Assembly (NCBI GenBank): GCA_017470945.1
Contig: JAFUXH010000024.1
Coordinates: forward strand, 1-44,387
Origin: Clostridia bacterium
GTDB taxonomy: Bacteria; Bacillota; Clostridia; Christensenellales; Aristaeellaceae
DNA: 44,387 bases
Direction of reading: 5' to 3'
Part shown: piece after piece, positions 1-44,387 of the stretch
Position numbering within the stretch: the stretch's first letter is position 1
Layout: each line of letters begins with the position of its first letter
Made by a program: the position numbers and the translations under genes
The notes under the pieces: model-generated
What the model saw: the letters and a program-made list of their open reading frames with translations, nothing else
Told to the model about the DNA's origin: nothing
Database searches by the model: none

Positions 1-941
1 AAGCCGATCAGCGGCCGGAACACGGGCATATGCACCACCTCGTCGGTGGTGGTCAGCGCTTCCATGGTCTGGCTGGCCACCTGGCCCACCGATTCGCCGG
101 TGATCAGGGCCAGGGCCTCTTCCTTCCGGGCGATCTGCTCGGCAATGCGCATCATGTAGCGCCGCATGATCAGGGTGGTGTAATCCTCCGGGCATTTTTC
201 GTGGATCTGCATTTGAATGTCGGTGAAGGGCACCACATACACCTTGATGCCGCAGCAATATTCCGACAGGATCTTCGCCAGATCCAGCACCTTCTGCTTG
301 GCAAATTCGCTGGTGTAGGGGAAGGAATGATAGTGCACCGCCACCAATTGCACGCCCCGCTTGGCGATCATATAGCCCGCCACCGGGCTGTCGATGCCGC
401 CGGAAAGCAGCAGCGCCGCCTTGCCGCCGGTGCCCACCGGCATGCCGCCCACGGCGGGGATCACCCGGCAATACAGGTATGCCTGATCCCGGATTTCCAC
501 CGACAGGATGTGCTGGGGCTTGCGCACGTCCACCTTCAAATGATCCTCGTTGCGCATCAGCACGTATTCGCCGATTTTGGCGTTGATCTGCGGGGAATCC
601 AGGAAATAGTGCTTGTCCGCCCGGCGGGCCTCCACCTTGAAGGTGCCGTTGATATCCTTCATTAATTCGTTGGCCTGGGCGCAGACGGCCTCAAAGTCGT
701 CCTTTTCGATTTCGACGGCGGGGGCCACGGAGTGCACGCCGAACACCTTGCACACCCGCTGGATGCACCCGTCCACGTCGTCCATATCGCTGATGAACAC
801 CCGGGCGTCGTGCAGCCACACCTTGCCGCCGAAGGGCTTGGAGGCCTCCTTCACCCGGGCCACCAGCGCCCGCAGGAAATAGGGCCTGTTCAGCCCCTTC
901 AAATAAATTTCGCCGTAGCGAACCATCAACAGCTTTCGCAT
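1..941 (-). CDS. thiI: tRNA 4-thiouridine sulfurtransferase ThiI (3' end cut by window edge)
   Basis: ThiI adenylates uridine 8 of tRNA and transfers sulfur to it, taking persulfide sulfur from a cysteine desulfurase; in many bacteria it also feeds thiamine thiazole synthesis. About 313 codons are present and the reading frame runs off the left edge. The N-terminus begins MRKLLMVRYGEIYLKG, typical of ThiI, followed by a THUMP-type region (about residues 60-165). The PP-loop ATP site LLSGGIDSPVAG is then clear, followed by ALITGESVGQVASQT. The ATG at 939-941 lies 15 bp after the stop of the cysteine desulfurase gene, with a weak AAGGGG ribosome site. That neighbour is the expected sulfur donor, which supports the call. 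The C-terminus cannot be judged, including any rhodanese domain. Confidence 0.95.
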   Translation of the reverse strand, partial: MRKLLMVRYGEIYLKGLNRPYFLRALVARVKEASKPFGGKVWLHDARVFISDMDDVDGCIQRVCKVFGVHSVAPAVEIEKDDFEAVCAQANELMKDINGTFKVEARRADKHYFLDSPQINAKIGEYVLMRNEDHLKVDVRKPQHILSVEIRDQAYLYCRVIPAVGGMPVGTGGKAALLLSGGIDSPVAGYMIAKRGVQLVAVHYHSFPYTSEFAKQKVLDLAKILSEYCCGIKVYVVPFTDIQMQIHEKCPEDYTTLIMRRYMMRIAEQIARKEEALALITGESVGQVASQTMEALTTTDEVVHMPVFRPLIG

Positions 942-956
942 GATCGGTCGATCCCC

Positions 957-2096
957 TTATCGTCTTTGAAATTTGGCCAGCACGGCGTACTGCCGCTGGA
1001 TGGCCCGGGCGGTTTCTTCCATCTCAGCTGGGGTATTATCCGGGCACAGGGAGAAGCGCAGGGCCGATTCCGCCTGCCTTTGCGGGGTGCGCATGGCCTT
1101 GAGCACCGCGCTGATCTTTTGCTTGCGGGAGGAGCAGGCCGACCCCATCCCGATGTAAATGCCTTCGCCCTCCAGGGCGTGCAGCATGGTTTCCGACCGT
1201 ACCGGGGGCAGCGACACATTCAGGATGTGAGGCGCGGCCCATTCTCCCGCCGGGTTGGGGCCGTTCACGACGGCGCTTGGCACCGCTTCCCGGATCAGGT
1301 GCCACAGGCGCAGCTTGGTTTCCATCATCCGGTTTTCCCTGGGGTAGCACTGGATGGCGGCCAGCAGCCCGGCGATGCCCGGGGTGTTTTCCGTGCCGGA
1401 GCGCAGGGCGTTTTCCTGGCCGCCGCCCACCTGCCGGGGGGCAAAGGAAACACCGGGGCGGACGACCAGCGCGCCGACGCCCTTGGGCGCGTGGATCTTG
1501 TGGCCCGACAGGGCGTAGGTATCGGCCCCGACGGTCGCCATATCGAAGGGCAGCCGCAGGAAGCCCTGCACCCCATCCACGTGGAAATGGGCGGCGGGGG
1601 CCTGCTTCAAGCGCAGGGCGTTCAGCGCCTGCAGCGGCTGAATGGCCCCGGTTTCGTTGTTCACCTGCATGCAGCAGATCAGCGCCGTATCTTCGCCGAT
1701 CCGTTGCGCGGCGGCGTCCAGGTCCACCAGGCCCTGATGATCGTAGGGCAGCTCGATGGCTTTCAGCCCCGATTGCAGGCAGGCTTCCTTCACGGCGGGG
1801 TGCTCCCCGGCGCTATAGAGGATCGTGCCGCTGCCGCGGGCCTTCGCCGCCTGGCCCAGGATGGCCAGGTTGTCGCTTTCGGTGCCGCCGGAGGTAAAGA
1901 TAACGCTGGCGCCGGCGGGGGCGTGCACCGCCCGCAGGATCTCTTCCCGGCAGGCCCGCATCATTTTTTCCGCTTTCAGGGCCGGGCCATACAAAGCGGA
2001 AGGATTGAAATAATCCTCCCGCATGGCTTGCACCACCGCCTCAACCGCCTGATCGCAGGGCCGGGTGGTGGCGCTGTTATCCAGATAAATGGGCAT
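957..2096 (-). CDS. cysteine desulfurase, NifS/IscS family
   Basis: PLP enzyme that removes sulfur from L-cysteine and carries it as a persulfide. The start MPIYLDNSATT is chosen because a GGAGG ribosome site lies 7 bases upstream; a longer frame would begin at 2123 inside the previous gene. The 379-residue length fits the family. Visible landmarks are the N-terminal YLDNSATT, the cofactor-binding FTSGGTESDN, the PLP-lysine motif LSGHKIHAPKG and the mobile loop with the sulfur-accepting cysteine, GMGSACSSRK. It lies directly upstream of thiI, so its probable main client is tRNA thiolation rather than general Fe-S assembly; no IscU-like scaffold is seen nearby. The partner assignment is inferred from position. 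Confidence 0.93.
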   Translation of the reverse strand: MPIYLDNSATTRPCDQAVEAVVQAMREDYFNPSALYGPALKAEKMMRACREEILRAVHAPAGASVIFTSGGTESDNLAILGQAAKARGSGTILYSAGEHPAVKEACLQSGLKAIELPYDHQGLVDLDAAAQRIGEDTALICCMQVNNETGAIQPLQALNALRLKQAPAAHFHVDGVQGFLRLPFDMATVGADTYALSGHKIHAPKGVGALVVRPGVSFAPRQVGGGQENALRSGTENTPGIAGLLAAIQCYPRENRMMETKLRLWHLIREAVPSAVVNGPNPAGEWAAPHILNVSLPPVRSETMLHALEGEGIYIGMGSACSSRKQKISAVLKAMRTPQRQAESALRFSLCPDNTPAEMEETARAIQRQYAVLAKFQRR

Positions 2097-2107
2097 ATCC
2101 GCCTCCG

Positions 2108-2668
2108 TCAGTTGACCTGCCATACGCCCTGGGGCAGGCGTTTTTTGATCATTTCCACCATTTCCTGGCTGGGCTCAATGATGATGATGCGTTTTTGCCC
2201 GTCCTTCTGGAAGTAGAAGTAAAGCAGCTCCGCGTCCCGGTTGAGGAACCAGTTGGTGCGCTTGATGCCCTGCATGTTGATGTAGCGCTGGAAGGAGCCG
2301 GAGGATACCAGCCCGCAGGCTTCCACGTTGCGGATATTCATGGTGCCCAGGCTCTTGCGCTTTTTGTTGTTGAACACCTGGGCGAAATCCATCTGCCCGT
2401 TGGTGAAGGTGTACTCATACTCTGTGCGCACCCGGTCCCGCCGAAGGAAGATCAGCACCGCCAGCCCGGCGGGAATCACCAATTGGATCAGCGCCACGAA
2501 GAACGAGGCGTTGAACCCGCTGGTGGTCAGGCCGAGGGTCAGGTTCTGCAGCGCCAGGAAGGCGTAGATCGCCAGCAGCACCCACGCCGCGTTGGCGGCG
2601 ATATAGGTCACTGTTTGCAGGCCCCGATTGCGCTTGGATACCACTTCTTCCAGAAATTGATCCATCAT
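2108..2668 (-). CDS. hypothetical two-helix membrane protein (DUF6106-like)
   Basis: About 186 residues. The start MMDQFLEEV is preferred because GGGAGGAA lies 7 bases upstream of the ATG at 2668. Residues about 18-45 and 55-75 form two hydrophobic helices (AANAAWVLLAIYAFLALQN, then FFVALIQLVIPAGLAVLIFL). A soluble C-terminal part follows (TEYEYTFTNGQMDFAQVFNNKKRK..., ending ...EMIKKRLPQGVWQVN), which resembles a PH-like bacterial membrane-anchored domain. I think it belongs to the clostridial family DUF6106, but this is from memory of the pattern. It sits between the cysteine desulfurase and the PAP2 gene in the same operon; no function can be read from the sequence. Confidence 0.75.
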   Translation of the reverse strand: MMDQFLEEVVSKRNRGLQTVTYIAANAAWVLLAIYAFLALQNLTLGLTTSGFNASFFVALIQLVIPAGLAVLIFLRRDRVRTEYEYTFTNGQMDFAQVFNNKKRKSLGTMNIRNVEACGLVSSGSFQRYINMQGIKRTNWFLNRDAELLYFYFQKDGQKRIIIIEPSQEMVEMIKKRLPQGVWQVN

Positions 2669-2705
2669 GAGAAAATTCCTCCCGTAAGAAATCACGTAGG
2701 GTCCT

Positions 2706-3152
2706 TTATGTCATGATGAGCACCATCACCGTGCCCACCAGGATGCCGCCGGCCACCTCGATGGGGGAGTGGCCCACCAGCTCCTTGAGCTTCTTTTCCG
2801 TAATGGGCTGGCCCTCCACCAGCACCTCCCGCAGCAGCCGGTTCAGCACCGCGCCCTGCCGCCCCGTTTCGGCCCGCACGCCCATGGCGTCGTAAATCAC
2901 CACGGCGGCCAGGGCAAAGGCCAGGGCGAAGGCGACGGTGCCCGTGCCCTCCCGCAGGCCGATCATCACCATCAGCGAAAACACAAACGCCGCGTGGGAG
3001 GAGGGCATGCCGCCCATGCCGAAGCACCGCCGCCAATCCAGCCGCCGATCCACCCACAGCGTCAGAAGCACCTTCAGTGCCTGGGCCGCGATCCAGGAAA
3101 AAACGGCGCACTTCAGCGGGTCGTTTTGCCAGAGATCCAGGAAAAAACGCAT
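2706..3152 (-). CDS. divergent PAP2 family membrane protein (YuiD-like)
   Basis: A 148-residue integral membrane protein with the family signature GGMPSSHAAFVFSL near residues 47-60 and the downstream YDAMGVRAETGRQGAVLNRLL block. The family is related to acid phosphatases of the PAP2 type but keeps only part of the catalytic set, so phosphatase activity is uncertain. It follows ispA by 12 bp. In several Firmicutes and in plants, divergent PAP2 proteins sit near isoprenoid genes, so a role in dephosphorylating a lipid or prenyl phosphate is a reasonable guess, but not shown here. Confidence 0.88.
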   Translation of the reverse strand: MRFFLDLWQNDPLKCAVFSWIAAQALKVLLTLWVDRRLDWRRCFGMGGMPSSHAAFVFSLMVMIGLREGTGTVAFALAFALAAVVIYDAMGVRAETGRQGAVLNRLLREVLVEGQPITEKKLKELVGHSPIEVAGGILVGTVMVLIMT

Positions 3153-3164
3153 GCAAAAACCGCC

Positions 3165-4025
3165 TTATTGCTCCCGGGTCAGGGTAGCTTGTGCCAATTG
3201 CTGCAAAAACGCCGCGCGCTCGCCAAAGGCCGACAGCGCGCCTACCGCGTGGCGGATGTGGTCGGCGGCGTCCTGCCGGGCCCAATCGACGCCCACGCAG
3301 GCGGGCCAGGTCAGCTTGCCCTCTTCCTCATCCTTGCCCAGGGTCTTGCCCATCAGGTCCGGGTCGCCCTCGATATCCAGCAAATCGTCCACGATCTGGA
3401 ACGCCATGCCCAGGTGATAGCCGTACCGGCGGCCCGCCTCGATTTGGGCGGCGGAAGCCCCGGCCAGGATCAGCCCGGCGGTGACGGGGGCGGTGAGCAT
3501 GGCGGCGGTTTTGCCCTGGTGGATATCCCGCACCAGGTCCATATTGGGCTCGGTGCCGGCCATGGTCACATCCAGCGTTTGCCCGTTCAGCATGCTGGCC
3601 GCCGCGCCGGCGATTTCGCCCAGGGCCTCAAAGGCCTTGGGGTGGGCGGAGGCGGCCATGACCGAAAAAGCGTGGGTCAGCAGCCCGTCACCCGCCAGGA
3701 TGGCCAGCGCTTCGCCGTACACCACGTGGTTGGTGGGCTTGCCCCGGCGCATCGTATCGTTGTCCATGGCGGGCAGATCGTCGTGGATCAGGGAATAGGC
3801 GTGGATCATTTCCACCGCCGCCGCAAAGGGCAGCGCGGCTTTCGCATCGCCCCCCGCCATCTCGCAGGCCGCCAGCAGCAGGCAGCCCCGCAGCCGCTTC
3901 CCGCCGGACAGCAGGCTGTAGCGCATGGCGTCCCGCAGGGCGTCCGGCACGCCGGCAAAGGGCAGGCCTTCCAGCGCTTCCTCCACTTGTTGTTTATAGG
4001 TGTTCAATTGCTCGTTCATGTTCAT
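3165..4025 (-). CDS. ispA: polyprenyl synthetase, farnesyl/geranylgeranyl diphosphate synthase type
   Basis: Condenses isopentenyl diphosphate with allylic diphosphates to give short prenyl diphosphates for undecaprenyl and quinone precursors. The 286-residue protein shows the first aspartate-rich motif DDLPAMDNDTMRRGKPTNH and the second, FQIVDDLLDIEGD, both binding magnesium-diphosphate. The Lys/Arg of GGKRLRG near residue 45 is also present. The six-residue DDxxxxD spacing in the first motif is the bacterial FPP synthase form. ATG at 4023-4025 overlaps the xseB stop by 4 bases, so translation is coupled; the xseA-xseB-ispA order is common in Firmicutes (where dxs often follows, not here). 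An ATG two codons later is an alternative start. Confidence 0.93.
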   Translation of the reverse strand: MNMNEQLNTYKQQVEEALEGLPFAGVPDALRDAMRYSLLSGGKRLRGCLLLAACEMAGGDAKAALPFAAAVEMIHAYSLIHDDLPAMDNDTMRRGKPTNHVVYGEALAILAGDGLLTHAFSVMAASAHPKAFEALGEIAGAAASMLNGQTLDVTMAGTEPNMDLVRDIHQGKTAAMLTAPVTAGLILAGASAAQIEAGRRYGYHLGMAFQIVDDLLDIEGDPDLMGKTLGKDEEEGKLTWPACVGVDWARQDAADHIRHAVGALSAFGERAAFLQQLAQATLTREQ

Positions 4026-4240
4026 GGCGCGTCCTCCATCGGCTGTACTTGGCCGCCGGATAATTCCATCATCCGTTTTTCGGCGGCGGATAATTCCTCC
4101 GTCAGGGCCTTCGATAATTGCATGCCCGCTTCGTAAGCCTTCAGCGTTTCATCCAGGGGCAGGCTGCCGCCTTCCATTTTGCGGATCAGCCCTTCCAATT
4201 CCAGCAGCTTTTCCTCAAACGTCGCTTGCTTCTTGGCCAA
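4022..4240 (-). CDS. xseB: exodeoxyribonuclease VII small subunit
   Basis: Small helical subunit that binds XseA to form exonuclease VII, which degrades single-stranded DNA from both ends. The protein has 72 residues, the normal size, with the family pattern FEEKLLELEGLIRKMEGG followed by LPLDETLKAYEAG. It overlaps xseA by 26 bases upstream and ispA by 4 bases downstream, so the three genes form a tightly coupled set. Confidence 0.95.
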   Translation of the reverse strand: MAKKQATFEEKLLELEGLIRKMEGGSLPLDETLKAYEAGMQLSKALTEELSAAEKRMMELSGGQVQPMEDAP

Positions 4241-5438
4241 ATGGATCCTCCTTCCGGATATCGAGGGTGCGCACCTGCACCCGGCCGTCCTGCAGCAGCA
4301 GGGTCATTTCGTCGGTCACCTGGCCCACGCTGGTGACGGCGTTCCGCCCGGCGCGCACCACCGCATACCCGCGGCTGAGGGCCTGCCGGGGGCCCAAGGC
4401 GTTCAGCTTGTCCGTCAGCAGGGTGATCTTCGCCCGCCGGGCGGTCATTTGCTTTTCCATGGCGCTTTGCAGCCGCTGCCGCAGCAGCTGGGCCCGGGCC
4501 TGCATGCCCTGCACCTGCACCGACGGGTGGCAGGCCGCCAGCCGCTTTTCATAATAGGCCAGGCGGGATTGCAGCGTCAGCACCTTGCTTTGGGCGGCCC
4601 TGCCCAGGCTTTCCTGCATTTTTTGGATCGTGGCCGCCAACGCGTCCCTTTCCGGCACGCACAATTCCGCCGCCGCCGAAGGGGTAGCGGCCCGCACGTC
4701 GGCCGCCAGGTCGCTGAGGGTCACATCCACCTCGTGGCCCACGGCCGATACTACCGGCACCGGGCAGGCGGCGATGGCCCGCACCACGATTTCTTCGTTG
4801 AACGCCCACAAATCTTCCAGCGATCCGCCGCCCCGGCCCACGATGATCACGTCGACCTGGGGAACCATGGCGATCTCGGCGATGCCCTGGGCGATATCCT
4901 CCGCCGCGCCTTCGCCCTGCACCTGGGCGGGACGCAGGATGATCTGCATGGCGGGGTAGCGCCGGCGGGTGACGGTGGCGATATCGTGGATCACCGCCCC
5001 GGAGCGGGAGGTGACCACGCCGATGGCCCGGGGGAGCAGGGGCAGCTCACGCTTCTTGGCTACGTCGAACAGCCCTTCCTTCAGCAGCTTGTTTTTCAGC
5101 GCCTCCAATTTCAGGTATAATTCGCCCACCCCGTCCCGGGTGATCGTTTCTACGTAAAATTGATAGCTGCCCGATACCGTGTACAGCCCCACCGCCCCGG
5201 TGAGCACCACCTTCATGCCGCTTTCCGGCGCAAAATCCACCCGCTGGGCGTACTGCCGGTAACACACGCACTGGATGCGGCTTTGCTCATCCTTCAGGGT
5301 GAAATACCAGTGGCCGGAGGCGTAGCGCTTGAAATCGCTGATTTCCCCCCGCAGGGAAAGGAAGCGCAGGCTGGGGTCGCTGGCCAGGGCGCGGCGCACG
5401 TAATCATTCAACTCGGTAACGGTCAATGTCCACGCCAT
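4215..5438 (-). CDS. xseA: exodeoxyribonuclease VII large subunit
   Basis: Catalytic subunit of exonuclease VII. The 407 residues are close to the usual length. An N-terminal OB-fold covers about residues 1-100 (LSLRGEISDFKRYASGHWYFTLKD). The nuclease core contains VVTSRSGAVIHDI, IIVGRGGGSLEDLWAFNEE, and SAVGHEVDVTLSDLAADVRAATPSAAAEL, all conserved in XseA. A helical coiled region near residues 260-345 is where small subunits bind in the known family. The gene starts 6 bp after folD, in the classic folD-xseA-xseB order. Confidence 0.96.
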   Translation of the reverse strand: MAWTLTVTELNDYVRRALASDPSLRFLSLRGEISDFKRYASGHWYFTLKDEQSRIQCVCYRQYAQRVDFAPESGMKVVLTGAVGLYTVSGSYQFYVETITRDGVGELYLKLEALKNKLLKEGLFDVAKKRELPLLPRAIGVVTSRSGAVIHDIATVTRRRYPAMQIILRPAQVQGEGAAEDIAQGIAEIAMVPQVDVIIVGRGGGSLEDLWAFNEEIVVRAIAACPVPVVSAVGHEVDVTLSDLAADVRAATPSAAAELCVPERDALAATIQKMQESLGRAAQSKVLTLQSRLAYYEKRLAACHPSVQVQGMQARAQLLRQRLQSAMEKQMTARRAKITLLTDKLNALGPRQALSRGYAVVRAGRNAVTSVGQVTDEMTLLLQDGRVQVRTLDIRKEDPFGQEASDV

Positions 5439-5444
5439 GAGGGA

Positions 5445-6290
5445 TCACCGCGCCTTCCGCTCCGCCGCTTCGATGGTATTTTCCATCAGCATGCCGATGG
5501 TCATTTTGCCCACGCCGCCGGGCACGGGGGAAATGTAACCCGCCACGCGCTCCACGGCCTCGAAATCCACGTCGCCCACCACCTTGCCGTCCACCCGGTT
5601 GATCCCCACGTCCACCACGGCGGCGCCGGGCTTCACCATATCGGCGGTGACGAACCGGGGCCTGCCCACGGCGGCCACCAGGATATCGGCCCGGCGGGTG
5701 TGGGCCGCCAAATCGGCGGTGCGGGAATGGCACAGGGTGACCGTGCAGTTTTCATTCAGCAGCAGCATGGCCACGGGCTTGCCCACGATGTTGCTGCGGC
5801 CGATGACCACCGCTTCCTTGCCGCTCAGGGGCACGTTGGCGGCTTTCAGCATGTGCAAAATGCCCTTGGGGGTGCAGGCGACCACGCCGTTTTGGCCGGT
5901 AAACAGCTTGCCGGCGTTTTCGATATGGAAGCCATCCACGTCCTTTTCCGCCAGGATGCGGCGCAGGGCGGCAGCTTCGTTCAGGTGCCTGGGCAGGGGC
6001 AATTGCACCAGGATGCCGTCAAAGCGATCATCCTGATTCAGGCGGTCGATCAGCGCTTCCAATTCCTGCTGGGTGGTTTCCTGCGGCAGGCGGATGGTTT
6101 CACTGTAAATGCCCAATTCCTGGCAGGCTTTCGCCTTGTTGCGCACGTAAACCTGGCTGGCGGGATCATCGCCCACCAGCACTACCGCCAGGCCCACGGA
6201 GATCCCCTGGGCCCGCAACGCGTCCATCCGGCCCTGCAAATCAGCCATCAATTGGGCGGCCATGGCCTTTCCATCCAGCAAAATCGCCAT
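5445..6290 (-). CDS. folD: bifunctional methylenetetrahydrofolate dehydrogenase/cyclohydrolase FolD
   Basis: Interconverts 5,10-methylene-, methenyl- and 10-formyl-tetrahydrofolate using NADP. The start MAILLDGKAMAAQL is chosen because it gives 281 residues, the normal FolD length. Its ATG also overlaps the upstream stop by one base (TAATG), a translational-coupling arrangement. Motifs: VGDDPASQVYVRNKAKAC with the catalytic lysine, the nucleotide-binding IGRSNIVGKPVAMLL, and the C-terminal PVPGGVGKMTIGMLMENT. A longer in-frame extension upstream overlaps the neighbouring gene in another frame and is not real. Confidence 0.96.
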   Translation of the reverse strand: MAILLDGKAMAAQLMADLQGRMDALRAQGISVGLAVVLVGDDPASQVYVRNKAKACQELGIYSETIRLPQETTQQELEALIDRLNQDDRFDGILVQLPLPRHLNEAAALRRILAEKDVDGFHIENAGKLFTGQNGVVACTPKGILHMLKAANVPLSGKEAVVIGRSNIVGKPVAMLLLNENCTVTLCHSRTADLAAHTRRADILVAAVGRPRFVTADMVKPGAAVVDVGINRVDGKVVGDVDFEAVERVAGYISPVPGGVGKMTIGMLMENTIEAAERKAR

Positions 6291-7234
6291 TATGATTTCT
6301 CCTTCATCTGTTGATCCAGGCCGATCAGGGCCACGCCCACCGCGTTGTCGCCGGAAAATTCCGGCCGGCAAAAATGCAGGCGCAGGCCCAAACGGCGCTT
6401 TTCGCTGCGCGTCAGCAGCATTTCCCGCAGCAGCGGGCTGGAGGCCACGCCCCCGGCGATCAGGATCTGATCCGTGCCCGTTTTTTCCGCAGCGGCGCTG
6501 AGCAGCCGCAGCACTGTGCGGCACAATACGCCATATACCTCGGCGGCCACGTCTTCCCGGGGCGCGCCCGCGGTGATCAGGCGCATCAGCTGCGCTTCCG
6601 CCCCCGATAAGTGGCAATCGAGCCCGGAGGAAGCCATGCTGACGGGCACAGCTTGCTGGCTTTTGCCCCGCAGGGCCAAGGCCTCCAGGTGCGGGCCGGC
6701 GGGGAAGGGGAGGCCCATTGCCACGCCGACGCGATCCACCAATTGCCCGGCGTGCAGATCGACGGACGTGCCCAGGGGGGTGATCGTATCCCCCTCCATC
6801 AGCAGCACGTCGGTGGTGCCGCCGGACAGATGCAGGGCCAGGAACTTTTCCCCGCGAAGCTCGGTGCCATACCTTGCCGCGGCGATGTGGCCCCGTTGAT
6901 GGGTGGTGGTATAAAAGGGCACGCCCAGGGTGGCGGCAAGGCTTCGCCCCTGGCTGACGCCCACCTGAAATACCGGCATGTAGGATTCATCCCCATCCCG
7001 GGGGGCGGCGGAGGCGCACACGCAGGAGATAGGCCCGTCGGCTTCCTTGAGCAGGGCGGGCAGCAGATCCCCCAGCTGCCTTACATGCGCAAACACGGCC
7101 TCGCTTTGGCGAAGGCCGCGTTCTCCTGCCGGCACGGGCAAAAGCCGCCGCAGCTGCCGGGGCTCCTGCCCGGGACGGCACAGGGCGGCAGAGGTGGTGT
7201 AATTACTGGTGTCAATGCCAAGCGCAAGCATCAA
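6290..7234 (-). CDS. TsaD/Kae1-family paralogue (O-sialoglycoprotein endopeptidase-like)
   Basis: A 314-residue ASKHA-fold protein related to TsaD, the tRNA threonylcarbamoyl transferase. It begins MLALGIDTSNYTTSAAL and carries HQRGHIAAARYG in the place of the metal-binding HxxxH motif. LHLSGGTTDVLLM and, near the C-terminus, IAGGVASSPLLREML match the nucleotide-binding turns. The sequence diverges from true TsaD (HxxGH changed to HQRGH, shorter) and lacks TsaB/TsaE neighbours, so I read it as the clostridial second copy, whose function is not established. It overlaps nusB by 4 bases and folD by 1 base. Confidence 0.8.
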   Translation of the reverse strand: MMLALGIDTSNYTTSAALCRPGQEPRQLRRLLPVPAGERGLRQSEAVFAHVRQLGDLLPALLKEADGPISCVCASAAPRDGDESYMPVFQVGVSQGRSLAATLGVPFYTTTHQRGHIAAARYGTELRGEKFLALHLSGGTTDVLLMEGDTITPLGTSVDLHAGQLVDRVGVAMGLPFPAGPHLEALALRGKSQQAVPVSMASSGLDCHLSGAEAQLMRLITAGAPREDVAAEVYGVLCRTVLRLLSAAAEKTGTDQILIAGGVASSPLLREMLLTRSEKRRLGLRLHFCRPEFSGDNAVGVALIGLDQQMKEKS

Positions 7235-7650
7235 TCGCCCGCTCCCGCATCCCGGGATTTGAGCAGCGTGGCCAGCACGCCGTTGACGAATTTGCCCGCC
7301 GTGGGCACGTCATAGCGCTGGGCCAGGGCCACCGCTTCGTTGATGATCACGGCGTCGGGGGTCTGCCGGGCGTAGCACAATTCATATACCGCTACCCGCA
7401 GCACCGCCAGATCCACCTTGGAAATCCGATCGATGGTCCACCCCTTCAGGGCGGCTTCGATGGTTTTGTCAATGGCTTCCGCGTTGCTTTCCACGCCGGT
7501 CAGGATCCCGTCGATATACTGCTGGTCGTCCTCCTCCGGGGTAAATTCAATCAGGCCCCGCAGCGTTTCCTCGCCGCCGTCGCCTCCCAGCATGTTTTCA
7601 AATACCATCTGCACCGCAGCCGCGCGGGCCGATTTTCGAGCCATGGGCAT
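7231..7650 (-). CDS. nusB: transcription antitermination factor NusB
   Basis: RNA-binding helical protein that, with NusE (S10), binds boxA in rRNA leaders and prevents early termination. 139 residues, normal size; begins MARKSARAAAVQMVFENML, and carries the conserved end section VLRVAVYELCYARQTPDAVIINEAVALAQRYD followed by KFVNGVLATLL. Two in-frame ATGs (7650 and 7644) follow AAAGGGG; the second gives the better spacing. Its stop overlaps the next start as ATGA. The position after asp23-amaP-DUF2273 is the usual Firmicute arrangement. Confidence 0.95.
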   Translation of the reverse strand: MPMARKSARAAAVQMVFENMLGGDGGEETLRGLIEFTPEEDDQQYIDGILTGVESNAEAIDKTIEAALKGWTIDRISKVDLAVLRVAVYELCYARQTPDAVIINEAVALAQRYDVPTAGKFVNGVLATLLKSRDAGAGD

Positions 7651-7668
7651 ATACCCCTTTTTCTTACG

Positions 7669-8028
7669 TTATTCCTGGGCGTTTTCCCCGTCCGGGACGG
7701 GGGCTTCTTCCGGGGGCTGTTCCTTCACCGCCGCCTTCACCGCCCGCTCGATTTCCTCGTTCTGGGTGCGGTAAGGCACGTTTTGCTTGGGCGGGAACAG
7801 CTTGTTGATCTTATCGGTGATCCAGGCTTTTTTATCCTTCACGCCGCCGATGAACAGGCCCAGCGCCATCAGCGCGGCCACCAGCACCGTTTGCCAGAAG
7901 CCCAGGGCCAGAAACAGCAGCGCCAGCACCATGGCCACCGCGGCAAAGAAAATCGCGCATTCCGACGTGCCAATCTGAAAAATTTTCGCGGTCCAATCAT
8001 TCCGCTTATTTTCCTGCTGCTGGCTCAT
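7669..8028 (-). CDS. DUF2273 small membrane protein
   Basis: 119 residues with two hydrophobic helices (about 27-43 and 47-63: IFFAAVAMVLALLFLALGF, then VLVAALMALGLFIGG), the hallmark of DUF2273 proteins next to amaP/asp23. After KDKKAWITDKINKLFP a polar tail rich in Glu, Pro and Ala ends the protein (QPPEEAPVPDGENAQE). The start overlaps the amaP stop by 4 bases. It is probably part of the membrane anchor for the Asp23 envelope layer; no biochemical role is established to my knowledge. Confidence 0.85.
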   Translation of the reverse strand: MSQQQENKRNDWTAKIFQIGTSECAIFFAAVAMVLALLFLALGFWQTVLVAALMALGLFIGGVKDKKAWITDKINKLFPPKQNVPYRTQNEEIERAVKAAVKEQPPEEAPVPDGENAQE

Positions 8029-8954
8029 TGCGCGTCCTCCTGTTCTTTTCTGGAAATCTCCTCTTCCTCCGCCGCCGGTTCGTCATCGGTGGGGGCATCC
8101 TGGGCGTGATCGTCATCTTCTGTATCCTGGGGCAGCGCTTCGCCGTCCTGGGAAGGATCATCGGGGAGGGACTCCTCGCTTTCCGCTTCTTCGGGGGCAG
8201 CTTCCGCTGGGGCGGGGGTGTCTTCCGCGGGGGCTTCTTCGGTCACGGGTTCTTCCGCCGCGTCCTCCGCCGCTGGTTCTTCCGCTTTGGGGGGCTCGGG
8301 CACGGTGACGGCTTGCTCCGGCTTGCCGAAAATGCGCTGATGCAGGGGAACCTTCGCTTTGTTCTGCTCCTGGGCGGGCTTTTCAACAGCCTTTTCCTGG
8401 TTCTGTTCTTCGCCTACCAGATAGGGGGAATCGCCCGCCTCGTCGCCGCCGGCGGTTTCTACCGACACGCGGACTTCTTTGACCTCGATGCCGGAGGAGG
8501 CCACCAGGTACTGCTTGATCTGCTTTTGCAGGGAAGCGACGGCCAGGGGAATGGAAATGTTGTTGGCCAGGGAGATCGACAGATCCACCGTCACCCCTTC
8601 CCGGGCGTTGCGGATCTTCATGGCGTCCAGCCGGATCTCCTCGTGCATATCCACGCATTTCTGCACCAGATTTTCGATGGCCTTGACCGCGATGCGCAGT
8701 TCGCCGTTATCGGTTTGCTGCACGATGAAATCGTGCCGGCCCGAGGCGTAGGAGCGGGGGAAGGCGAACAGATAAACGCCAAACGCCGCCAGCAGCACGC
8801 CGGATGCGATGCAGCCGATGCGCGTGCCCAGGGGCAGCGCCTCGCCCAGCACCCCGGTGAATTGCAGCCCGCCGATCACCAGGAAAACCCCGACGACCAC
8901 GGCCAGCAAAGCGCCGAAAAACAGGATCAGCCGATCCCAGAATCTGATTTTCAT
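8025..8954 (-). CDS. amaP: alkaline shock response membrane anchor protein AmaP
   Basis: Anchors Asp23 to the cytoplasmic membrane in the staphylococcal model. Two N-terminal helices (about residues 8-30 and 45-65) are followed by an Asp23-like fold (about 75-170) with NGELRIAVKAIENLV and DLSISLANNISIPLAVASLQKQIKQYL. From about residue 190 to 309 the chain becomes an acidic, low-complexity tail of Glu, Ala, Pro and Asp, much longer than in typical AmaP (around 180-200 residues). The gene follows asp23 by 12 bp. Confidence 0.88.
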   Translation of the reverse strand: MKIRFWDRLILFFGALLAVVVGVFLVIGGLQFTGVLGEALPLGTRIGCIASGVLLAAFGVYLFAFPRSYASGRHDFIVQQTDNGELRIAVKAIENLVQKCVDMHEEIRLDAMKIRNAREGVTVDLSISLANNISIPLAVASLQKQIKQYLVASSGIEVKEVRVSVETAGGDEAGDSPYLVGEEQNQEKAVEKPAQEQNKAKVPLHQRIFGKPEQAVTVPEPPKAEEPAAEDAAEEPVTEEAPAEDTPAPAEAAPEEAESEESLPDDPSQDGEALPQDTEDDDHAQDAPTDDEPAAEEEEISRKEQEDAQ

Positions 8955-8966
8955 ATGGATGTCTCC

Positions 8967-9779
8967 TTACGCGTTGGCGCGTTTCCGCCCGCCGGGACGC
9001 CGGGGCTTGCCGGGGGCCTTGGGCGCTTCTTCCTGGGGCGCCTCCTCGGCCGGGGCTTCCGGGGCCGCTTCTTCCTGCTGGGCCTGCTCGGCGGCGGCCT
9101 CTTCGGCCTTCACCTCTTCGATAGCGGCCTCCAGCTGGCCTTCCTCCTCCAGCACTTCCTGGCTGAATTCAGCGGCGGCGTCGGAAATCTTTTCCGCGGC
9201 TTCCTCCGCCGTTTCCGCCGTGGGGGCTTCCTCAATGGCTTCCTCCGCCATTTCGGCGATGGTTTCCAGCGTGGTTTCTTCCGGTGCGGCCGGCTCCTTT
9301 TCCGGGGCGGGCGCTTTATCTTCCGCTTCGGGGGCCTTTTCCGGTGCGGCCAGAACGGGGTTGTTGGCGGCTTCAATACTGGTCTGGGCCGCTTTCTTTT
9401 CCTTTTCAAAGCTGACGCCCTGTACGTGCACATCCACCCGCACCACGTGCAGCCCGGTCAGGCTTTCCAGGGCGCGGCGCACGTTTTCCTGCACTTCGCC
9501 GGCTACCTTCTGAATGGGCTTGCCGTATTCCACAATAATGTACAGGTCAACCGCCGCTTCCTGGCTGCCGACCTCTACCTTCACGCCCCGGGTGATGTTC
9601 CGATTGCGGCCCAGGATCTCGCTGAAGCCGCCGCTGACACACATGCCGGCGATGCCGTCCACCTCGTTGGCGGCCACGCCGGCGATGGTGGCGATCACTT
9701 CGTTGGCGTAGGTGATCGTGCCGCCGTTCTGCAAATCCACATCCACCTTAACGGGAAGATTTTCTTTTTTCTGTGGCAT
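8967..9779 (-). CDS. Asp23/Gls24 family envelope stress protein with long acidic tail
   Basis: The Asp23 domain occupies about residues 15-125: GGTITYANEVIATIAGVAANEVDGI (family start, shown here only in part as a pattern), SEILGRNRNITRGVKVEV, VDLYIIVEYGKPI and VAGEVQENVRRALESLTGL. The remaining 145 residues are a Glu/Ala-rich, probably disordered tail that ends in a basic patch (GKPRRPGGRKRANA). Typical family members stop soon after the domain, so the tail is unusual. It is the first gene of a long operon, with AAGGAGG 9 bases before the ATG and a good promoter upstream. The likely role is cell-envelope homeostasis at the membrane. Confidence 0.88.
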   Translation of the reverse strand: MPQKKENLPVKVDVDLQNGGTITYANEVIATIAGVAANEVDGIAGMCVSGGFSEILGRNRNITRGVKVEVGSQEAAVDLYIIVEYGKPIQKVAGEVQENVRRALESLTGLHVVRVDVHVQGVSFEKEKKAAQTSIEAANNPVLAAPEKAPEAEDKAPAPEKEPAAPEETTLETIAEMAEEAIEEAPTAETAEEAAEKISDAAAEFSQEVLEEEGQLEAAIEEVKAEEAAAEQAQQEEAAPEAPAEEAPQEEAPKAPGKPRRPGGRKRANA

Positions 9780-9808
9780 GCAAAAGCACCTCCTTACAGG
9801 GATAATCC

Positions 9809-9837
9809 AGTATAACAGATTTTTGGCAATTTGGCAA
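9809..9837 (-). promoter_or_regulatory. sigma-A-type promoter of the asp23-thiI operon
   Basis: On the minus strand TTGCCA (9832-9837) and TATACT (9809-9814) are separated by 17 bases, about 30 bases before the asp23 ATG. No other convincing promoter or terminator is seen before thiI, so the thirteen genes may be read from here. Confidence 0.7.
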
Positions 9838-9886
9838 CTGTTTGCCTTATTCCGTTCATTCTATCCGGAGAAGAGCCAAAAATCGT

Positions 9887-9920
9887 TTCCCGCCGGCCCT
9901 TTCGTCGGGCCGACGGGGGG
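9887..9920 (-). terminator. possible terminator after aspS
   Basis: Complementary arms at 9892-9899 and 9907-9914 (GCCGGCCC / GGGCCGAC, one G-T pair) form a GC-rich hairpin just after the aspS stop. The following minus-strand bases include a short ATTTTT run some distance away, so it is a weak intrinsic terminator at best. Confidence 0.4.
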
Positions 9921-9929
9921 TCGGTCACG

Positions 9930-11219
9930 TTACGGGGTGATGCGGTTGGGGCCCCGGAACAGGAACATGACTTCCTTGATGCTGATGCCCAGCAGCAGCA
10001 TGGTCAGCCGGTCCACGCCCAGGCCGAAGCCGCCGTGGGGCGGGCAGCCGTAGCGGAAGAAATCCATGTAGAATTTCACGTCCTCGCCCAGGCCCTTTTC
10101 ATCGGCCTGGCGGCGCAATTGCTCGTAGCGGTGCTCGCGCTGGGCGCCGGTGGTGATTTCGGTGCCGCGCCAGATCAGGTCGTACCCCAAGGGCATGCCG
10201 TGCTCGTCCCGCATATGATAGAATGCGCGTTTTTCGGGGCCGTAATCGGTAACGAACAAAAATTCGTGGCCAAATTTATCCATGCTCAGTTTGGCGCACA
10301 GGTGCTCGGCGTCGGTGGTCAGGTCGTTTTTTTCGGCGTCGTCGACAGTGTAGCCGTAGCGCTCCTCCAATTCCTTGTATACGTCGGCCAGCTTCATTTC
10401 GGGGAAGGGCAGGGTGGGCACGATCGTATCCAGGCCGTAAAGCTCCTTGATCTGGTCGCCGTATTTCTCCTTCACGTTCTTCAGGGCGTACTGCAGCAGT
10501 TCCGCCTCGAAGGCCATCACGTCCCGGAAGGAGGTGATGTAGCTCATTTCGATATCGAAGCCCGTGAATTCGGTGGCGTGCTTATTGGTGAAGGATTTTT
10601 CCGCCCGGAACACGGGGCCCACCTCGAAAATGCGGTCGAAGCCCGCGGCCATGGCCATCTGCTTGTAGAACTGGGGGCTCTGGCTCAGGTAAGCCTTGCG
10701 GTCGAAATATTTCAGCTCGAATACGTCGCTGCCCGATTCGCTGGCCGCGCCGATCAGCTTGGGGGTGTGGATTTCCATAAAGTTTTGATCCAGGCAGAAC
10801 TGACGCATGGAAGCCACCAGTTCGGTTTGCGCTTTGAAGATCAAGGTATTTTTATCGCTGCGCAGATCCACCCAGCGGTAATCCATCCGGCTGTCGATGG
10901 CGGCGTCCTTCGTAAGCGGCAGGGGCTCGGCGATGGAGAGGATCTCCATTTCCTCCGGCAGCATTTCCTTGCCGCCCATTTTCACATAGCTGTTTTCTAC
11001 CACCGGGCCCACGCACGTGACCACGCTTTCCACCGTCAATTGATCCACCACGGCCGCCAGGTCGGGGTGCTTTTCCTTTTCGATGGTCACCTGCAAACGG
11101 CCCGAATGATCCCGGATCACCAGGAAGGCCATGGTGCGCTTGTTGCGCAGGTTTTCCACAAAACCCTGAATTTTGTTGGTTTCGCCGCAAACGACGTTGG
11201 CGATCAGATTCCGTTCCAT
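9930..11219 (-). CDS. aspS: aspartate-tRNA ligase, archaeal/AspRS2 type (probably non-discriminating)
   Basis: Charges tRNA with aspartate. At 429 residues it lacks the roughly 100-residue GAD insertion of standard bacterial AspRS (about 590 residues) and has the compact archaeal form. The N-terminal OB-fold is residues 1-100. Class II motif 2 is visible as VFRAEKSFTNKHATEFTGFD and motif 3 as GGFGLGVDRLTMLLLG. Enzymes of this type often also charge tRNA-Asn, after which GatCAB amidates the product; that specificity is inferred, not read from residues here. It lies 58 bp after hisS, so it probably shares the T-box control. Confidence 0.92.
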   Translation of the reverse strand: MERNLIANVVCGETNKIQGFVENLRNKRTMAFLVIRDHSGRLQVTIEKEKHPDLAAVVDQLTVESVVTCVGPVVENSYVKMGGKEMLPEEMEILSIAEPLPLTKDAAIDSRMDYRWVDLRSDKNTLIFKAQTELVASMRQFCLDQNFMEIHTPKLIGAASESGSDVFELKYFDRKAYLSQSPQFYKQMAMAAGFDRIFEVGPVFRAEKSFTNKHATEFTGFDIEMSYITSFRDVMAFEAELLQYALKNVKEKYGDQIKELYGLDTIVPTLPFPEMKLADVYKELEERYGYTVDDAEKNDLTTDAEHLCAKLSMDKFGHEFLFVTDYGPEKRAFYHMRDEHGMPLGYDLIWRGTEITTGAQREHRYEQLRRQADEKGLGEDVKFYMDFFRYGCPPHGGFGLGVDRLTMLLLGISIKEVMFLFRGPNRITP

Positions 11220-11277
11220 AAGTATCGCGCTCCTTTATTGATAATCAGTTTGCTTCTTTCGTTGATCCCGCGGTCGG

Positions 11278-12552
11278 TCAGCGGCCAGGAAGGAGGATCG
11301 ATGCGATCTTTTCCGCGGCGCCGTCCAGGGGCAGCTCGGTTTCTTCCTTCGTTTCCATGTTGCGCAGCTTGACAGCGCCCCTTTCGTATTCCTCGCCGCC
11401 CACCAGCACCACATAACGGGCGCCGATCTTATCGGCGAATTTGAATTGGGCCTTGAGGCTCCGGCCCGTCATATCGCAGTCGGCCTTGACGTTTTGATCC
11501 CGCAGGGCCTGGGTAAAGGTGAAGGCGGGGATGCGCATGTCCGCGCCCAAATTGGCCACGTACACGTCGGTGACGGAGGGGGCGGGGGGTGTCAGGCCTT
11601 GGTTTTTGAGCTCCATCAGGATGCGTTCCGCCCCGATGCCAAAGCCCGCCGCGTGGGTGGCGGGGCCGCCCAGCTGCTCTACCAGCCCGTCATAGCGCCC
11701 GCCGCCGCAAAGCGCCAGGCCCTCCCGACCGGACTGCATGATGATCTCAAACACCGTCTTGGTGTAGTAATCCAGGCCGCGCACGATGTGGGGGTCGATG
11801 GCGAAGGGGATGTCCCGGGCCTTGAGCAGGGCCTGCAGCGAAGCAAAATGCTCGCTGCATTCGTCGCACAGGCAATCCAGGATCACCGGCGCGTCCTTCA
11901 CGATCTGCTTGCATTTTTCTTCCTTGCAGTCCAGGATGCGCAGGGGGTTTTTCTCAAACCGGCTCTGGCAGGTTTCGCACATATCGTGGATGCGGTCGCC
12001 CAGGTATTCCTTGAGCTTTTGATGATACACCGGCCGGCACTTGGGGCAGCCGATGGAATTGATGTGTACGGAAAGATTTTTGAGGCCCAGGCCCTTCAGC
12101 AGGCTCATCAGCGTGGAAATCAGCTCCGCCTCCACCGTGGGCTCCTTGCCGCCGAAGCACTCCATGCCGAACTGGTGATGCTCCCGCAGCCGGCCGCTCT
12201 GGGGATTTTCATAGCGGAAAATGGGCGCGTTCAGGTAATACACCTTGCAGGGCAGGGTTTCGGCGTACAGGTGGTTTTCGATGAAGGAGCGCACGGCCCC
12301 GGCGGTGCCCTCGGGCTTCAGGGTGATGGAGCGATCGCCCTTATCCTTGAAGGTATACATTTCCTTCTGCACGATGTCGGTGGTATCGCCAACGCCCCGC
12401 AGGAACAATTCGGTGTGCTCGAATACGGGGGTGCGCACCTCCCGATAGCCCGCCCTGGCGGCGGCCAGCCGCTCTTCCTGTTCGATCCATTGCCACAGAT
12501 ACGCGTCCTGGGGAAGCATATCCCGGGTGCCTTTCGGCGCTTGTGTCAGCAT
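11278..12552 (-). CDS. hisS: histidine-tRNA ligase
   Basis: Class II synthetase, 424 residues. Begins MLTQAPKGTRDMLPQ; carries motif 2 (PIFRYENPQSGRLREHHQF), the histidine-binding GLDYYTKTVFEI and CGGGRYDGL, and the C-terminal anticodon-binding domain (about 330-424). The central Cys-rich stretch (GCPKC, CETC, CKEEKC, CLCDEC at about 180-255) is normal for the clostridial form. GAGGAGG lies 7 bases before the ATG, directly after the T-box terminator. Confidence 0.96.
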   Translation of the reverse strand: MLTQAPKGTRDMLPQDAYLWQWIEQEERLAAARAGYREVRTPVFEHTELFLRGVGDTTDIVQKEMYTFKDKGDRSITLKPEGTAGAVRSFIENHLYAETLPCKVYYLNAPIFRYENPQSGRLREHHQFGMECFGGKEPTVEAELISTLMSLLKGLGLKNLSVHINSIGCPKCRPVYHQKLKEYLGDRIHDMCETCQSRFEKNPLRILDCKEEKCKQIVKDAPVILDCLCDECSEHFASLQALLKARDIPFAIDPHIVRGLDYYTKTVFEIIMQSGREGLALCGGGRYDGLVEQLGGPATHAAGFGIGAERILMELKNQGLTPPAPSVTDVYVANLGADMRIPAFTFTQALRDQNVKADCDMTGRSLKAQFKFADKIGARYVVLVGGEEYERGAVKLRNMETKEETELPLDGAAEKIASILLPGR

Positions 12553-12566
12553 GATTCGACCTCCTC

Positions 12567-12596
12567 AAAAAAATACGCCCATGCCATTTGCATGGG
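12567..12596 (-). terminator. T-box attenuator terminator
   Basis: On the minus strand CCCATGC-AAAT-GGCATGGG forms a short hairpin followed by CGTATTTTTTT, immediately before the hisS ribosome site. Pairing of the T-box core with the sequence just upstream would give the alternative antiterminator. Confidence 0.85.
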
Positions 12597-12797
12597 ACGA
12601 AGTGTGCCTTCGCGGTGCCACCCTGCTTGCATGAACGCGTCATGCCGCTTTTGCCTGATAACGCAGGGGCTGCGCCCGGCGCGTGCCGGGAATGGCTCAG
12701 GGGTGTCCCATCCGCAGGGCGGCGCGGCGCTTTCAGCCTCAGGCTCCGCTCTCTTTGCCCGCCCGGACGCGGATTTCTTCCCGTCGCGGCCAATAAA
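12567..12797 (-). promoter_or_regulatory. T-box riboswitch (histidine) controlling hisS-aspS
   Basis: The minus strand carries the T-box core AGGGTGGCACCGCG (12611-12624), which binds the free CCA end of uncharged tRNA. Upstream is an AGAGAGC element near 12745-12752, typical of stem I. In TGGGACACCCC the triplet CAC (12703-12705) is in the place expected for the specifier, which is a His codon and matches the gene below. A competing terminator closes the element. Uncharged tRNA-His should therefore switch on hisS and probably aspS. The exact stem I fold was not computed. Confidence 0.92.
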
Positions 12798-12800
12798 AAT

Positions 12801-12829
12801 ATTATAATGAAAAAAGGAATTTCTGTCAA
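12801..12829 (-). promoter_or_regulatory. promoter of the T-box/hisS operon
   Basis: Consensus TTGACA (12824-12829) and TATAAT (12801-12806) on the minus strand with 17-base spacing, just before the T-box leader. Confidence 0.9.
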
Positions 12830-12924
12830 TAAAAACCCCCGTTTTTCCTGATACAAAAAGGCGAATTAGGCGTCGGGGGGCGATGATCGCGGCGAACATG
12901 GAAAAATTGGGCGGTTTTTTCCTG

Positions 12925-12952
12925 TTGACAAAGGCGCGTCGCTGTATATAAT
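12925..12952 (+). promoter_or_regulatory. promoter of the MarR-ABC exporter operon
   Basis: TTGACA (12925-12930) and TATAAT (12947-12952) with 16-base spacing. Transcription should begin near 12958-12960, inside the adjacent palindrome. Confidence 0.8.
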
Positions 12953-12964
12953 ACCTCATGAGGT
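12953..12964. promoter_or_regulatory. palindromic operator, probably for the MarR protein
   Basis: ACCTCATGAGGT is a perfect 12-base palindrome that touches the -10 box and covers the expected transcription start. A bound MarR dimer there would block its own promoter; the ligand is unknown. Confidence 0.65.
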
Positions 12965-12971
12965 GAGAATC

Positions 12972-13433
12972 TTGGTAAGCGATGATTTTTTTCGGGAAGC
13001 CGCGGAAACCTTCCTGATCCTGACCCAGCAGAACCGCCGCCGGCCGCTGCAAAAGCACGTGTCCAGCCTGACGGCGGGGGAGAAGGGGTTGCTTTGGCGC
13101 TTATCGGAGCACGCGCAGGGCATGACCGCCGGGGAGATCGGGCGGGAAATGCAGATCGGCTCCGGCGGGGTGGCGAACCTGCTGAACGCCCTGGAAAAGA
13201 AGGGCTACGTGCAGCGCGCCATGAGCCCCACCGACCGGCGCTGCGTGGTGGTCACCCCCTCCGCCCAGGGAAGGGCCCTGATCGCGGAGAAGAAAAAGGA
13301 AATCCTGCAGGCCACCACCGCGTTTTTGACGGCGCTGGGGGAGGAGGACACCAAAACGCTGCTGCGCCTGTACCGCCGGGTGCAGGAAATCAGCGATGAA
13401 TGGGTGCGGCAGCAGGAAAATCAACAAGCCTGA
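12972..13433 (+). CDS. MarR family transcriptional regulator
   Basis: About 153 residues. The winged helix-turn-helix lies around residues 30-100: SSLTAGEKGLLWRLSEH, then MTAGEIGREMQIGSGGVANLLNALEKKGYV and the wing SPTDRRCVVVTPSAQG with the conserved Asp-Arg. I prefer the TTG at 12972 because AGGTGAG lies just upstream and within the transcript; an in-frame GTG at 12963 has no ribosome site and would sit 5 bases from the predicted 5' end. The gene ends 19 bp before an ABC exporter gene, so it most likely represses that exporter until a drug-like or stress ligand is bound. Confidence 0.88.
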   Translation: MVSDDFFREAAETFLILTQQNRRRPLQKHVSSLTAGEKGLLWRLSEHAQGMTAGEIGREMQIGSGGVANLLNALEKKGYVQRAMSPTDRRCVVVTPSAQGRALIAEKKKEILQATTAFLTALGEEDTKTLLRLYRRVQEISDEWVRQQENQQA

Positions 13434-13452
13434 AGAAAGGGAACAGACGACG

Positions 13453-15225
13453 ATGATGAAAATTTTCCGTTTTATGCGCAGGCGGGATCGATGGTACGCC
13501 CTGCTGTGCCTGTTGCTGGTGGCGGGGCAGGTGTGGTTTGATTTGACCATGCCCGATTATATGAGCGATATCACCCGCCTGATCGTCACCCCCGACAGCG
13601 CCATGGCGGATATCTGGATCGCCGGGGGCAAGATGCTTTTGTGCGCCCTGGGCAGCGCCGCGCTGTCGGTGATCGTGGGTTATTTCGCGGCCAAATTGGC
13701 CTCCAATTTCAGCTACACCATCCGGGAAAAGGTGTTTCATCGGGTGACGGATTTCGGCGCGGCGGAGATCAAGCGCTTTTCCACCGCCAGCCTGATCACC
13801 CGTACCACCAACGATATCACCCAGATTCAGATGCTGGTGGCCATGGGCCTGCAGGTGATGATCAAAGCCCCCATCATGGCGGTGTGGGCCATATTGAAAA
13901 TCGTGGGCAAGAACTGGCAATTGTCCCTGGTCACGGCGGCGGCGGTGGTGGTCATTGTGACGGCCATCCTGATCCTGATGCGGCTGGTGCTGCCCAAATT
14001 CCGCATCGTGCAACGGCAGATCGACGATGTGAACCGGGTCACCCGGGAAAACCTGACGGGCCTGCGCATCGTGCGGGCCTTCAACGCAGAGCGGTATCAG
14101 GAAGAGAAATTTGAAACCGCCAACCAGAATCTGATGGCCACCCAATTGTACACATCCCGCCACATGGCGGCGCTGATGCCGGTGATCAGTCTGGTCATGA
14201 GCGGCCTGTCCCTGGCCATTTACTGGCTTGGGGCGTCGCTGGTCAACGGCATACCCGTCACCGGCATGGCCGCCATCCAGCAGCGGGTCACCATGTTCAG
14301 CGAGGTGGTGGTGTTCTCTTCCTATGCCATATATGTGGTCATGTCCTTCATGATGATGATCATGATCTTCATGATGCTGCCCCGGGCCCAGGTGTCCGCC
14401 GCCCGTATCGAGGAGGTGCTGGCCGCCAGGCCCGCCGTTCAGGAGGGCGAAGGCGCGGAGGCCAGGGAAAAGGGCAGCATCGTGTTCAAAAACGTATCCT
14501 TCCGCTATGGCGACGCCAGCGAGGACTGCCTGACCGATATTTCCTTTGAGGCCCGCCCCGGGGAAACCGTGGCATTCATCGGCGCCACCGGCAGCGGCAA
14601 ATCCACCCTGGTCAGCTTGGCCGCCCGGCTGTACGATGCCACCCAGGGCGAGATCCTGCTGGACGGCCAGGATATTCAGGATTACACCTTCGATCAGCTG
14701 TATGAAAAGGTAGGCTATATCGCCCAGAAGGCCGTGCTGTTTTCCGGCACGGTGGAGGAAAATTTGACCTTCGGCGACGCGGGGCACCCCATCACCGCCG
14801 AGGATTGGAACGCCGCCCTGGATATCGCCCAGGCCAAGGATTTTGTGGATAATCTGCCCGGCGGCGAACAGGGCAATATCGCCCAGGGCGGCGCGAACCT
14901 GTCCGGCGGGCAGAAGCAGCGCCTGTCGATTGCCCGGGCCATTGCCAGAAAGCCGGAAATATTGATCTTCGACGATTCCTTCTCCGCCCTGGATTACCGC
15001 ACCGACGCGGCGCTGCGCAGGCGCCTGGCCGCCGATCTGAAAGGAACCACCTGCCTCATCGTGGCCCAGCGCATCGGCACGGTGAAAAACGCCGACCGCA
15101 TCATCGTATTGGATGAAGGCAGGGCGGTGGGCATGGGCACCCACGAGGAACTGATGCAAAGCTGCGACGTATACCGGGAGATCGCCCTTTCTCAGCTCTC
15201 CCAGACGGAATTGGAGGAAACGTAA
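13453..15225 (+). CDS. ABC exporter, half-transporter with degenerate ATP site
   Basis: 590 residues: an N-terminal six-helix membrane domain (about 1-320) fused to an ATPase domain (about 340-590). The ATPase has Walker A GATGSGKST and an intact signature LSGGQ. Its Walker B reads ILIFDDSFSALD, with Asp where the catalytic Glu should be, and the switch residue is Gln (LIVAQRIGT) instead of His. This is the pattern of the regulatory half of heterodimeric exporters such as LmrCD, BmrCD and TM287/288. Start MMKIFRFMRRRDRW is chosen over an upstream frame overlapping marR. The partner gene follows with no gap. Substrate unknown; export of toxic compounds is plausible from the MarR control. Confidence 0.93.
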   Translation: MMKIFRFMRRRDRWYALLCLLLVAGQVWFDLTMPDYMSDITRLIVTPDSAMADIWIAGGKMLLCALGSAALSVIVGYFAAKLASNFSYTIREKVFHRVTDFGAAEIKRFSTASLITRTTNDITQIQMLVAMGLQVMIKAPIMAVWAILKIVGKNWQLSLVTAAAVVVIVTAILILMRLVLPKFRIVQRQIDDVNRVTRENLTGLRIVRAFNAERYQEEKFETANQNLMATQLYTSRHMAALMPVISLVMSGLSLAIYWLGASLVNGIPVTGMAAIQQRVTMFSEVVVFSSYAIYVVMSFMMMIMIFMMLPRAQVSAARIEEVLAARPAVQEGEGAEAREKGSIVFKNVSFRYGDASEDCLTDISFEARPGETVAFIGATGSGKSTLVSLAARLYDATQGEILLDGQDIQDYTFDQLYEKVGYIAQKAVLFSGTVEENLTFGDAGHPITAEDWNAALDIAQAKDFVDNLPGGEQGNIAQGGANLSGGQKQRLSIARAIARKPEILIFDDSFSALDYRTDAALRRRLAADLKGTTCLIVAQRIGTVKNADRIIVLDEGRAVGMGTHEELMQSCDVYREIALSQLSQTELEET

Positions 15226-17043
15226 ATGCAGGGAAATAAAAACAGCCGGCCCCGCGGCCCCCACGGCCCCGGCCGGGTGGCTGAAAAGCCCCATAACCTG
15301 AAAAAGGCCCTGACCGACCTGATGCGCTACTGCCGCAAGGATATGGCGGTGATCGTCGTCGCGCTGCTGTTCGCCGCCGCCGGCGCGGTGCTCACCATCA
15401 TCGGGCCCAAGCAGATCAGCAAAATCACCGATCTGATCACACAGGGGCTGATGACCAGCATCGATTTGGCGGCCATCGCGCGGGTGGGCGTTCTGCTGAT
15501 CGCCATATACGGGTGCAGCGCTATGTTCACCTTTTTGCAGCATTACCTGATGGCGGGGTTCAACCAGCGTTTGTCCAAGCGTATGCGCCGGGAAATCGTG
15601 GAAAAGATCAACAAGCTGAAGCTGAGCTATTTCAATTTTCATGAGCATGGCGACGTGCTTTCCCGCGTCACCAACGACGTGGACACCATCGGCTTTTCCC
15701 TGTCCAATTCCCTGGCCACCATCGTTTCCTCTGTCGCCCAGTTCGTGGGTTGCCTCATCATGATGATCATTACCAACTGGATCATGGCGGGCACGTCGGT
15801 GCTGTCCACCATCCTGGCCATGATGCTGATGCTGGTGATCATCGGCAAATCGCAGAAATATTTCGTGGCCCGGCAGCAGAACCTGGGGGCGCTCAACGGC
15901 TACATCGAGGAAATGTACACCGGCCACGACGTCATCCGCACCGCCAACGCCGAGCGGAAGGTGAAGGAACGGTTCGGCCAATTGAACGCCGCCGTGAAGG
16001 ACGCCAATTTCAAAAGCCAGTTCCTGGGCGGGCTGATGCAGCCGCTGATGAACTTCATCGGCAATTTCGGCTATGTGGCGGTGTGCGTGGCAGGCGCGGC
16101 CCTGGCCATGAACGGCGCCATCACCTTCGGCGTGATCACTGCCTTCATGATTTACGTGCGCCAGTTCCAAAGCCCGGTGCAGCAGATCGCCCAGGCCATG
16201 ACCAATATGCAGTCCGCCGCCGCGGCCGCCGAGCGGGTATTCGAATTCCTGAACGAGGAAGAAATGGAGGATGAATCCGCCAAGGAAAAGAAGATCCGGC
16301 AGGTGCGGGGCGATGTGGAATTCCGCCATGTGAAATTCGCCTATCCCGACAAGCCGGAGGAAACCATCATCAGGGATTTTTCCGCTCACGTGCAGCCGGG
16401 GCAGAAGGTGGCCATCGTGGGCCCCACCGGCGCCGGCAAAACCACGCTGGTGAACCTGCTGATGCGCTTTTACGAAACCACCGGCGGCGAGATTTTGATC
16501 GACGGCGTGAAAACCACCGACATGAGCCGGACGGAAGTGCACGATCAGTTCGGCATGGTGCTGCAGGATACCTGGCTGTTTGAGGGCACCGTGCGGGAAA
16601 ATCTCAAGTACAACACGCCCGGCGTCACCGACGAACAGATGAAGGCGGCCGCGAAGGCCTGCGGCATCCACGGCTTCATCAAGGCGCTGCCCCAGGGCTA
16701 CGATACGGTGCTATCCGACAACACCGCCATTTCCGCCGGGCAAAAGCAATTGATGACCATCGCCCGGGCCATGATCCAGAACAGCCCCATGCTGATCCTG
16801 GACGAGGCCACCTCCTCCGTGGATACCCGCACCGAATTGCTGACCCAGCGGGCCATGGACCGGCTGACCGAGCACCGCACCAGCTTCGTCATCGCCCACC
16901 GCCTGTCCACCATCCGCAACGCCGATATCATCCTGGTGCTGCGGGACGGCGACATCGTGGAGCAGGGCAGCCACGAGGAATTGATGCGGCAGGGCGGCTT
17001 CTACGCGACGCTGTACAACAGCCAATTTGAGCAGGCCGCCTGA
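15226..17043 (+). CDS. ABC exporter, catalytic half-transporter
   Basis: 605 residues with a polar N-terminal extension of about 30 residues, six membrane helices (about 40-335) and an ATPase domain. Walker A is GPTGAGKTT and Walker B MLILDEATSSVD has the catalytic Glu. The switch His is present in VIAHRLSTI, but the signature reads ISAGQ rather than LSGGQ. Together with the previous gene this gives one canonical ATP site (this Walker B with the partner's LSGGQ) and one degenerate site. The ATG follows the partner's TAA directly, with GGAGGAA inside the upstream gene, so equal amounts of the two halves are expected. Confidence 0.94.
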   Translation: MQGNKNSRPRGPHGPGRVAEKPHNLKKALTDLMRYCRKDMAVIVVALLFAAAGAVLTIIGPKQISKITDLITQGLMTSIDLAAIARVGVLLIAIYGCSAMFTFLQHYLMAGFNQRLSKRMRREIVEKINKLKLSYFNFHEHGDVLSRVTNDVDTIGFSLSNSLATIVSSVAQFVGCLIMMIITNWIMAGTSVLSTILAMMLMLVIIGKSQKYFVARQQNLGALNGYIEEMYTGHDVIRTANAERKVKERFGQLNAAVKDANFKSQFLGGLMQPLMNFIGNFGYVAVCVAGAALAMNGAITFGVITAFMIYVRQFQSPVQQIAQAMTNMQSAAAAAERVFEFLNEEEMEDESAKEKKIRQVRGDVEFRHVKFAYPDKPEETIIRDFSAHVQPGQKVAIVGPTGAGKTTLVNLLMRFYETTGGEILIDGVKTTDMSRTEVHDQFGMVLQDTWLFEGTVRENLKYNTPGVTDEQMKAAAKACGIHGFIKALPQGYDTVLSDNTAISAGQKQLMTIARAMIQNSPMLILDEATSSVDTRTELLTQRAMDRLTEHRTSFVIAHRLSTIRNADIILVLRDGDIVEQGSHEELMRQGGFYATLYNSQFEQAA

Positions 17044-17124
17044 CGAAGGCAATGGCCCGAAAGACGTGAAATGCGCGTCAGGGGGCGGCGGCGGCATGCC
17101 GCCGGAAAGAATGGAACGAGCGAT

Positions 17125-17805
17125 ATGACCAAAGAAACGCTGCGGGAGAACCGCACCGCCGCCGCCATCGCGCTGAATATGCTGCTGGCGGCGGCCAGCC
17201 TATTCGTCAACGGCTTCGGGATTTACCTGACCATCCAGGCCAACATTGGCACGGCGCCCTGGGACGTGCTGAACCTGGGCCTGTCGCATACCCTGGGCAT
17301 CCTGTATGGCAGCGCGTCCATCGCGGTGTCGGCCACCATCCTGCTCATCGATATCCTGCTGCGGGAGCCCATCGGGATCGCCATGTTCATCGACGCGGTG
17401 GTGGTGGGAAAATCGGTGGATTTCTTCAACTGGCTGCACGCCGTGCCCGCCTGCCGCTCCCTGTGGACGGGCATCCCCATGACGCTGGTAGGCCTGGTGA
17501 TCCTGGCGTACACCCAGTATACCTACATGATGGCGTCCCTGGGCTGCGGGCCCCGTGATACGCTGCTGGTGGGCCTGGCGAAGCGCGTTAAGGCCGTGCC
17601 CATCGGGGCGGTCAGCATCGCGCTGCTGAGCCTGGCCACCCTGATCGGTTATTGGCTAGGCGGCCCCGTGGGCGTGGGCACGCTGCTGTGCGCCTTTGGC
17701 GCGGGGCCCGTCATGCAAGGAGCCTTCAAAACCGTGCATTTTGACGCTACCGCCGTGCGCCATCAGCGCCTGAAGGATTCCCTGCGGGTGATCCTGGCCC
17801 GGTAG
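17125..17805 (+). CDS. YczE/YyaS/YitT family integral membrane protein
   Basis: 226 residues, mostly hydrophobic, five or six helices. Family-like sections are NGFGIYLTIQANIGTAPWDVLNLGL near the N-terminus and ASLGCGPRDTLLVGLAKR in the middle. Start MTKETLREN chosen; a longer frame from 17071 has a polar leader that looks non-coding. It lies 81 bp after the exporter pair and before a strong terminator, so it may belong to the same operon. The transported substrate of this family is not known. Confidence 0.83.
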   Translation: MTKETLRENRTAAAIALNMLLAAASLFVNGFGIYLTIQANIGTAPWDVLNLGLSHTLGILYGSASIAVSATILLIDILLREPIGIAMFIDAVVVGKSVDFFNWLHAVPACRSLWTGIPMTLVGLVILAYTQYTYMMASLGCGPRDTLLVGLAKRVKAVPIGAVSIALLSLATLIGYWLGGPVGVGTLLCAFGAGPVMQGAFKTVHFDATAVRHQRLKDSLRVILAR

Positions 17806-17880
17806 AAGGCTTACCGTGGCGGAAATCCAGGCATAGCCAATCACATAGACGGGTGAGGCCGGACGGCCCATCCCAACAGA

Positions 17881-17924
17881 AAAACCCGCCGCGTATGTGC
17901 GTACAGCCACACGCGGCGGGTTTT
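17881..17924. terminator. bidirectional intrinsic terminator
   Basis: AAAACCCGCCGCGT (17881-17894) pairs perfectly with ACGCGGCGGGTTTT (17911-17924), a 14-bp stem with a 16-base loop. The A and T runs let it stop transcription from both the exporter operon (plus) and the glucuronidase operon (minus). Confidence 0.9.
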
Positions 17925-17997
17925 GATCAGAAAAGCGGATGCGTTCTGTGCCGATAAAACAGAAGCGCGAGGGAGAGGATGCGGCGCAAGCTGCCGC

Positions 17998-19743
17998 TCA
18001 TTGGGATTTTTCGTCCATGCTTGCCCAGCGCTGGCGGAAATAGTGGGCGGCCATTTTAGGCCGGCGGTCCCGGGTGAACAGGCCTTTGCGGTTGCCGCCC
18101 ACCCGCATGGGACCCTGGCAGGTGGAAAAATCGGCGAAGTTCCAGGGCATTTCGCCCGCGATGAAGTCCCGTTCATCCAGGCACGCGCTCATGGCCTTGT
18201 AGAATTCCACCTGGAATTCCTCGGTAAACATTTCGGCCACCGCGCCGTGCAGGCCCGCGATGGTGTCCGCCCCGTATTCGGACAGCACCATGGGCTTGTT
18301 TTTGTCCGCCCACCAATCCAATTCCATCCGGAAGGCGTATTTCGCCGTTTCCAAATCGCCGGACAGGTTATACCACCCGTAATATCGGTTGATGAACACG
18401 ATATCCATGGTGGGGATGATCCGGTCCTTTTCGTAGATATTCTGGCAGCCCACCAGGGTGACGGGCCGGTTCTGCGGGTCCGTTTGATGGGCCAATTGAT
18501 AGAGCGGCCACCAGTAATCGTAGGCTTTTTGGGGATAGGTATCGGTGCTGGGCTCGTTGCCCAGGCTCCACACGACCACGCAGGGATGGTTCTTGTCCCG
18601 GTCGATCATGTCCTTGAGCACCTGGGCGTGGTAATCCTTTAAATCCCAGCCGTAATGCTCATCCGCCCACATGCCCACCGCCGGGGTTTCATCGACGATC
18701 ACGATCCCTTCTCGGTCGCACAGGCGGTACATTTCCTCGGCGTAGGGATAATGGCTGGTGCGGAAGCAATTGGCGTGCAGCCAATGGTAAAGGTTGATAT
18801 CCGTCACGTTCAGGCATTGATCCATGCCCCGGCCGTGGAAGGGGCTGTCCTCATGCTTGCAGGGGCCGTGAAAACGGAAGGGCTTTCCGTTGATCAAAAA
18901 CTTCGTTCCTTCGATCTTCACTTCCCGGATGCCGAAGGGAAGCAGATACTGATCCTGCCCGAAGCTGACGCGGGCGGTATACAAATAGGGCGTGCCGGGC
19001 CGGGGTTCCCACAGATGGGGCTGGGGGATACGCAGAACGCCCTCCGCGCCGTCGGCGCTGGCGACGGTGGCTCCTTCCGCGTCCAGGGCGTCGATATGCA
19101 CCCGGCCTTCCCCTTCGGTATCCACCCGGTATTTGACTTCCCCGTTCAGGGAAGGGATCAGCGTGACATCCTGAATGTAGGCTTTGGGGGTCGTATACAG
19201 CCGAACGGGGCGGTTGATGCCGGCGTAATTGAAAAAGTCGAAGGCGGGCAGATTGATCCCCTGCTCCCGCTGGCGGCGTTTGCCCGCTTCCACGGCGGTG
19301 ATGCCGGGATTATCGGAGCCGAAAAAGGCGGTGCTTCCTTCGGTGCCGATGGGAAGCGTGCTGTGGTTGATGCGGTTATCCACCTCCACCTCCAGCGCAG
19401 CCGTTTCCCCGGGCTGGACGAGATCCGTCAGTTCGATTTCAAAAGGAAGGAACCCGCCGCGATGGCTGCCGATCTCCCGCCCGTTCAGCAAAACGCGGGC
19501 GCTGTGCGTCACGGCGTCAAAGCGCAGGATCAGCCGCTGCCCCTGCCAAAATGCCGGGATGGTGAGGGCGGTTTTGTACCGGGAAAGCCCCGCGTAGGCC
19601 CGGTATTCCGCTTCCGGGAATTGATCGTTGTAGGAAGCGGGAACGGCGATATTCCGCCAGGGAGTCCCCTCCTTCAGCTGAAAAAGCCACACGCCGGACA
19701 GATCCTGCACCGCGCGGGCCGCGTTGGCTTGGGGATACAGCAT
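17998..19743 (-). CDS. uidA: beta-glucuronidase, glycoside hydrolase family 2
   Basis: Releases D-glucuronate from beta-glucuronides. 581 residues with the GH2 order: sugar-binding domain (1-180), immunoglobulin-like domain (180-275), TIM barrel (275-581). The acid/base Glu is in SLGNEPST (E397), the nucleophile in VLSEYGAD (E489). The NRK triplet at 551-553 in GGNRKGLFTRDRRPK matches the N-x-K motif that recognises the carboxylate in true glucuronidases, so this is not a beta-galactosidase. There is no signal peptide, and AAGGAGGG lies 6 bases before the ATG. It is the second gene of a lacI-uidA operon facing the importer of a uronide locus. Such gut enzymes can also act on drug or bile glucuronides; the loop class was not determined. 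Confidence 0.95.
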   Translation of the reverse strand: MLYPQANAARAVQDLSGVWLFQLKEGTPWRNIAVPASYNDQFPEAEYRAYAGLSRYKTALTIPAFWQGQRLILRFDAVTHSARVLLNGREIGSHRGGFLPFEIELTDLVQPGETAALEVEVDNRINHSTLPIGTEGSTAFFGSDNPGITAVEAGKRRQREQGINLPAFDFFNYAGINRPVRLYTTPKAYIQDVTLIPSLNGEVKYRVDTEGEGRVHIDALDAEGATVASADGAEGVLRIPQPHLWEPRPGTPYLYTARVSFGQDQYLLPFGIREVKIEGTKFLINGKPFRFHGPCKHEDSPFHGRGMDQCLNVTDINLYHWLHANCFRTSHYPYAEEMYRLCDREGIVIVDETPAVGMWADEHYGWDLKDYHAQVLKDMIDRDKNHPCVVVWSLGNEPSTDTYPQKAYDYWWPLYQLAHQTDPQNRPVTLVGCQNIYEKDRIIPTMDIVFINRYYGWYNLSGDLETAKYAFRMELDWWADKNKPMVLSEYGADTIAGLHGAVAEMFTEEFQVEFYKAMSACLDERDFIAGEMPWNFADFSTCQGPMRVGGNRKGLFTRDRRPKMAAHYFRQRWASMDEKSQ

Positions 19744-19755
19744 GAAAAACCCTCC

Positions 19756-20814
19756 TTATGCTTCAAATGTTCTTACGCCCAGGGCCGCGCCGCAGCTTTC
19801 CCGCACCACCAAACTGCTTTCAAAGGACTGATTGAAGGAAATGGGATGGCCGGCGTTGATGGACATAATCAGTTCCGCCACGGCGGCTCGGCCGTGCTCG
19901 TAGGGGTGCAGATCGACGGTGGTGAGGGACGGCGTCAGGTACGGGGCGAAAAAGGCGTTGTCGCAGCCCACCAGGGCAATATCCCGGGGTACGTTCAGGC
20001 CGCTGCGCTGCAATTCCCGCAAAGCGCCCAGAGCCACCAGATCGTTGATGGCGAAAACGGCGGTGGGGTAATCCTGGGGCCGATGATTGCCCAGCAGGAT
20101 GCTGACGCCCAATTCCCCGGCCTGGGCGTTGCAGCCGGTGAGCATCACGTAGGTGGGGTCGCTGACGCAGCCCAGGCGTTCTCCTTCCTCATAATAGGCG
20201 TTTTCCCGAATCACGCTGAAGCGGGCGCTGCGGTCGCCGCCCACGAAGGCGATTTTTCTGTGGCCCAGCATCGATAGATGGGCCATGGCCTTGCGCACGC
20301 ACTGAGAGGGATCGGAGGTGAGGCGGGCGCATTCGATGCCCTCGATGGGCGGGCCGATGGCCACCAGCGGCATGGCCTGCTGAATGCGCTGCAGGCAGGA
20401 GCGGGTCACGTCCTGGGAAGCGCTGCTTTCCACGGCGAAGCCGGCCAGCAGCGCCCCGGCGGGCTGCAGATCCATTAGATCCGCCGTCACCGTTTCGCTG
20501 CCCGTTCCCTCCGGATAGGATAACACCAGCAATTTGTATCCGTTCCGGGCGGCCTCCGCCGTGATGCCTTCGCACATGGCGGCGTAATAGGGGCTGGTCT
20601 GGGAGGAGAGCACGGCGGCGATACAGCGGGGCGCCGCCTTTTTCTGGGTGGCGCGGATGCTGCCGGGCCGGTAGCGCAATTCCTTCATGGCCTGCTCCAC
20701 CTTCTGCCGGGATACGGCGGAAATACTGCCGCCCGTCATGGCCCGGCTGACGGTGGCGATGGATACCCCGGCCCGGCGGGCCACGTCGATGATGGTAGGC
20801 TGCTTTTCGCTCAC
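19756..20814 (-). CDS. LacI family transcriptional regulator of the uronide locus
   Basis: 352 residues with the N-terminal helix-turn-helix TIIDVARRAGVSIATVSRAM (residues 6-25), hinge helix near 50-60, and a periplasmic-binding-protein-like effector domain (about 65-345). It starts with GTG, with GGAAG 9 bases upstream. It forms an operon with the glucuronidase 12 bp downstream and faces the ABC importer across a 287-bp region holding both promoters. The likely ligand is a uronic-acid sugar from the locus; this is inferred from position. Confidence 0.92.
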   Translation of the reverse strand: MSEKQPTIIDVARRAGVSIATVSRAMTGGSISAVSRQKVEQAMKELRYRPGSIRATQKKAAPRCIAAVLSSQTSPYYAAMCEGITAEAARNGYKLLVLSYPEGTGSETVTADLMDLQPAGALLAGFAVESSASQDVTRSCLQRIQQAMPLVAIGPPIEGIECARLTSDPSQCVRKAMAHLSMLGHRKIAFVGGDRSARFSVIRENAYYEEGERLGCVSDPTYVMLTGCNAQAGELGVSILLGNHRPQDYPTAVFAINDLVALGALRELQRSGLNVPRDIALVGCDNAFFAPYLTPSLTTVDLHPYEHGRAAVAELIMSINAGHPISFNQSFESSLVVRESCGAALGVRTFEA

Positions 20815-20859
20815 GGCGCTGTCTTCCTTTCTGCGGGTTCAACGATCCCCTGTGGCGCC

Positions 20860-20888
20860 ATTATAACACGCGGAGAGGCGGGATGCAA
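20860..20888 (-). promoter_or_regulatory. promoter of lacI-uidA
   Basis: TTGCAT (20883-20888) and TATAAT (20860-20865) on the minus strand, 17-base spacing, 46 bases before the GTG start. Confidence 0.8.
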
Positions 20889-20913
20889 GAGAAAAATGAA
20901 AATAAAATCACTT

Positions 20914-20931
20914 ATTTACACTAATTTACAC
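20914..20931. repeat. tandem half-sites ATTTACAC, possible operators
   Basis: Two copies of ATTTACAC (20914-20921 and 20924-20931) are exactly 10 bases apart, one helical turn. Related words in the opposite direction, TTGTGTAA near 20994 and TTGTAAAT near 21033, lie around the importer promoter. They may be binding sites for the adjacent LacI protein. TGTAAATGTTTCCA (21034-21047) also resembles a catabolite-response element with two mismatches. Confidence 0.4.
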
Positions 20932-20962
20932 AATATTTTTTGAAATTGATACAATTCGGGGC

Positions 20963-20990
20963 TTGACACATGGCGAAAATGGGATATAAT
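20963..20990 (+). promoter_or_regulatory. promoter of the uronide importer operon
   Basis: TTGACA (20963-20968) and TATAAT (20985-20990), 16-base spacing. The 5' leader to the binding-protein ATG is about 105 bases. Confidence 0.85.
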
Positions 20991-21101
20991 TGATTGTGTA
21001 AGGCAAACGGAATGTTCAGAACGAAACACAGATTGTAAATGTTTCCAACGTATCAAAACGGCGCGTCCGTTTTCGATAAAAATTTGAAGGAGGAACCCTA
21101 C

Positions 21102-22352
21102 ATGAAGAAACTGATTGCTCTGGTTCTCGCGGCGATGATGCTCCTGTCCGTGGCCAGCTTTGCTGCCGCCGATGAGACCAAGACCCTGACCATCGTGGCC
21201 TGGGATGCCAACACCACCGGCTACCTGACCGCCCAGAAGGAAGCCTACGAAGCCGCCCATCCCGGCGTGACCATCGAATACATCGACGTGTCCAGCCAGG
21301 ATTACGACCAGAAGGTGGCCACCATGCTGACCAACGACAAGAGTGATATCTACATGGTGAAGGATATCCCCGCGCTGCTCAACTGGTATGAAACCGACAG
21401 CTGCACCGACCTGAACGACTACATTGCCGCCTCCAATTACGACCTGAGCGGCTTTGTGGGCATGGAAACCAACTATAACTTCGACGGCAAGCAGGTCGCC
21501 CTGCCCTTCCGCAGCGACTTCGAAATCCTCTTCTACAACAAGGATCTGTTCGACGCCGCCAATGTGGAATATCCCACCAACGATATGACCTGGGAACAGT
21601 ACAAGGAAAAGGCCCTGACTGTGGCCGATCCCACCAAGGATATCTACGGCACCCACTATCACACCTGGCTGTCCACCGCGGTCAACTACACCGTGGCTGA
21701 CGGCGTGAACACCCTGGTTGACGGCGAATACAGCGATCTGGCTTACTTCTATCAGCTGATCCAGGATCTGGAAGATGCCGGCGCCTGCATGCCCTACAGC
21801 GAAATCACCGCGGCCGGCCTGCATTACAGCGGCGCTTTCGGCAACGGCAACATCGCCATGATGCCCATGGGCTACTGGTATGTGGCCACCCTGATCACCA
21901 ACATCGCCAACGGCACCTACAACGTGAAGAACTGGGGCCTGGCCGCTATGCCCACCAAGGAAGACGTGAAGGCCGGTTCCACCTTCGGCAACCTGACCGG
22001 CGCCATGATCAACAGCAAGAGCGAGCAGAAGGACCTGGCCTGGGATTACATCGCCTGGCTGTGCGGTGAAGAAGGCTCCAAAGTGACCGCCGCCACCGGC
22101 AACCGTCCCGCTTGGGTGTCCGAAGGCGTGGCTGACGTAATGAGCGCGCTGGAAGGCTTCCCCACTGACGAAGGCTCCAAGGCCGCCCTGCTGCCCACCT
22201 ACGTGGCCATCGAAATCCCCGGCATGGAGTATACCTCTCAGATTTCCAACATCCTCGGTGAAGAACACAGCGCCATCATGACCCGCGAAATCTCCATCGA
22301 AGAAGGCATCGAGAACATGAACGAGCGCGTGGGCGACCTGCTGGCTCAATAA
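21102..22352 (+). CDS. extracellular solute-binding protein (family 1) of uronide ABC importer
   Basis: 416 residues. The start MKKLIALVLAAMMLLSVASF follows AAGGAGGAA. The signal peptide seems to end after a run of Ala near residue 24 and no lipobox Cys is present, so the protein would be released or held in another way. The mature part has the family-1 pattern: TLTIVAWDANTTGYL, QKVATMLTNDKSDIYMVKD, PFRSDFEILFYNKDLF and the C-terminal GLAAMPTKEDVKAGSTFGNLTG. It captures an oligosaccharide, probably uronic-acid containing given the downstream lyase and hydrolases. A strong terminator follows the gene, which should make this product more abundant than the permeases. Confidence 0.92.
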   Translation: MKKLIALVLAAMMLLSVASFAAADETKTLTIVAWDANTTGYLTAQKEAYEAAHPGVTIEYIDVSSQDYDQKVATMLTNDKSDIYMVKDIPALLNWYETDSCTDLNDYIAASNYDLSGFVGMETNYNFDGKQVALPFRSDFEILFYNKDLFDAANVEYPTNDMTWEQYKEKALTVADPTKDIYGTHYHTWLSTAVNYTVADGVNTLVDGEYSDLAYFYQLIQDLEDAGACMPYSEITAAGLHYSGAFGNGNIAMMPMGYWYVATLITNIANGTYNVKNWGLAAMPTKEDVKAGSTFGNLTGAMINSKSEQKDLAWDYIAWLCGEEGSKVTAATGNRPAWVSEGVADVMSALEGFPTDEGSKAALLPTYVAIEIPGMEYTSQISNILGEEHSAIMTREISIEEGIENMNERVGDLLAQ

Positions 22353-22381
22353 GCCGTCGGTTTTTCCCAACGAACTTGAGG

Positions 22382-22420
22382 GCGGGAAGAGCGATTTGCC
22401 TCGCTCTTCCCGCTTTTTTT
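22382..22420 (+). terminator. intra-operon terminator after binding-protein gene
   Basis: GCGGGAAGAGCGA (22382-22394) and TCGCTCTTCCCGC (22401-22413) form a perfect 13-bp stem with a 6-base loop and a run of seven T. It should end most transcripts after the binding-protein gene and let a fraction pass to the permeases. Confidence 0.93.
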
Positions 22421-22455
22421 GAACAAGCCGCCATGCGGCGCGTGAAGGAGGCACT

Positions 22456-23454
22456 ATGACGCAGCAAGCCCCTGCCCTCCCCGGGCAAAAAAACAAAAAA
22501 TACCGAATGAGCAAGCTGGAAAAGAAAAACACTTTGATCGCTTACTCCTTCCTCGCGCCGAACTTTCTCGGCTTCGCGATCTTCACCCTGATCCCTGTGC
22601 TCCTGTCCGTGGCCATGTCCTTTACGGAATGGAAGGGCGGCTCCCTGTCTACCATGAAATGGGTGGGGCTGGATAACTATGCCTCCATCTTCAACACCGC
22701 CAAGGTGAGCAGCAAGATGGCGGAGCTGGGCTTTTTCGGCGGCCTGGATTACTTTTTCAACAAAGTGGACCTGGGCATTTCGCTGAAAAACACGGTGTTT
22801 TACACCGTGGTGACGGTGCCCCTGTCCCTGATCTGCGCCATTGCCCTGGCGCTGGTGCTGAACAAGGCGGTGAAGGGCGCGGTGGCCTTCCGGGCCATCC
22901 TGTTCTTCCCTTACGTGGCGTCCATGGTGGCGATCTGCGTTTGCTGGAATTTCATGCTGATGAAAAACGGCCCCATCAATCAACTGCTCATGGCCTTTGG
23001 CGGCACCTTCAACAAAAGCTGGACGGCGGACAGTACCATGGCCCTATGGGCCATCGTGCTGGTGAGCGTGTGGCGAAACATGGGGTATTATATGGTGATT
23101 TACCTGGCGGCCCTTCAGGGCGTGCCCCGGGAATTGTATGAGGCCGCCACGGTGGACGGCGCCAATAAGTGGCAGCAGTTCTGGTCCGTCACGCTGCCCC
23201 AGCTGCGGCCCACCACCTTCTTTGCCTCCATCATGCTGATCATCGGCTGCTTCAAAATCTATGATACCGTGGCCATCATGACCAACGGCGGCCCCGGCCG
23301 GGCCACCAAGATGCTGGTCATTTACATCTTCCAGGAAGCGTTCAATAACTTCCACTACGGTGTCGCCAGCGCCATCGCCATGGTGCTGCTGGTGATCGTG
23401 CTGATCGTGACCATCATCCAGTTCAGCATGGAAAGCAAATATTCCAATAATTGA
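22456..23454 (+). CDS. sugar ABC transporter permease, MalF/UgpA type
   Basis: 332 residues, about six membrane helices, starting near residue 30 (AYSFLAPNFLGFAIFTLIPV). The ATPase-contact EAA loop is EAATVDGANKWQQFWSVTLP near 225-245. AAGGAGG lies 7 bases before the ATG. Forms the membrane channel with the next permease. No ATPase gene is present, so a shared MsmX-type ATPase elsewhere is expected. Confidence 0.93.
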   Translation: MTQQAPALPGQKNKKYRMSKLEKKNTLIAYSFLAPNFLGFAIFTLIPVLLSVAMSFTEWKGGSLSTMKWVGLDNYASIFNTAKVSSKMAELGFFGGLDYFFNKVDLGISLKNTVFYTVVTVPLSLICAIALALVLNKAVKGAVAFRAILFFPYVASMVAICVCWNFMLMKNGPINQLLMAFGGTFNKSWTADSTMALWAIVLVSVWRNMGYYMVIYLAALQGVPRELYEAATVDGANKWQQFWSVTLPQLRPTTFFASIMLIIGCFKIYDTVAIMTNGGPGRATKMLVIYIFQEAFNNFHYGVASAIAMVLLVIVLIVTIIQFSMESKYSNN

Positions 23455-23471
23455 GGAAGGAGGCCGAAACC

Positions 23472-24332
23472 ATGTCTCAGGCAACAAACGTCCGGCAGAT
23501 CGGCGGGGAAAAGAAATTTCCTATCGGCAAGATCGTGCTGTATATCGTTCTGATCGCCCTCTCCGCATTTACCCTGATCCCCTTCGTGTGGATGATCTCG
23601 GCTTCCCTCAAGCTGGACCGGGAGGTATTCACCTTCCCCATGAAGTGGATTCCCGAAACCTTCCACTGGGAGAATTACAGCCTGATCTGGAGCAAGGTGC
23701 CCATGCTGACGTATTTCAAGAATACCGCCATCATCGCCATTTGCGTCACCTTCATCCAGACGCTCACATCCTCCTTCGCCGCTTACGCCTTCGCCAAGCT
23801 GCGCTTCAAGGGGCGCAACGTGCTGTTTATGGCGTATATCAGCACCATCGCGGTGCCCTGGCAGGCTTACATGCTGCCCCAGTTCATCCTGATGCGCTCC
23901 TTCGGGCTGTATGATCGGCTGCTGGCCATCATGGTGCTGCAGGCCTTCTCCGCCTTCGGCGTGTTCCTGATGCGGCAGTTCTATCAGAATATCCCCAACG
24001 AGCTGTGCGAGGCCGCCCGCATCGACGGCCTGAGCGAATACGGGATCTGGGCCCGCATCATGCTGCCCCTGTCCACCGCCGCCATCGCCACGCTGGTGAT
24101 CTTCACCTTCGTGGGCACCTGGAACGACTATATGGGTCCCATGATCTATCTGACCCGGGAGGAAAACAAAACCATTCAGATCGGTCTGCGCCGGTTCATC
24201 CAGGAAAATTCCAGCGATTATCATTTGATCATGGCGGCGTCGGTGGTGTCTTTGCTGCCCGTGTCCATCGTGTTCCTGGCCCTGCAGCGGTATTTCATCG
24301 AAGGCATCGCCACCAGCGGCCTGAAGGGCTAA
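23472..24332 (+). CDS. sugar ABC transporter permease, MalG/UgpE type
   Basis: 286 residues. The ATG at 23472 is chosen because GGAAGGAGG lies 8 bases upstream; a longer frame starts inside the spacer. The N-terminal helix is VLYIVLIALSAFTLIPFVWMI in pattern, and the EAA loop reads CEAARIDGLSEYGIWARIMLP near 190-210. It ends with the typical IEGIATSGLKG tail. It pairs with the upstream permease, 17 bp away. Confidence 0.93.
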   Translation: MSQATNVRQIGGEKKFPIGKIVLYIVLIALSAFTLIPFVWMISASLKLDREVFTFPMKWIPETFHWENYSLIWSKVPMLTYFKNTAIIAICVTFIQTLTSSFAAYAFAKLRFKGRNVLFMAYISTIAVPWQAYMLPQFILMRSFGLYDRLLAIMVLQAFSAFGVFLMRQFYQNIPNELCEAARIDGLSEYGIWARIMLPLSTAAIATLVIFTFVGTWNDYMGPMIYLTREENKTIQIGLRRFIQENSSDYHLIMAASVVSLLPVSIVFLALQRYFIEGIATSGLKG

Positions 24333-24366
24333 GGGTATCGACAAAAAGTCGATGCCTGGGAACAAC

Positions 24367-24390
24367 ATGAAGGGGCTGCGGCCCCTTCAT
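24367..24390 (+). other. perfect hairpin with UNCG-type tetraloop between importer and lyase genes
   Basis: ATGAAGGGGC (24367-24376), loop TGCG, GCCCCTTCAT (24381-24390). The closing C(UGCG)G is a member of the very stable UNCG tetraloops. No T-run follows, so it is more likely an RNA-stability or processing signal than a terminator. Confidence 0.6.
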
Positions 24391-24459
24391 GCATCCCGGG
24401 GTTTTGAAAATCTGAGCCTTTCTTCCGTGGAGAGGCTTTTGATCGGCAGGGGAGGAAAT

Positions 24460-26271
24460 ATGTTTTCTGAATACCTGGACCGGCATTCCCTTCGGGAACT
24501 GCTGATCCCCGGCAGGGCGATCCCGTTCCCGCCGGCGGACGACCGGGCGGCCTGGGCGCGCGTGCCCGAAAAGCATGCCCGGGAGATCCGGGAGATGGCG
24601 AAGGCCTACGCGGCCCAGCCCTATCCCATGCGAAAAGCCACGGATTTCCTGGCGTTTGTGCGAACCGGCAGCCGGGCGGCGGATGAAGGGCCGTATTTCC
24701 TTCGGCGGCGAAAGCTGTGCGCCGCCGCGCTGCTGTGCTGCGTGGATGCGGAAGCCCCCTTGGACGATGTGATCGACGGCATCTGGTGCATTTGCGAGGA
24801 AAGCAGCTGGGTCATCAGCGCCCACAACGTCAATCCCATCCCCGGCGCGCCCGCGGCCCGGGATTACCCTTTGCCGGACACGGAAAAGCCGTACATCGAT
24901 CTGTTCTCCGCCCAGACGGGCATGATCCTGTCCCTGGTGCGGCATCTGCTGCGATCCCGGCTGGACGCGGTAACGCCGGAAATCTGCCGCCGGATGGAGC
25001 GGGAGGTGGCCCGCCGCATCCTGACGCCCTTCATGGAAACGGATGATTTCTGGTGGATGGGCGTTCGCCGGAAGGATTTGTGCAATTGGACGCCCTGGAT
25101 CATATCCAACGTGATGCTGTGCGCCTGCGTGTGGCGCGATGATCGGGACGACCTGGCGGCGCTGCTGGACCGGGCCTGCCGGATGCTGGACCGCTGGCTG
25201 GACGTGGTGCCCCCGGACGGTGGCTGCGACGAAGGCGCGGGATACTGGAACATGGCCGGTGGCGCGCTGCTGGACTGCCTGGAGCGCTTGGAGCAGGCGA
25301 CGGGCGGAAGCATGACCTTCTGGGGGGAAGAAAAAATTCGCAATATCATGACTTTTCCCCTGAAAGCGGAAATCGGCGGCGGGTGGTTTGTGAATTTTGC
25401 CGATTGCGACGCCCAGCCCTATTTGTCCGGCGAACGGCTGCAATACGCCGGGGAACGCCTGGGGGACGCGGCGCTGGCAGCCATGGGCAATCGCCTACGG
25501 GGAAGGCTGTGCGATCCATTGAACGACGTGCCCCATTTCAGCAGGGTATTGAACCTCCTGTTCCACCCCGAAGGGGAGGCTGCGGCAGGCGAACCGCGGC
25601 AAGACGTGTGGCTGCCCGATCTGCAATTGCGCCTGGTGCGCCGGGGCGCCTTGACCCTGTGCTGCAAGGGCGGCCACAACGGCGAAAGCCACAACCACAA
25701 CGACGTGGGCTCCTTCATGCTGTACGCCGATCAGCAGCCGGTCATCGTGGACGCGGGAAACATGAATTACACCGCCAAAACCTTTTCCGACGAGCGCTAC
25801 ACGCTGTGGAACGTGCGGGGGGCCTATCATAACCTGCCCCTCATCGGCGGCAGGGAACAGCAGCCGGGCCGGGAGCACGCGGCCAGGGAAGTGGAGTGCC
25901 TGCCGGATGGGCTGGCCCTCGATCTGGCCGGCGCTTACGGGAAAGACGCCGGGGTGAAATCGCTGCGCCGGGAAATGACGCTGAAGAAGGACGGTTTTTT
26001 CCTGCGGGACCGGATCGCCCTGGAAACGCCTGCCGTGGCCGCCTGGGTGTTCATGCTGCGGAAGGAACCGGACATTTCGGCGGAGGGGTTTGCATCGGGC
26101 GATATCCGGGTGCAGTGCCCGCCGGGGCTAACATTTTCCGTGGAGGAGATCCCGGTGGAGGACGCCCGCATGGCCCGGAATTTCCCCGGCAGCCTGTGGC
26201 GGCTGATCGCGCAAGCCCCGGCAAGCGGGGCCTTTGACGCAAAATTTACCGTGACTGAACGGAATCGATAA
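24460..26271 (+). CDS. heparinase II/III family polysaccharide lyase
   Basis: 603 residues. ATG at 24460 follows GGGAGGAAAT. The N-terminal part (about 1-360) is an alpha-helical toroid with NWTPWI (209-214) and DEGAGYWNMAGG (257-268), where the catalytic Tyr of this clan lies. The C-terminal beta domain (about 380-603) carries GGHNGESHNHNDVGSF (404-419), the His-Asn-His-Asn-Asp signature of heparinase II/III. The clan cleaves uronic-acid polymers by beta-elimination and leaves an unsaturated uronate at the new end; the downstream GH88 removes that residue. No signal peptide, so it acts on imported oligosaccharides. Exact family (PL12, 15, 17, 21 or other) and substrate cannot be told by eye. 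Confidence 0.87.
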   Translation: MFSEYLDRHSLRELLIPGRAIPFPPADDRAAWARVPEKHAREIREMAKAYAAQPYPMRKATDFLAFVRTGSRAADEGPYFLRRRKLCAAALLCCVDAEAPLDDVIDGIWCICEESSWVISAHNVNPIPGAPAARDYPLPDTEKPYIDLFSAQTGMILSLVRHLLRSRLDAVTPEICRRMEREVARRILTPFMETDDFWWMGVRRKDLCNWTPWIISNVMLCACVWRDDRDDLAALLDRACRMLDRWLDVVPPDGGCDEGAGYWNMAGGALLDCLERLEQATGGSMTFWGEEKIRNIMTFPLKAEIGGGWFVNFADCDAQPYLSGERLQYAGERLGDAALAAMGNRLRGRLCDPLNDVPHFSRVLNLLFHPEGEAAAGEPRQDVWLPDLQLRLVRRGALTLCCKGGHNGESHNHNDVGSFMLYADQQPVIVDAGNMNYTAKTFSDERYTLWNVRGAYHNLPLIGGREQQPGREHAAREVECLPDGLALDLAGAYGKDAGVKSLRREMTLKKDGFFLRDRIALETPAVAAWVFMLRKEPDISAEGFASGDIRVQCPPGLTFSVEEIPVEDARMARNFPGSLWRLIAQAPASGAFDAKFTVTERNR

Positions 26272-26284
26272 AGGAGCGATTGGC

Positions 26285-28090
26285 TTGAACGAGGTGCGGA
26301 AGAATCCCCTGCGTACCCGCCGGGATATGGCCCGGGCGGCGGTGCAGATGATCCGTCCCCTGGTCGCCTGCCTGACGCCGGGCAGGGCCCGGATGATCGT
26401 GGGGGAGGGCTCGGCCCACTATCCCGAGGATGTGGCGGGCATGGAGGGCTTTTCCCGGGTGCTGTGGGCGCTGGTGCCCATGCTGGCGGGCCGCTGCGAG
26501 GAGGCGGAGGAATTCTGGCCCCTGTGGCGGGAGGGCATCATTCACGGTACCGATCCCGACCACCCGGAGTATTGGGGCGATATCGGGGATTACGACCAGC
26601 GGATGGTGGAAATGGCGGTCATGGGCACGGGGCTGTGCTTCGCGCCGGACCGGTTTTATGACGAATTGACCGCCCCGGAGCAGGACCGGCTGTATCGCTG
26701 GCTGAATCAGATCAACCTGCACGATATGCCGAAAAACAACTGGCGTTTCTTCCGCATCCTGGTGAACATCGGTTTTCTCAAGGTGGGCCGCCCGGTGGAT
26801 GTGGAGCGGCTGAAGGAAGACCTGGACCTGATGGAAAGCCATTACGTGGGCGACGGCTGGTATTTTGACGCGCCTACCAAGCGGGATTATTACACGATCT
26901 GGGGCTTTCATTTTTACAGCCTGGTGTACGCCGCCGCTATGGCAGACAGGGACGCGGAGCGCTGCCGCCGGTTTGTGGAACGGGCGCGGCTGATCGCGCC
27001 CCGGTTTGCCTGCTGGTTCGATCGGGAGGGGCGGGCCCTGCCCTACGGGCGCAGCCTGACCTATCGCTTTTGCCAGGGCAGCTTTTTCGCGGCCATGGCC
27101 TTTGCCGGAGTTGAGGCGGAGGACATCGCCTGGGGCGAAATGAAGGGCTTTTTGCTGCGCAATCTGCGCTGGTGGCTGGGCATGCCCATTTTTGACCGGG
27201 GCGGGGCCCTGACGGTGGGCTATGGCTATCCCAACCTTTGCGTGGCGGAGGGGTATAACGCCCCCGGCTCCCCCTATTGGGGCATGAAGGCCTTTTTCGC
27301 CCTGGCCCTGCCGGAGGATCACCCCTTCTGGCGGGCGGAGGAAGCGCCTTATACGCCCCCGGAAAAATTCCTGGATCAGCAGGTGCGTTTGCTGCTGACC
27401 CGGGATCGGGAGAACCGTCAGGTGGTGGCCTACACCGCGGGCAACCACGCCTGGGAGCACACCCACGAGGACGAAAAATACGAAAAATTCGCTTATTCCA
27501 CCCAGTTCGCCTTTTCCGCCGTCAAGGAGGCCACCACCCTGCAAAAAGGGGCTTACGATTCCATGTTGGCGGTGAAGCGGGCGGGCAAGTGCCTGTGGCA
27601 TGAAAGAAGCGGCTGCGATGCGTTTCAATTGACCGACGAGCGGGTGTCCTTCGTTTGGCGGCCCCTGGAGGGGGTGCGAATCGATACGGTGATCGTGCCC
27701 GTGGGCATGTGGCACGTGCGCCGGCACGTGATCCAGGCGGATTTTGAGATAGAAATCGCCGAAGGGGCGTTCGCCGTGAAGAAAGATTGGGCTGGTGCGC
27801 GCCCCTGCGACAGGATCGCTTCCGCCCTGACCCAAGGCCCGGATCGGGCGACGGCCCATGGGCAGTACGGCACCAGCGCCATTTTCGCCCTGAAGGGCTA
27901 TGAAACGGGCGAGGTGATCCACGCCGAGCCCAACACCAATCTGATGCACCCCCGCACGGTGATCCCCATGCTGCGCTCCCGCCTGCCGGCGGGGGAAAGC
28001 GTGCTGATCTGCGCCGTGTTTTCAGACGCGGGGGATTGCGTTGTTGAATCTGTGCCACAGGAGGTATTGAGCATTGCGGAATCGTTATGA
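26285..28090 (+). CDS. DUF2264 domain protein, putative uronide-active glycoside hydrolase
   Basis: 601 residues, TTG start with AAGGAG 8 bases upstream. It begins NEVRKNPLRTRRDMARAAV, the usual opening of DUF2264 (PF10022). An alpha-toroid domain spans about 1-370, with EYWGDIGDYDQRMVEMA, PKNNWRFFRILVNI, WYFDAPTKRDYYTIWGFHFYSL in pattern, and PYGRSLTYRFCQGSFF. A beta domain follows to the end. To my recollection some DUF2264 proteins have been classed as GH154 with beta-glucuronidase activity; that would suit this locus. No signal peptide. The gene overlaps the following GH88 gene by 17 bases. Confidence 0.85.
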   Translation: MNEVRKNPLRTRRDMARAAVQMIRPLVACLTPGRARMIVGEGSAHYPEDVAGMEGFSRVLWALVPMLAGRCEEAEEFWPLWREGIIHGTDPDHPEYWGDIGDYDQRMVEMAVMGTGLCFAPDRFYDELTAPEQDRLYRWLNQINLHDMPKNNWRFFRILVNIGFLKVGRPVDVERLKEDLDLMESHYVGDGWYFDAPTKRDYYTIWGFHFYSLVYAAAMADRDAERCRRFVERARLIAPRFACWFDREGRALPYGRSLTYRFCQGSFFAAMAFAGVEAEDIAWGEMKGFLLRNLRWWLGMPIFDRGGALTVGYGYPNLCVAEGYNAPGSPYWGMKAFFALALPEDHPFWRAEEAPYTPPEKFLDQQVRLLLTRDRENRQVVAYTAGNHAWEHTHEDEKYEKFAYSTQFAFSAVKEATTLQKGAYDSMLAVKRAGKCLWHERSGCDAFQLTDERVSFVWRPLEGVRIDTVIVPVGMWHVRRHVIQADFEIEIAEGAFAVKKDWAGARPCDRIASALTQGPDRATAHGQYGTSAIFALKGYETGEVIHAEPNTNLMHPRTVIPMLRSRLPAGESVLICAVFSDAGDCVVESVPQEVLSIAESL

Positions 28091-29183
28091 GGAGGCCTTC
28101 CAAAAAGTCGCGGAGAAATACCGCCGCGGGGCCGAAAAGGCGGCGAAGGAGGGCATGATCCCCTATAAAAGCGAAAAGAGCGCCTGGATCCCCTCGCCCT
28201 ACGACGGCAACGGCTGGTGGACCGGGGGCTTTTACCCCGCCATTCTGTGGCAGATCTACGCCGCGAACAGGGCGGATTGGTGCCTCATCGAGGCGCGCCG
28301 GGTGGAAACGCTGCTGACGGAGGAATTCCGGGTCTTTTCCCATCTGAATCATGACGTGGGCTTTATGTATCTGCTTTCCTGCGGGGCGGATCACAAACTG
28401 ACGGGGGATGCCCAGGCCGCCCAGGATACCCTTCACGCGGCCAGCTTGCTGATGGGCAGGTTCAATCCCGTCGGCTATATCCGGGCGTGGAATCAGCCCT
28501 CCCAGGCGGGCTTTGCCATCATTGACTGCATGATGAATCTGTCGCTGCTCTATTGGGCTTCCCGCCAAACGGGCGATCCCCGCTTCGCCCACGCGGCCGA
28601 TCTGCACGCCCATACCGCGCTCCGGGAATTCCTGCGGCCGGATGGGTCGGTGAGCCATATCATCGAATTCGATCCCGAAACCGGGGCGCGGGTCAAGGAG
28701 CATCCGGGCCAGGGCTATGCCCTGGGTACCCAGTGGAGCCGGGGCCAGGCCTGGGGCCTGTATGGGTTCACGTTGGCGTATCTGAATACGAAAAAGCCGG
28801 AGTACCTGGACGCCGCCCGGAAAATCGCCGCCAATTTCATGGCCCATATTCGGCCCGACGGCCTGACGGACTGCGATTTTTGCCAGCCGGATACGGAGGA
28901 ACGCATCGACAATATCGCCGGAGCCATCGCCGCCTGCGGCCTGATGGAGCTGGAAAAGGCGACGGGCGACGCCGCTTACCGCACTGCCGCGCTGCGGCTG
29001 GTGGACGGATTGCTGGATCATTGCTGCGATTGGACGGGAGAACGCCTGGGCGTGCTGACCCACTGCACCGCCAGCTATCACGACGACGGAGCGGGACGGC
29101 ACACCAACATCGTGTACGGCGATTACTTTTTGATGGAGGCCCTGGTCAAATTGAACGGCACGGACCCCATGCTGTGGCTGTGA
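28074..29183 (+). CDS. unsaturated glucuronyl hydrolase, GH88
   Basis: Removes the 4,5-unsaturated uronate left by polysaccharide lyases. 369 residues, an alpha6/alpha6 barrel, near the 377 of the Bacillus enzyme UGL. The two key Asp residues are in HLNHDVGFMYL (D94) and AIIDCMMNLSLLYW (D151), which correspond to the known D88 and D149. Other family blocks are NGWWTGGFYPAILW, TQWSRGQAWGLYGF and DNIAGAIAACGLMEL. TTG start with AGGAGG 9 bases upstream, inside the end of the DUF2264 gene. Cytoplasmic. It is the strongest evidence that the locus makes unsaturated uronides. Confidence 0.93.
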   Translation: MRNRYEEAFQKVAEKYRRGAEKAAKEGMIPYKSEKSAWIPSPYDGNGWWTGGFYPAILWQIYAANRADWCLIEARRVETLLTEEFRVFSHLNHDVGFMYLLSCGADHKLTGDAQAAQDTLHAASLLMGRFNPVGYIRAWNQPSQAGFAIIDCMMNLSLLYWASRQTGDPRFAHAADLHAHTALREFLRPDGSVSHIIEFDPETGARVKEHPGQGYALGTQWSRGQAWGLYGFTLAYLNTKKPEYLDAARKIAANFMAHIRPDGLTDCDFCQPDTEERIDNIAGAIAACGLMELEKATGDAAYRTAALRLVDGLLDHCCDWTGERLGVLTHCTASYHDDGAGRHTNIVYGDYFLMEALVKLNGTDPMLWL

Positions 29184-29190
29184 GGTGGAT

Positions 29191-29970
29191 ATGATCAACA
29201 TTCAAGTGATAACGGGCGATGGGCAAATCATCGCCGGCGCGTCCCATGAAACGGAAGCCATGCTGTGCGTGGATCGGGCATATCAGCCGGGGGATCGGAT
29301 CGTCCTTTCCGGCAGCGAGCATATGCGGGCGCAGATGGATCAGGCGCTGATGGCGGGCGAAGTGTATTTGCCTGAGAAAACCATGACCTGGCTCGTCCCC
29401 GCCGGGGAGCACCGGCTGGCCTACGCGCCGGGAACGTTTGAAGCGCGGCGCCATGTGATCCGTGCCCGTGCGATGGGGGAGGAGGAGATCTTATCCCGCC
29501 GGAACCTGGCGCTGAATCCTGCCGATCTGCGGGGCGACACGGATTTTTATCCCCATTGCACCGCCAATGTGGAAACGCGGAACGAGGCGTGCTTTTGCGC
29601 CCGGAACGTGATCGACGGGATGCGCCTGAACACCAGCCACGGCGAATGGCCCTTTCAAAGCTGGGGTATCGGCGCCAGGGAGGATGCCTGGTGCCGCCTG
29701 GATTTTGGCCGCGAGGTGGAGGTGGACGAAATGGCCTTGACCCTGCGGGCGGATTTTCCCCATGACGCCTATTGGGTGGCAGGCCGTGTCGTGCTGTACG
29801 ACGGCGCCGACGTTTCCTTTTCTCTGCGCAAAACCGGCGATCGTCAGCGCATCCCCCTGGGCCGCCATATCGTGCGCTGGATGCGCCTGGAAAGCATGCA
29901 GAAAAGCGACGATCCCTCCGCCTTCCCCGCCCTGACGGAGTGGGAAGTATACGGAAAAGACCGCCGCTGA
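29191..29970 (+). CDS. cytoplasmic galactose-binding-like (F5/8 type C-like) domain protein
   Basis: 259 residues. The ATG at 29191 lies 8 bases after the GH88 stop, with AGGTGG just upstream. Residues about 1-105 are an unrecognised beta-rich section (ITGDGQIIAGASHETEAML). Residues about 110-257 look like a discoidin/F5-8C fold: a Cys/Asn-rich entry, ARNVIDGMRLNTSHGEWPFQSWGIG, then AWCRLDFGREVEVDEMAL and a closing TEWEVYG strand. Such folds bind sugars, but in secreted proteins; this one has no signal peptide. It could help an enzyme of the locus recognise imported oligosaccharides. Function unknown. Confidence 0.7.
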   Translation: MINIQVITGDGQIIAGASHETEAMLCVDRAYQPGDRIVLSGSEHMRAQMDQALMAGEVYLPEKTMTWLVPAGEHRLAYAPGTFEARRHVIRARAMGEEEILSRRNLALNPADLRGDTDFYPHCTANVETRNEACFCARNVIDGMRLNTSHGEWPFQSWGIGAREDAWCRLDFGREVEVDEMALTLRADFPHDAYWVAGRVVLYDGADVSFSLRKTGDRQRIPLGRHIVRWMRLESMQKSDDPSAFPALTEWEVYGKDRR

Positions 29971-30145
29971 CGGACGAGTCAATCAACCGGCCTGTTGAAA
30001 AGAATCAAGCGCATATTGACATGATCCACGGAAAATCCGCCGCCGGCCGTTTGTGCACCGGCATTATGGCCTTGCCTGGCAGATGGGCGGTTATTTCTGC
30101 AATTTCGTTCGGCGGAAGGCAACTGCTCATCCTGCGGGATGATAC

Positions 30146-30170
30146 GCGGGAACTGCCCGCAATTTGTTTT
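30146..30170 (+). terminator. possible terminator of the uronide operon
   Basis: GCGGG (30146-30150), AACTG loop, CCCGC (30156-30160), then AATTTGTTTTCC. A short stem, so weak. The 288 bases between the galactose-binding-like gene and the SpoVT-like fragment hold no other feature I can support. Confidence 0.4.
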
Positions 30171-30258
30171 CCTTTCTTTCCAAATCTTCCCGCCCTGCCC
30201 AATCGCATAAATCGTCTTTCCATGGAAAAGCTATGGCTGAAAAGCATCAAGGAGGCGC

Positions 30259-30441
30259 ATGGAAGTGCGAGCGACGGGAATTGTGAGAAGAATAGACGAA
30301 TTGGGCCGGGTGGTCATTCCCAAAGAAATTAGAAGAACGCTGCGGATTCGCGAGGGTGACCCGTCCCTGATGGCATTGACACCGATGGAGCAATTTTGCC
30401 TCGCGCTGATGGATACGGCGGACAGATTCGGTACGAAATGA
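30259..30441 (+). pseudogene. truncated SpoVT/AbrB-type DNA-binding protein
   Basis: The first 35 residues, beginning MEVRATGIVRRIDELGRVV and running on through KEIRRTLRIREGDP, match the swapped-hairpin AbrB domain of SpoVT very closely. In SpoVT the next residues are LEIY/F and the domain continues, then a GAF-like sensing domain follows. Here the chain switches to unrelated residues and stops at 60. AAGGAGG lies 4 bases before the ATG. I read it as the 5' remnant of a spoVT-like gene; a short functional AbrB peptide is the alternative. Confidence 0.6.
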
Positions 30442-30473
30442 GCGTCAAACCGGATTGGAAGCACGAAAGGGGA

Positions 30474-30607
30474 ATGAACATGGATTTCTATACCGCGTTT
30501 TATGATATGAACGAAAACTGCGTGTTTGTATGGATGACCGATTCCTCAATGGCAATGCGAAAAAGTATCTGAATACGGTGAGACAGGATCAGACGCAGCC
30601 TGAATAA
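30474..30607 (+). pseudogene. possible small frameshifted gene
   Basis: After AAAGGGGA, an ATG opens MNMDFYTAFYDMNENCVF, which stops early. A shift of frame near 30525 would continue as CMDDRFLNGNAKKYL to a TAA at 30605-30607 and give a protein of about 44 residues. The second half looks more protein-like than the native frame. I do not recognise it. Confidence 0.3.
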
Positions 30608-30630
30608 TAATCTGAACTCTCAGCAGACAA

Positions 30631-30660
30631 ACGGCGACAGGGATTATTCCCTGTCGCCGT
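30631..30660. repeat. perfect 13-bp inverted repeat
   Basis: ACGGCGACAGGGA (30631-30643) and TCCCTGTCGCCGT (30648-30660) with loop TTAT. There is no T-run after it on the plus strand and only TTTGT on the minus strand. It separates the SpoVT fragment region from the decayed minus-strand cluster and may terminate transcription or mark an insertion edge. Confidence 0.6.
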
Positions 30661-30692
30661 ATGCGCACATCAATTGCCTTTGTGAAGATTGG

Positions 30693-31107
30693 TCAGCAGG
30701 AATTGTCAGACGAGCATATCACGATCCTTGCCCAGCCCTGCAAACGGCATGAAGAACGGATGCTGTGGTCTTCCACCCGCTTGGCATGGTCGCCTTCGTT
30801 CCACTTTTTGGCGATCTGGAAACTGTTCGGAAGAAGGTTGATCAGCCGGATGAGCCCGTCAAAGAACGCCCTGCGCTTCCTGAAAGCGGCGTCGATGAAT
30901 GACATAATCTCCTCATTGGAAAGGCCGAAGGAACGCAGCTCCAGGCACATGGTGATCACGGCGTAGATGAAAACCACATTCATCGTGGGATAGACGTTGT
31001 TATTGTTCTTCCTTCTTCTCTGGGTCAGATAGGTGCAGCGCCTCCAATTCCATCTGGTACATCGCTGTATATTTCTGGACCTCTTTCTCAGTTGGCTGTG
31101 CTGGCAT
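30693..31107 (-). pseudogene. frameshifted ATC-hydrolase-like gene remnant
   Basis: A good start (GGAGGCG, 6 bases, ATG at 31107) opens MPAQPTEKEVQKYTAMYQ and runs into a TAA after 35 codons. The neighbouring frame continues the same kind of sequence from about 31005: VYPTMNVVFIYAVITMCLEL, then IDAAFRKRRAFFDGLIRL and NSFQIAKKWNEGDHAKRVEDHSI, after which it loses sense. The helix pattern resembles the N-terminal half of L-2-amino-thiazoline-4-carboxylate hydrolase-like proteins, and two such genes lie just upstream. At least one frameshift and a lost C-terminus mark it as decayed. Confidence 0.45.
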
Positions 31108-31139
31108 TGTTCACGCCTCCCATCCATTCCGTCGTTTTT

Positions 31140-31742
31140 TTATACCTTTCTCAGATAGAAGTCGCAGCGATCCGCGCCGGTGCCAAGCGTTCCAGTCCTT
31201 TTGAATTCAATTCCTGGGATGTTTCCGTAGCAGCGATTGTCGTTTGCACAAAATATCTTGGTCAGTTCAGGTCAGCCAAGTTCTGTGAAATACTTGTTGT
31301 ACGGGCAAGCGACAATATCCATTCTATATTCGCCCTTTTTCTTCGGATAGAACACATTTTTAAATCCGCTGTTAGGCCCGAACATCTTCTTTGTCAGAGG
31401 GTTCCAGATTTTGATGAACAGACTTTTCATGCCCGGCAGCTTCAGCATTTTTGCTATCTTCTTGCCCGCTGCCGTTGAATAGCCTATAGAAGCATCTTCA
31501 ATAACAGCATAGGCCTTCTCCTGGCTGGTCACCTCTTTGAGCGTCAGGTAGATCGCGGCAGAGGGAAAGATGTAGTTGTCGGTGTGCATATGAACACCTT
31601 TGGGCAGGTCAGGGCACTTCTCCATTATCTCGCCCAGCTTCTCCTCCGCTTTTCGCCACAGTTCATCGCTGTTTGGGAACTGCTTGTCCATTTCGTCCTT
31701 GATGAATAGCTTGGCTTTCATGATTTCCTTTGCGGTTTTCAT
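31140..31742 (-). pseudogene. L-2-amino-thiazoline-4-carboxylic acid hydrolase-like gene with an in-frame TGA
   Basis: An open frame of 156 codons (MKTAKEIMKAKLFIKDEMDK ... VACPYNKYFTELG) is stopped by TGA at 31272-31274. The same frame then continues with PELTKIFCANDNRCYG, IPGIEFKRTGTLGTG and ADRCDFYLRKV to a TAA at 31140-31142. These are typical C-terminal residues of the family (CPY..., PEL...FC, ...GxLGxGxxCDF). The full product would have 200 residues, the usual length. The TGA sits between Gly and Pro where relatives often have Cys, Ala or another small residue. Simple nonsense mutation is the likeliest reading, given decayed neighbours; selenocysteine is discussed as a finding. Confidence 0.7.
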
Positions 31743-31744
31743 GC

Positions 31745-32380
31745 TCAGCGTATCTCCTTTACCTTGTCGCCCACAACCCAGTAGTCGCAGATCCCGTCGC
31801 CATTCGCAATGGTATGCTCCCTATGCAGCTTTCCGTGCTGGAGCCGGAACATCACCTCGTCAGTTGAACACAGAGCGGGCATCAGCTCAGATATCCCTTC
31901 TCGCTCACAGAATTCACAAATCGGGCAGCGGGTGAAGTAATAGAAGCTGCCATCCTGATGCAGCGCTTCATCGAAGTTCACGACCCAGTTGACTGGATAA
32001 TCCTTGTCGTGGGCCTTGTACCACGTCTCATACTTTCGCATGTCCTGCTCCCACTTCTTCGGCGTCCTGTTCAGGTCGGTCATGCCGAAGATTGTACGGA
32101 GCAGTTTGCTTTCCAGCACGTCGGTCATCACCAACGCCATTTCATCAGGCGTGATCTTCTTCCCGCTACCGAGCCAGGCCGCCGCAAAGACATAGGCAAA
32201 GTATGCGTTCATTGCCATAGGGTTGCCGGGGCCAAGATCATCTGCGCGGAAGAGAAGGCGCCGATATTCTGCCTTGCCCCGCCGGATCGCCTGATCAGCC
32301 AATTCCTTATCAAACCGCTTTGTAATGCTCTTTTTCATCATCGGTGCAAAGAGCGTCCAGTAAACGCCAACATATTTCAA
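31745..32380 (-). CDS. L-2-amino-thiazoline-4-carboxylic acid hydrolase-like protein
   Basis: 211 residues, intact frame. TTG start at 32380 with GGGGTGA 6 bases upstream. The C-terminal part FTRCPICEFCEREGISELMPALCSTDEVM, then ANGDGICDYW, matches the family (Cys-Pro pair, ...LMPALC..., Cys-Asp near the end), and the N-terminal half is helical. The Pseudomonas enzyme opens the thiazoline ring on the way to L-cysteine, but most family members in gut Firmicutes are uncharacterised. It is followed 2 bp later by the TGA-interrupted paralogue, so the two were once an operon. Confidence 0.7.
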   Translation of the reverse strand: MKYVGVYWTLFAPMMKKSITKRFDKELADQAIRRGKAEYRRLLFRADDLGPGNPMAMNAYFAYVFAAAWLGSGKKITPDEMALVMTDVLESKLLRTIFGMTDLNRTPKKWEQDMRKYETWYKAHDKDYPVNWVVNFDEALHQDGSFYYFTRCPICEFCEREGISELMPALCSTDEVMFRLQHGKLHREHTIANGDGICDYWVVGDKVKEIR

Positions 32381-32502
32381 ATGCTTTCACCCCACTCCCA
32401 GCCGTTTCCGGCGTCAGTTTTATGCCGCACAAAACGAAAGCCACAGACGGTACCACCCCGGCAGAGCGCTTTGGCGCGGATGAAATTCGTATACACTGCG
32501 CT

Positions 32503-32622
32503 TCATATCCGTTCCTCTTTCCGCGGCCAGGGCCAGCAACGATTGACTCGCTTGCAGTAATCATTGTATTCCTTACCATATAGTTTTCTCAGCCACTTCT
32601 CCTCCGTTGCTTTCATCAACAA
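32503..32622 (-). pseudogene. C-terminal remnant of an isoprenylcysteine methyltransferase-family protein
   Basis: A 39-codon frame, TTG TTG ATG after AAAGGAAG, reads ATEEKWLRKLYGKEYNDYCK, then RVNRCWPW. This is the end of ICMT-family membrane methyltransferases (EE..L...+G.EY..Y...V.R..PW). The membrane helices that should come before it are absent, so only the tail is left. It is read in the same direction as the ATC-hydrolase-like genes. Confidence 0.6.
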
Positions 32623-32732
32623 GGTTAATCTTCCTTTTGTTAGAAATTGCTAACCAATGGTCAAAATGAAAGCCCACTGCACAGCCATTCACCATGGAGT
32701 ACTGTTAAGCGGGCTGTTAGTAATCGCTTACT

Positions 32733-32761
32733 ATTATACTTCAAATAGTTTGCATTTTCAA
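32733..32761 (-). promoter_or_regulatory. promoter of the decayed minus-strand cluster
   Basis: TTGAAA (32756-32761) and TATAAT (32733-32738) on the minus strand with 17-base spacing. It would transcribe the methyltransferase remnant and the ATC-hydrolase-like genes. A leader of about 100 bases follows. Confidence 0.65.
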
Positions 32762-33031
32762 GATGCAGTGCGGTTTATCGTCGTCTTCTCCGTCAGGTCG
32801 GGTATCGATTTCTCGTATTGTTGTTGACGAATCGCGTTCCACTCCAGGAACTCCTTCATCATTATTCCAAAGGCGCGGTCTGCGAATGGCGCTTTAAGAC
32901 CATGTGCGGCATGCGGGTGTTCACTCGTGAAGCATGAACGATCCAACATAGAAAGGTATCGCCGATGCGCCCAAGCTAACGATCCGGAATATCATTCGAT
33001 TCATTGTCATCACCGTTTTGATATTTGCCGC
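32762..33031. other. intergenic stretch, nothing supported
   Basis: Between the promoter of the decayed cluster and the terminator of the sulfatase operon. Short open frames exist on both strands, but none has a ribosome site or recognisable residues; it may be scar sequence. Confidence 0.5.
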
Positions 33032-33064
33032 AAAAAAAACTGCCGGAGCATACGTTTCCGGCAG
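33032..33064 (-). terminator. terminator of the GH28-sulfatase operon
   Basis: On the minus strand CTGCCGGA (33057-33064) and TCCGGCAG (33040-33047) form an 8-bp stem with a 9-base loop, followed by eight T, 10 bases after the sulfatase stop. Confidence 0.92.
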
Positions 33065-33074
33065 CAGGGCTTGC

Positions 33075-34523
33075 TTATGTTTTTCCGTTGTTTTGATAAC
33101 CGTTGGGGGGCGGCCAATGCAGACCGCGCTGATTATACAAGCCATAATCCGGCGAAGCCTGATATTCCCCGGCATCAAAGCCGCAAAGCTTTCCATCCCG
33201 CACCCATTGTAAGTCGTCGCCATGCAGATGGTCGATCAGATAAGCGGTCAGCTTTTCCTGGATATCTCGACAGGCAGGCTGATCGAAAAGGTTTTTCTGT
33301 TCTTTACTGTCCGTTTTAAGATCAAACATTTGGAATGTGTTTCCGCAGGGATAATAAATGAGCTTATAGCGGCCATCCGTGGCCATGCGGGTGGCTTTTC
33401 TTCCTTCGCCGATCTCGCCGTACAGCATATCCCGCTCCTGGGACAAGAGGTTGATTCCTTCCACCGTGTCGGGCATATCAATCCCACACAAAGAAAGCAA
33501 AGTGGGCATCACATCCTCCAGGCAGGCGATCTTATTCGTGACTGTTCCGCGCCAGGAATTCAACGGCTCGCCAGAAAGGATCAGCGGCACGTTGGCGGAG
33601 CCTTGGTAGAAGGTGCGCTTGGCAACCATGCCATGGGAAAATAACATATCCCCATGATCGCTGGTAAAGGCAATCACCGTGTCTTTCAGCAGACCGCATT
33701 CCCGCAGGGTGCCGATCAGCATGCGGATTTGATAATCGATCAGGGTACACTGGGCGTAAAACGCCCGTTTGGCCCGAATGATTTCCTTCTGCGAATAGCT
33801 GACCGCCTGCTCCCGCAGCAGGCACTGAATGACCGAATCATCGCACCAGTTATCCGCGGCTTCCGGCAAATCAATTTCATCATCCGTGTACATATCCCAG
33901 AAGGACTGAAGGGGCACCAGGGGCGGATGGGGGAAATTATACGATAGATAGAAGAAAGCGGGGCGGGTAGGGTCCCTGCGCTTGATCTGGCGCATCATTT
34001 CCCGGGTGGCCCAAACGGTGGGATGATGCCGATCCTCCAAATGCCAGGGGCGGGTCAAATAATTGTTGTTTCCCATTCCGTGCAGGAATTCTTCTCCCGC
34101 ATAGCCCTGTTCGCCCAAATAGATTTGGTAATCATCCACCGCGCCCAGTTCATACCGGCCTTCTTCCATCAGCGTCACATCGTCAAAGCCGATCCTGTTC
34201 CGTTGCGGATATACATGCAGCTTTCCCACCGCATATGCCTGGTACCCCGCGTTCCGAAACGCCTGGGCCAGGGTGGTCACGTTTGGCATCGGCATCCTGT
34301 CGGAATACACTCGATCCCCATGGGAAGCGGGAAACATACCCGTCATCAGGCTGCGCCGGGCCGGAATACACACCGGGCAGGTGCTCAGGCATTGGGTAAA
34401 ACGAATCCCATCCGCCGCGAGCTGATCCAGCGTGGGCGTCATCACCGTGGGATGCCCCGCGCATCCCATGAGGGACGCAAACCAGTGATCCGTGCAAATC
34501 AAGAGTACATTTTTCTTTCCCAC
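33075..34523 (-). CDS. sulfatase, S1 (formylglycine-dependent) family
   Basis: Hydrolyses a sulfate ester. 482 residues of alkaline-phosphatase fold. The N-terminal metal site is LLICTDHWFASLMGC. The active-site motif is C52-I-P-A-R within CPVCIPARRSLMTG, and C52 must become formylglycine. Other marks are AVGKLHVYPQ, FNFPHPPL-like YNFPHPPLVPLQ and the second metal site VIAFTSDHGDMLFSHGM. No signal peptide, so it is cytoplasmic and, being Cys-type in an anaerobe, needs the anSME maturase found at 41.1 kb. It follows the GH28 gene by 36 bp, in the same transcript. The sugar specificity is unknown. Confidence 0.95.
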   Translation of the reverse strand: MGKKNVLLICTDHWFASLMGCAGHPTVMTPTLDQLAADGIRFTQCLSTCPVCIPARRSLMTGMFPASHGDRVYSDRMPMPNVTTLAQAFRNAGYQAYAVGKLHVYPQRNRIGFDDVTLMEEGRYELGAVDDYQIYLGEQGYAGEEFLHGMGNNNYLTRPWHLEDRHHPTVWATREMMRQIKRRDPTRPAFFYLSYNFPHPPLVPLQSFWDMYTDDEIDLPEAADNWCDDSVIQCLLREQAVSYSQKEIIRAKRAFYAQCTLIDYQIRMLIGTLRECGLLKDTVIAFTSDHGDMLFSHGMVAKRTFYQGSANVPLILSGEPLNSWRGTVTNKIACLEDVMPTLLSLCGIDMPDTVEGINLLSQERDMLYGEIGEGRKATRMATDGRYKLIYYPCGNTFQMFDLKTDSKEQKNLFDQPACRDIQEKLTAYLIDHLHGDDLQWVRDGKLCGFDAGEYQASPDYGLYNQRGLHWPPPNGYQNNGKT

Positions 34524-34559
34524 AAAACGGCCTCCTTTGATGCACCAATGACAACGTGC

Positions 34560-35822
34560 TTATTCCATTTGATAACTGACCGATTCATCAGCGTTGAGCA
34601 AAGCCCCCTGAAGATGAAACACAGCTGTATTGACGAAGCGTACATTTGTTGCGTTGCGCAGGAAGAAGCCTTCTCCCGCCATCCTGGGGCAATCATCCAT
34701 CATGGCGGGGGTATCGCCCGGGGCGTCCTTGTCCATTTCTACCCGGATGTCCCGGAGGGTGATTCCTTCCACCGGTTGTTCGCTGAGCCCATAGAAAAAC
34801 CCTGCGCAGGCGGAGCACCGCTTTACGGATACCCCGGAAATGGATACGTCCCGAAGGGCGGGGGTGGTTTCATCCACGGGCATGGGCAGCTTGCTGCGTA
34901 CGTGATCCGCTTTCCCTCCGGGCCCGCAGAAATAATACATATTGAATACGAAGGGACACATCACTTGATCCATGATAAGATTGAATACCTGCAAGCCTTC
35001 CACTGTGCCGCCCCGTCCCCGCCGCGTTTTTAAGCGGATGCCCCGGTCGGTTTCATGAAAGATGCAATTGCTGACCACGATGTTTCGGATGCTGCCGCTG
35101 GTTTCGCTGCCCAGCACGATGCCGCCGTGACCATGCAGCAAATGGCAGCCGGTAATGATGATCCGCTCACAGGGCGGCGGGTTATCGGAAAGTTCTGTGC
35201 CCGCTTTCAGGGTAATGCAGTCATCGCCCACATCCACGGTGCAGTCGGTAATTTTGACATCCTGGCAGCTGTCTGGGTTGATGCCGTCCGTATTGGGGGA
35301 ATCCCAGGGATTGTGAATGGTGATGCCCTGAATGGTCACGTCCTGGCAGCAGAGGGGATGCACCGTCCAGGAGGGGGAATTGAGCAGGGCGACGCCTTCT
35401 ATTTTGATATGCCTGCAATGATCGAAGCATATCAGCCGGGGGCGGGGATAAGAAAGCGCTCCTTTCTTGAACCGCTGCCACCAATAGCTGCCCTGGCCAT
35501 CCAGGATGCCATCGCCAGTCACGGTGATATTTTCCGCTCCGCAGGCGTAAATGCAAGCCTGATGTACCTGCGCGGTTTTTCCTCGATCCTGCATGGTCAC
35601 CAGAGGGAATTTGCTTTCGTCCGCGTGAAAGACCAATTGAGCGCCGTTCTGAATGCGCAGGGTGATATGGCTTTCCAAGCGGATAGGCCCGGTGAAGTAC
35701 CTTCCTGGGGGAACAAGCAATTCTCCGCCCCCTTGTTCCGTTAATGTACGGACCGCTGTCTGAAAGGCTTCTGACCAATCTGATCCCTCATGGGCCAAGG
35801 CGCGGTATTCGGTAATGTTCAT
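34560..35822 (-). CDS. glycoside hydrolase family 28 (polygalacturonase-like)
   Basis: 420 residues, right-handed beta-helix. The start MNITEYRALAHEG follows GGAGGAGGG by 8 bases. All four GH28 signatures are present: NTDGI (177-181), VGDDCITLK with the catalytic Asp pair (D200, D201), GHGG (231-234, His 232) and RGIRLK (260-265). GH28 enzymes invert alpha-galacturonide or rhamnogalacturonan bonds. This one has no signal peptide and is co-transcribed with a sulfatase, so the substrate is likely an imported, sulfated uronic-acid oligosaccharide rather than bulk pectin; that is inference. Confidence 0.93.
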   Translation of the reverse strand: MNITEYRALAHEGSDWSEAFQTAVRTLTEQGGGELLVPPGRYFTGPIRLESHITLRIQNGAQLVFHADESKFPLVTMQDRGKTAQVHQACIYACGAENITVTGDGILDGQGSYWWQRFKKGALSYPRPRLICFDHCRHIKIEGVALLNSPSWTVHPLCCQDVTIQGITIHNPWDSPNTDGINPDSCQDVKITDCTVDVGDDCITLKAGTELSDNPPPCERIIITGCHLLHGHGGIVLGSETSGSIRNIVVSNCIFHETDRGIRLKTRRGRGGTVEGLQVFNLIMDQVMCPFVFNMYYFCGPGGKADHVRSKLPMPVDETTPALRDVSISGVSVKRCSACAGFFYGLSEQPVEGITLRDIRVEMDKDAPGDTPAMMDDCPRMAGEGFFLRNATNVRFVNTAVFHLQGALLNADESVSYQME

Positions 35823-35845
35823 ATAGCAGGCCCTCCTCCATAAAG

Positions 35846-35874
35846 ATATTAGCATAACGTTATTTTAATTTCAA
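35846..35874 (-). promoter_or_regulatory. promoter of GH28-sulfatase operon
   Basis: TTGAAA (35869-35874) and TAATAT (35846-35851) on the minus strand with exactly 17 bases between; the spacer contains the operator ATAACGTTAT. Confidence 0.8.
35854..35863. promoter_or_regulatory. operator 1, ATAACGTTAT palindrome
   Basis: Perfect 10-base palindrome between the -35 and -10 boxes of the GH28 promoter. The same word is on the facing promoter, so a repressor, most likely the LacI protein at 42.2 kb, should control both directions. Confidence 0.75.
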
Positions 35875-35961
35875 GAGACAATTGAAGAAAATATGCGGCA
35901 TTTTTGATCAAATTCAGGGAAAATTTGTTTAATTCAGAAAATTTTAAGACAAAATTTATAA

Positions 35962-35975
35962 AAATAACGTTATTT
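35962..35975. promoter_or_regulatory. operator 2, AAATAACGTTATTT palindrome
   Basis: Perfect 14-base palindrome with the same ATAACGTTAT core, ending 3 bases before the -35 box of the plus-strand sulfatase promoter. Centres of the two operators are 110 bases apart, which would allow looping. Confidence 0.75.
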
Positions 35976-35978
35976 CTA

Positions 35979-36007
35979 TTGACAATGAAAAAACTTTCGT
36001 GTATAAC
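35979..36007 (+). promoter_or_regulatory. promoter of sulfatase-importer operon
   Basis: TTGACA (35979-35984) and TATAAC (36002-36007), 17-base spacing, about 66 bases before the sulfatase ATG. Confidence 0.82.
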
Positions 36008-36073
36008 GGAGATGGTTTTCATTGCGAGGGTAAAAACAAAGGAATCGTTGTTTCTGTGAGAAGGTGAAAATGC

Positions 36074-37417
36074 ATGGCCGTTCCCAACATCATTTTCTAT
36101 TTTTCCGATCAGCAGCGCTGGGATACCATGGGCTGCTACGGGCAAAAGCTGCCTGTCACCCCTGTGCTGGATGAACTGGCAAAGGAAGGCACGCTGTTTG
36201 AAAACGCCTTTACCTGCCAGCCGGTATGCGGCCCCGCCCGGGCCTGCCTGCAATCCGGAATGTACGCCACGGAAGTGAACTGCCACAAAAATCATCGGAT
36301 TCTGCCTGAAAATATGGATACCCTGGCCCGCCGCCTGAATGACGCGGGATACCTGACCGCCTACATCGGCAAATGGCACCTGGCCAGCAATGAAGAAGCT
36401 TCCTATCGGGATCAAGCCGTACCTGCGGAGCGCCGGGGCGGTTACCAATATTGGATGGCCGCGGACGCGTTGGAAGTCACGTCCCACGGCTATAACGGAT
36501 ATGTTTTTGACGGCAATATGAACCGCCATGATTTCGTAGGCCACCGAGTGGACTGCATCAACGCTTACGCCATTGATTTTTTGCATCAGTACGCTGAGCG
36601 CCGGGAGGAGCGGCCTTTCTTCTTGTTTGTATCCCAATTGGATCCCCATCACCAGAATGATCATAACCGGTATGAAGGGCCGGACAACAGCAAGCGCCGC
36701 TTCGACGATTATGAGGTGCCTCCCGATCTGGTGGGCACGGCCGGAGACTGGCGGGAGAATTTCCCGGATTACTTGGGCCAGTGCAATCTGCTGGATCAGA
36801 ACGTGGGAAAAATGATGGACACTTTGGAGGAATTGGGGCTTAAAGAGAATACCGTATTCTTTTACTCTGCCGACCATGGCAGCCATTTCCGCACCCGGAA
36901 CGCGGAATACAAGCGATCCTGCGAGGATGCCTGCCTGCATATCCCGCTCATCGCCTGGGGCGGCCCCTTCCGGGGGAGAGGAAAAATCAGCGAGCTGGTC
37001 AGCCTGATCGATATGCCGCCCACCATCCTTGATACGGCCGGAACCCAGGTGCCCGCCCATTACCGGGGCCATTCCCTGATCCCCCTGGCGGAAGGACAAA
37101 AGGAAAACTGGCCTGACGCCGTGTACGCCCAGATCAGCGAAGCGGAAACCGGAAGAACAGTACGTACCGCGGATTATAAATACGCCGTGCGGGCCCCGGA
37201 ATTCCACATGGAGGAGCCCTATTCCGCGGTGTATGTGGAAAACAAGCTGTATGATTTGAAAAACGATCCTGGAGAGCGGGTCAATTTGATCGACCGGCCG
37301 GAATACGAAGAAATCAGGGCGGATATGCGGCGCAGGCTGCGCGCTTTCATGGCCTTGGCCCATGAACCGCAAGCGGATATTCTCCCCGCCGGAGAAAGGA
37401 AGGATGAGCATCCATGA
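36074..37417 (+). CDS. sulfatase, S1 (formylglycine-dependent) family, second copy
   Basis: 447 residues. N-terminal metal site NIIFYFSDQQRWDTMGCYG; active-site C52-G-P-A-R in CQPVCGPARACLQSG; then YIGKWHLASN and the second metal site FYSADHGSHF. It shares only the family motifs with the minus-strand sulfatase, so the two probably remove sulfate from different positions or sugars. No signal peptide. GAAGGTGA lies 8 bases before the ATG. Its TGA overlaps the ATG of the first permease, tying desulfation to import. Needs the radical-SAM maturase for activity. Confidence 0.95.
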   Translation: MAVPNIIFYFSDQQRWDTMGCYGQKLPVTPVLDELAKEGTLFENAFTCQPVCGPARACLQSGMYATEVNCHKNHRILPENMDTLARRLNDAGYLTAYIGKWHLASNEEASYRDQAVPAERRGGYQYWMAADALEVTSHGYNGYVFDGNMNRHDFVGHRVDCINAYAIDFLHQYAERREERPFFLFVSQLDPHHQNDHNRYEGPDNSKRRFDDYEVPPDLVGTAGDWRENFPDYLGQCNLLDQNVGKMMDTLEELGLKENTVFFYSADHGSHFRTRNAEYKRSCEDACLHIPLIAWGGPFRGRGKISELVSLIDMPPTILDTAGTQVPAHYRGHSLIPLAEGQKENWPDAVYAQISEAETGRTVRTADYKYAVRAPEFHMEEPYSAVYVENKLYDLKNDPGERVNLIDRPEYEEIRADMRRRLRAFMALAHEPQADILPAGERKDEHP

Positions 37418-38358
37418 CCACGATCACCGAGAGAAAAGCCCATGCCGGCTCCTTTTGGCAGTTCCTGAAGCGGGATTTTCAGCGCCATTGGGGCATTTAC
37501 CTCATGTTCGTTCCGGTATTTATCTATTTCATCATTTTCCATTACCTTCCCCTCTATGGGGCGCAGATCGCTTTCAAGGATTACATTCCCATCCGCGGTA
37601 TCGAGGGCAGCAAATGGGTGGGCTTCAAGCATTTTTCCAGCTTCTTTAACGGGCTGTACTTTGGCCGCTTGATGCGGAATACCCTGCTGCTCAGCCTGCT
37701 GCAATTGCTCTTTGGTTTTCCGGCGCCCATCATCCTGGCGCTGCTCATGAACGAGCTTCGCTGCCGCCCCTTCAAGCGGGTGGTGCAGACGGTCACCTAT
37801 CTTCCTTATTTCGTGTCCCTGATGGTGGTTTGCAGCCTGGTGATCAATTTCACTTCGGTGAACGGTCTGATCAACGACATCATCGTGGCCTTGGGCGGAA
37901 AAAGAAGCAGCTTGCTTTTAAACCCCGCCAACTATCGCACCATCCACGTGGCCAGCGGTATCTGGCAGAACATGGGCTGGAATTCCATCGTGTACATGGC
38001 AGCCCTGTCATCCGTGGATCAGGAATTGTATGAGGCAGCGGTGATCGATGGGGCCAATCGTTGGAAACAAACCCTGCACGTTACTCTGCCCGGCATCGTG
38101 CCCACCATTGTGATCATGCTGATCATGCGCCTGGGCCAGATCATGAACGTTGGCTTTGAAAAGGTGATCCTGCTGTATAACGATGCCACCCTGGAAACGG
38201 CCGACGTGATTTCCACCTATGTTTACCGGCGCGGTCTTCTGGACAATGCCTACAGTTTTTCCGCGGCAGTGGGCCTGTTCAATTCTGTGGTGAACACGGT
38301 GCTTCTGGTCGGAGCCAATACCATCAGCCGCAAGCTGAACGAAACCAGTTTGTTCTGA
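37414..38358 (+). CDS. ABC transporter permease, LplB/MsmF type
   Basis: 314 residues, six helices beginning at HWGIYLMFVPVFIYFIIF. The EAA loop is YEAAVIDGANRWKQTLHVTLP near 205-225. LplB-type permeases belong to importers for complex, often pectic or glycan-derived oligosaccharides with large binding proteins. ATG overlaps the sulfatase stop by 4 bases. Confidence 0.93.
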   Translation: MTTITERKAHAGSFWQFLKRDFQRHWGIYLMFVPVFIYFIIFHYLPLYGAQIAFKDYIPIRGIEGSKWVGFKHFSSFFNGLYFGRLMRNTLLLSLLQLLFGFPAPIILALLMNELRCRPFKRVVQTVTYLPYFVSLMVVCSLVINFTSVNGLINDIIVALGGKRSSLLLNPANYRTIHVASGIWQNMGWNSIVYMAALSSVDQELYEAAVIDGANRWKQTLHVTLPGIVPTIVIMLIMRLGQIMNVGFEKVILLYNDATLETADVISTYVYRRGLLDNAYSFSAAVGLFNSVVNTVLLVGANTISRKLNETSLF

Positions 38359-38370
38359 GGAGGTGAGCGT

Positions 38371-39252
38371 ATGCATTTGAAGCGAACCAACGGTGAAAAA
38401 GTGTTTACCGTGTTTAACGTCCTGTTCCTGCTGCTCATTTCTTTCATCACCGTTTATCCCATGCTCTATGTGATTTACGCCTCCGTTAGTGAGCCGGTGC
38501 AGCTGGTGAAGGCCCGGGGCATTTTGTGGCATCCCCTGGGCTTTACATCGGCGGCGTATAAAATGGTGATTCAAAATCGGTCCATCCTGACCGGCTACGG
38601 CAACACCCTGTTCATCGTGTTCGTCGGCACGGCGCTGAACGTGTTTATCACTTCGCTGGCTGCGTATGTGCTGTCCCGGGATGGATACTTTCTCAAACGT
38701 TTTTTGAATTTCTTTGTGGTGGTCACCATGCTGTTCAGCGGCGGGCTGATTCCCTTTTACATCACGGTGCAGCGGTTGAATCTGCTGGATTCCCTGTGGG
38801 CGCTGATCCTGCCTACCCTGCTGAGCACCTACAATCTGATGATCATGCGCACCTCCTTCGCCGCTATTCCCGTCAGCCTGGAGGAAAGCGCCAAGCTGGA
38901 CGGGGCCAATGACTTTGTGGTGCTCACCCGGATCATCCTGCCCCTGTCCAAGGCGGTGATCGCGGTGATGATCCTGTTCTATGGCGTATCCCATTGGAAT
39001 TCCTGGTTCAACGCCGCCATTTTCCTGAATGATCGCAGCAAATACCCCTTGCAGCTGGTGCTGCGGGAAATCCTGATTTCCAATGACACCAGCGCCATGG
39101 GCAACGACCTGGGGGCCAATGACCAGGAAATGATCGCGGAAAACATCAAGTACGCCACCATCGTGGTAGCTACCCTGCCCATCATGTGCGTTTATCCCTT
39201 CGTGCAAAAATACTTTGTCACCGGCGTGATGGTGGGTTCGGTTAAAGGATGA
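38371..39252 (+). CDS. ABC transporter permease, LplC/MsmG type
   Basis: 293 residues, six helices; NVLFLLLISFITVYPMLYV is the first. The EAA-type loop is EESAKLDGANDFVVLTRIILP near 170-190, and the end GVMVGSVKG is typical. GAGGAGGTGA lies 4 bases before the ATG. Confidence 0.93.
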   Translation: MHLKRTNGEKVFTVFNVLFLLLISFITVYPMLYVIYASVSEPVQLVKARGILWHPLGFTSAAYKMVIQNRSILTGYGNTLFIVFVGTALNVFITSLAAYVLSRDGYFLKRFLNFFVVVTMLFSGGLIPFYITVQRLNLLDSLWALILPTLLSTYNLMIMRTSFAAIPVSLEESAKLDGANDFVVLTRIILPLSKAVIAVMILFYGVSHWNSWFNAAIFLNDRSKYPLQLVLREILISNDTSAMGNDLGANDQEMIAENIKYATIVVATLPIMCVYPFVQKYFVTGVMVGSVKG

Positions 39253-39307
39253 CGCATACAATTCTGAACTACGGCGCTTTAGCGCTGAAATAAAGGAGGT
39301 TCTTCTC

Positions 39308-40897
39308 ATGAAAAGATTCCTGTCCCTGCTGCTTGCGGCGATGCTCCTCATGGGCGTCAGTGCCAGCTTCGCGGAAACGCTGCCGCTGGTGGATGAACCC
39401 ATTACCCTGACCTGCTTCATGGAAACGGACGTAAAATGGTCTGCCACCAAAAACAGCGTGGCCGAGGTGGGCTCCTATCAGGTGATCATGGACAAAACCG
39501 GCATCACCGTCGACTTCCAACATCCAGCCGCCGGCCAGCAGAAAGAGCGCTTTAACCTGCTGCTCAACTCCACCCAGCTGCCCGATATGATTTATTACAA
39601 CTGGGCCAACGTGCCCGGCGGCCCCGCCAAGTACATTGACGATGGCTACATCCTGCCCCTGAATGAATACCTGGAAAAATGGGCCCCTAACTTCATGGCT
39701 TACATGGAAAAGTATCCCGATGTTCGCAAGCAGAGCGTGCTGGACGACGGCACTTTCTATATGTTCCCCATGCTGCGTATTGATGAAGAATCCGGCGGCG
39801 GTCAGTGGTTCAAGGTGACTGGCTTCCAGATCCGCCAGGATTGGCTGGACAAGCTGGACCTTCAGATGCCCACCACCAAGGATGAACTGCACGACGTGCT
39901 GGTGGCCTTCCGGGACGGCGATCCCAACGGCAACGGCGAAAAGGATGAAATTCCCTTCTCCTCCACCAAAGACGCCAACTGTAACATCGAAGGCTTTGCC
40001 GGTATGTTCGGTGTGCTCAAGGGCTTCTTCATGGATGGCGATGCGGTGAAATACGGTCCCGCCGAAGCTGGCTACAAGGATTATCTGGAAACTATGCGCC
40101 AGTGGTATGAAGAAGGCCTGATCGACCCCGAATACATGATGAACGATGCCACGTCCCTGACCTCGAAGATGGTCAACAATCAGGTGGGCTGCACCATTTA
40201 CACCCTGAATGGCGGCATGGGCACCTGGAGCAACATGATGGATGAGGATTTCAACATCGTCGCCATGCCTTGGCCTTCTGTGGATGGGGAAACCCCCGCT
40301 TACGCCACCATCAACGAATACAATAAAGTGGTCACCGGCGTGGGCGTGGCCATCACCTCCTCCTGCGCGCAGGATCCCAAGAAGTTGGAAGCGGCCATCA
40401 AATTCCGCGACTACTTCTACAGCCCCCAGGGCGTGATCGATTCCAACTTTGGCATCCTGGGCGAAAGCTACACCATGGAAGGCGACCAGGCTGTGTTCAC
40501 CGACGCCGTGCTGCATAACGATAAGGGCCTGACCACCACCCAGGCGCTGTCCCAGTATGCCCTGTCCGCGGCCAACGACGCTATGGTGAAAACCGCCATG
40601 TACTTCAAGCAGATCACCCTGATGCTGGATAACCAGAAGGCCTCTCAGCCCGTTTGGAATGAATGCGATAGTTCCCTGCTGGTTCCCAATATTTCTCAGA
40701 CCGCTGAGGAAAGCACCTTCATTGCCGATAGGATGAATGAAATTGAAACCTACGTGAACGAAATGACCATGAAATTCATCCTGGGTCAGGAATCCCTGGA
40801 TAATTTCGATGCGTTCACCAAAAACATTGAAAAGCTGGGCATCGGCGACGTGCTCAAGCTCAAGCAGGATGCTTACAACCGTTATCAGCTGCGCTGA
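39308..40897 (+). CDS. extracellular solute-binding protein, large LplA-like
   Basis: 529 residues, start after AAAGGAGGT. Signal peptide MKRFLSLLLAAMLLMGVSAS, probable cut near FA-ET, no lipobox Cys. The mature chain has LNSTQLPDMIYYNW, WLDKLDLQMPTTKDELHDVL, DGDPNGNGEKDEIPFS and YNKVVTGVGVAITSSC, as in the large binding proteins that go with LplB/LplC permeases. DGDPNGNGEKDE is a calcium-binding-like loop seen in this group. It takes up the oligosaccharide that the sulfatases and GH28 then process. Last gene before a terminator. Confidence 0.93.
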   Translation: MKRFLSLLLAAMLLMGVSASFAETLPLVDEPITLTCFMETDVKWSATKNSVAEVGSYQVIMDKTGITVDFQHPAAGQQKERFNLLLNSTQLPDMIYYNWANVPGGPAKYIDDGYILPLNEYLEKWAPNFMAYMEKYPDVRKQSVLDDGTFYMFPMLRIDEESGGGQWFKVTGFQIRQDWLDKLDLQMPTTKDELHDVLVAFRDGDPNGNGEKDEIPFSSTKDANCNIEGFAGMFGVLKGFFMDGDAVKYGPAEAGYKDYLETMRQWYEEGLIDPEYMMNDATSLTSKMVNNQVGCTIYTLNGGMGTWSNMMDEDFNIVAMPWPSVDGETPAYATINEYNKVVTGVGVAITSSCAQDPKKLEAAIKFRDYFYSPQGVIDSNFGILGESYTMEGDQAVFTDAVLHNDKGLTTTQALSQYALSAANDAMVKTAMYFKQITLMLDNQKASQPVWNECDSSLLVPNISQTAEESTFIADRMNEIETYVNEMTMKFILGQESLDNFDAFTKNIEKLGIGDVLKLKQDAYNRYQLR

Positions 40898-40941
40898 TCG
40901 ATCCGGCTGGTCCGCAGTATCACACTAAAACATCATCATGA

Positions 40942-40973
40942 AGAGCAGGCCGCCGCGGTGGCCTGCTCTTTTT
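40942..40973 (+). terminator. terminator of sulfatase-importer operon
   Basis: AGAGCAGGCC (40942-40951) and GGCCTGCTCT (40960-40969) with an 8-base loop, followed by TTTT. Confidence 0.9.
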
Positions 40974-41057
40974 CACAAGATATTTGGTAATTGCATTTTT
41001 CCGCTGTTTGTGGCATCATTGTATGGGAACGCAATCATGAAATTTTGAGGGATTGGG

Positions 41058-42188
41058 ATGAAACATGTATCGCTGTTGATCAAACCGGCGTCTGGCTTAT
41101 GCAATATGCGCTGCGCCTATTGCTTTTATGCGGATGAAGCTGAGCATCGAACAGAAAAGAACGCTGGAATGATGACCTTGGAAACTGCTGAATCGTTGAT
41201 TCACAACGCGTTTTCAAGCGTAGAAAAGCGGGGCACCATTTCTTTTTCTTTTCAGGGCGGGGAACCTACCCTGGCGGGACTGGATTTCTTCCGGAAGTTT
41301 GTGCGCATGGCGGAGGAACGGAATCCGGGAGACGTAGCCGTTCAGTGGGGGATTCAAACCAACGGTCTGCAATTAAACGAAGAATGGGCAGCGTTTCTGG
41401 CGAGCCATCGGTTTTTAACAGGGATTTCGATGGATGGGGACGCGGCGTCCCATGATGCTTTCCGCCGCGATGCCCACGGGGAAGGCACATACCAACGGGT
41501 GAAGCGGAATCTTGAGATGCTTCTGCGTTCCAACGTGGAAACCAATATTTTATGCGTTGTCAACAGCCGCACCGCGAAAGCGCCCAAGAGAACTTACCGT
41601 TCCTTGAAAGCGTTGAATACCGGCTTTCTTCAGTTTATTCCATGCCTGGACCCCCTGGATAAATCTCGTGGAAGCATGAAATGGTCCCTTACGCCGGAGG
41701 ATTACGGGCAATTTTTGAGCGGAACATTCGATGAATGGTTCCTGGATTGGCAAAATGGCCAATATACCAGCATTCGCTTTTTTGATGATCTTGTGCATCT
41801 TGCCCTGGGGATGCCCCCCAGCACCTGCGCATCCTGTGGACAATGCGGAGGTTATTTCGTGGTGGAAGCGGATGGCAGCGTCTATCCGTGTGACTTCTAT
41901 GCGCTGGATGAATGGCGTTTGGGAAGCGTACAGGAATCTTTCAGAAATCTGATGCATTCGGAGAAAATGCGTTCTTTCCTCCAGCGTTCCGCGCGTAAAC
42001 CTGCCTCCTGCGGCACTTGCCCCTATTTCGCCCTGTGCCGTGGCGGCTGTCCAAGAGACTGGATCGAAGGAGATCGAGGACCGGAAAACTACTATTGCAA
42101 AGCATTTGCCAAGATGTTTCAATATATAGGGCCTAAGCTGATGTACATCGTTCAGCAAGAGAGAAGCGCACGATACAGAATGAGATAG
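41058..42188 (+). CDS. anaerobic sulfatase-maturating enzyme (radical SAM, SPASM)
   Basis: Oxidises the active-site Cys (or Ser) of sulfatases to formylglycine without oxygen. 376 residues. The radical-SAM cluster site is C15-N-M-R-C19-A-Y-C22, followed by FSFQGGEPTLAGLDFF (the GGEP motif). The C-terminal SPASM domain has the auxiliary-cluster cysteines, in CASCGQCGG, VYPCDFYALDEWRLG and CGTCPYFALCRGGCPRDW. This layout and QTNGLQL / GISMDGDAASHDAFR match anSMEs. It has its own spacer after a terminator. Two Cys-type sulfatases in the same locus are its obvious clients. Confidence 0.95.
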   Translation: MKHVSLLIKPASGLCNMRCAYCFYADEAEHRTEKNAGMMTLETAESLIHNAFSSVEKRGTISFSFQGGEPTLAGLDFFRKFVRMAEERNPGDVAVQWGIQTNGLQLNEEWAAFLASHRFLTGISMDGDAASHDAFRRDAHGEGTYQRVKRNLEMLLRSNVETNILCVVNSRTAKAPKRTYRSLKALNTGFLQFIPCLDPLDKSRGSMKWSLTPEDYGQFLSGTFDEWFLDWQNGQYTSIRFFDDLVHLALGMPPSTCASCGQCGGYFVVEADGSVYPCDFYALDEWRLGSVQESFRNLMHSEKMRSFLQRSARKPASCGTCPYFALCRGGCPRDWIEGDRGPENYYCKAFAKMFQYIGPKLMYIVQQERSARYRMR

Positions 42189-42222
42189 TTTTTTAAGATT
42201 TCAATGCGGAGATGACAGAAAA

Positions 42223-43275
42223 ATGGAAAAAACGCAGCCAACTTTAAAAGACCTCGCAGAGCGGCTGAACCTGTCTGTGGGAACCGTTCAGCGGGCTTTG
42301 AATAACAAGGGCGGGTATAAGCCAGAAACACAGCGCCGCGTTCTGGAAGAAGCGGAGAAAATTGGTTATACGGTGAATCCTGCCGCCTCCGCGCTTCGCA
42401 GGCCGCCCGTTTCTATTGCCGTGGTTCTGCCTGAACCGATTGATCACAACAAGTATTTTTATCAATATGTTTGGCAGGGCATCGAATATGCTTATAAAGA
42501 ATTGGCCGTTTTTCAAGTCGGTTATCAGAAAATGTTCATTCACCCGCATTCCAGCGATTTTTGCGATGTGTTGGAGCAATTATCCGCTTCAGATAAAATC
42601 CAAGGAATCATTACGGTATTGAATCGTGACGCGCGTTTTGATGACATCATGCGTCGCTTTGCGCAGCGGGGTATTCCTGTTTCCTTCATCAACGCGGGGA
42701 ACACGTTAAACGATACACGTTTTTCTGTGAGCACGGGGGGCCTGGCAGCGGACATTTTGGCATCCACACATACAAGCGTTCCTGGTCAAGTCCTTTTGCT
42801 GGGCGGATCGTATGAAAACGAGCTTCATCGCCGACGGGCAATGGATTTTTCACAGAAACTGCGGGAGTACTGCGCAAATATTTCCGTTCTGGAAATTCAT
42901 GAGTACCATGATTTGAAAAAACTGCGCGGCACAATAGCTTCAATGTTAAAGAACTTGGATACGCTGACGGGCATCTTCTCCGTTTCGACGCGCGAAACCT
43001 TGTGTATGTGCCAGGCCGTATCAGAAATGGGCTTTTCTGGAAAAATGATGACAATCGGTGTGGATGCGTTTCCGGAATTGCTTCCATTTTTCCAGAACGG
43101 AACCTTAACCTCCAGCATCTATCACTATCCCACCCGGCTGGCTTATTCGGTGTTTTATCAATTGGTATCCCAACTGACAAGTATTCCAACCCCTTATGTG
43201 GTGCAATCTATTCCGGCGGTGCCGATCTTCCGCTCAAACGCAGACTTTTTTTGCAAAGCAGAGGGAATTATATAA
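42223..43275 (+). CDS. LacI family regulator of the sulfatase locus
   Basis: 350 residues. Helix-turn-helix TLKDLAERLNLSVGTVQRAL (residues 7-26), hinge NPAASALRR near 52-60, then a ligand domain (about 63-345) with VSIAVVLPEPIDHNKYF and MTIGVDAFPELLPFFQNG. The VGTVQRAL variant is that of sugar-sensing LacI proteins of the AraC-independent type. It is the only DNA-binding protein in this locus, so it is the best candidate for the two ATAACGTTAT operators at 35.85 and 35.97 kb. It starts 34 bp after the maturase gene and is likely co-transcribed with it. Confidence 0.92.
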   Translation: MEKTQPTLKDLAERLNLSVGTVQRALNNKGGYKPETQRRVLEEAEKIGYTVNPAASALRRPPVSIAVVLPEPIDHNKYFYQYVWQGIEYAYKELAVFQVGYQKMFIHPHSSDFCDVLEQLSASDKIQGIITVLNRDARFDDIMRRFAQRGIPVSFINAGNTLNDTRFSVSTGGLAADILASTHTSVPGQVLLLGGSYENELHRRRAMDFSQKLREYCANISVLEIHEYHDLKKLRGTIASMLKNLDTLTGIFSVSTRETLCMCQAVSEMGFSGKMMTIGVDAFPELLPFFQNGTLTSSIYHYPTRLAYSVFYQLVSQLTSIPTPYVVQSIPAVPIFRSNADFFCKAEGII

Positions 43276-43357
43276 AGTTATCGCAGAGAGACTTATGTAA
43301 AATCATAGTGAAATCCGCGCTGTATGTTCAAACGCATATAGTGCGATTTTTGTTTTT

Positions 43358-43520
43358 ATACTAAATCAAACCTAAAATCCTGTCATCTTCGGGTGCCTTT
43401 TTCGCCCTGGCGTTGCTTCACTCCGGTCAACGTAGCGCTGCTACGCCTCCCTTCGTTCAGCTTAGCCAAGACGAAAAATTCACGCCGAATCCAGACAGTC
43501 TTTTAGATTCGATTTAGTAT
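43358..43520. repeat. 163-bp imperfect palindromic element
   Basis: The ends are a perfect inverted pair, ATACTAAATC (43358-43367) and GATTTAGTAT (43511-43520). Read inward, both arms stay alike: ...CTAAAA, CTGTC, TTCGG, TTTTTCG and TGGC blocks recur in order on each side. The centre has CGTAGC-GCT-GCTACG (near 43429-43443). No open frame of note. It looks like a non-coding mobile repeat (MITE or REP-like) or a long RNA hairpin; it lies after the lacI gene and could also terminate transcription. Confidence 0.75.
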
Positions 43521-43666
43521 GAAAACTATTTTGCAACGGAAGTTTTTCATGATCTGGAGGAAACGCCCTTTTCTAACGAGAAATGACATGAATAAAACAG
43601 AATCAAGAAAAGTTGCTGGAGAAAGCAGCATAGCAGGGGGAACAATAAAATAATCGTTGTCATTCG

Positions 43667-43690
43667 GGGGCTGTCAGTTTTGGCAGCTCC
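43667..43690 (+). terminator. hairpin before the recombinase genes
   Basis: GGGGCTGTCA (43667-43676), loop GTTT, TGGCAGCTCC (43681-43690), two G-T pairs, followed by CTTTGAT. A weak terminator or insulator. The rest of 43521-43758 shows no other feature. Confidence 0.45.
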
Positions 43691-43758
43691 CTTTGATATT
43701 CGTTTGGAAAAGAATAGATACAGGATCGGCATGGAAAAATGAGGAAGGGAGGGAATCT

Positions 43759-44028
43759 ATGATAATAGAAGTTTTAAATAAGAAAAAGATGGTTTGTATC
43801 TGGCTGGATCATGCGGATCAGGAGAATCCTGTCATTCAGGATCAGCTTAAGCCGCTATATCGGGAATACAAACAGAAGAAATATTTGGTCTCCGTGTTTT
43901 ATTCGGGGCATGAAGACTTAGAGCAGCTGACCGGGGATTTGCTCATGTACAACCGAAAGAAGATCGAAGAAAACAGCATCGCCGCTGAAAAGAAGAAAAA
44001 AATGAAATCCTATGAAATGGCACTTTGA
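43759..44028 (+). CDS. small recombinase-associated protein
   Basis: 89 residues, start MIIEVLNKKKMVCIWL after GGAAGGGAGGG. Middle pattern VSVFYSGHEDLEQLTGDLLMYNRKK, ending in a Lys-rich stretch. Small proteins with a V-F/Y-x-S-G...DL..T..LL..N pattern often come just before large serine recombinases in Firmicute integrative elements; I know no function for them. It lies 66 bp before the recombinase. Confidence 0.75.
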   Translation: MIIEVLNKKKMVCIWLDHADQENPVIQDQLKPLYREYKQKKYLVSVFYSGHEDLEQLTGDLLMYNRKKIEENSIAAEKKKKMKSYEMAL

Positions 44029-44094
44029 TGTTGCAATCCCTGAAAACTTATGATACAATATTATCTATAATAACGAAAGAAGGAGGAGAAATAA

Positions 44095-44387
44095 TTGATT
44101 GAGCGATTCTCCATCGCCGGATATACCCGCATTTCGGTGGATGAGGAACTGGATCGGGATAATACGTCCATCGAGAATCAAAAGGCGATCATCAAGGATT
44201 TTGTCAAGACCAGGTTTCCGGACAGCGAACTCACGTTTTTTGAGGATCGGGATAAATCGGGCTACACTTTTGAGCAGCGGCCGGGGTATCAGGCCATGCG
44301 GCAGCAGCTAATGGCGCACCAGTTGGATATCCTGGTGGTCAAGGATTTTTCCCGCTTCTCCCGCCGGAACAGCCGGGGGCTGGTGGA
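44095..44387 (+). CDS. large serine recombinase (3' end cut by window edge)
   Basis: The first 97 codons are present. TTG start with AGGAGGAG 7 bases upstream. IAGYTRISVDEELD holds the catalytic Ser (S14) and Arg 12. Later come EDRDKSGYTFEQRPGYQAM, LDILVVKDFSRFSRRNSRG, all of the resolvase catalytic domain. It should continue as a large recombinase (about 500 residues) that moves an integrative element by site-specific recombination. The element then probably lies to the right of the window. Confidence 0.92.
   Translation, partial: MIERFSIAGYTRISVDEELDRDNTSIENQKAIIKDFVKTRFPDSELTFFEDRDKSGYTFEQRPGYQAMRQQLMAHQLDILVVKDFSRFSRRNSRGLV

Follow-up and report, generated by a model that had tools for sequence, protein, structure and literature searches.

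Introduction

Gut-bacterial sulfatases of known role mostly act on mucin, glycosaminoglycans (GAGs) or algal glycans. Among the systems closest to the locus studied here, the GAG cluster Smon0120-0128 of Streptobacillus moniliformis is described, in the available part of the source, as encoding a putative aldouronate-type ABC importer and a sulfatase predicted to be cytoplasmic and to act on imported oligosaccharides (PMC5430744). For TRAP transporters of hexuronates, the accessible text of another study presents 4mhf as a glucuronate/galacturonate binder and 4n15 as a modelling template (PMC7660916). A search of titles and abstract openings, which also covered sulfated pectin, returned no paper describing a GH28-sulfatase combination, which is not proof of absence. 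The locus lies in a window of 44,387 nucleotides (the whole stretch of DNA analysed) from a gut-type bacterium. Its sulfate-removing core is common to relatives, but the GH28 partnership was found in a single genus.

General structure of the locus

The genes form two divergent groups, GH28-S1 and S2-LplB-LplC-SBP-anSME-LacI, with a common promoter region between them (Table 1). Profile matches and, for the SBP, PDB matches showed that every gene listed by the first-pass annotation, which was made from the sequence without database searches, is real and was correctly placed; motifs and the TIGR03942 score agree with its two Cys-type sulfatases and their maturase, and inspection of the N-termini by eye agrees with its view that no enzyme of the locus carries a signal peptide.

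Table 1. Genes and operator-like palindromes of the sulfatase locus (positions in the window).
Feature	Position	Strand	Evidence and remarks
S1, Cys-type S1-family sulfatase	33075..34523	-	PF00884 and PF16347 above cut-off; CIPAR
GH28, exo-polygalacturonase-like	34560..35822	-	PF00295; best PDB match 3jur; likely start 35822
Operator-like palindrome ATAACGTTAT, GH28 side	35854..35863	.	
Operator-like palindrome ATAACGTTAT, S2 side	35964..35973	.	
S2, Cys-type S1-family sulfatase, conserved core of the locus	36074..37417	+	PF00884 and PF16347 above cut-off; CGPAR
LplB-type permease	37414..38358	+	PF00528
LplC-type permease	38371..39252	+	PF00528
Solute-binding protein (SBP), AlgQ/Smon0123-like	39308..40897	+	PDB matches
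Anaerobic sulfatase maturase (anSME)	41058..42188	+	TIGR03942
LacI-family regulator	42223..43275	+	PF00356, PF13407

Both sulfatases are of the formylglycine type, combining PF00884 with a C/S-x-P-x-R maturation motif (CIPAR in S1, CGPAR in S2) whose cysteine is C52 in each. The maturase scores 376.9 on TIGR03942 (cut-off 349.45) and 388.8, under the cut-off of 441, on the narrower model NF010321; it is a radical-SAM protein with a SPASM domain (PF13186), the CxxxCxxC motif and further cysteines. Whole-genome searches, in a genome that is 95% complete and 8% contaminated, returned S1 and S2 as the only Pfam sulfatases and this anSME as the sole match above the TIGR03942 cut-off, so that the locus represents a defined two-sulfatase, one-maturase system. 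The SBP and the two permeases make up an LplABC-type importer, and no importer ATPase was found among the genes called in the locus. PADLOC returned no match for two unnamed ORFs. A serine recombinase is encoded at the contig end. The GH28 gene likely starts at 35822 rather than at 35855, as suggested by the purine-rich ribosome-binding site before MNITEY and by the palindrome at 35854.

A LacI regulator and its predicted operator

In the promoter region between the two operons, the palindrome ATAACGTTAT occurs twice. A single protein was used for one scan of the genome collection, and counts refer to 308 family genomes. Genes of neighbour loci were called by crude ORF scoring, with ORFs under 100 amino acids omitted and some antisense calls, and counts were taken instead from HMM and tblastn matches. 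Orthologs of the LacI protein occur in seven of the 308 genomes, this one included, and each of the six others is in an operon with, or adjoins, a sulfatase gene: three lie opposite a TRAP transporter and S1, and the remaining three accompany S2. The core of ATAACGTTAT is present in all six of these loci (6/6) versus none of 62 further loci, and the recognition helix S(V/I)GTVQRAL is found in 7/7 LacI proteins. Within this genome alone, the palindrome is not more frequent than a reversed-pattern control. Its conservation with the regulator orthologs makes ATAACGTTAT a predicted operator, and the earlier view of one LacI-controlled gene set is supported, the genes behaving as a single regulon. 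As the palindrome is common to the ABC and TRAP versions, a single ligand should induce both.

S2, the importer and the neighbouring glucuronate-glycan locus

S2 is encoded in 23 of the 308 family genomes, this one included, and its locus was retrieved from 20 of the 22 others (G022 and G031 were left out). L063 and L066 show the order S2-LplB-LplC-second sulfatase-SBP again, as does L067 as far as the contig end. The nearest PDB entry to S2 is 7p24 (BT3177, S1_11). Neither Pfam nor NCBIfam gave a match for the SBP, which in the PDB matches AlgQ/Smon0123-type binding proteins. In this distant alignment the uronate/sulfate residues of Smon0123 (Arg204, Lys210, Arg393 and Trp284) are gapped or substituted, and the resemblance was therefore rejected as evidence.

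About 3 kb from the sulfatase locus, positions 17998-29970 code for a PL33-like lyase, a GH154-like protein, a GH88 and a GH2. Structure matches are to PL33 for the lyase, to glucuronate dehydratases and other proteins for the DUF2264 protein, and to unsaturated glucuronyl hydrolases for the GH88 (28074-29183). A lyase and an unsaturated uronyl hydrolase, which a Streptobacillus-type GAG cluster would have in its own regulon, here reside in this separate locus. Could the sulfatases and importer serve it, the substrate being a sulfated GAG-like chain and the GH28 a bystander or accessory? The proximity and the glucuronate-directed matches would fit, as would an SBP nearest to the GAG-disaccharide binder Smon0123 and an S2 whose best solved relative is a GlcNAc-6-sulfatase. 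We consider it unlikely, however. The neighbouring locus encodes a separate LacI and a separate importer and gave no match to the palindrome; PL33, GH154 and UGL queries had no match in 20 S2 loci or 7 S1 loci; the ligand residues of Smon0123 are missing from the SBP; and GH28 and S2 have a common promoter.

S1 and uronate-type TRAP transporters

Orthologs of S1 follow DctP and DctM genes facing a LacI ortholog in three loci (L061, L101 and L118), with identities of 73% and 74% over the full length and 85% over a 34-residue fragment; DctQ was assigned in these TRAP loci by size and position only. The nearest relatives of the accompanying DctP are TRAP binding proteins, 4mhf and 4n15 among them, and it keeps two of three conserved hexuronate residues, the third (Asn210 position) being Gln, not Asn. 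The ligands of 4x04, 4xfe, 4x8r and 4ng7 are probably uronates. TctABC transporters, besides TRAP, also stand next to S1 relatives, and more distant relatives (L078, L079 and L080) lie among unrelated genes. The nearest PDB relatives of S1 are 9koq and 7oz8 (BT1918, S1_46), and its best NCBIfam model, a Mn-dependent arylsulfatase, is matched at 261, below the cut-off of 850. Because its orthologs occur with a uronate-type TRAP transporter under a LacI and operator of this type, we predict that S1 would most likely remove sulfate from a hexuronate, either as the free sugar or at a chain end.

With 9koq, a promiscuous arylsulfatase of E. faecium, as the nearest relative of S1, another reading arises, in which the substrates of the sulfatases are non-glycan sulfate esters (e.g. 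aryl sulfates), the GH28 acts on ordinary pectin fragments and the promoter is merely shared. It would accommodate the transporters found next to S1 relatives (TRAP and TctABC), which carry small organic acids and not chains, and the pectin linkage of the wider GH28 clade. An oligosaccharide-type ABC importer nevertheless accompanies the sulfatases here and in L063, L066 and L067, and the DctP of the TRAP systems resembles hexuronate binders; we hold this reading to be quite unlikely.

The GH28 and its pairing with sulfatases

As first annotated, the GH28 is intact: it matches PF00295 with 149.4 bits (cut-off 22.9) and retains NTDG, GDD, GHG and RLK in the clade alignment, corresponding to NTD, DD, GHG and RxK, which we take to be the GH28 catalytic motifs. 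Against NCBIfam PglA it reaches 353 bits, under the cut-off of 600. The clade is common in the family, being present in 38 other genomes, whose 39 loci together with two Enterococcus loci form a comparison set of 41 (9 of them shorter than 10 kb). Pectin-type genes were found in 25 of the 41, and the initial suggestion of an unusual GH28 is not supported as worded, given so common a clade with such usual neighbours. The same queries detected no pectin-type gene in the window, the GH88 of the neighbouring locus being a different gene. Neither CE8, a GDSL esterase nor a GH88/GH105-type gene, any of which beside a GH28 would mark a pectin-oligosaccharide locus, is among the ten genes scanned from 31272 to 43275. 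An assignment as an ordinary pectin-operon GH28 was rejected, the protein grouping with L043 and L034 in a subclade (support 1.0). No pectin gene is present in the fetched stretch of L034, and a contig end interrupts L043/L054. The GH28 deviates from the clade at 9 sites with a conservation of 85% or more, in 5 cases by a conservative swap; T204 and T241 are also found in the RUG14140 fragment and so are not tied to the presence of sulfatases.

By HMM and tblastn, no sulfatase was detected in the other loci of the GH28 clade (0/41), just 19 of which have over 5 kb of sequence flanking the GH28 on each side, and no other genome examined has an intact GH28-sulfatase pair. The first-pass annotation had made its case depend on conservation of the pair elsewhere, which is largely lacking; the exception is an eroded locus, L104, from the same genus. 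There, remnant ends of GH28 and S1 lie in unchanged order beside S2 (90% identity), anSME (74%) and LacI (75%), and the two palindromes are likewise present, separated by 110 bases. This shared arrangement indicates that the pairing predates the present genome; among the loci examined it is known from one genus only. In L102 (G253), S2 and LacI are present and GH28 and S1 absent. Since L104 and L102 keep S2 and LacI despite a broken or absent importer, GH28 and S1, the parts are not strictly interdependent. A recent chance insertion of GH28-S1 beside an unrelated sulfatase cassette, although compatible with the lack of sulfatases in the 41 other GH28 loci, with the gene content of L102 and with the serine recombinase, is highly improbable, as a second species has both remnants at the same place with the GH28-side palindrome kept and as the same operator accompanies S1 orthologs elsewhere.

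Proposed function

Our preferred reading, which we regard as evenly balanced between right and wrong, is that of a LacI-controlled catabolic regulon through which a sulfated, uronate-containing oligosaccharide is imported, desulfated in the cytoplasm and trimmed by the GH28. It builds on genes, motifs, operator conservation, S1-TRAP linkage and remnants that are observed, and from these we infer the substrate, the order of steps, the cytoplasmic location and repression. LacI, judging from the conservation of its putative sites, would bind both copies of ATAACGTTAT in the divergent promoter and, in the absence of inducer, keep both GH28-S1 and S2-LplB-LplC-SBP-anSME-LacI off. The SBP and permeases would bring in a small acidic oligosaccharide, presumably with an ATPase encoded elsewhere, while anSME would convert the active-site cysteines of S1 and S2 to formylglycine, as established for its family. 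Sulfates would then be taken off in the cytoplasm by S2 and S1, and the GH28, probably exo-acting, would free galacturonate-type residues for uronate metabolism via UxaC, which the genome encodes. Of the scheme first proposed, import and likely cytoplasmic desulfation are supported, with an independent hint of a uronate from the S1-TRAP linkage and hexuronate-type DctP, but the GH28 clade is pectin-linked and its pairing with sulfatases is largely lacking in the other loci examined.

More tentatively, and with considerably more doubt than belief, the regulator, S1 and a uronate-type TRAP or ABC importer might constitute a pathway devoted to sulfated hexuronic acids (e.g. galacturonate sulfate). 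S1 would then be the founder of a group of sulfo-hexuronate sulfatases, and the substrates of the GH28 would be galacturonides that are still sulfated or have just lost their sulfate. If so, sulfated galacturonan would be a real nutrient for these bacteria. The association of sulfatases with a galacturonate-type enzyme, and in relatives with a uronate-type TRAP, suggests that sulfated uronic acids form a class of nutrients.

Comparison with known systems

By sequence, the closest solved relative of S1 is EfAS, the Enterococcus faecium arylsulfatase 9koq (PMC12421950), whereas on the Mn-dependent arylsulfatase model S1 has a low score (261 against 850). Firmicute pectin-oligosaccharide loci (e.g. 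L035, L085 and L055 of Enterococcus durans, with GH28, CE8, GDSL and GH88/GH105-type genes) contain a GH28 of the same clade but neither a sulfatase nor anSME, and the same queries found none of their pectin genes in the window. Like Smon0120-0128, as far as the accessible text describes that cluster, our locus combines an ABC importer, a related SBP and predicted cytoplasmic desulfation of imported oligosaccharides; in contrast to our locus, the Streptobacillus cluster uses lyases and a GH88, with no GH28 in the same text, and the ligand residues of Smon0123 are not found in our SBP alignment. Finally, the DctP beside S1 orthologs is closest to the hexuronate TRAP transporters STM3169 and Bpro_3107, keeping two of the three ligand residues named in the available part of that study (PMC7660916), whereas the TRAP systems of S1 orthologs have Gln at the Asn210 position and are linked to a sulfatase.

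Composition of the sulfatase locus

The window is a complete contig of 44,387 bases from a 2.99-Mb genome. All eight genes listed in the first-pass annotation were recovered at their positions. Pfam and NCBIfam matches identify seven of them; the solute-binding protein (SBP) had no match in either database and was recognised by PDB matches to AlgQ/Smon0123-type proteins. Maturation motifs of both sulfatases (S1 and S2) and the motifs of the anaerobic sulfatase maturase (anSME) are intact. The GH28 retains its catalytic motifs in the clade alignment, and its best match among solved structures is the exo-polygalacturonosidase 3jur. Judged by inspection of the N-termini, the enzymes lack signal peptides, as had been claimed. 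A whole-genome search returned S1 and S2 as the only Pfam sulfatases; the anSME model matched three genes, with only the window gene exceeding the cut-off, and uxaC is present in one copy.

Features of the window and of loci fetched from relatives
Sequence	Position	Strand	Feature
Window	17998-29970		Separate glycan locus: GH2, second LacI, SBP, permeases, PL33-like lyase, DUF2264 protein, GH88
Window	31272-32380		ATC-hydrolase family (PF14196), adjacent gene pair separating the two glycan loci
Window	about 32380-33075		Decayed reading frames
Window	33075-34523	-	S1
Window	34560-35822 (start likely)	-	GH28
Window	35854; 35964		Palindromes
Window	36074-37417	+	S2
Window		+	LplB, LplC, SBP, anSME, LacI
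Window	44095-44387		Serine recombinase N-terminus (PF00239), ended by contig end
L062	8769-10082		S2 ortholog of G048, in-frame stop codon
L118	7111-8246		Chromate-transporter (CHR) gene pair
L107	7906-9134		CHR gene pair
L074	573-1654		CHR gene pair

Given the serine recombinase, the sulfatase locus may border a mobile element. The decayed frames presumably resemble an isoprenylcysteine methyltransferase.

Distribution of the components in relatives

The GH28 clade occurs in 39 of 308 family genomes, including our own (E<=1e-105). The pairing of GH28 with sulfatases noted in the first-pass annotation did not recur at other loci of this clade: HMM and tblastn searches detected a sulfatase in none of 41 (39 from 38 family genomes, plus two from Enterococcus durans and E. 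ratti), with over 5 kb of sequence on each side of the GH28 in 19 of them. CE8 (PF01095) was present in 14 of these loci, GDSL in 9 and a GH88/GH105-type gene (PF07470) in 22, with at least one of the three in 25; pectin genes are therefore the usual partners of this clade. Identical queries found no CE8, GDSL or GH105-type gene in the window, where the neighbouring locus holds a different GH88 gene. In the tree, the window GH28 clusters with those of L043 and L034 (support 1.0), apart from the other two same-genus enzymes; one of these (L085) lies in a CE8/GDSL/GH105-type locus, and a search for pectin genes on the short contig of the other (L088) found none.

S2 matches were found in 23 of 308 family genomes including our own (E<=1e-100). 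Among 20 other S2 loci fetched, LplB and LplC were matched somewhere in the stretch in six (a different, distant importer in L102), anSME in five, a LacI ortholog in three, and CE8 with GDSL in one. The order S2-LplB-LplC-second sulfatase-SBP is found in L063 and L066, and in L067 as far as the contig end. S2 adjoins DUF5722 and amidohydrolase genes in L065; in L064, genes for DUF4838, GDSL and macro-domain proteins occur on the same stretch as S2. The CHR pairs lie on stretches with a sulfatase or anSME, and L107 also carries a TauE/SafE gene; these are possible sulfate or sulfite exporters.

Besides our own, the only close full-length S1 proteins in the 308 family genomes are those of G141 (73%) and G307 (74%); in G293 the end of the contig leaves only a fragment of S1 (34 residues, 85%). 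A TRAP transporter precedes S1 in all three. The best PDB matches of the binding protein DctP from L061 include 4ng7, 4x04, 4xfe, 4x8r, 4n15 and 4mhf. In the accessible text of PMC7660916, 4MHF binds D-glucuronate and D-galacturonate, 4N15 served as template, and Arg150, Arg170 and Asn210 are conserved among hexuronate binders. With this numbering transferred by spacing in the printed alignments, L101 DctP keeps both arginines and has Gln at the Asn210 position. A farther S1 relative (46%) is accompanied by TctA, TctB and TctC, and three more (36-37%) lie among unrelated genes. S2-like or S1-like sulfatases also share stretches with TctA-type organic-acid transporters in L107, L076 and L105.

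A shared regulator and candidate operator

The divergent promoter carries two copies of ATAACGTTAT. Allowing one mismatch, the 13-base form AATAACGTTATTT matched both promoter sites and one further site (C102) in the genome; because a reversed control pattern gave two forward and two reverse matches, this count alone is not above background, and the evidence for the palindrome is comparative. LacI orthologs occur in seven of 308 family genomes including our own (E<=1e-60), all with the recognition helix S(V/I)GTVQRAL. The 10-base core was present at all six other ortholog loci versus none of 62 further loci examined. LacI lies close to S2 in three of these genomes (G253, G260 and G076) and faces DctP-DctQ-DctM-S1 in G141, G307 and G293, DctQ being named by size and position only.

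In G260 (L104), a genome of the same genus, the promoter is kept with both palindromes, 110 bases apart. On its left, GH28 survives only as residues 1-48 and the C-terminus, and S1 only as residues 411-482; on its right, S2 precedes short segments read by eye as an LplB start and an SBP end, of which tblastn returned only a weak LplB piece, and then come intact anSME and LacI. By eye, a CHR start can also be made out next to the S1 remnant. In G253 (L102), S2 is followed by an SBP C-terminus (451-524, 76%), LacI and, in place of anSME, a different radical-SAM/SPASM gene; GH28 and S1 were not found up to the contig end. By these remnants, the arrangement is older than the window genome, and two relatives have lost parts of it; the contigs are drafts, and assembly error is possible.

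Discussion

We give about even chances to a reading in which a sulfated, uronate-containing oligosaccharide would be imported and desulfated inside the cell, with a sulfated hexuronate as the target of S1 and galacturonide linkages as that of GH28. The main rival, that the sulfatases belong with the separate glucuronate-glycan locus, appears unlikely. In that locus, the DUF2264 protein matches 8oi4 ('beta-galactosidase') and the glucuronate dehydratase 9o4u in the PDB, and a 261-aa protein there has no Pfam match. For the imported oligosaccharide of the preferred reading, the relatives of the SBP suggest an acidic ligand. Arg204, Lys210 and Arg393 hold sulfate in Smon0123; in the alignment, the window SBP keeps none of these, and likewise lacks Trp284, Gln405, Tyr409 and Glu410.

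In the accessible portions of the literature on GH28 with sulfatases or sulfated pectin, we found neither this combination nor the shared LacI and operator. Each component is already known; what may be new is their combination, and a LacI/operator pair common to ABC-type and TRAP-type sulfatase modules.
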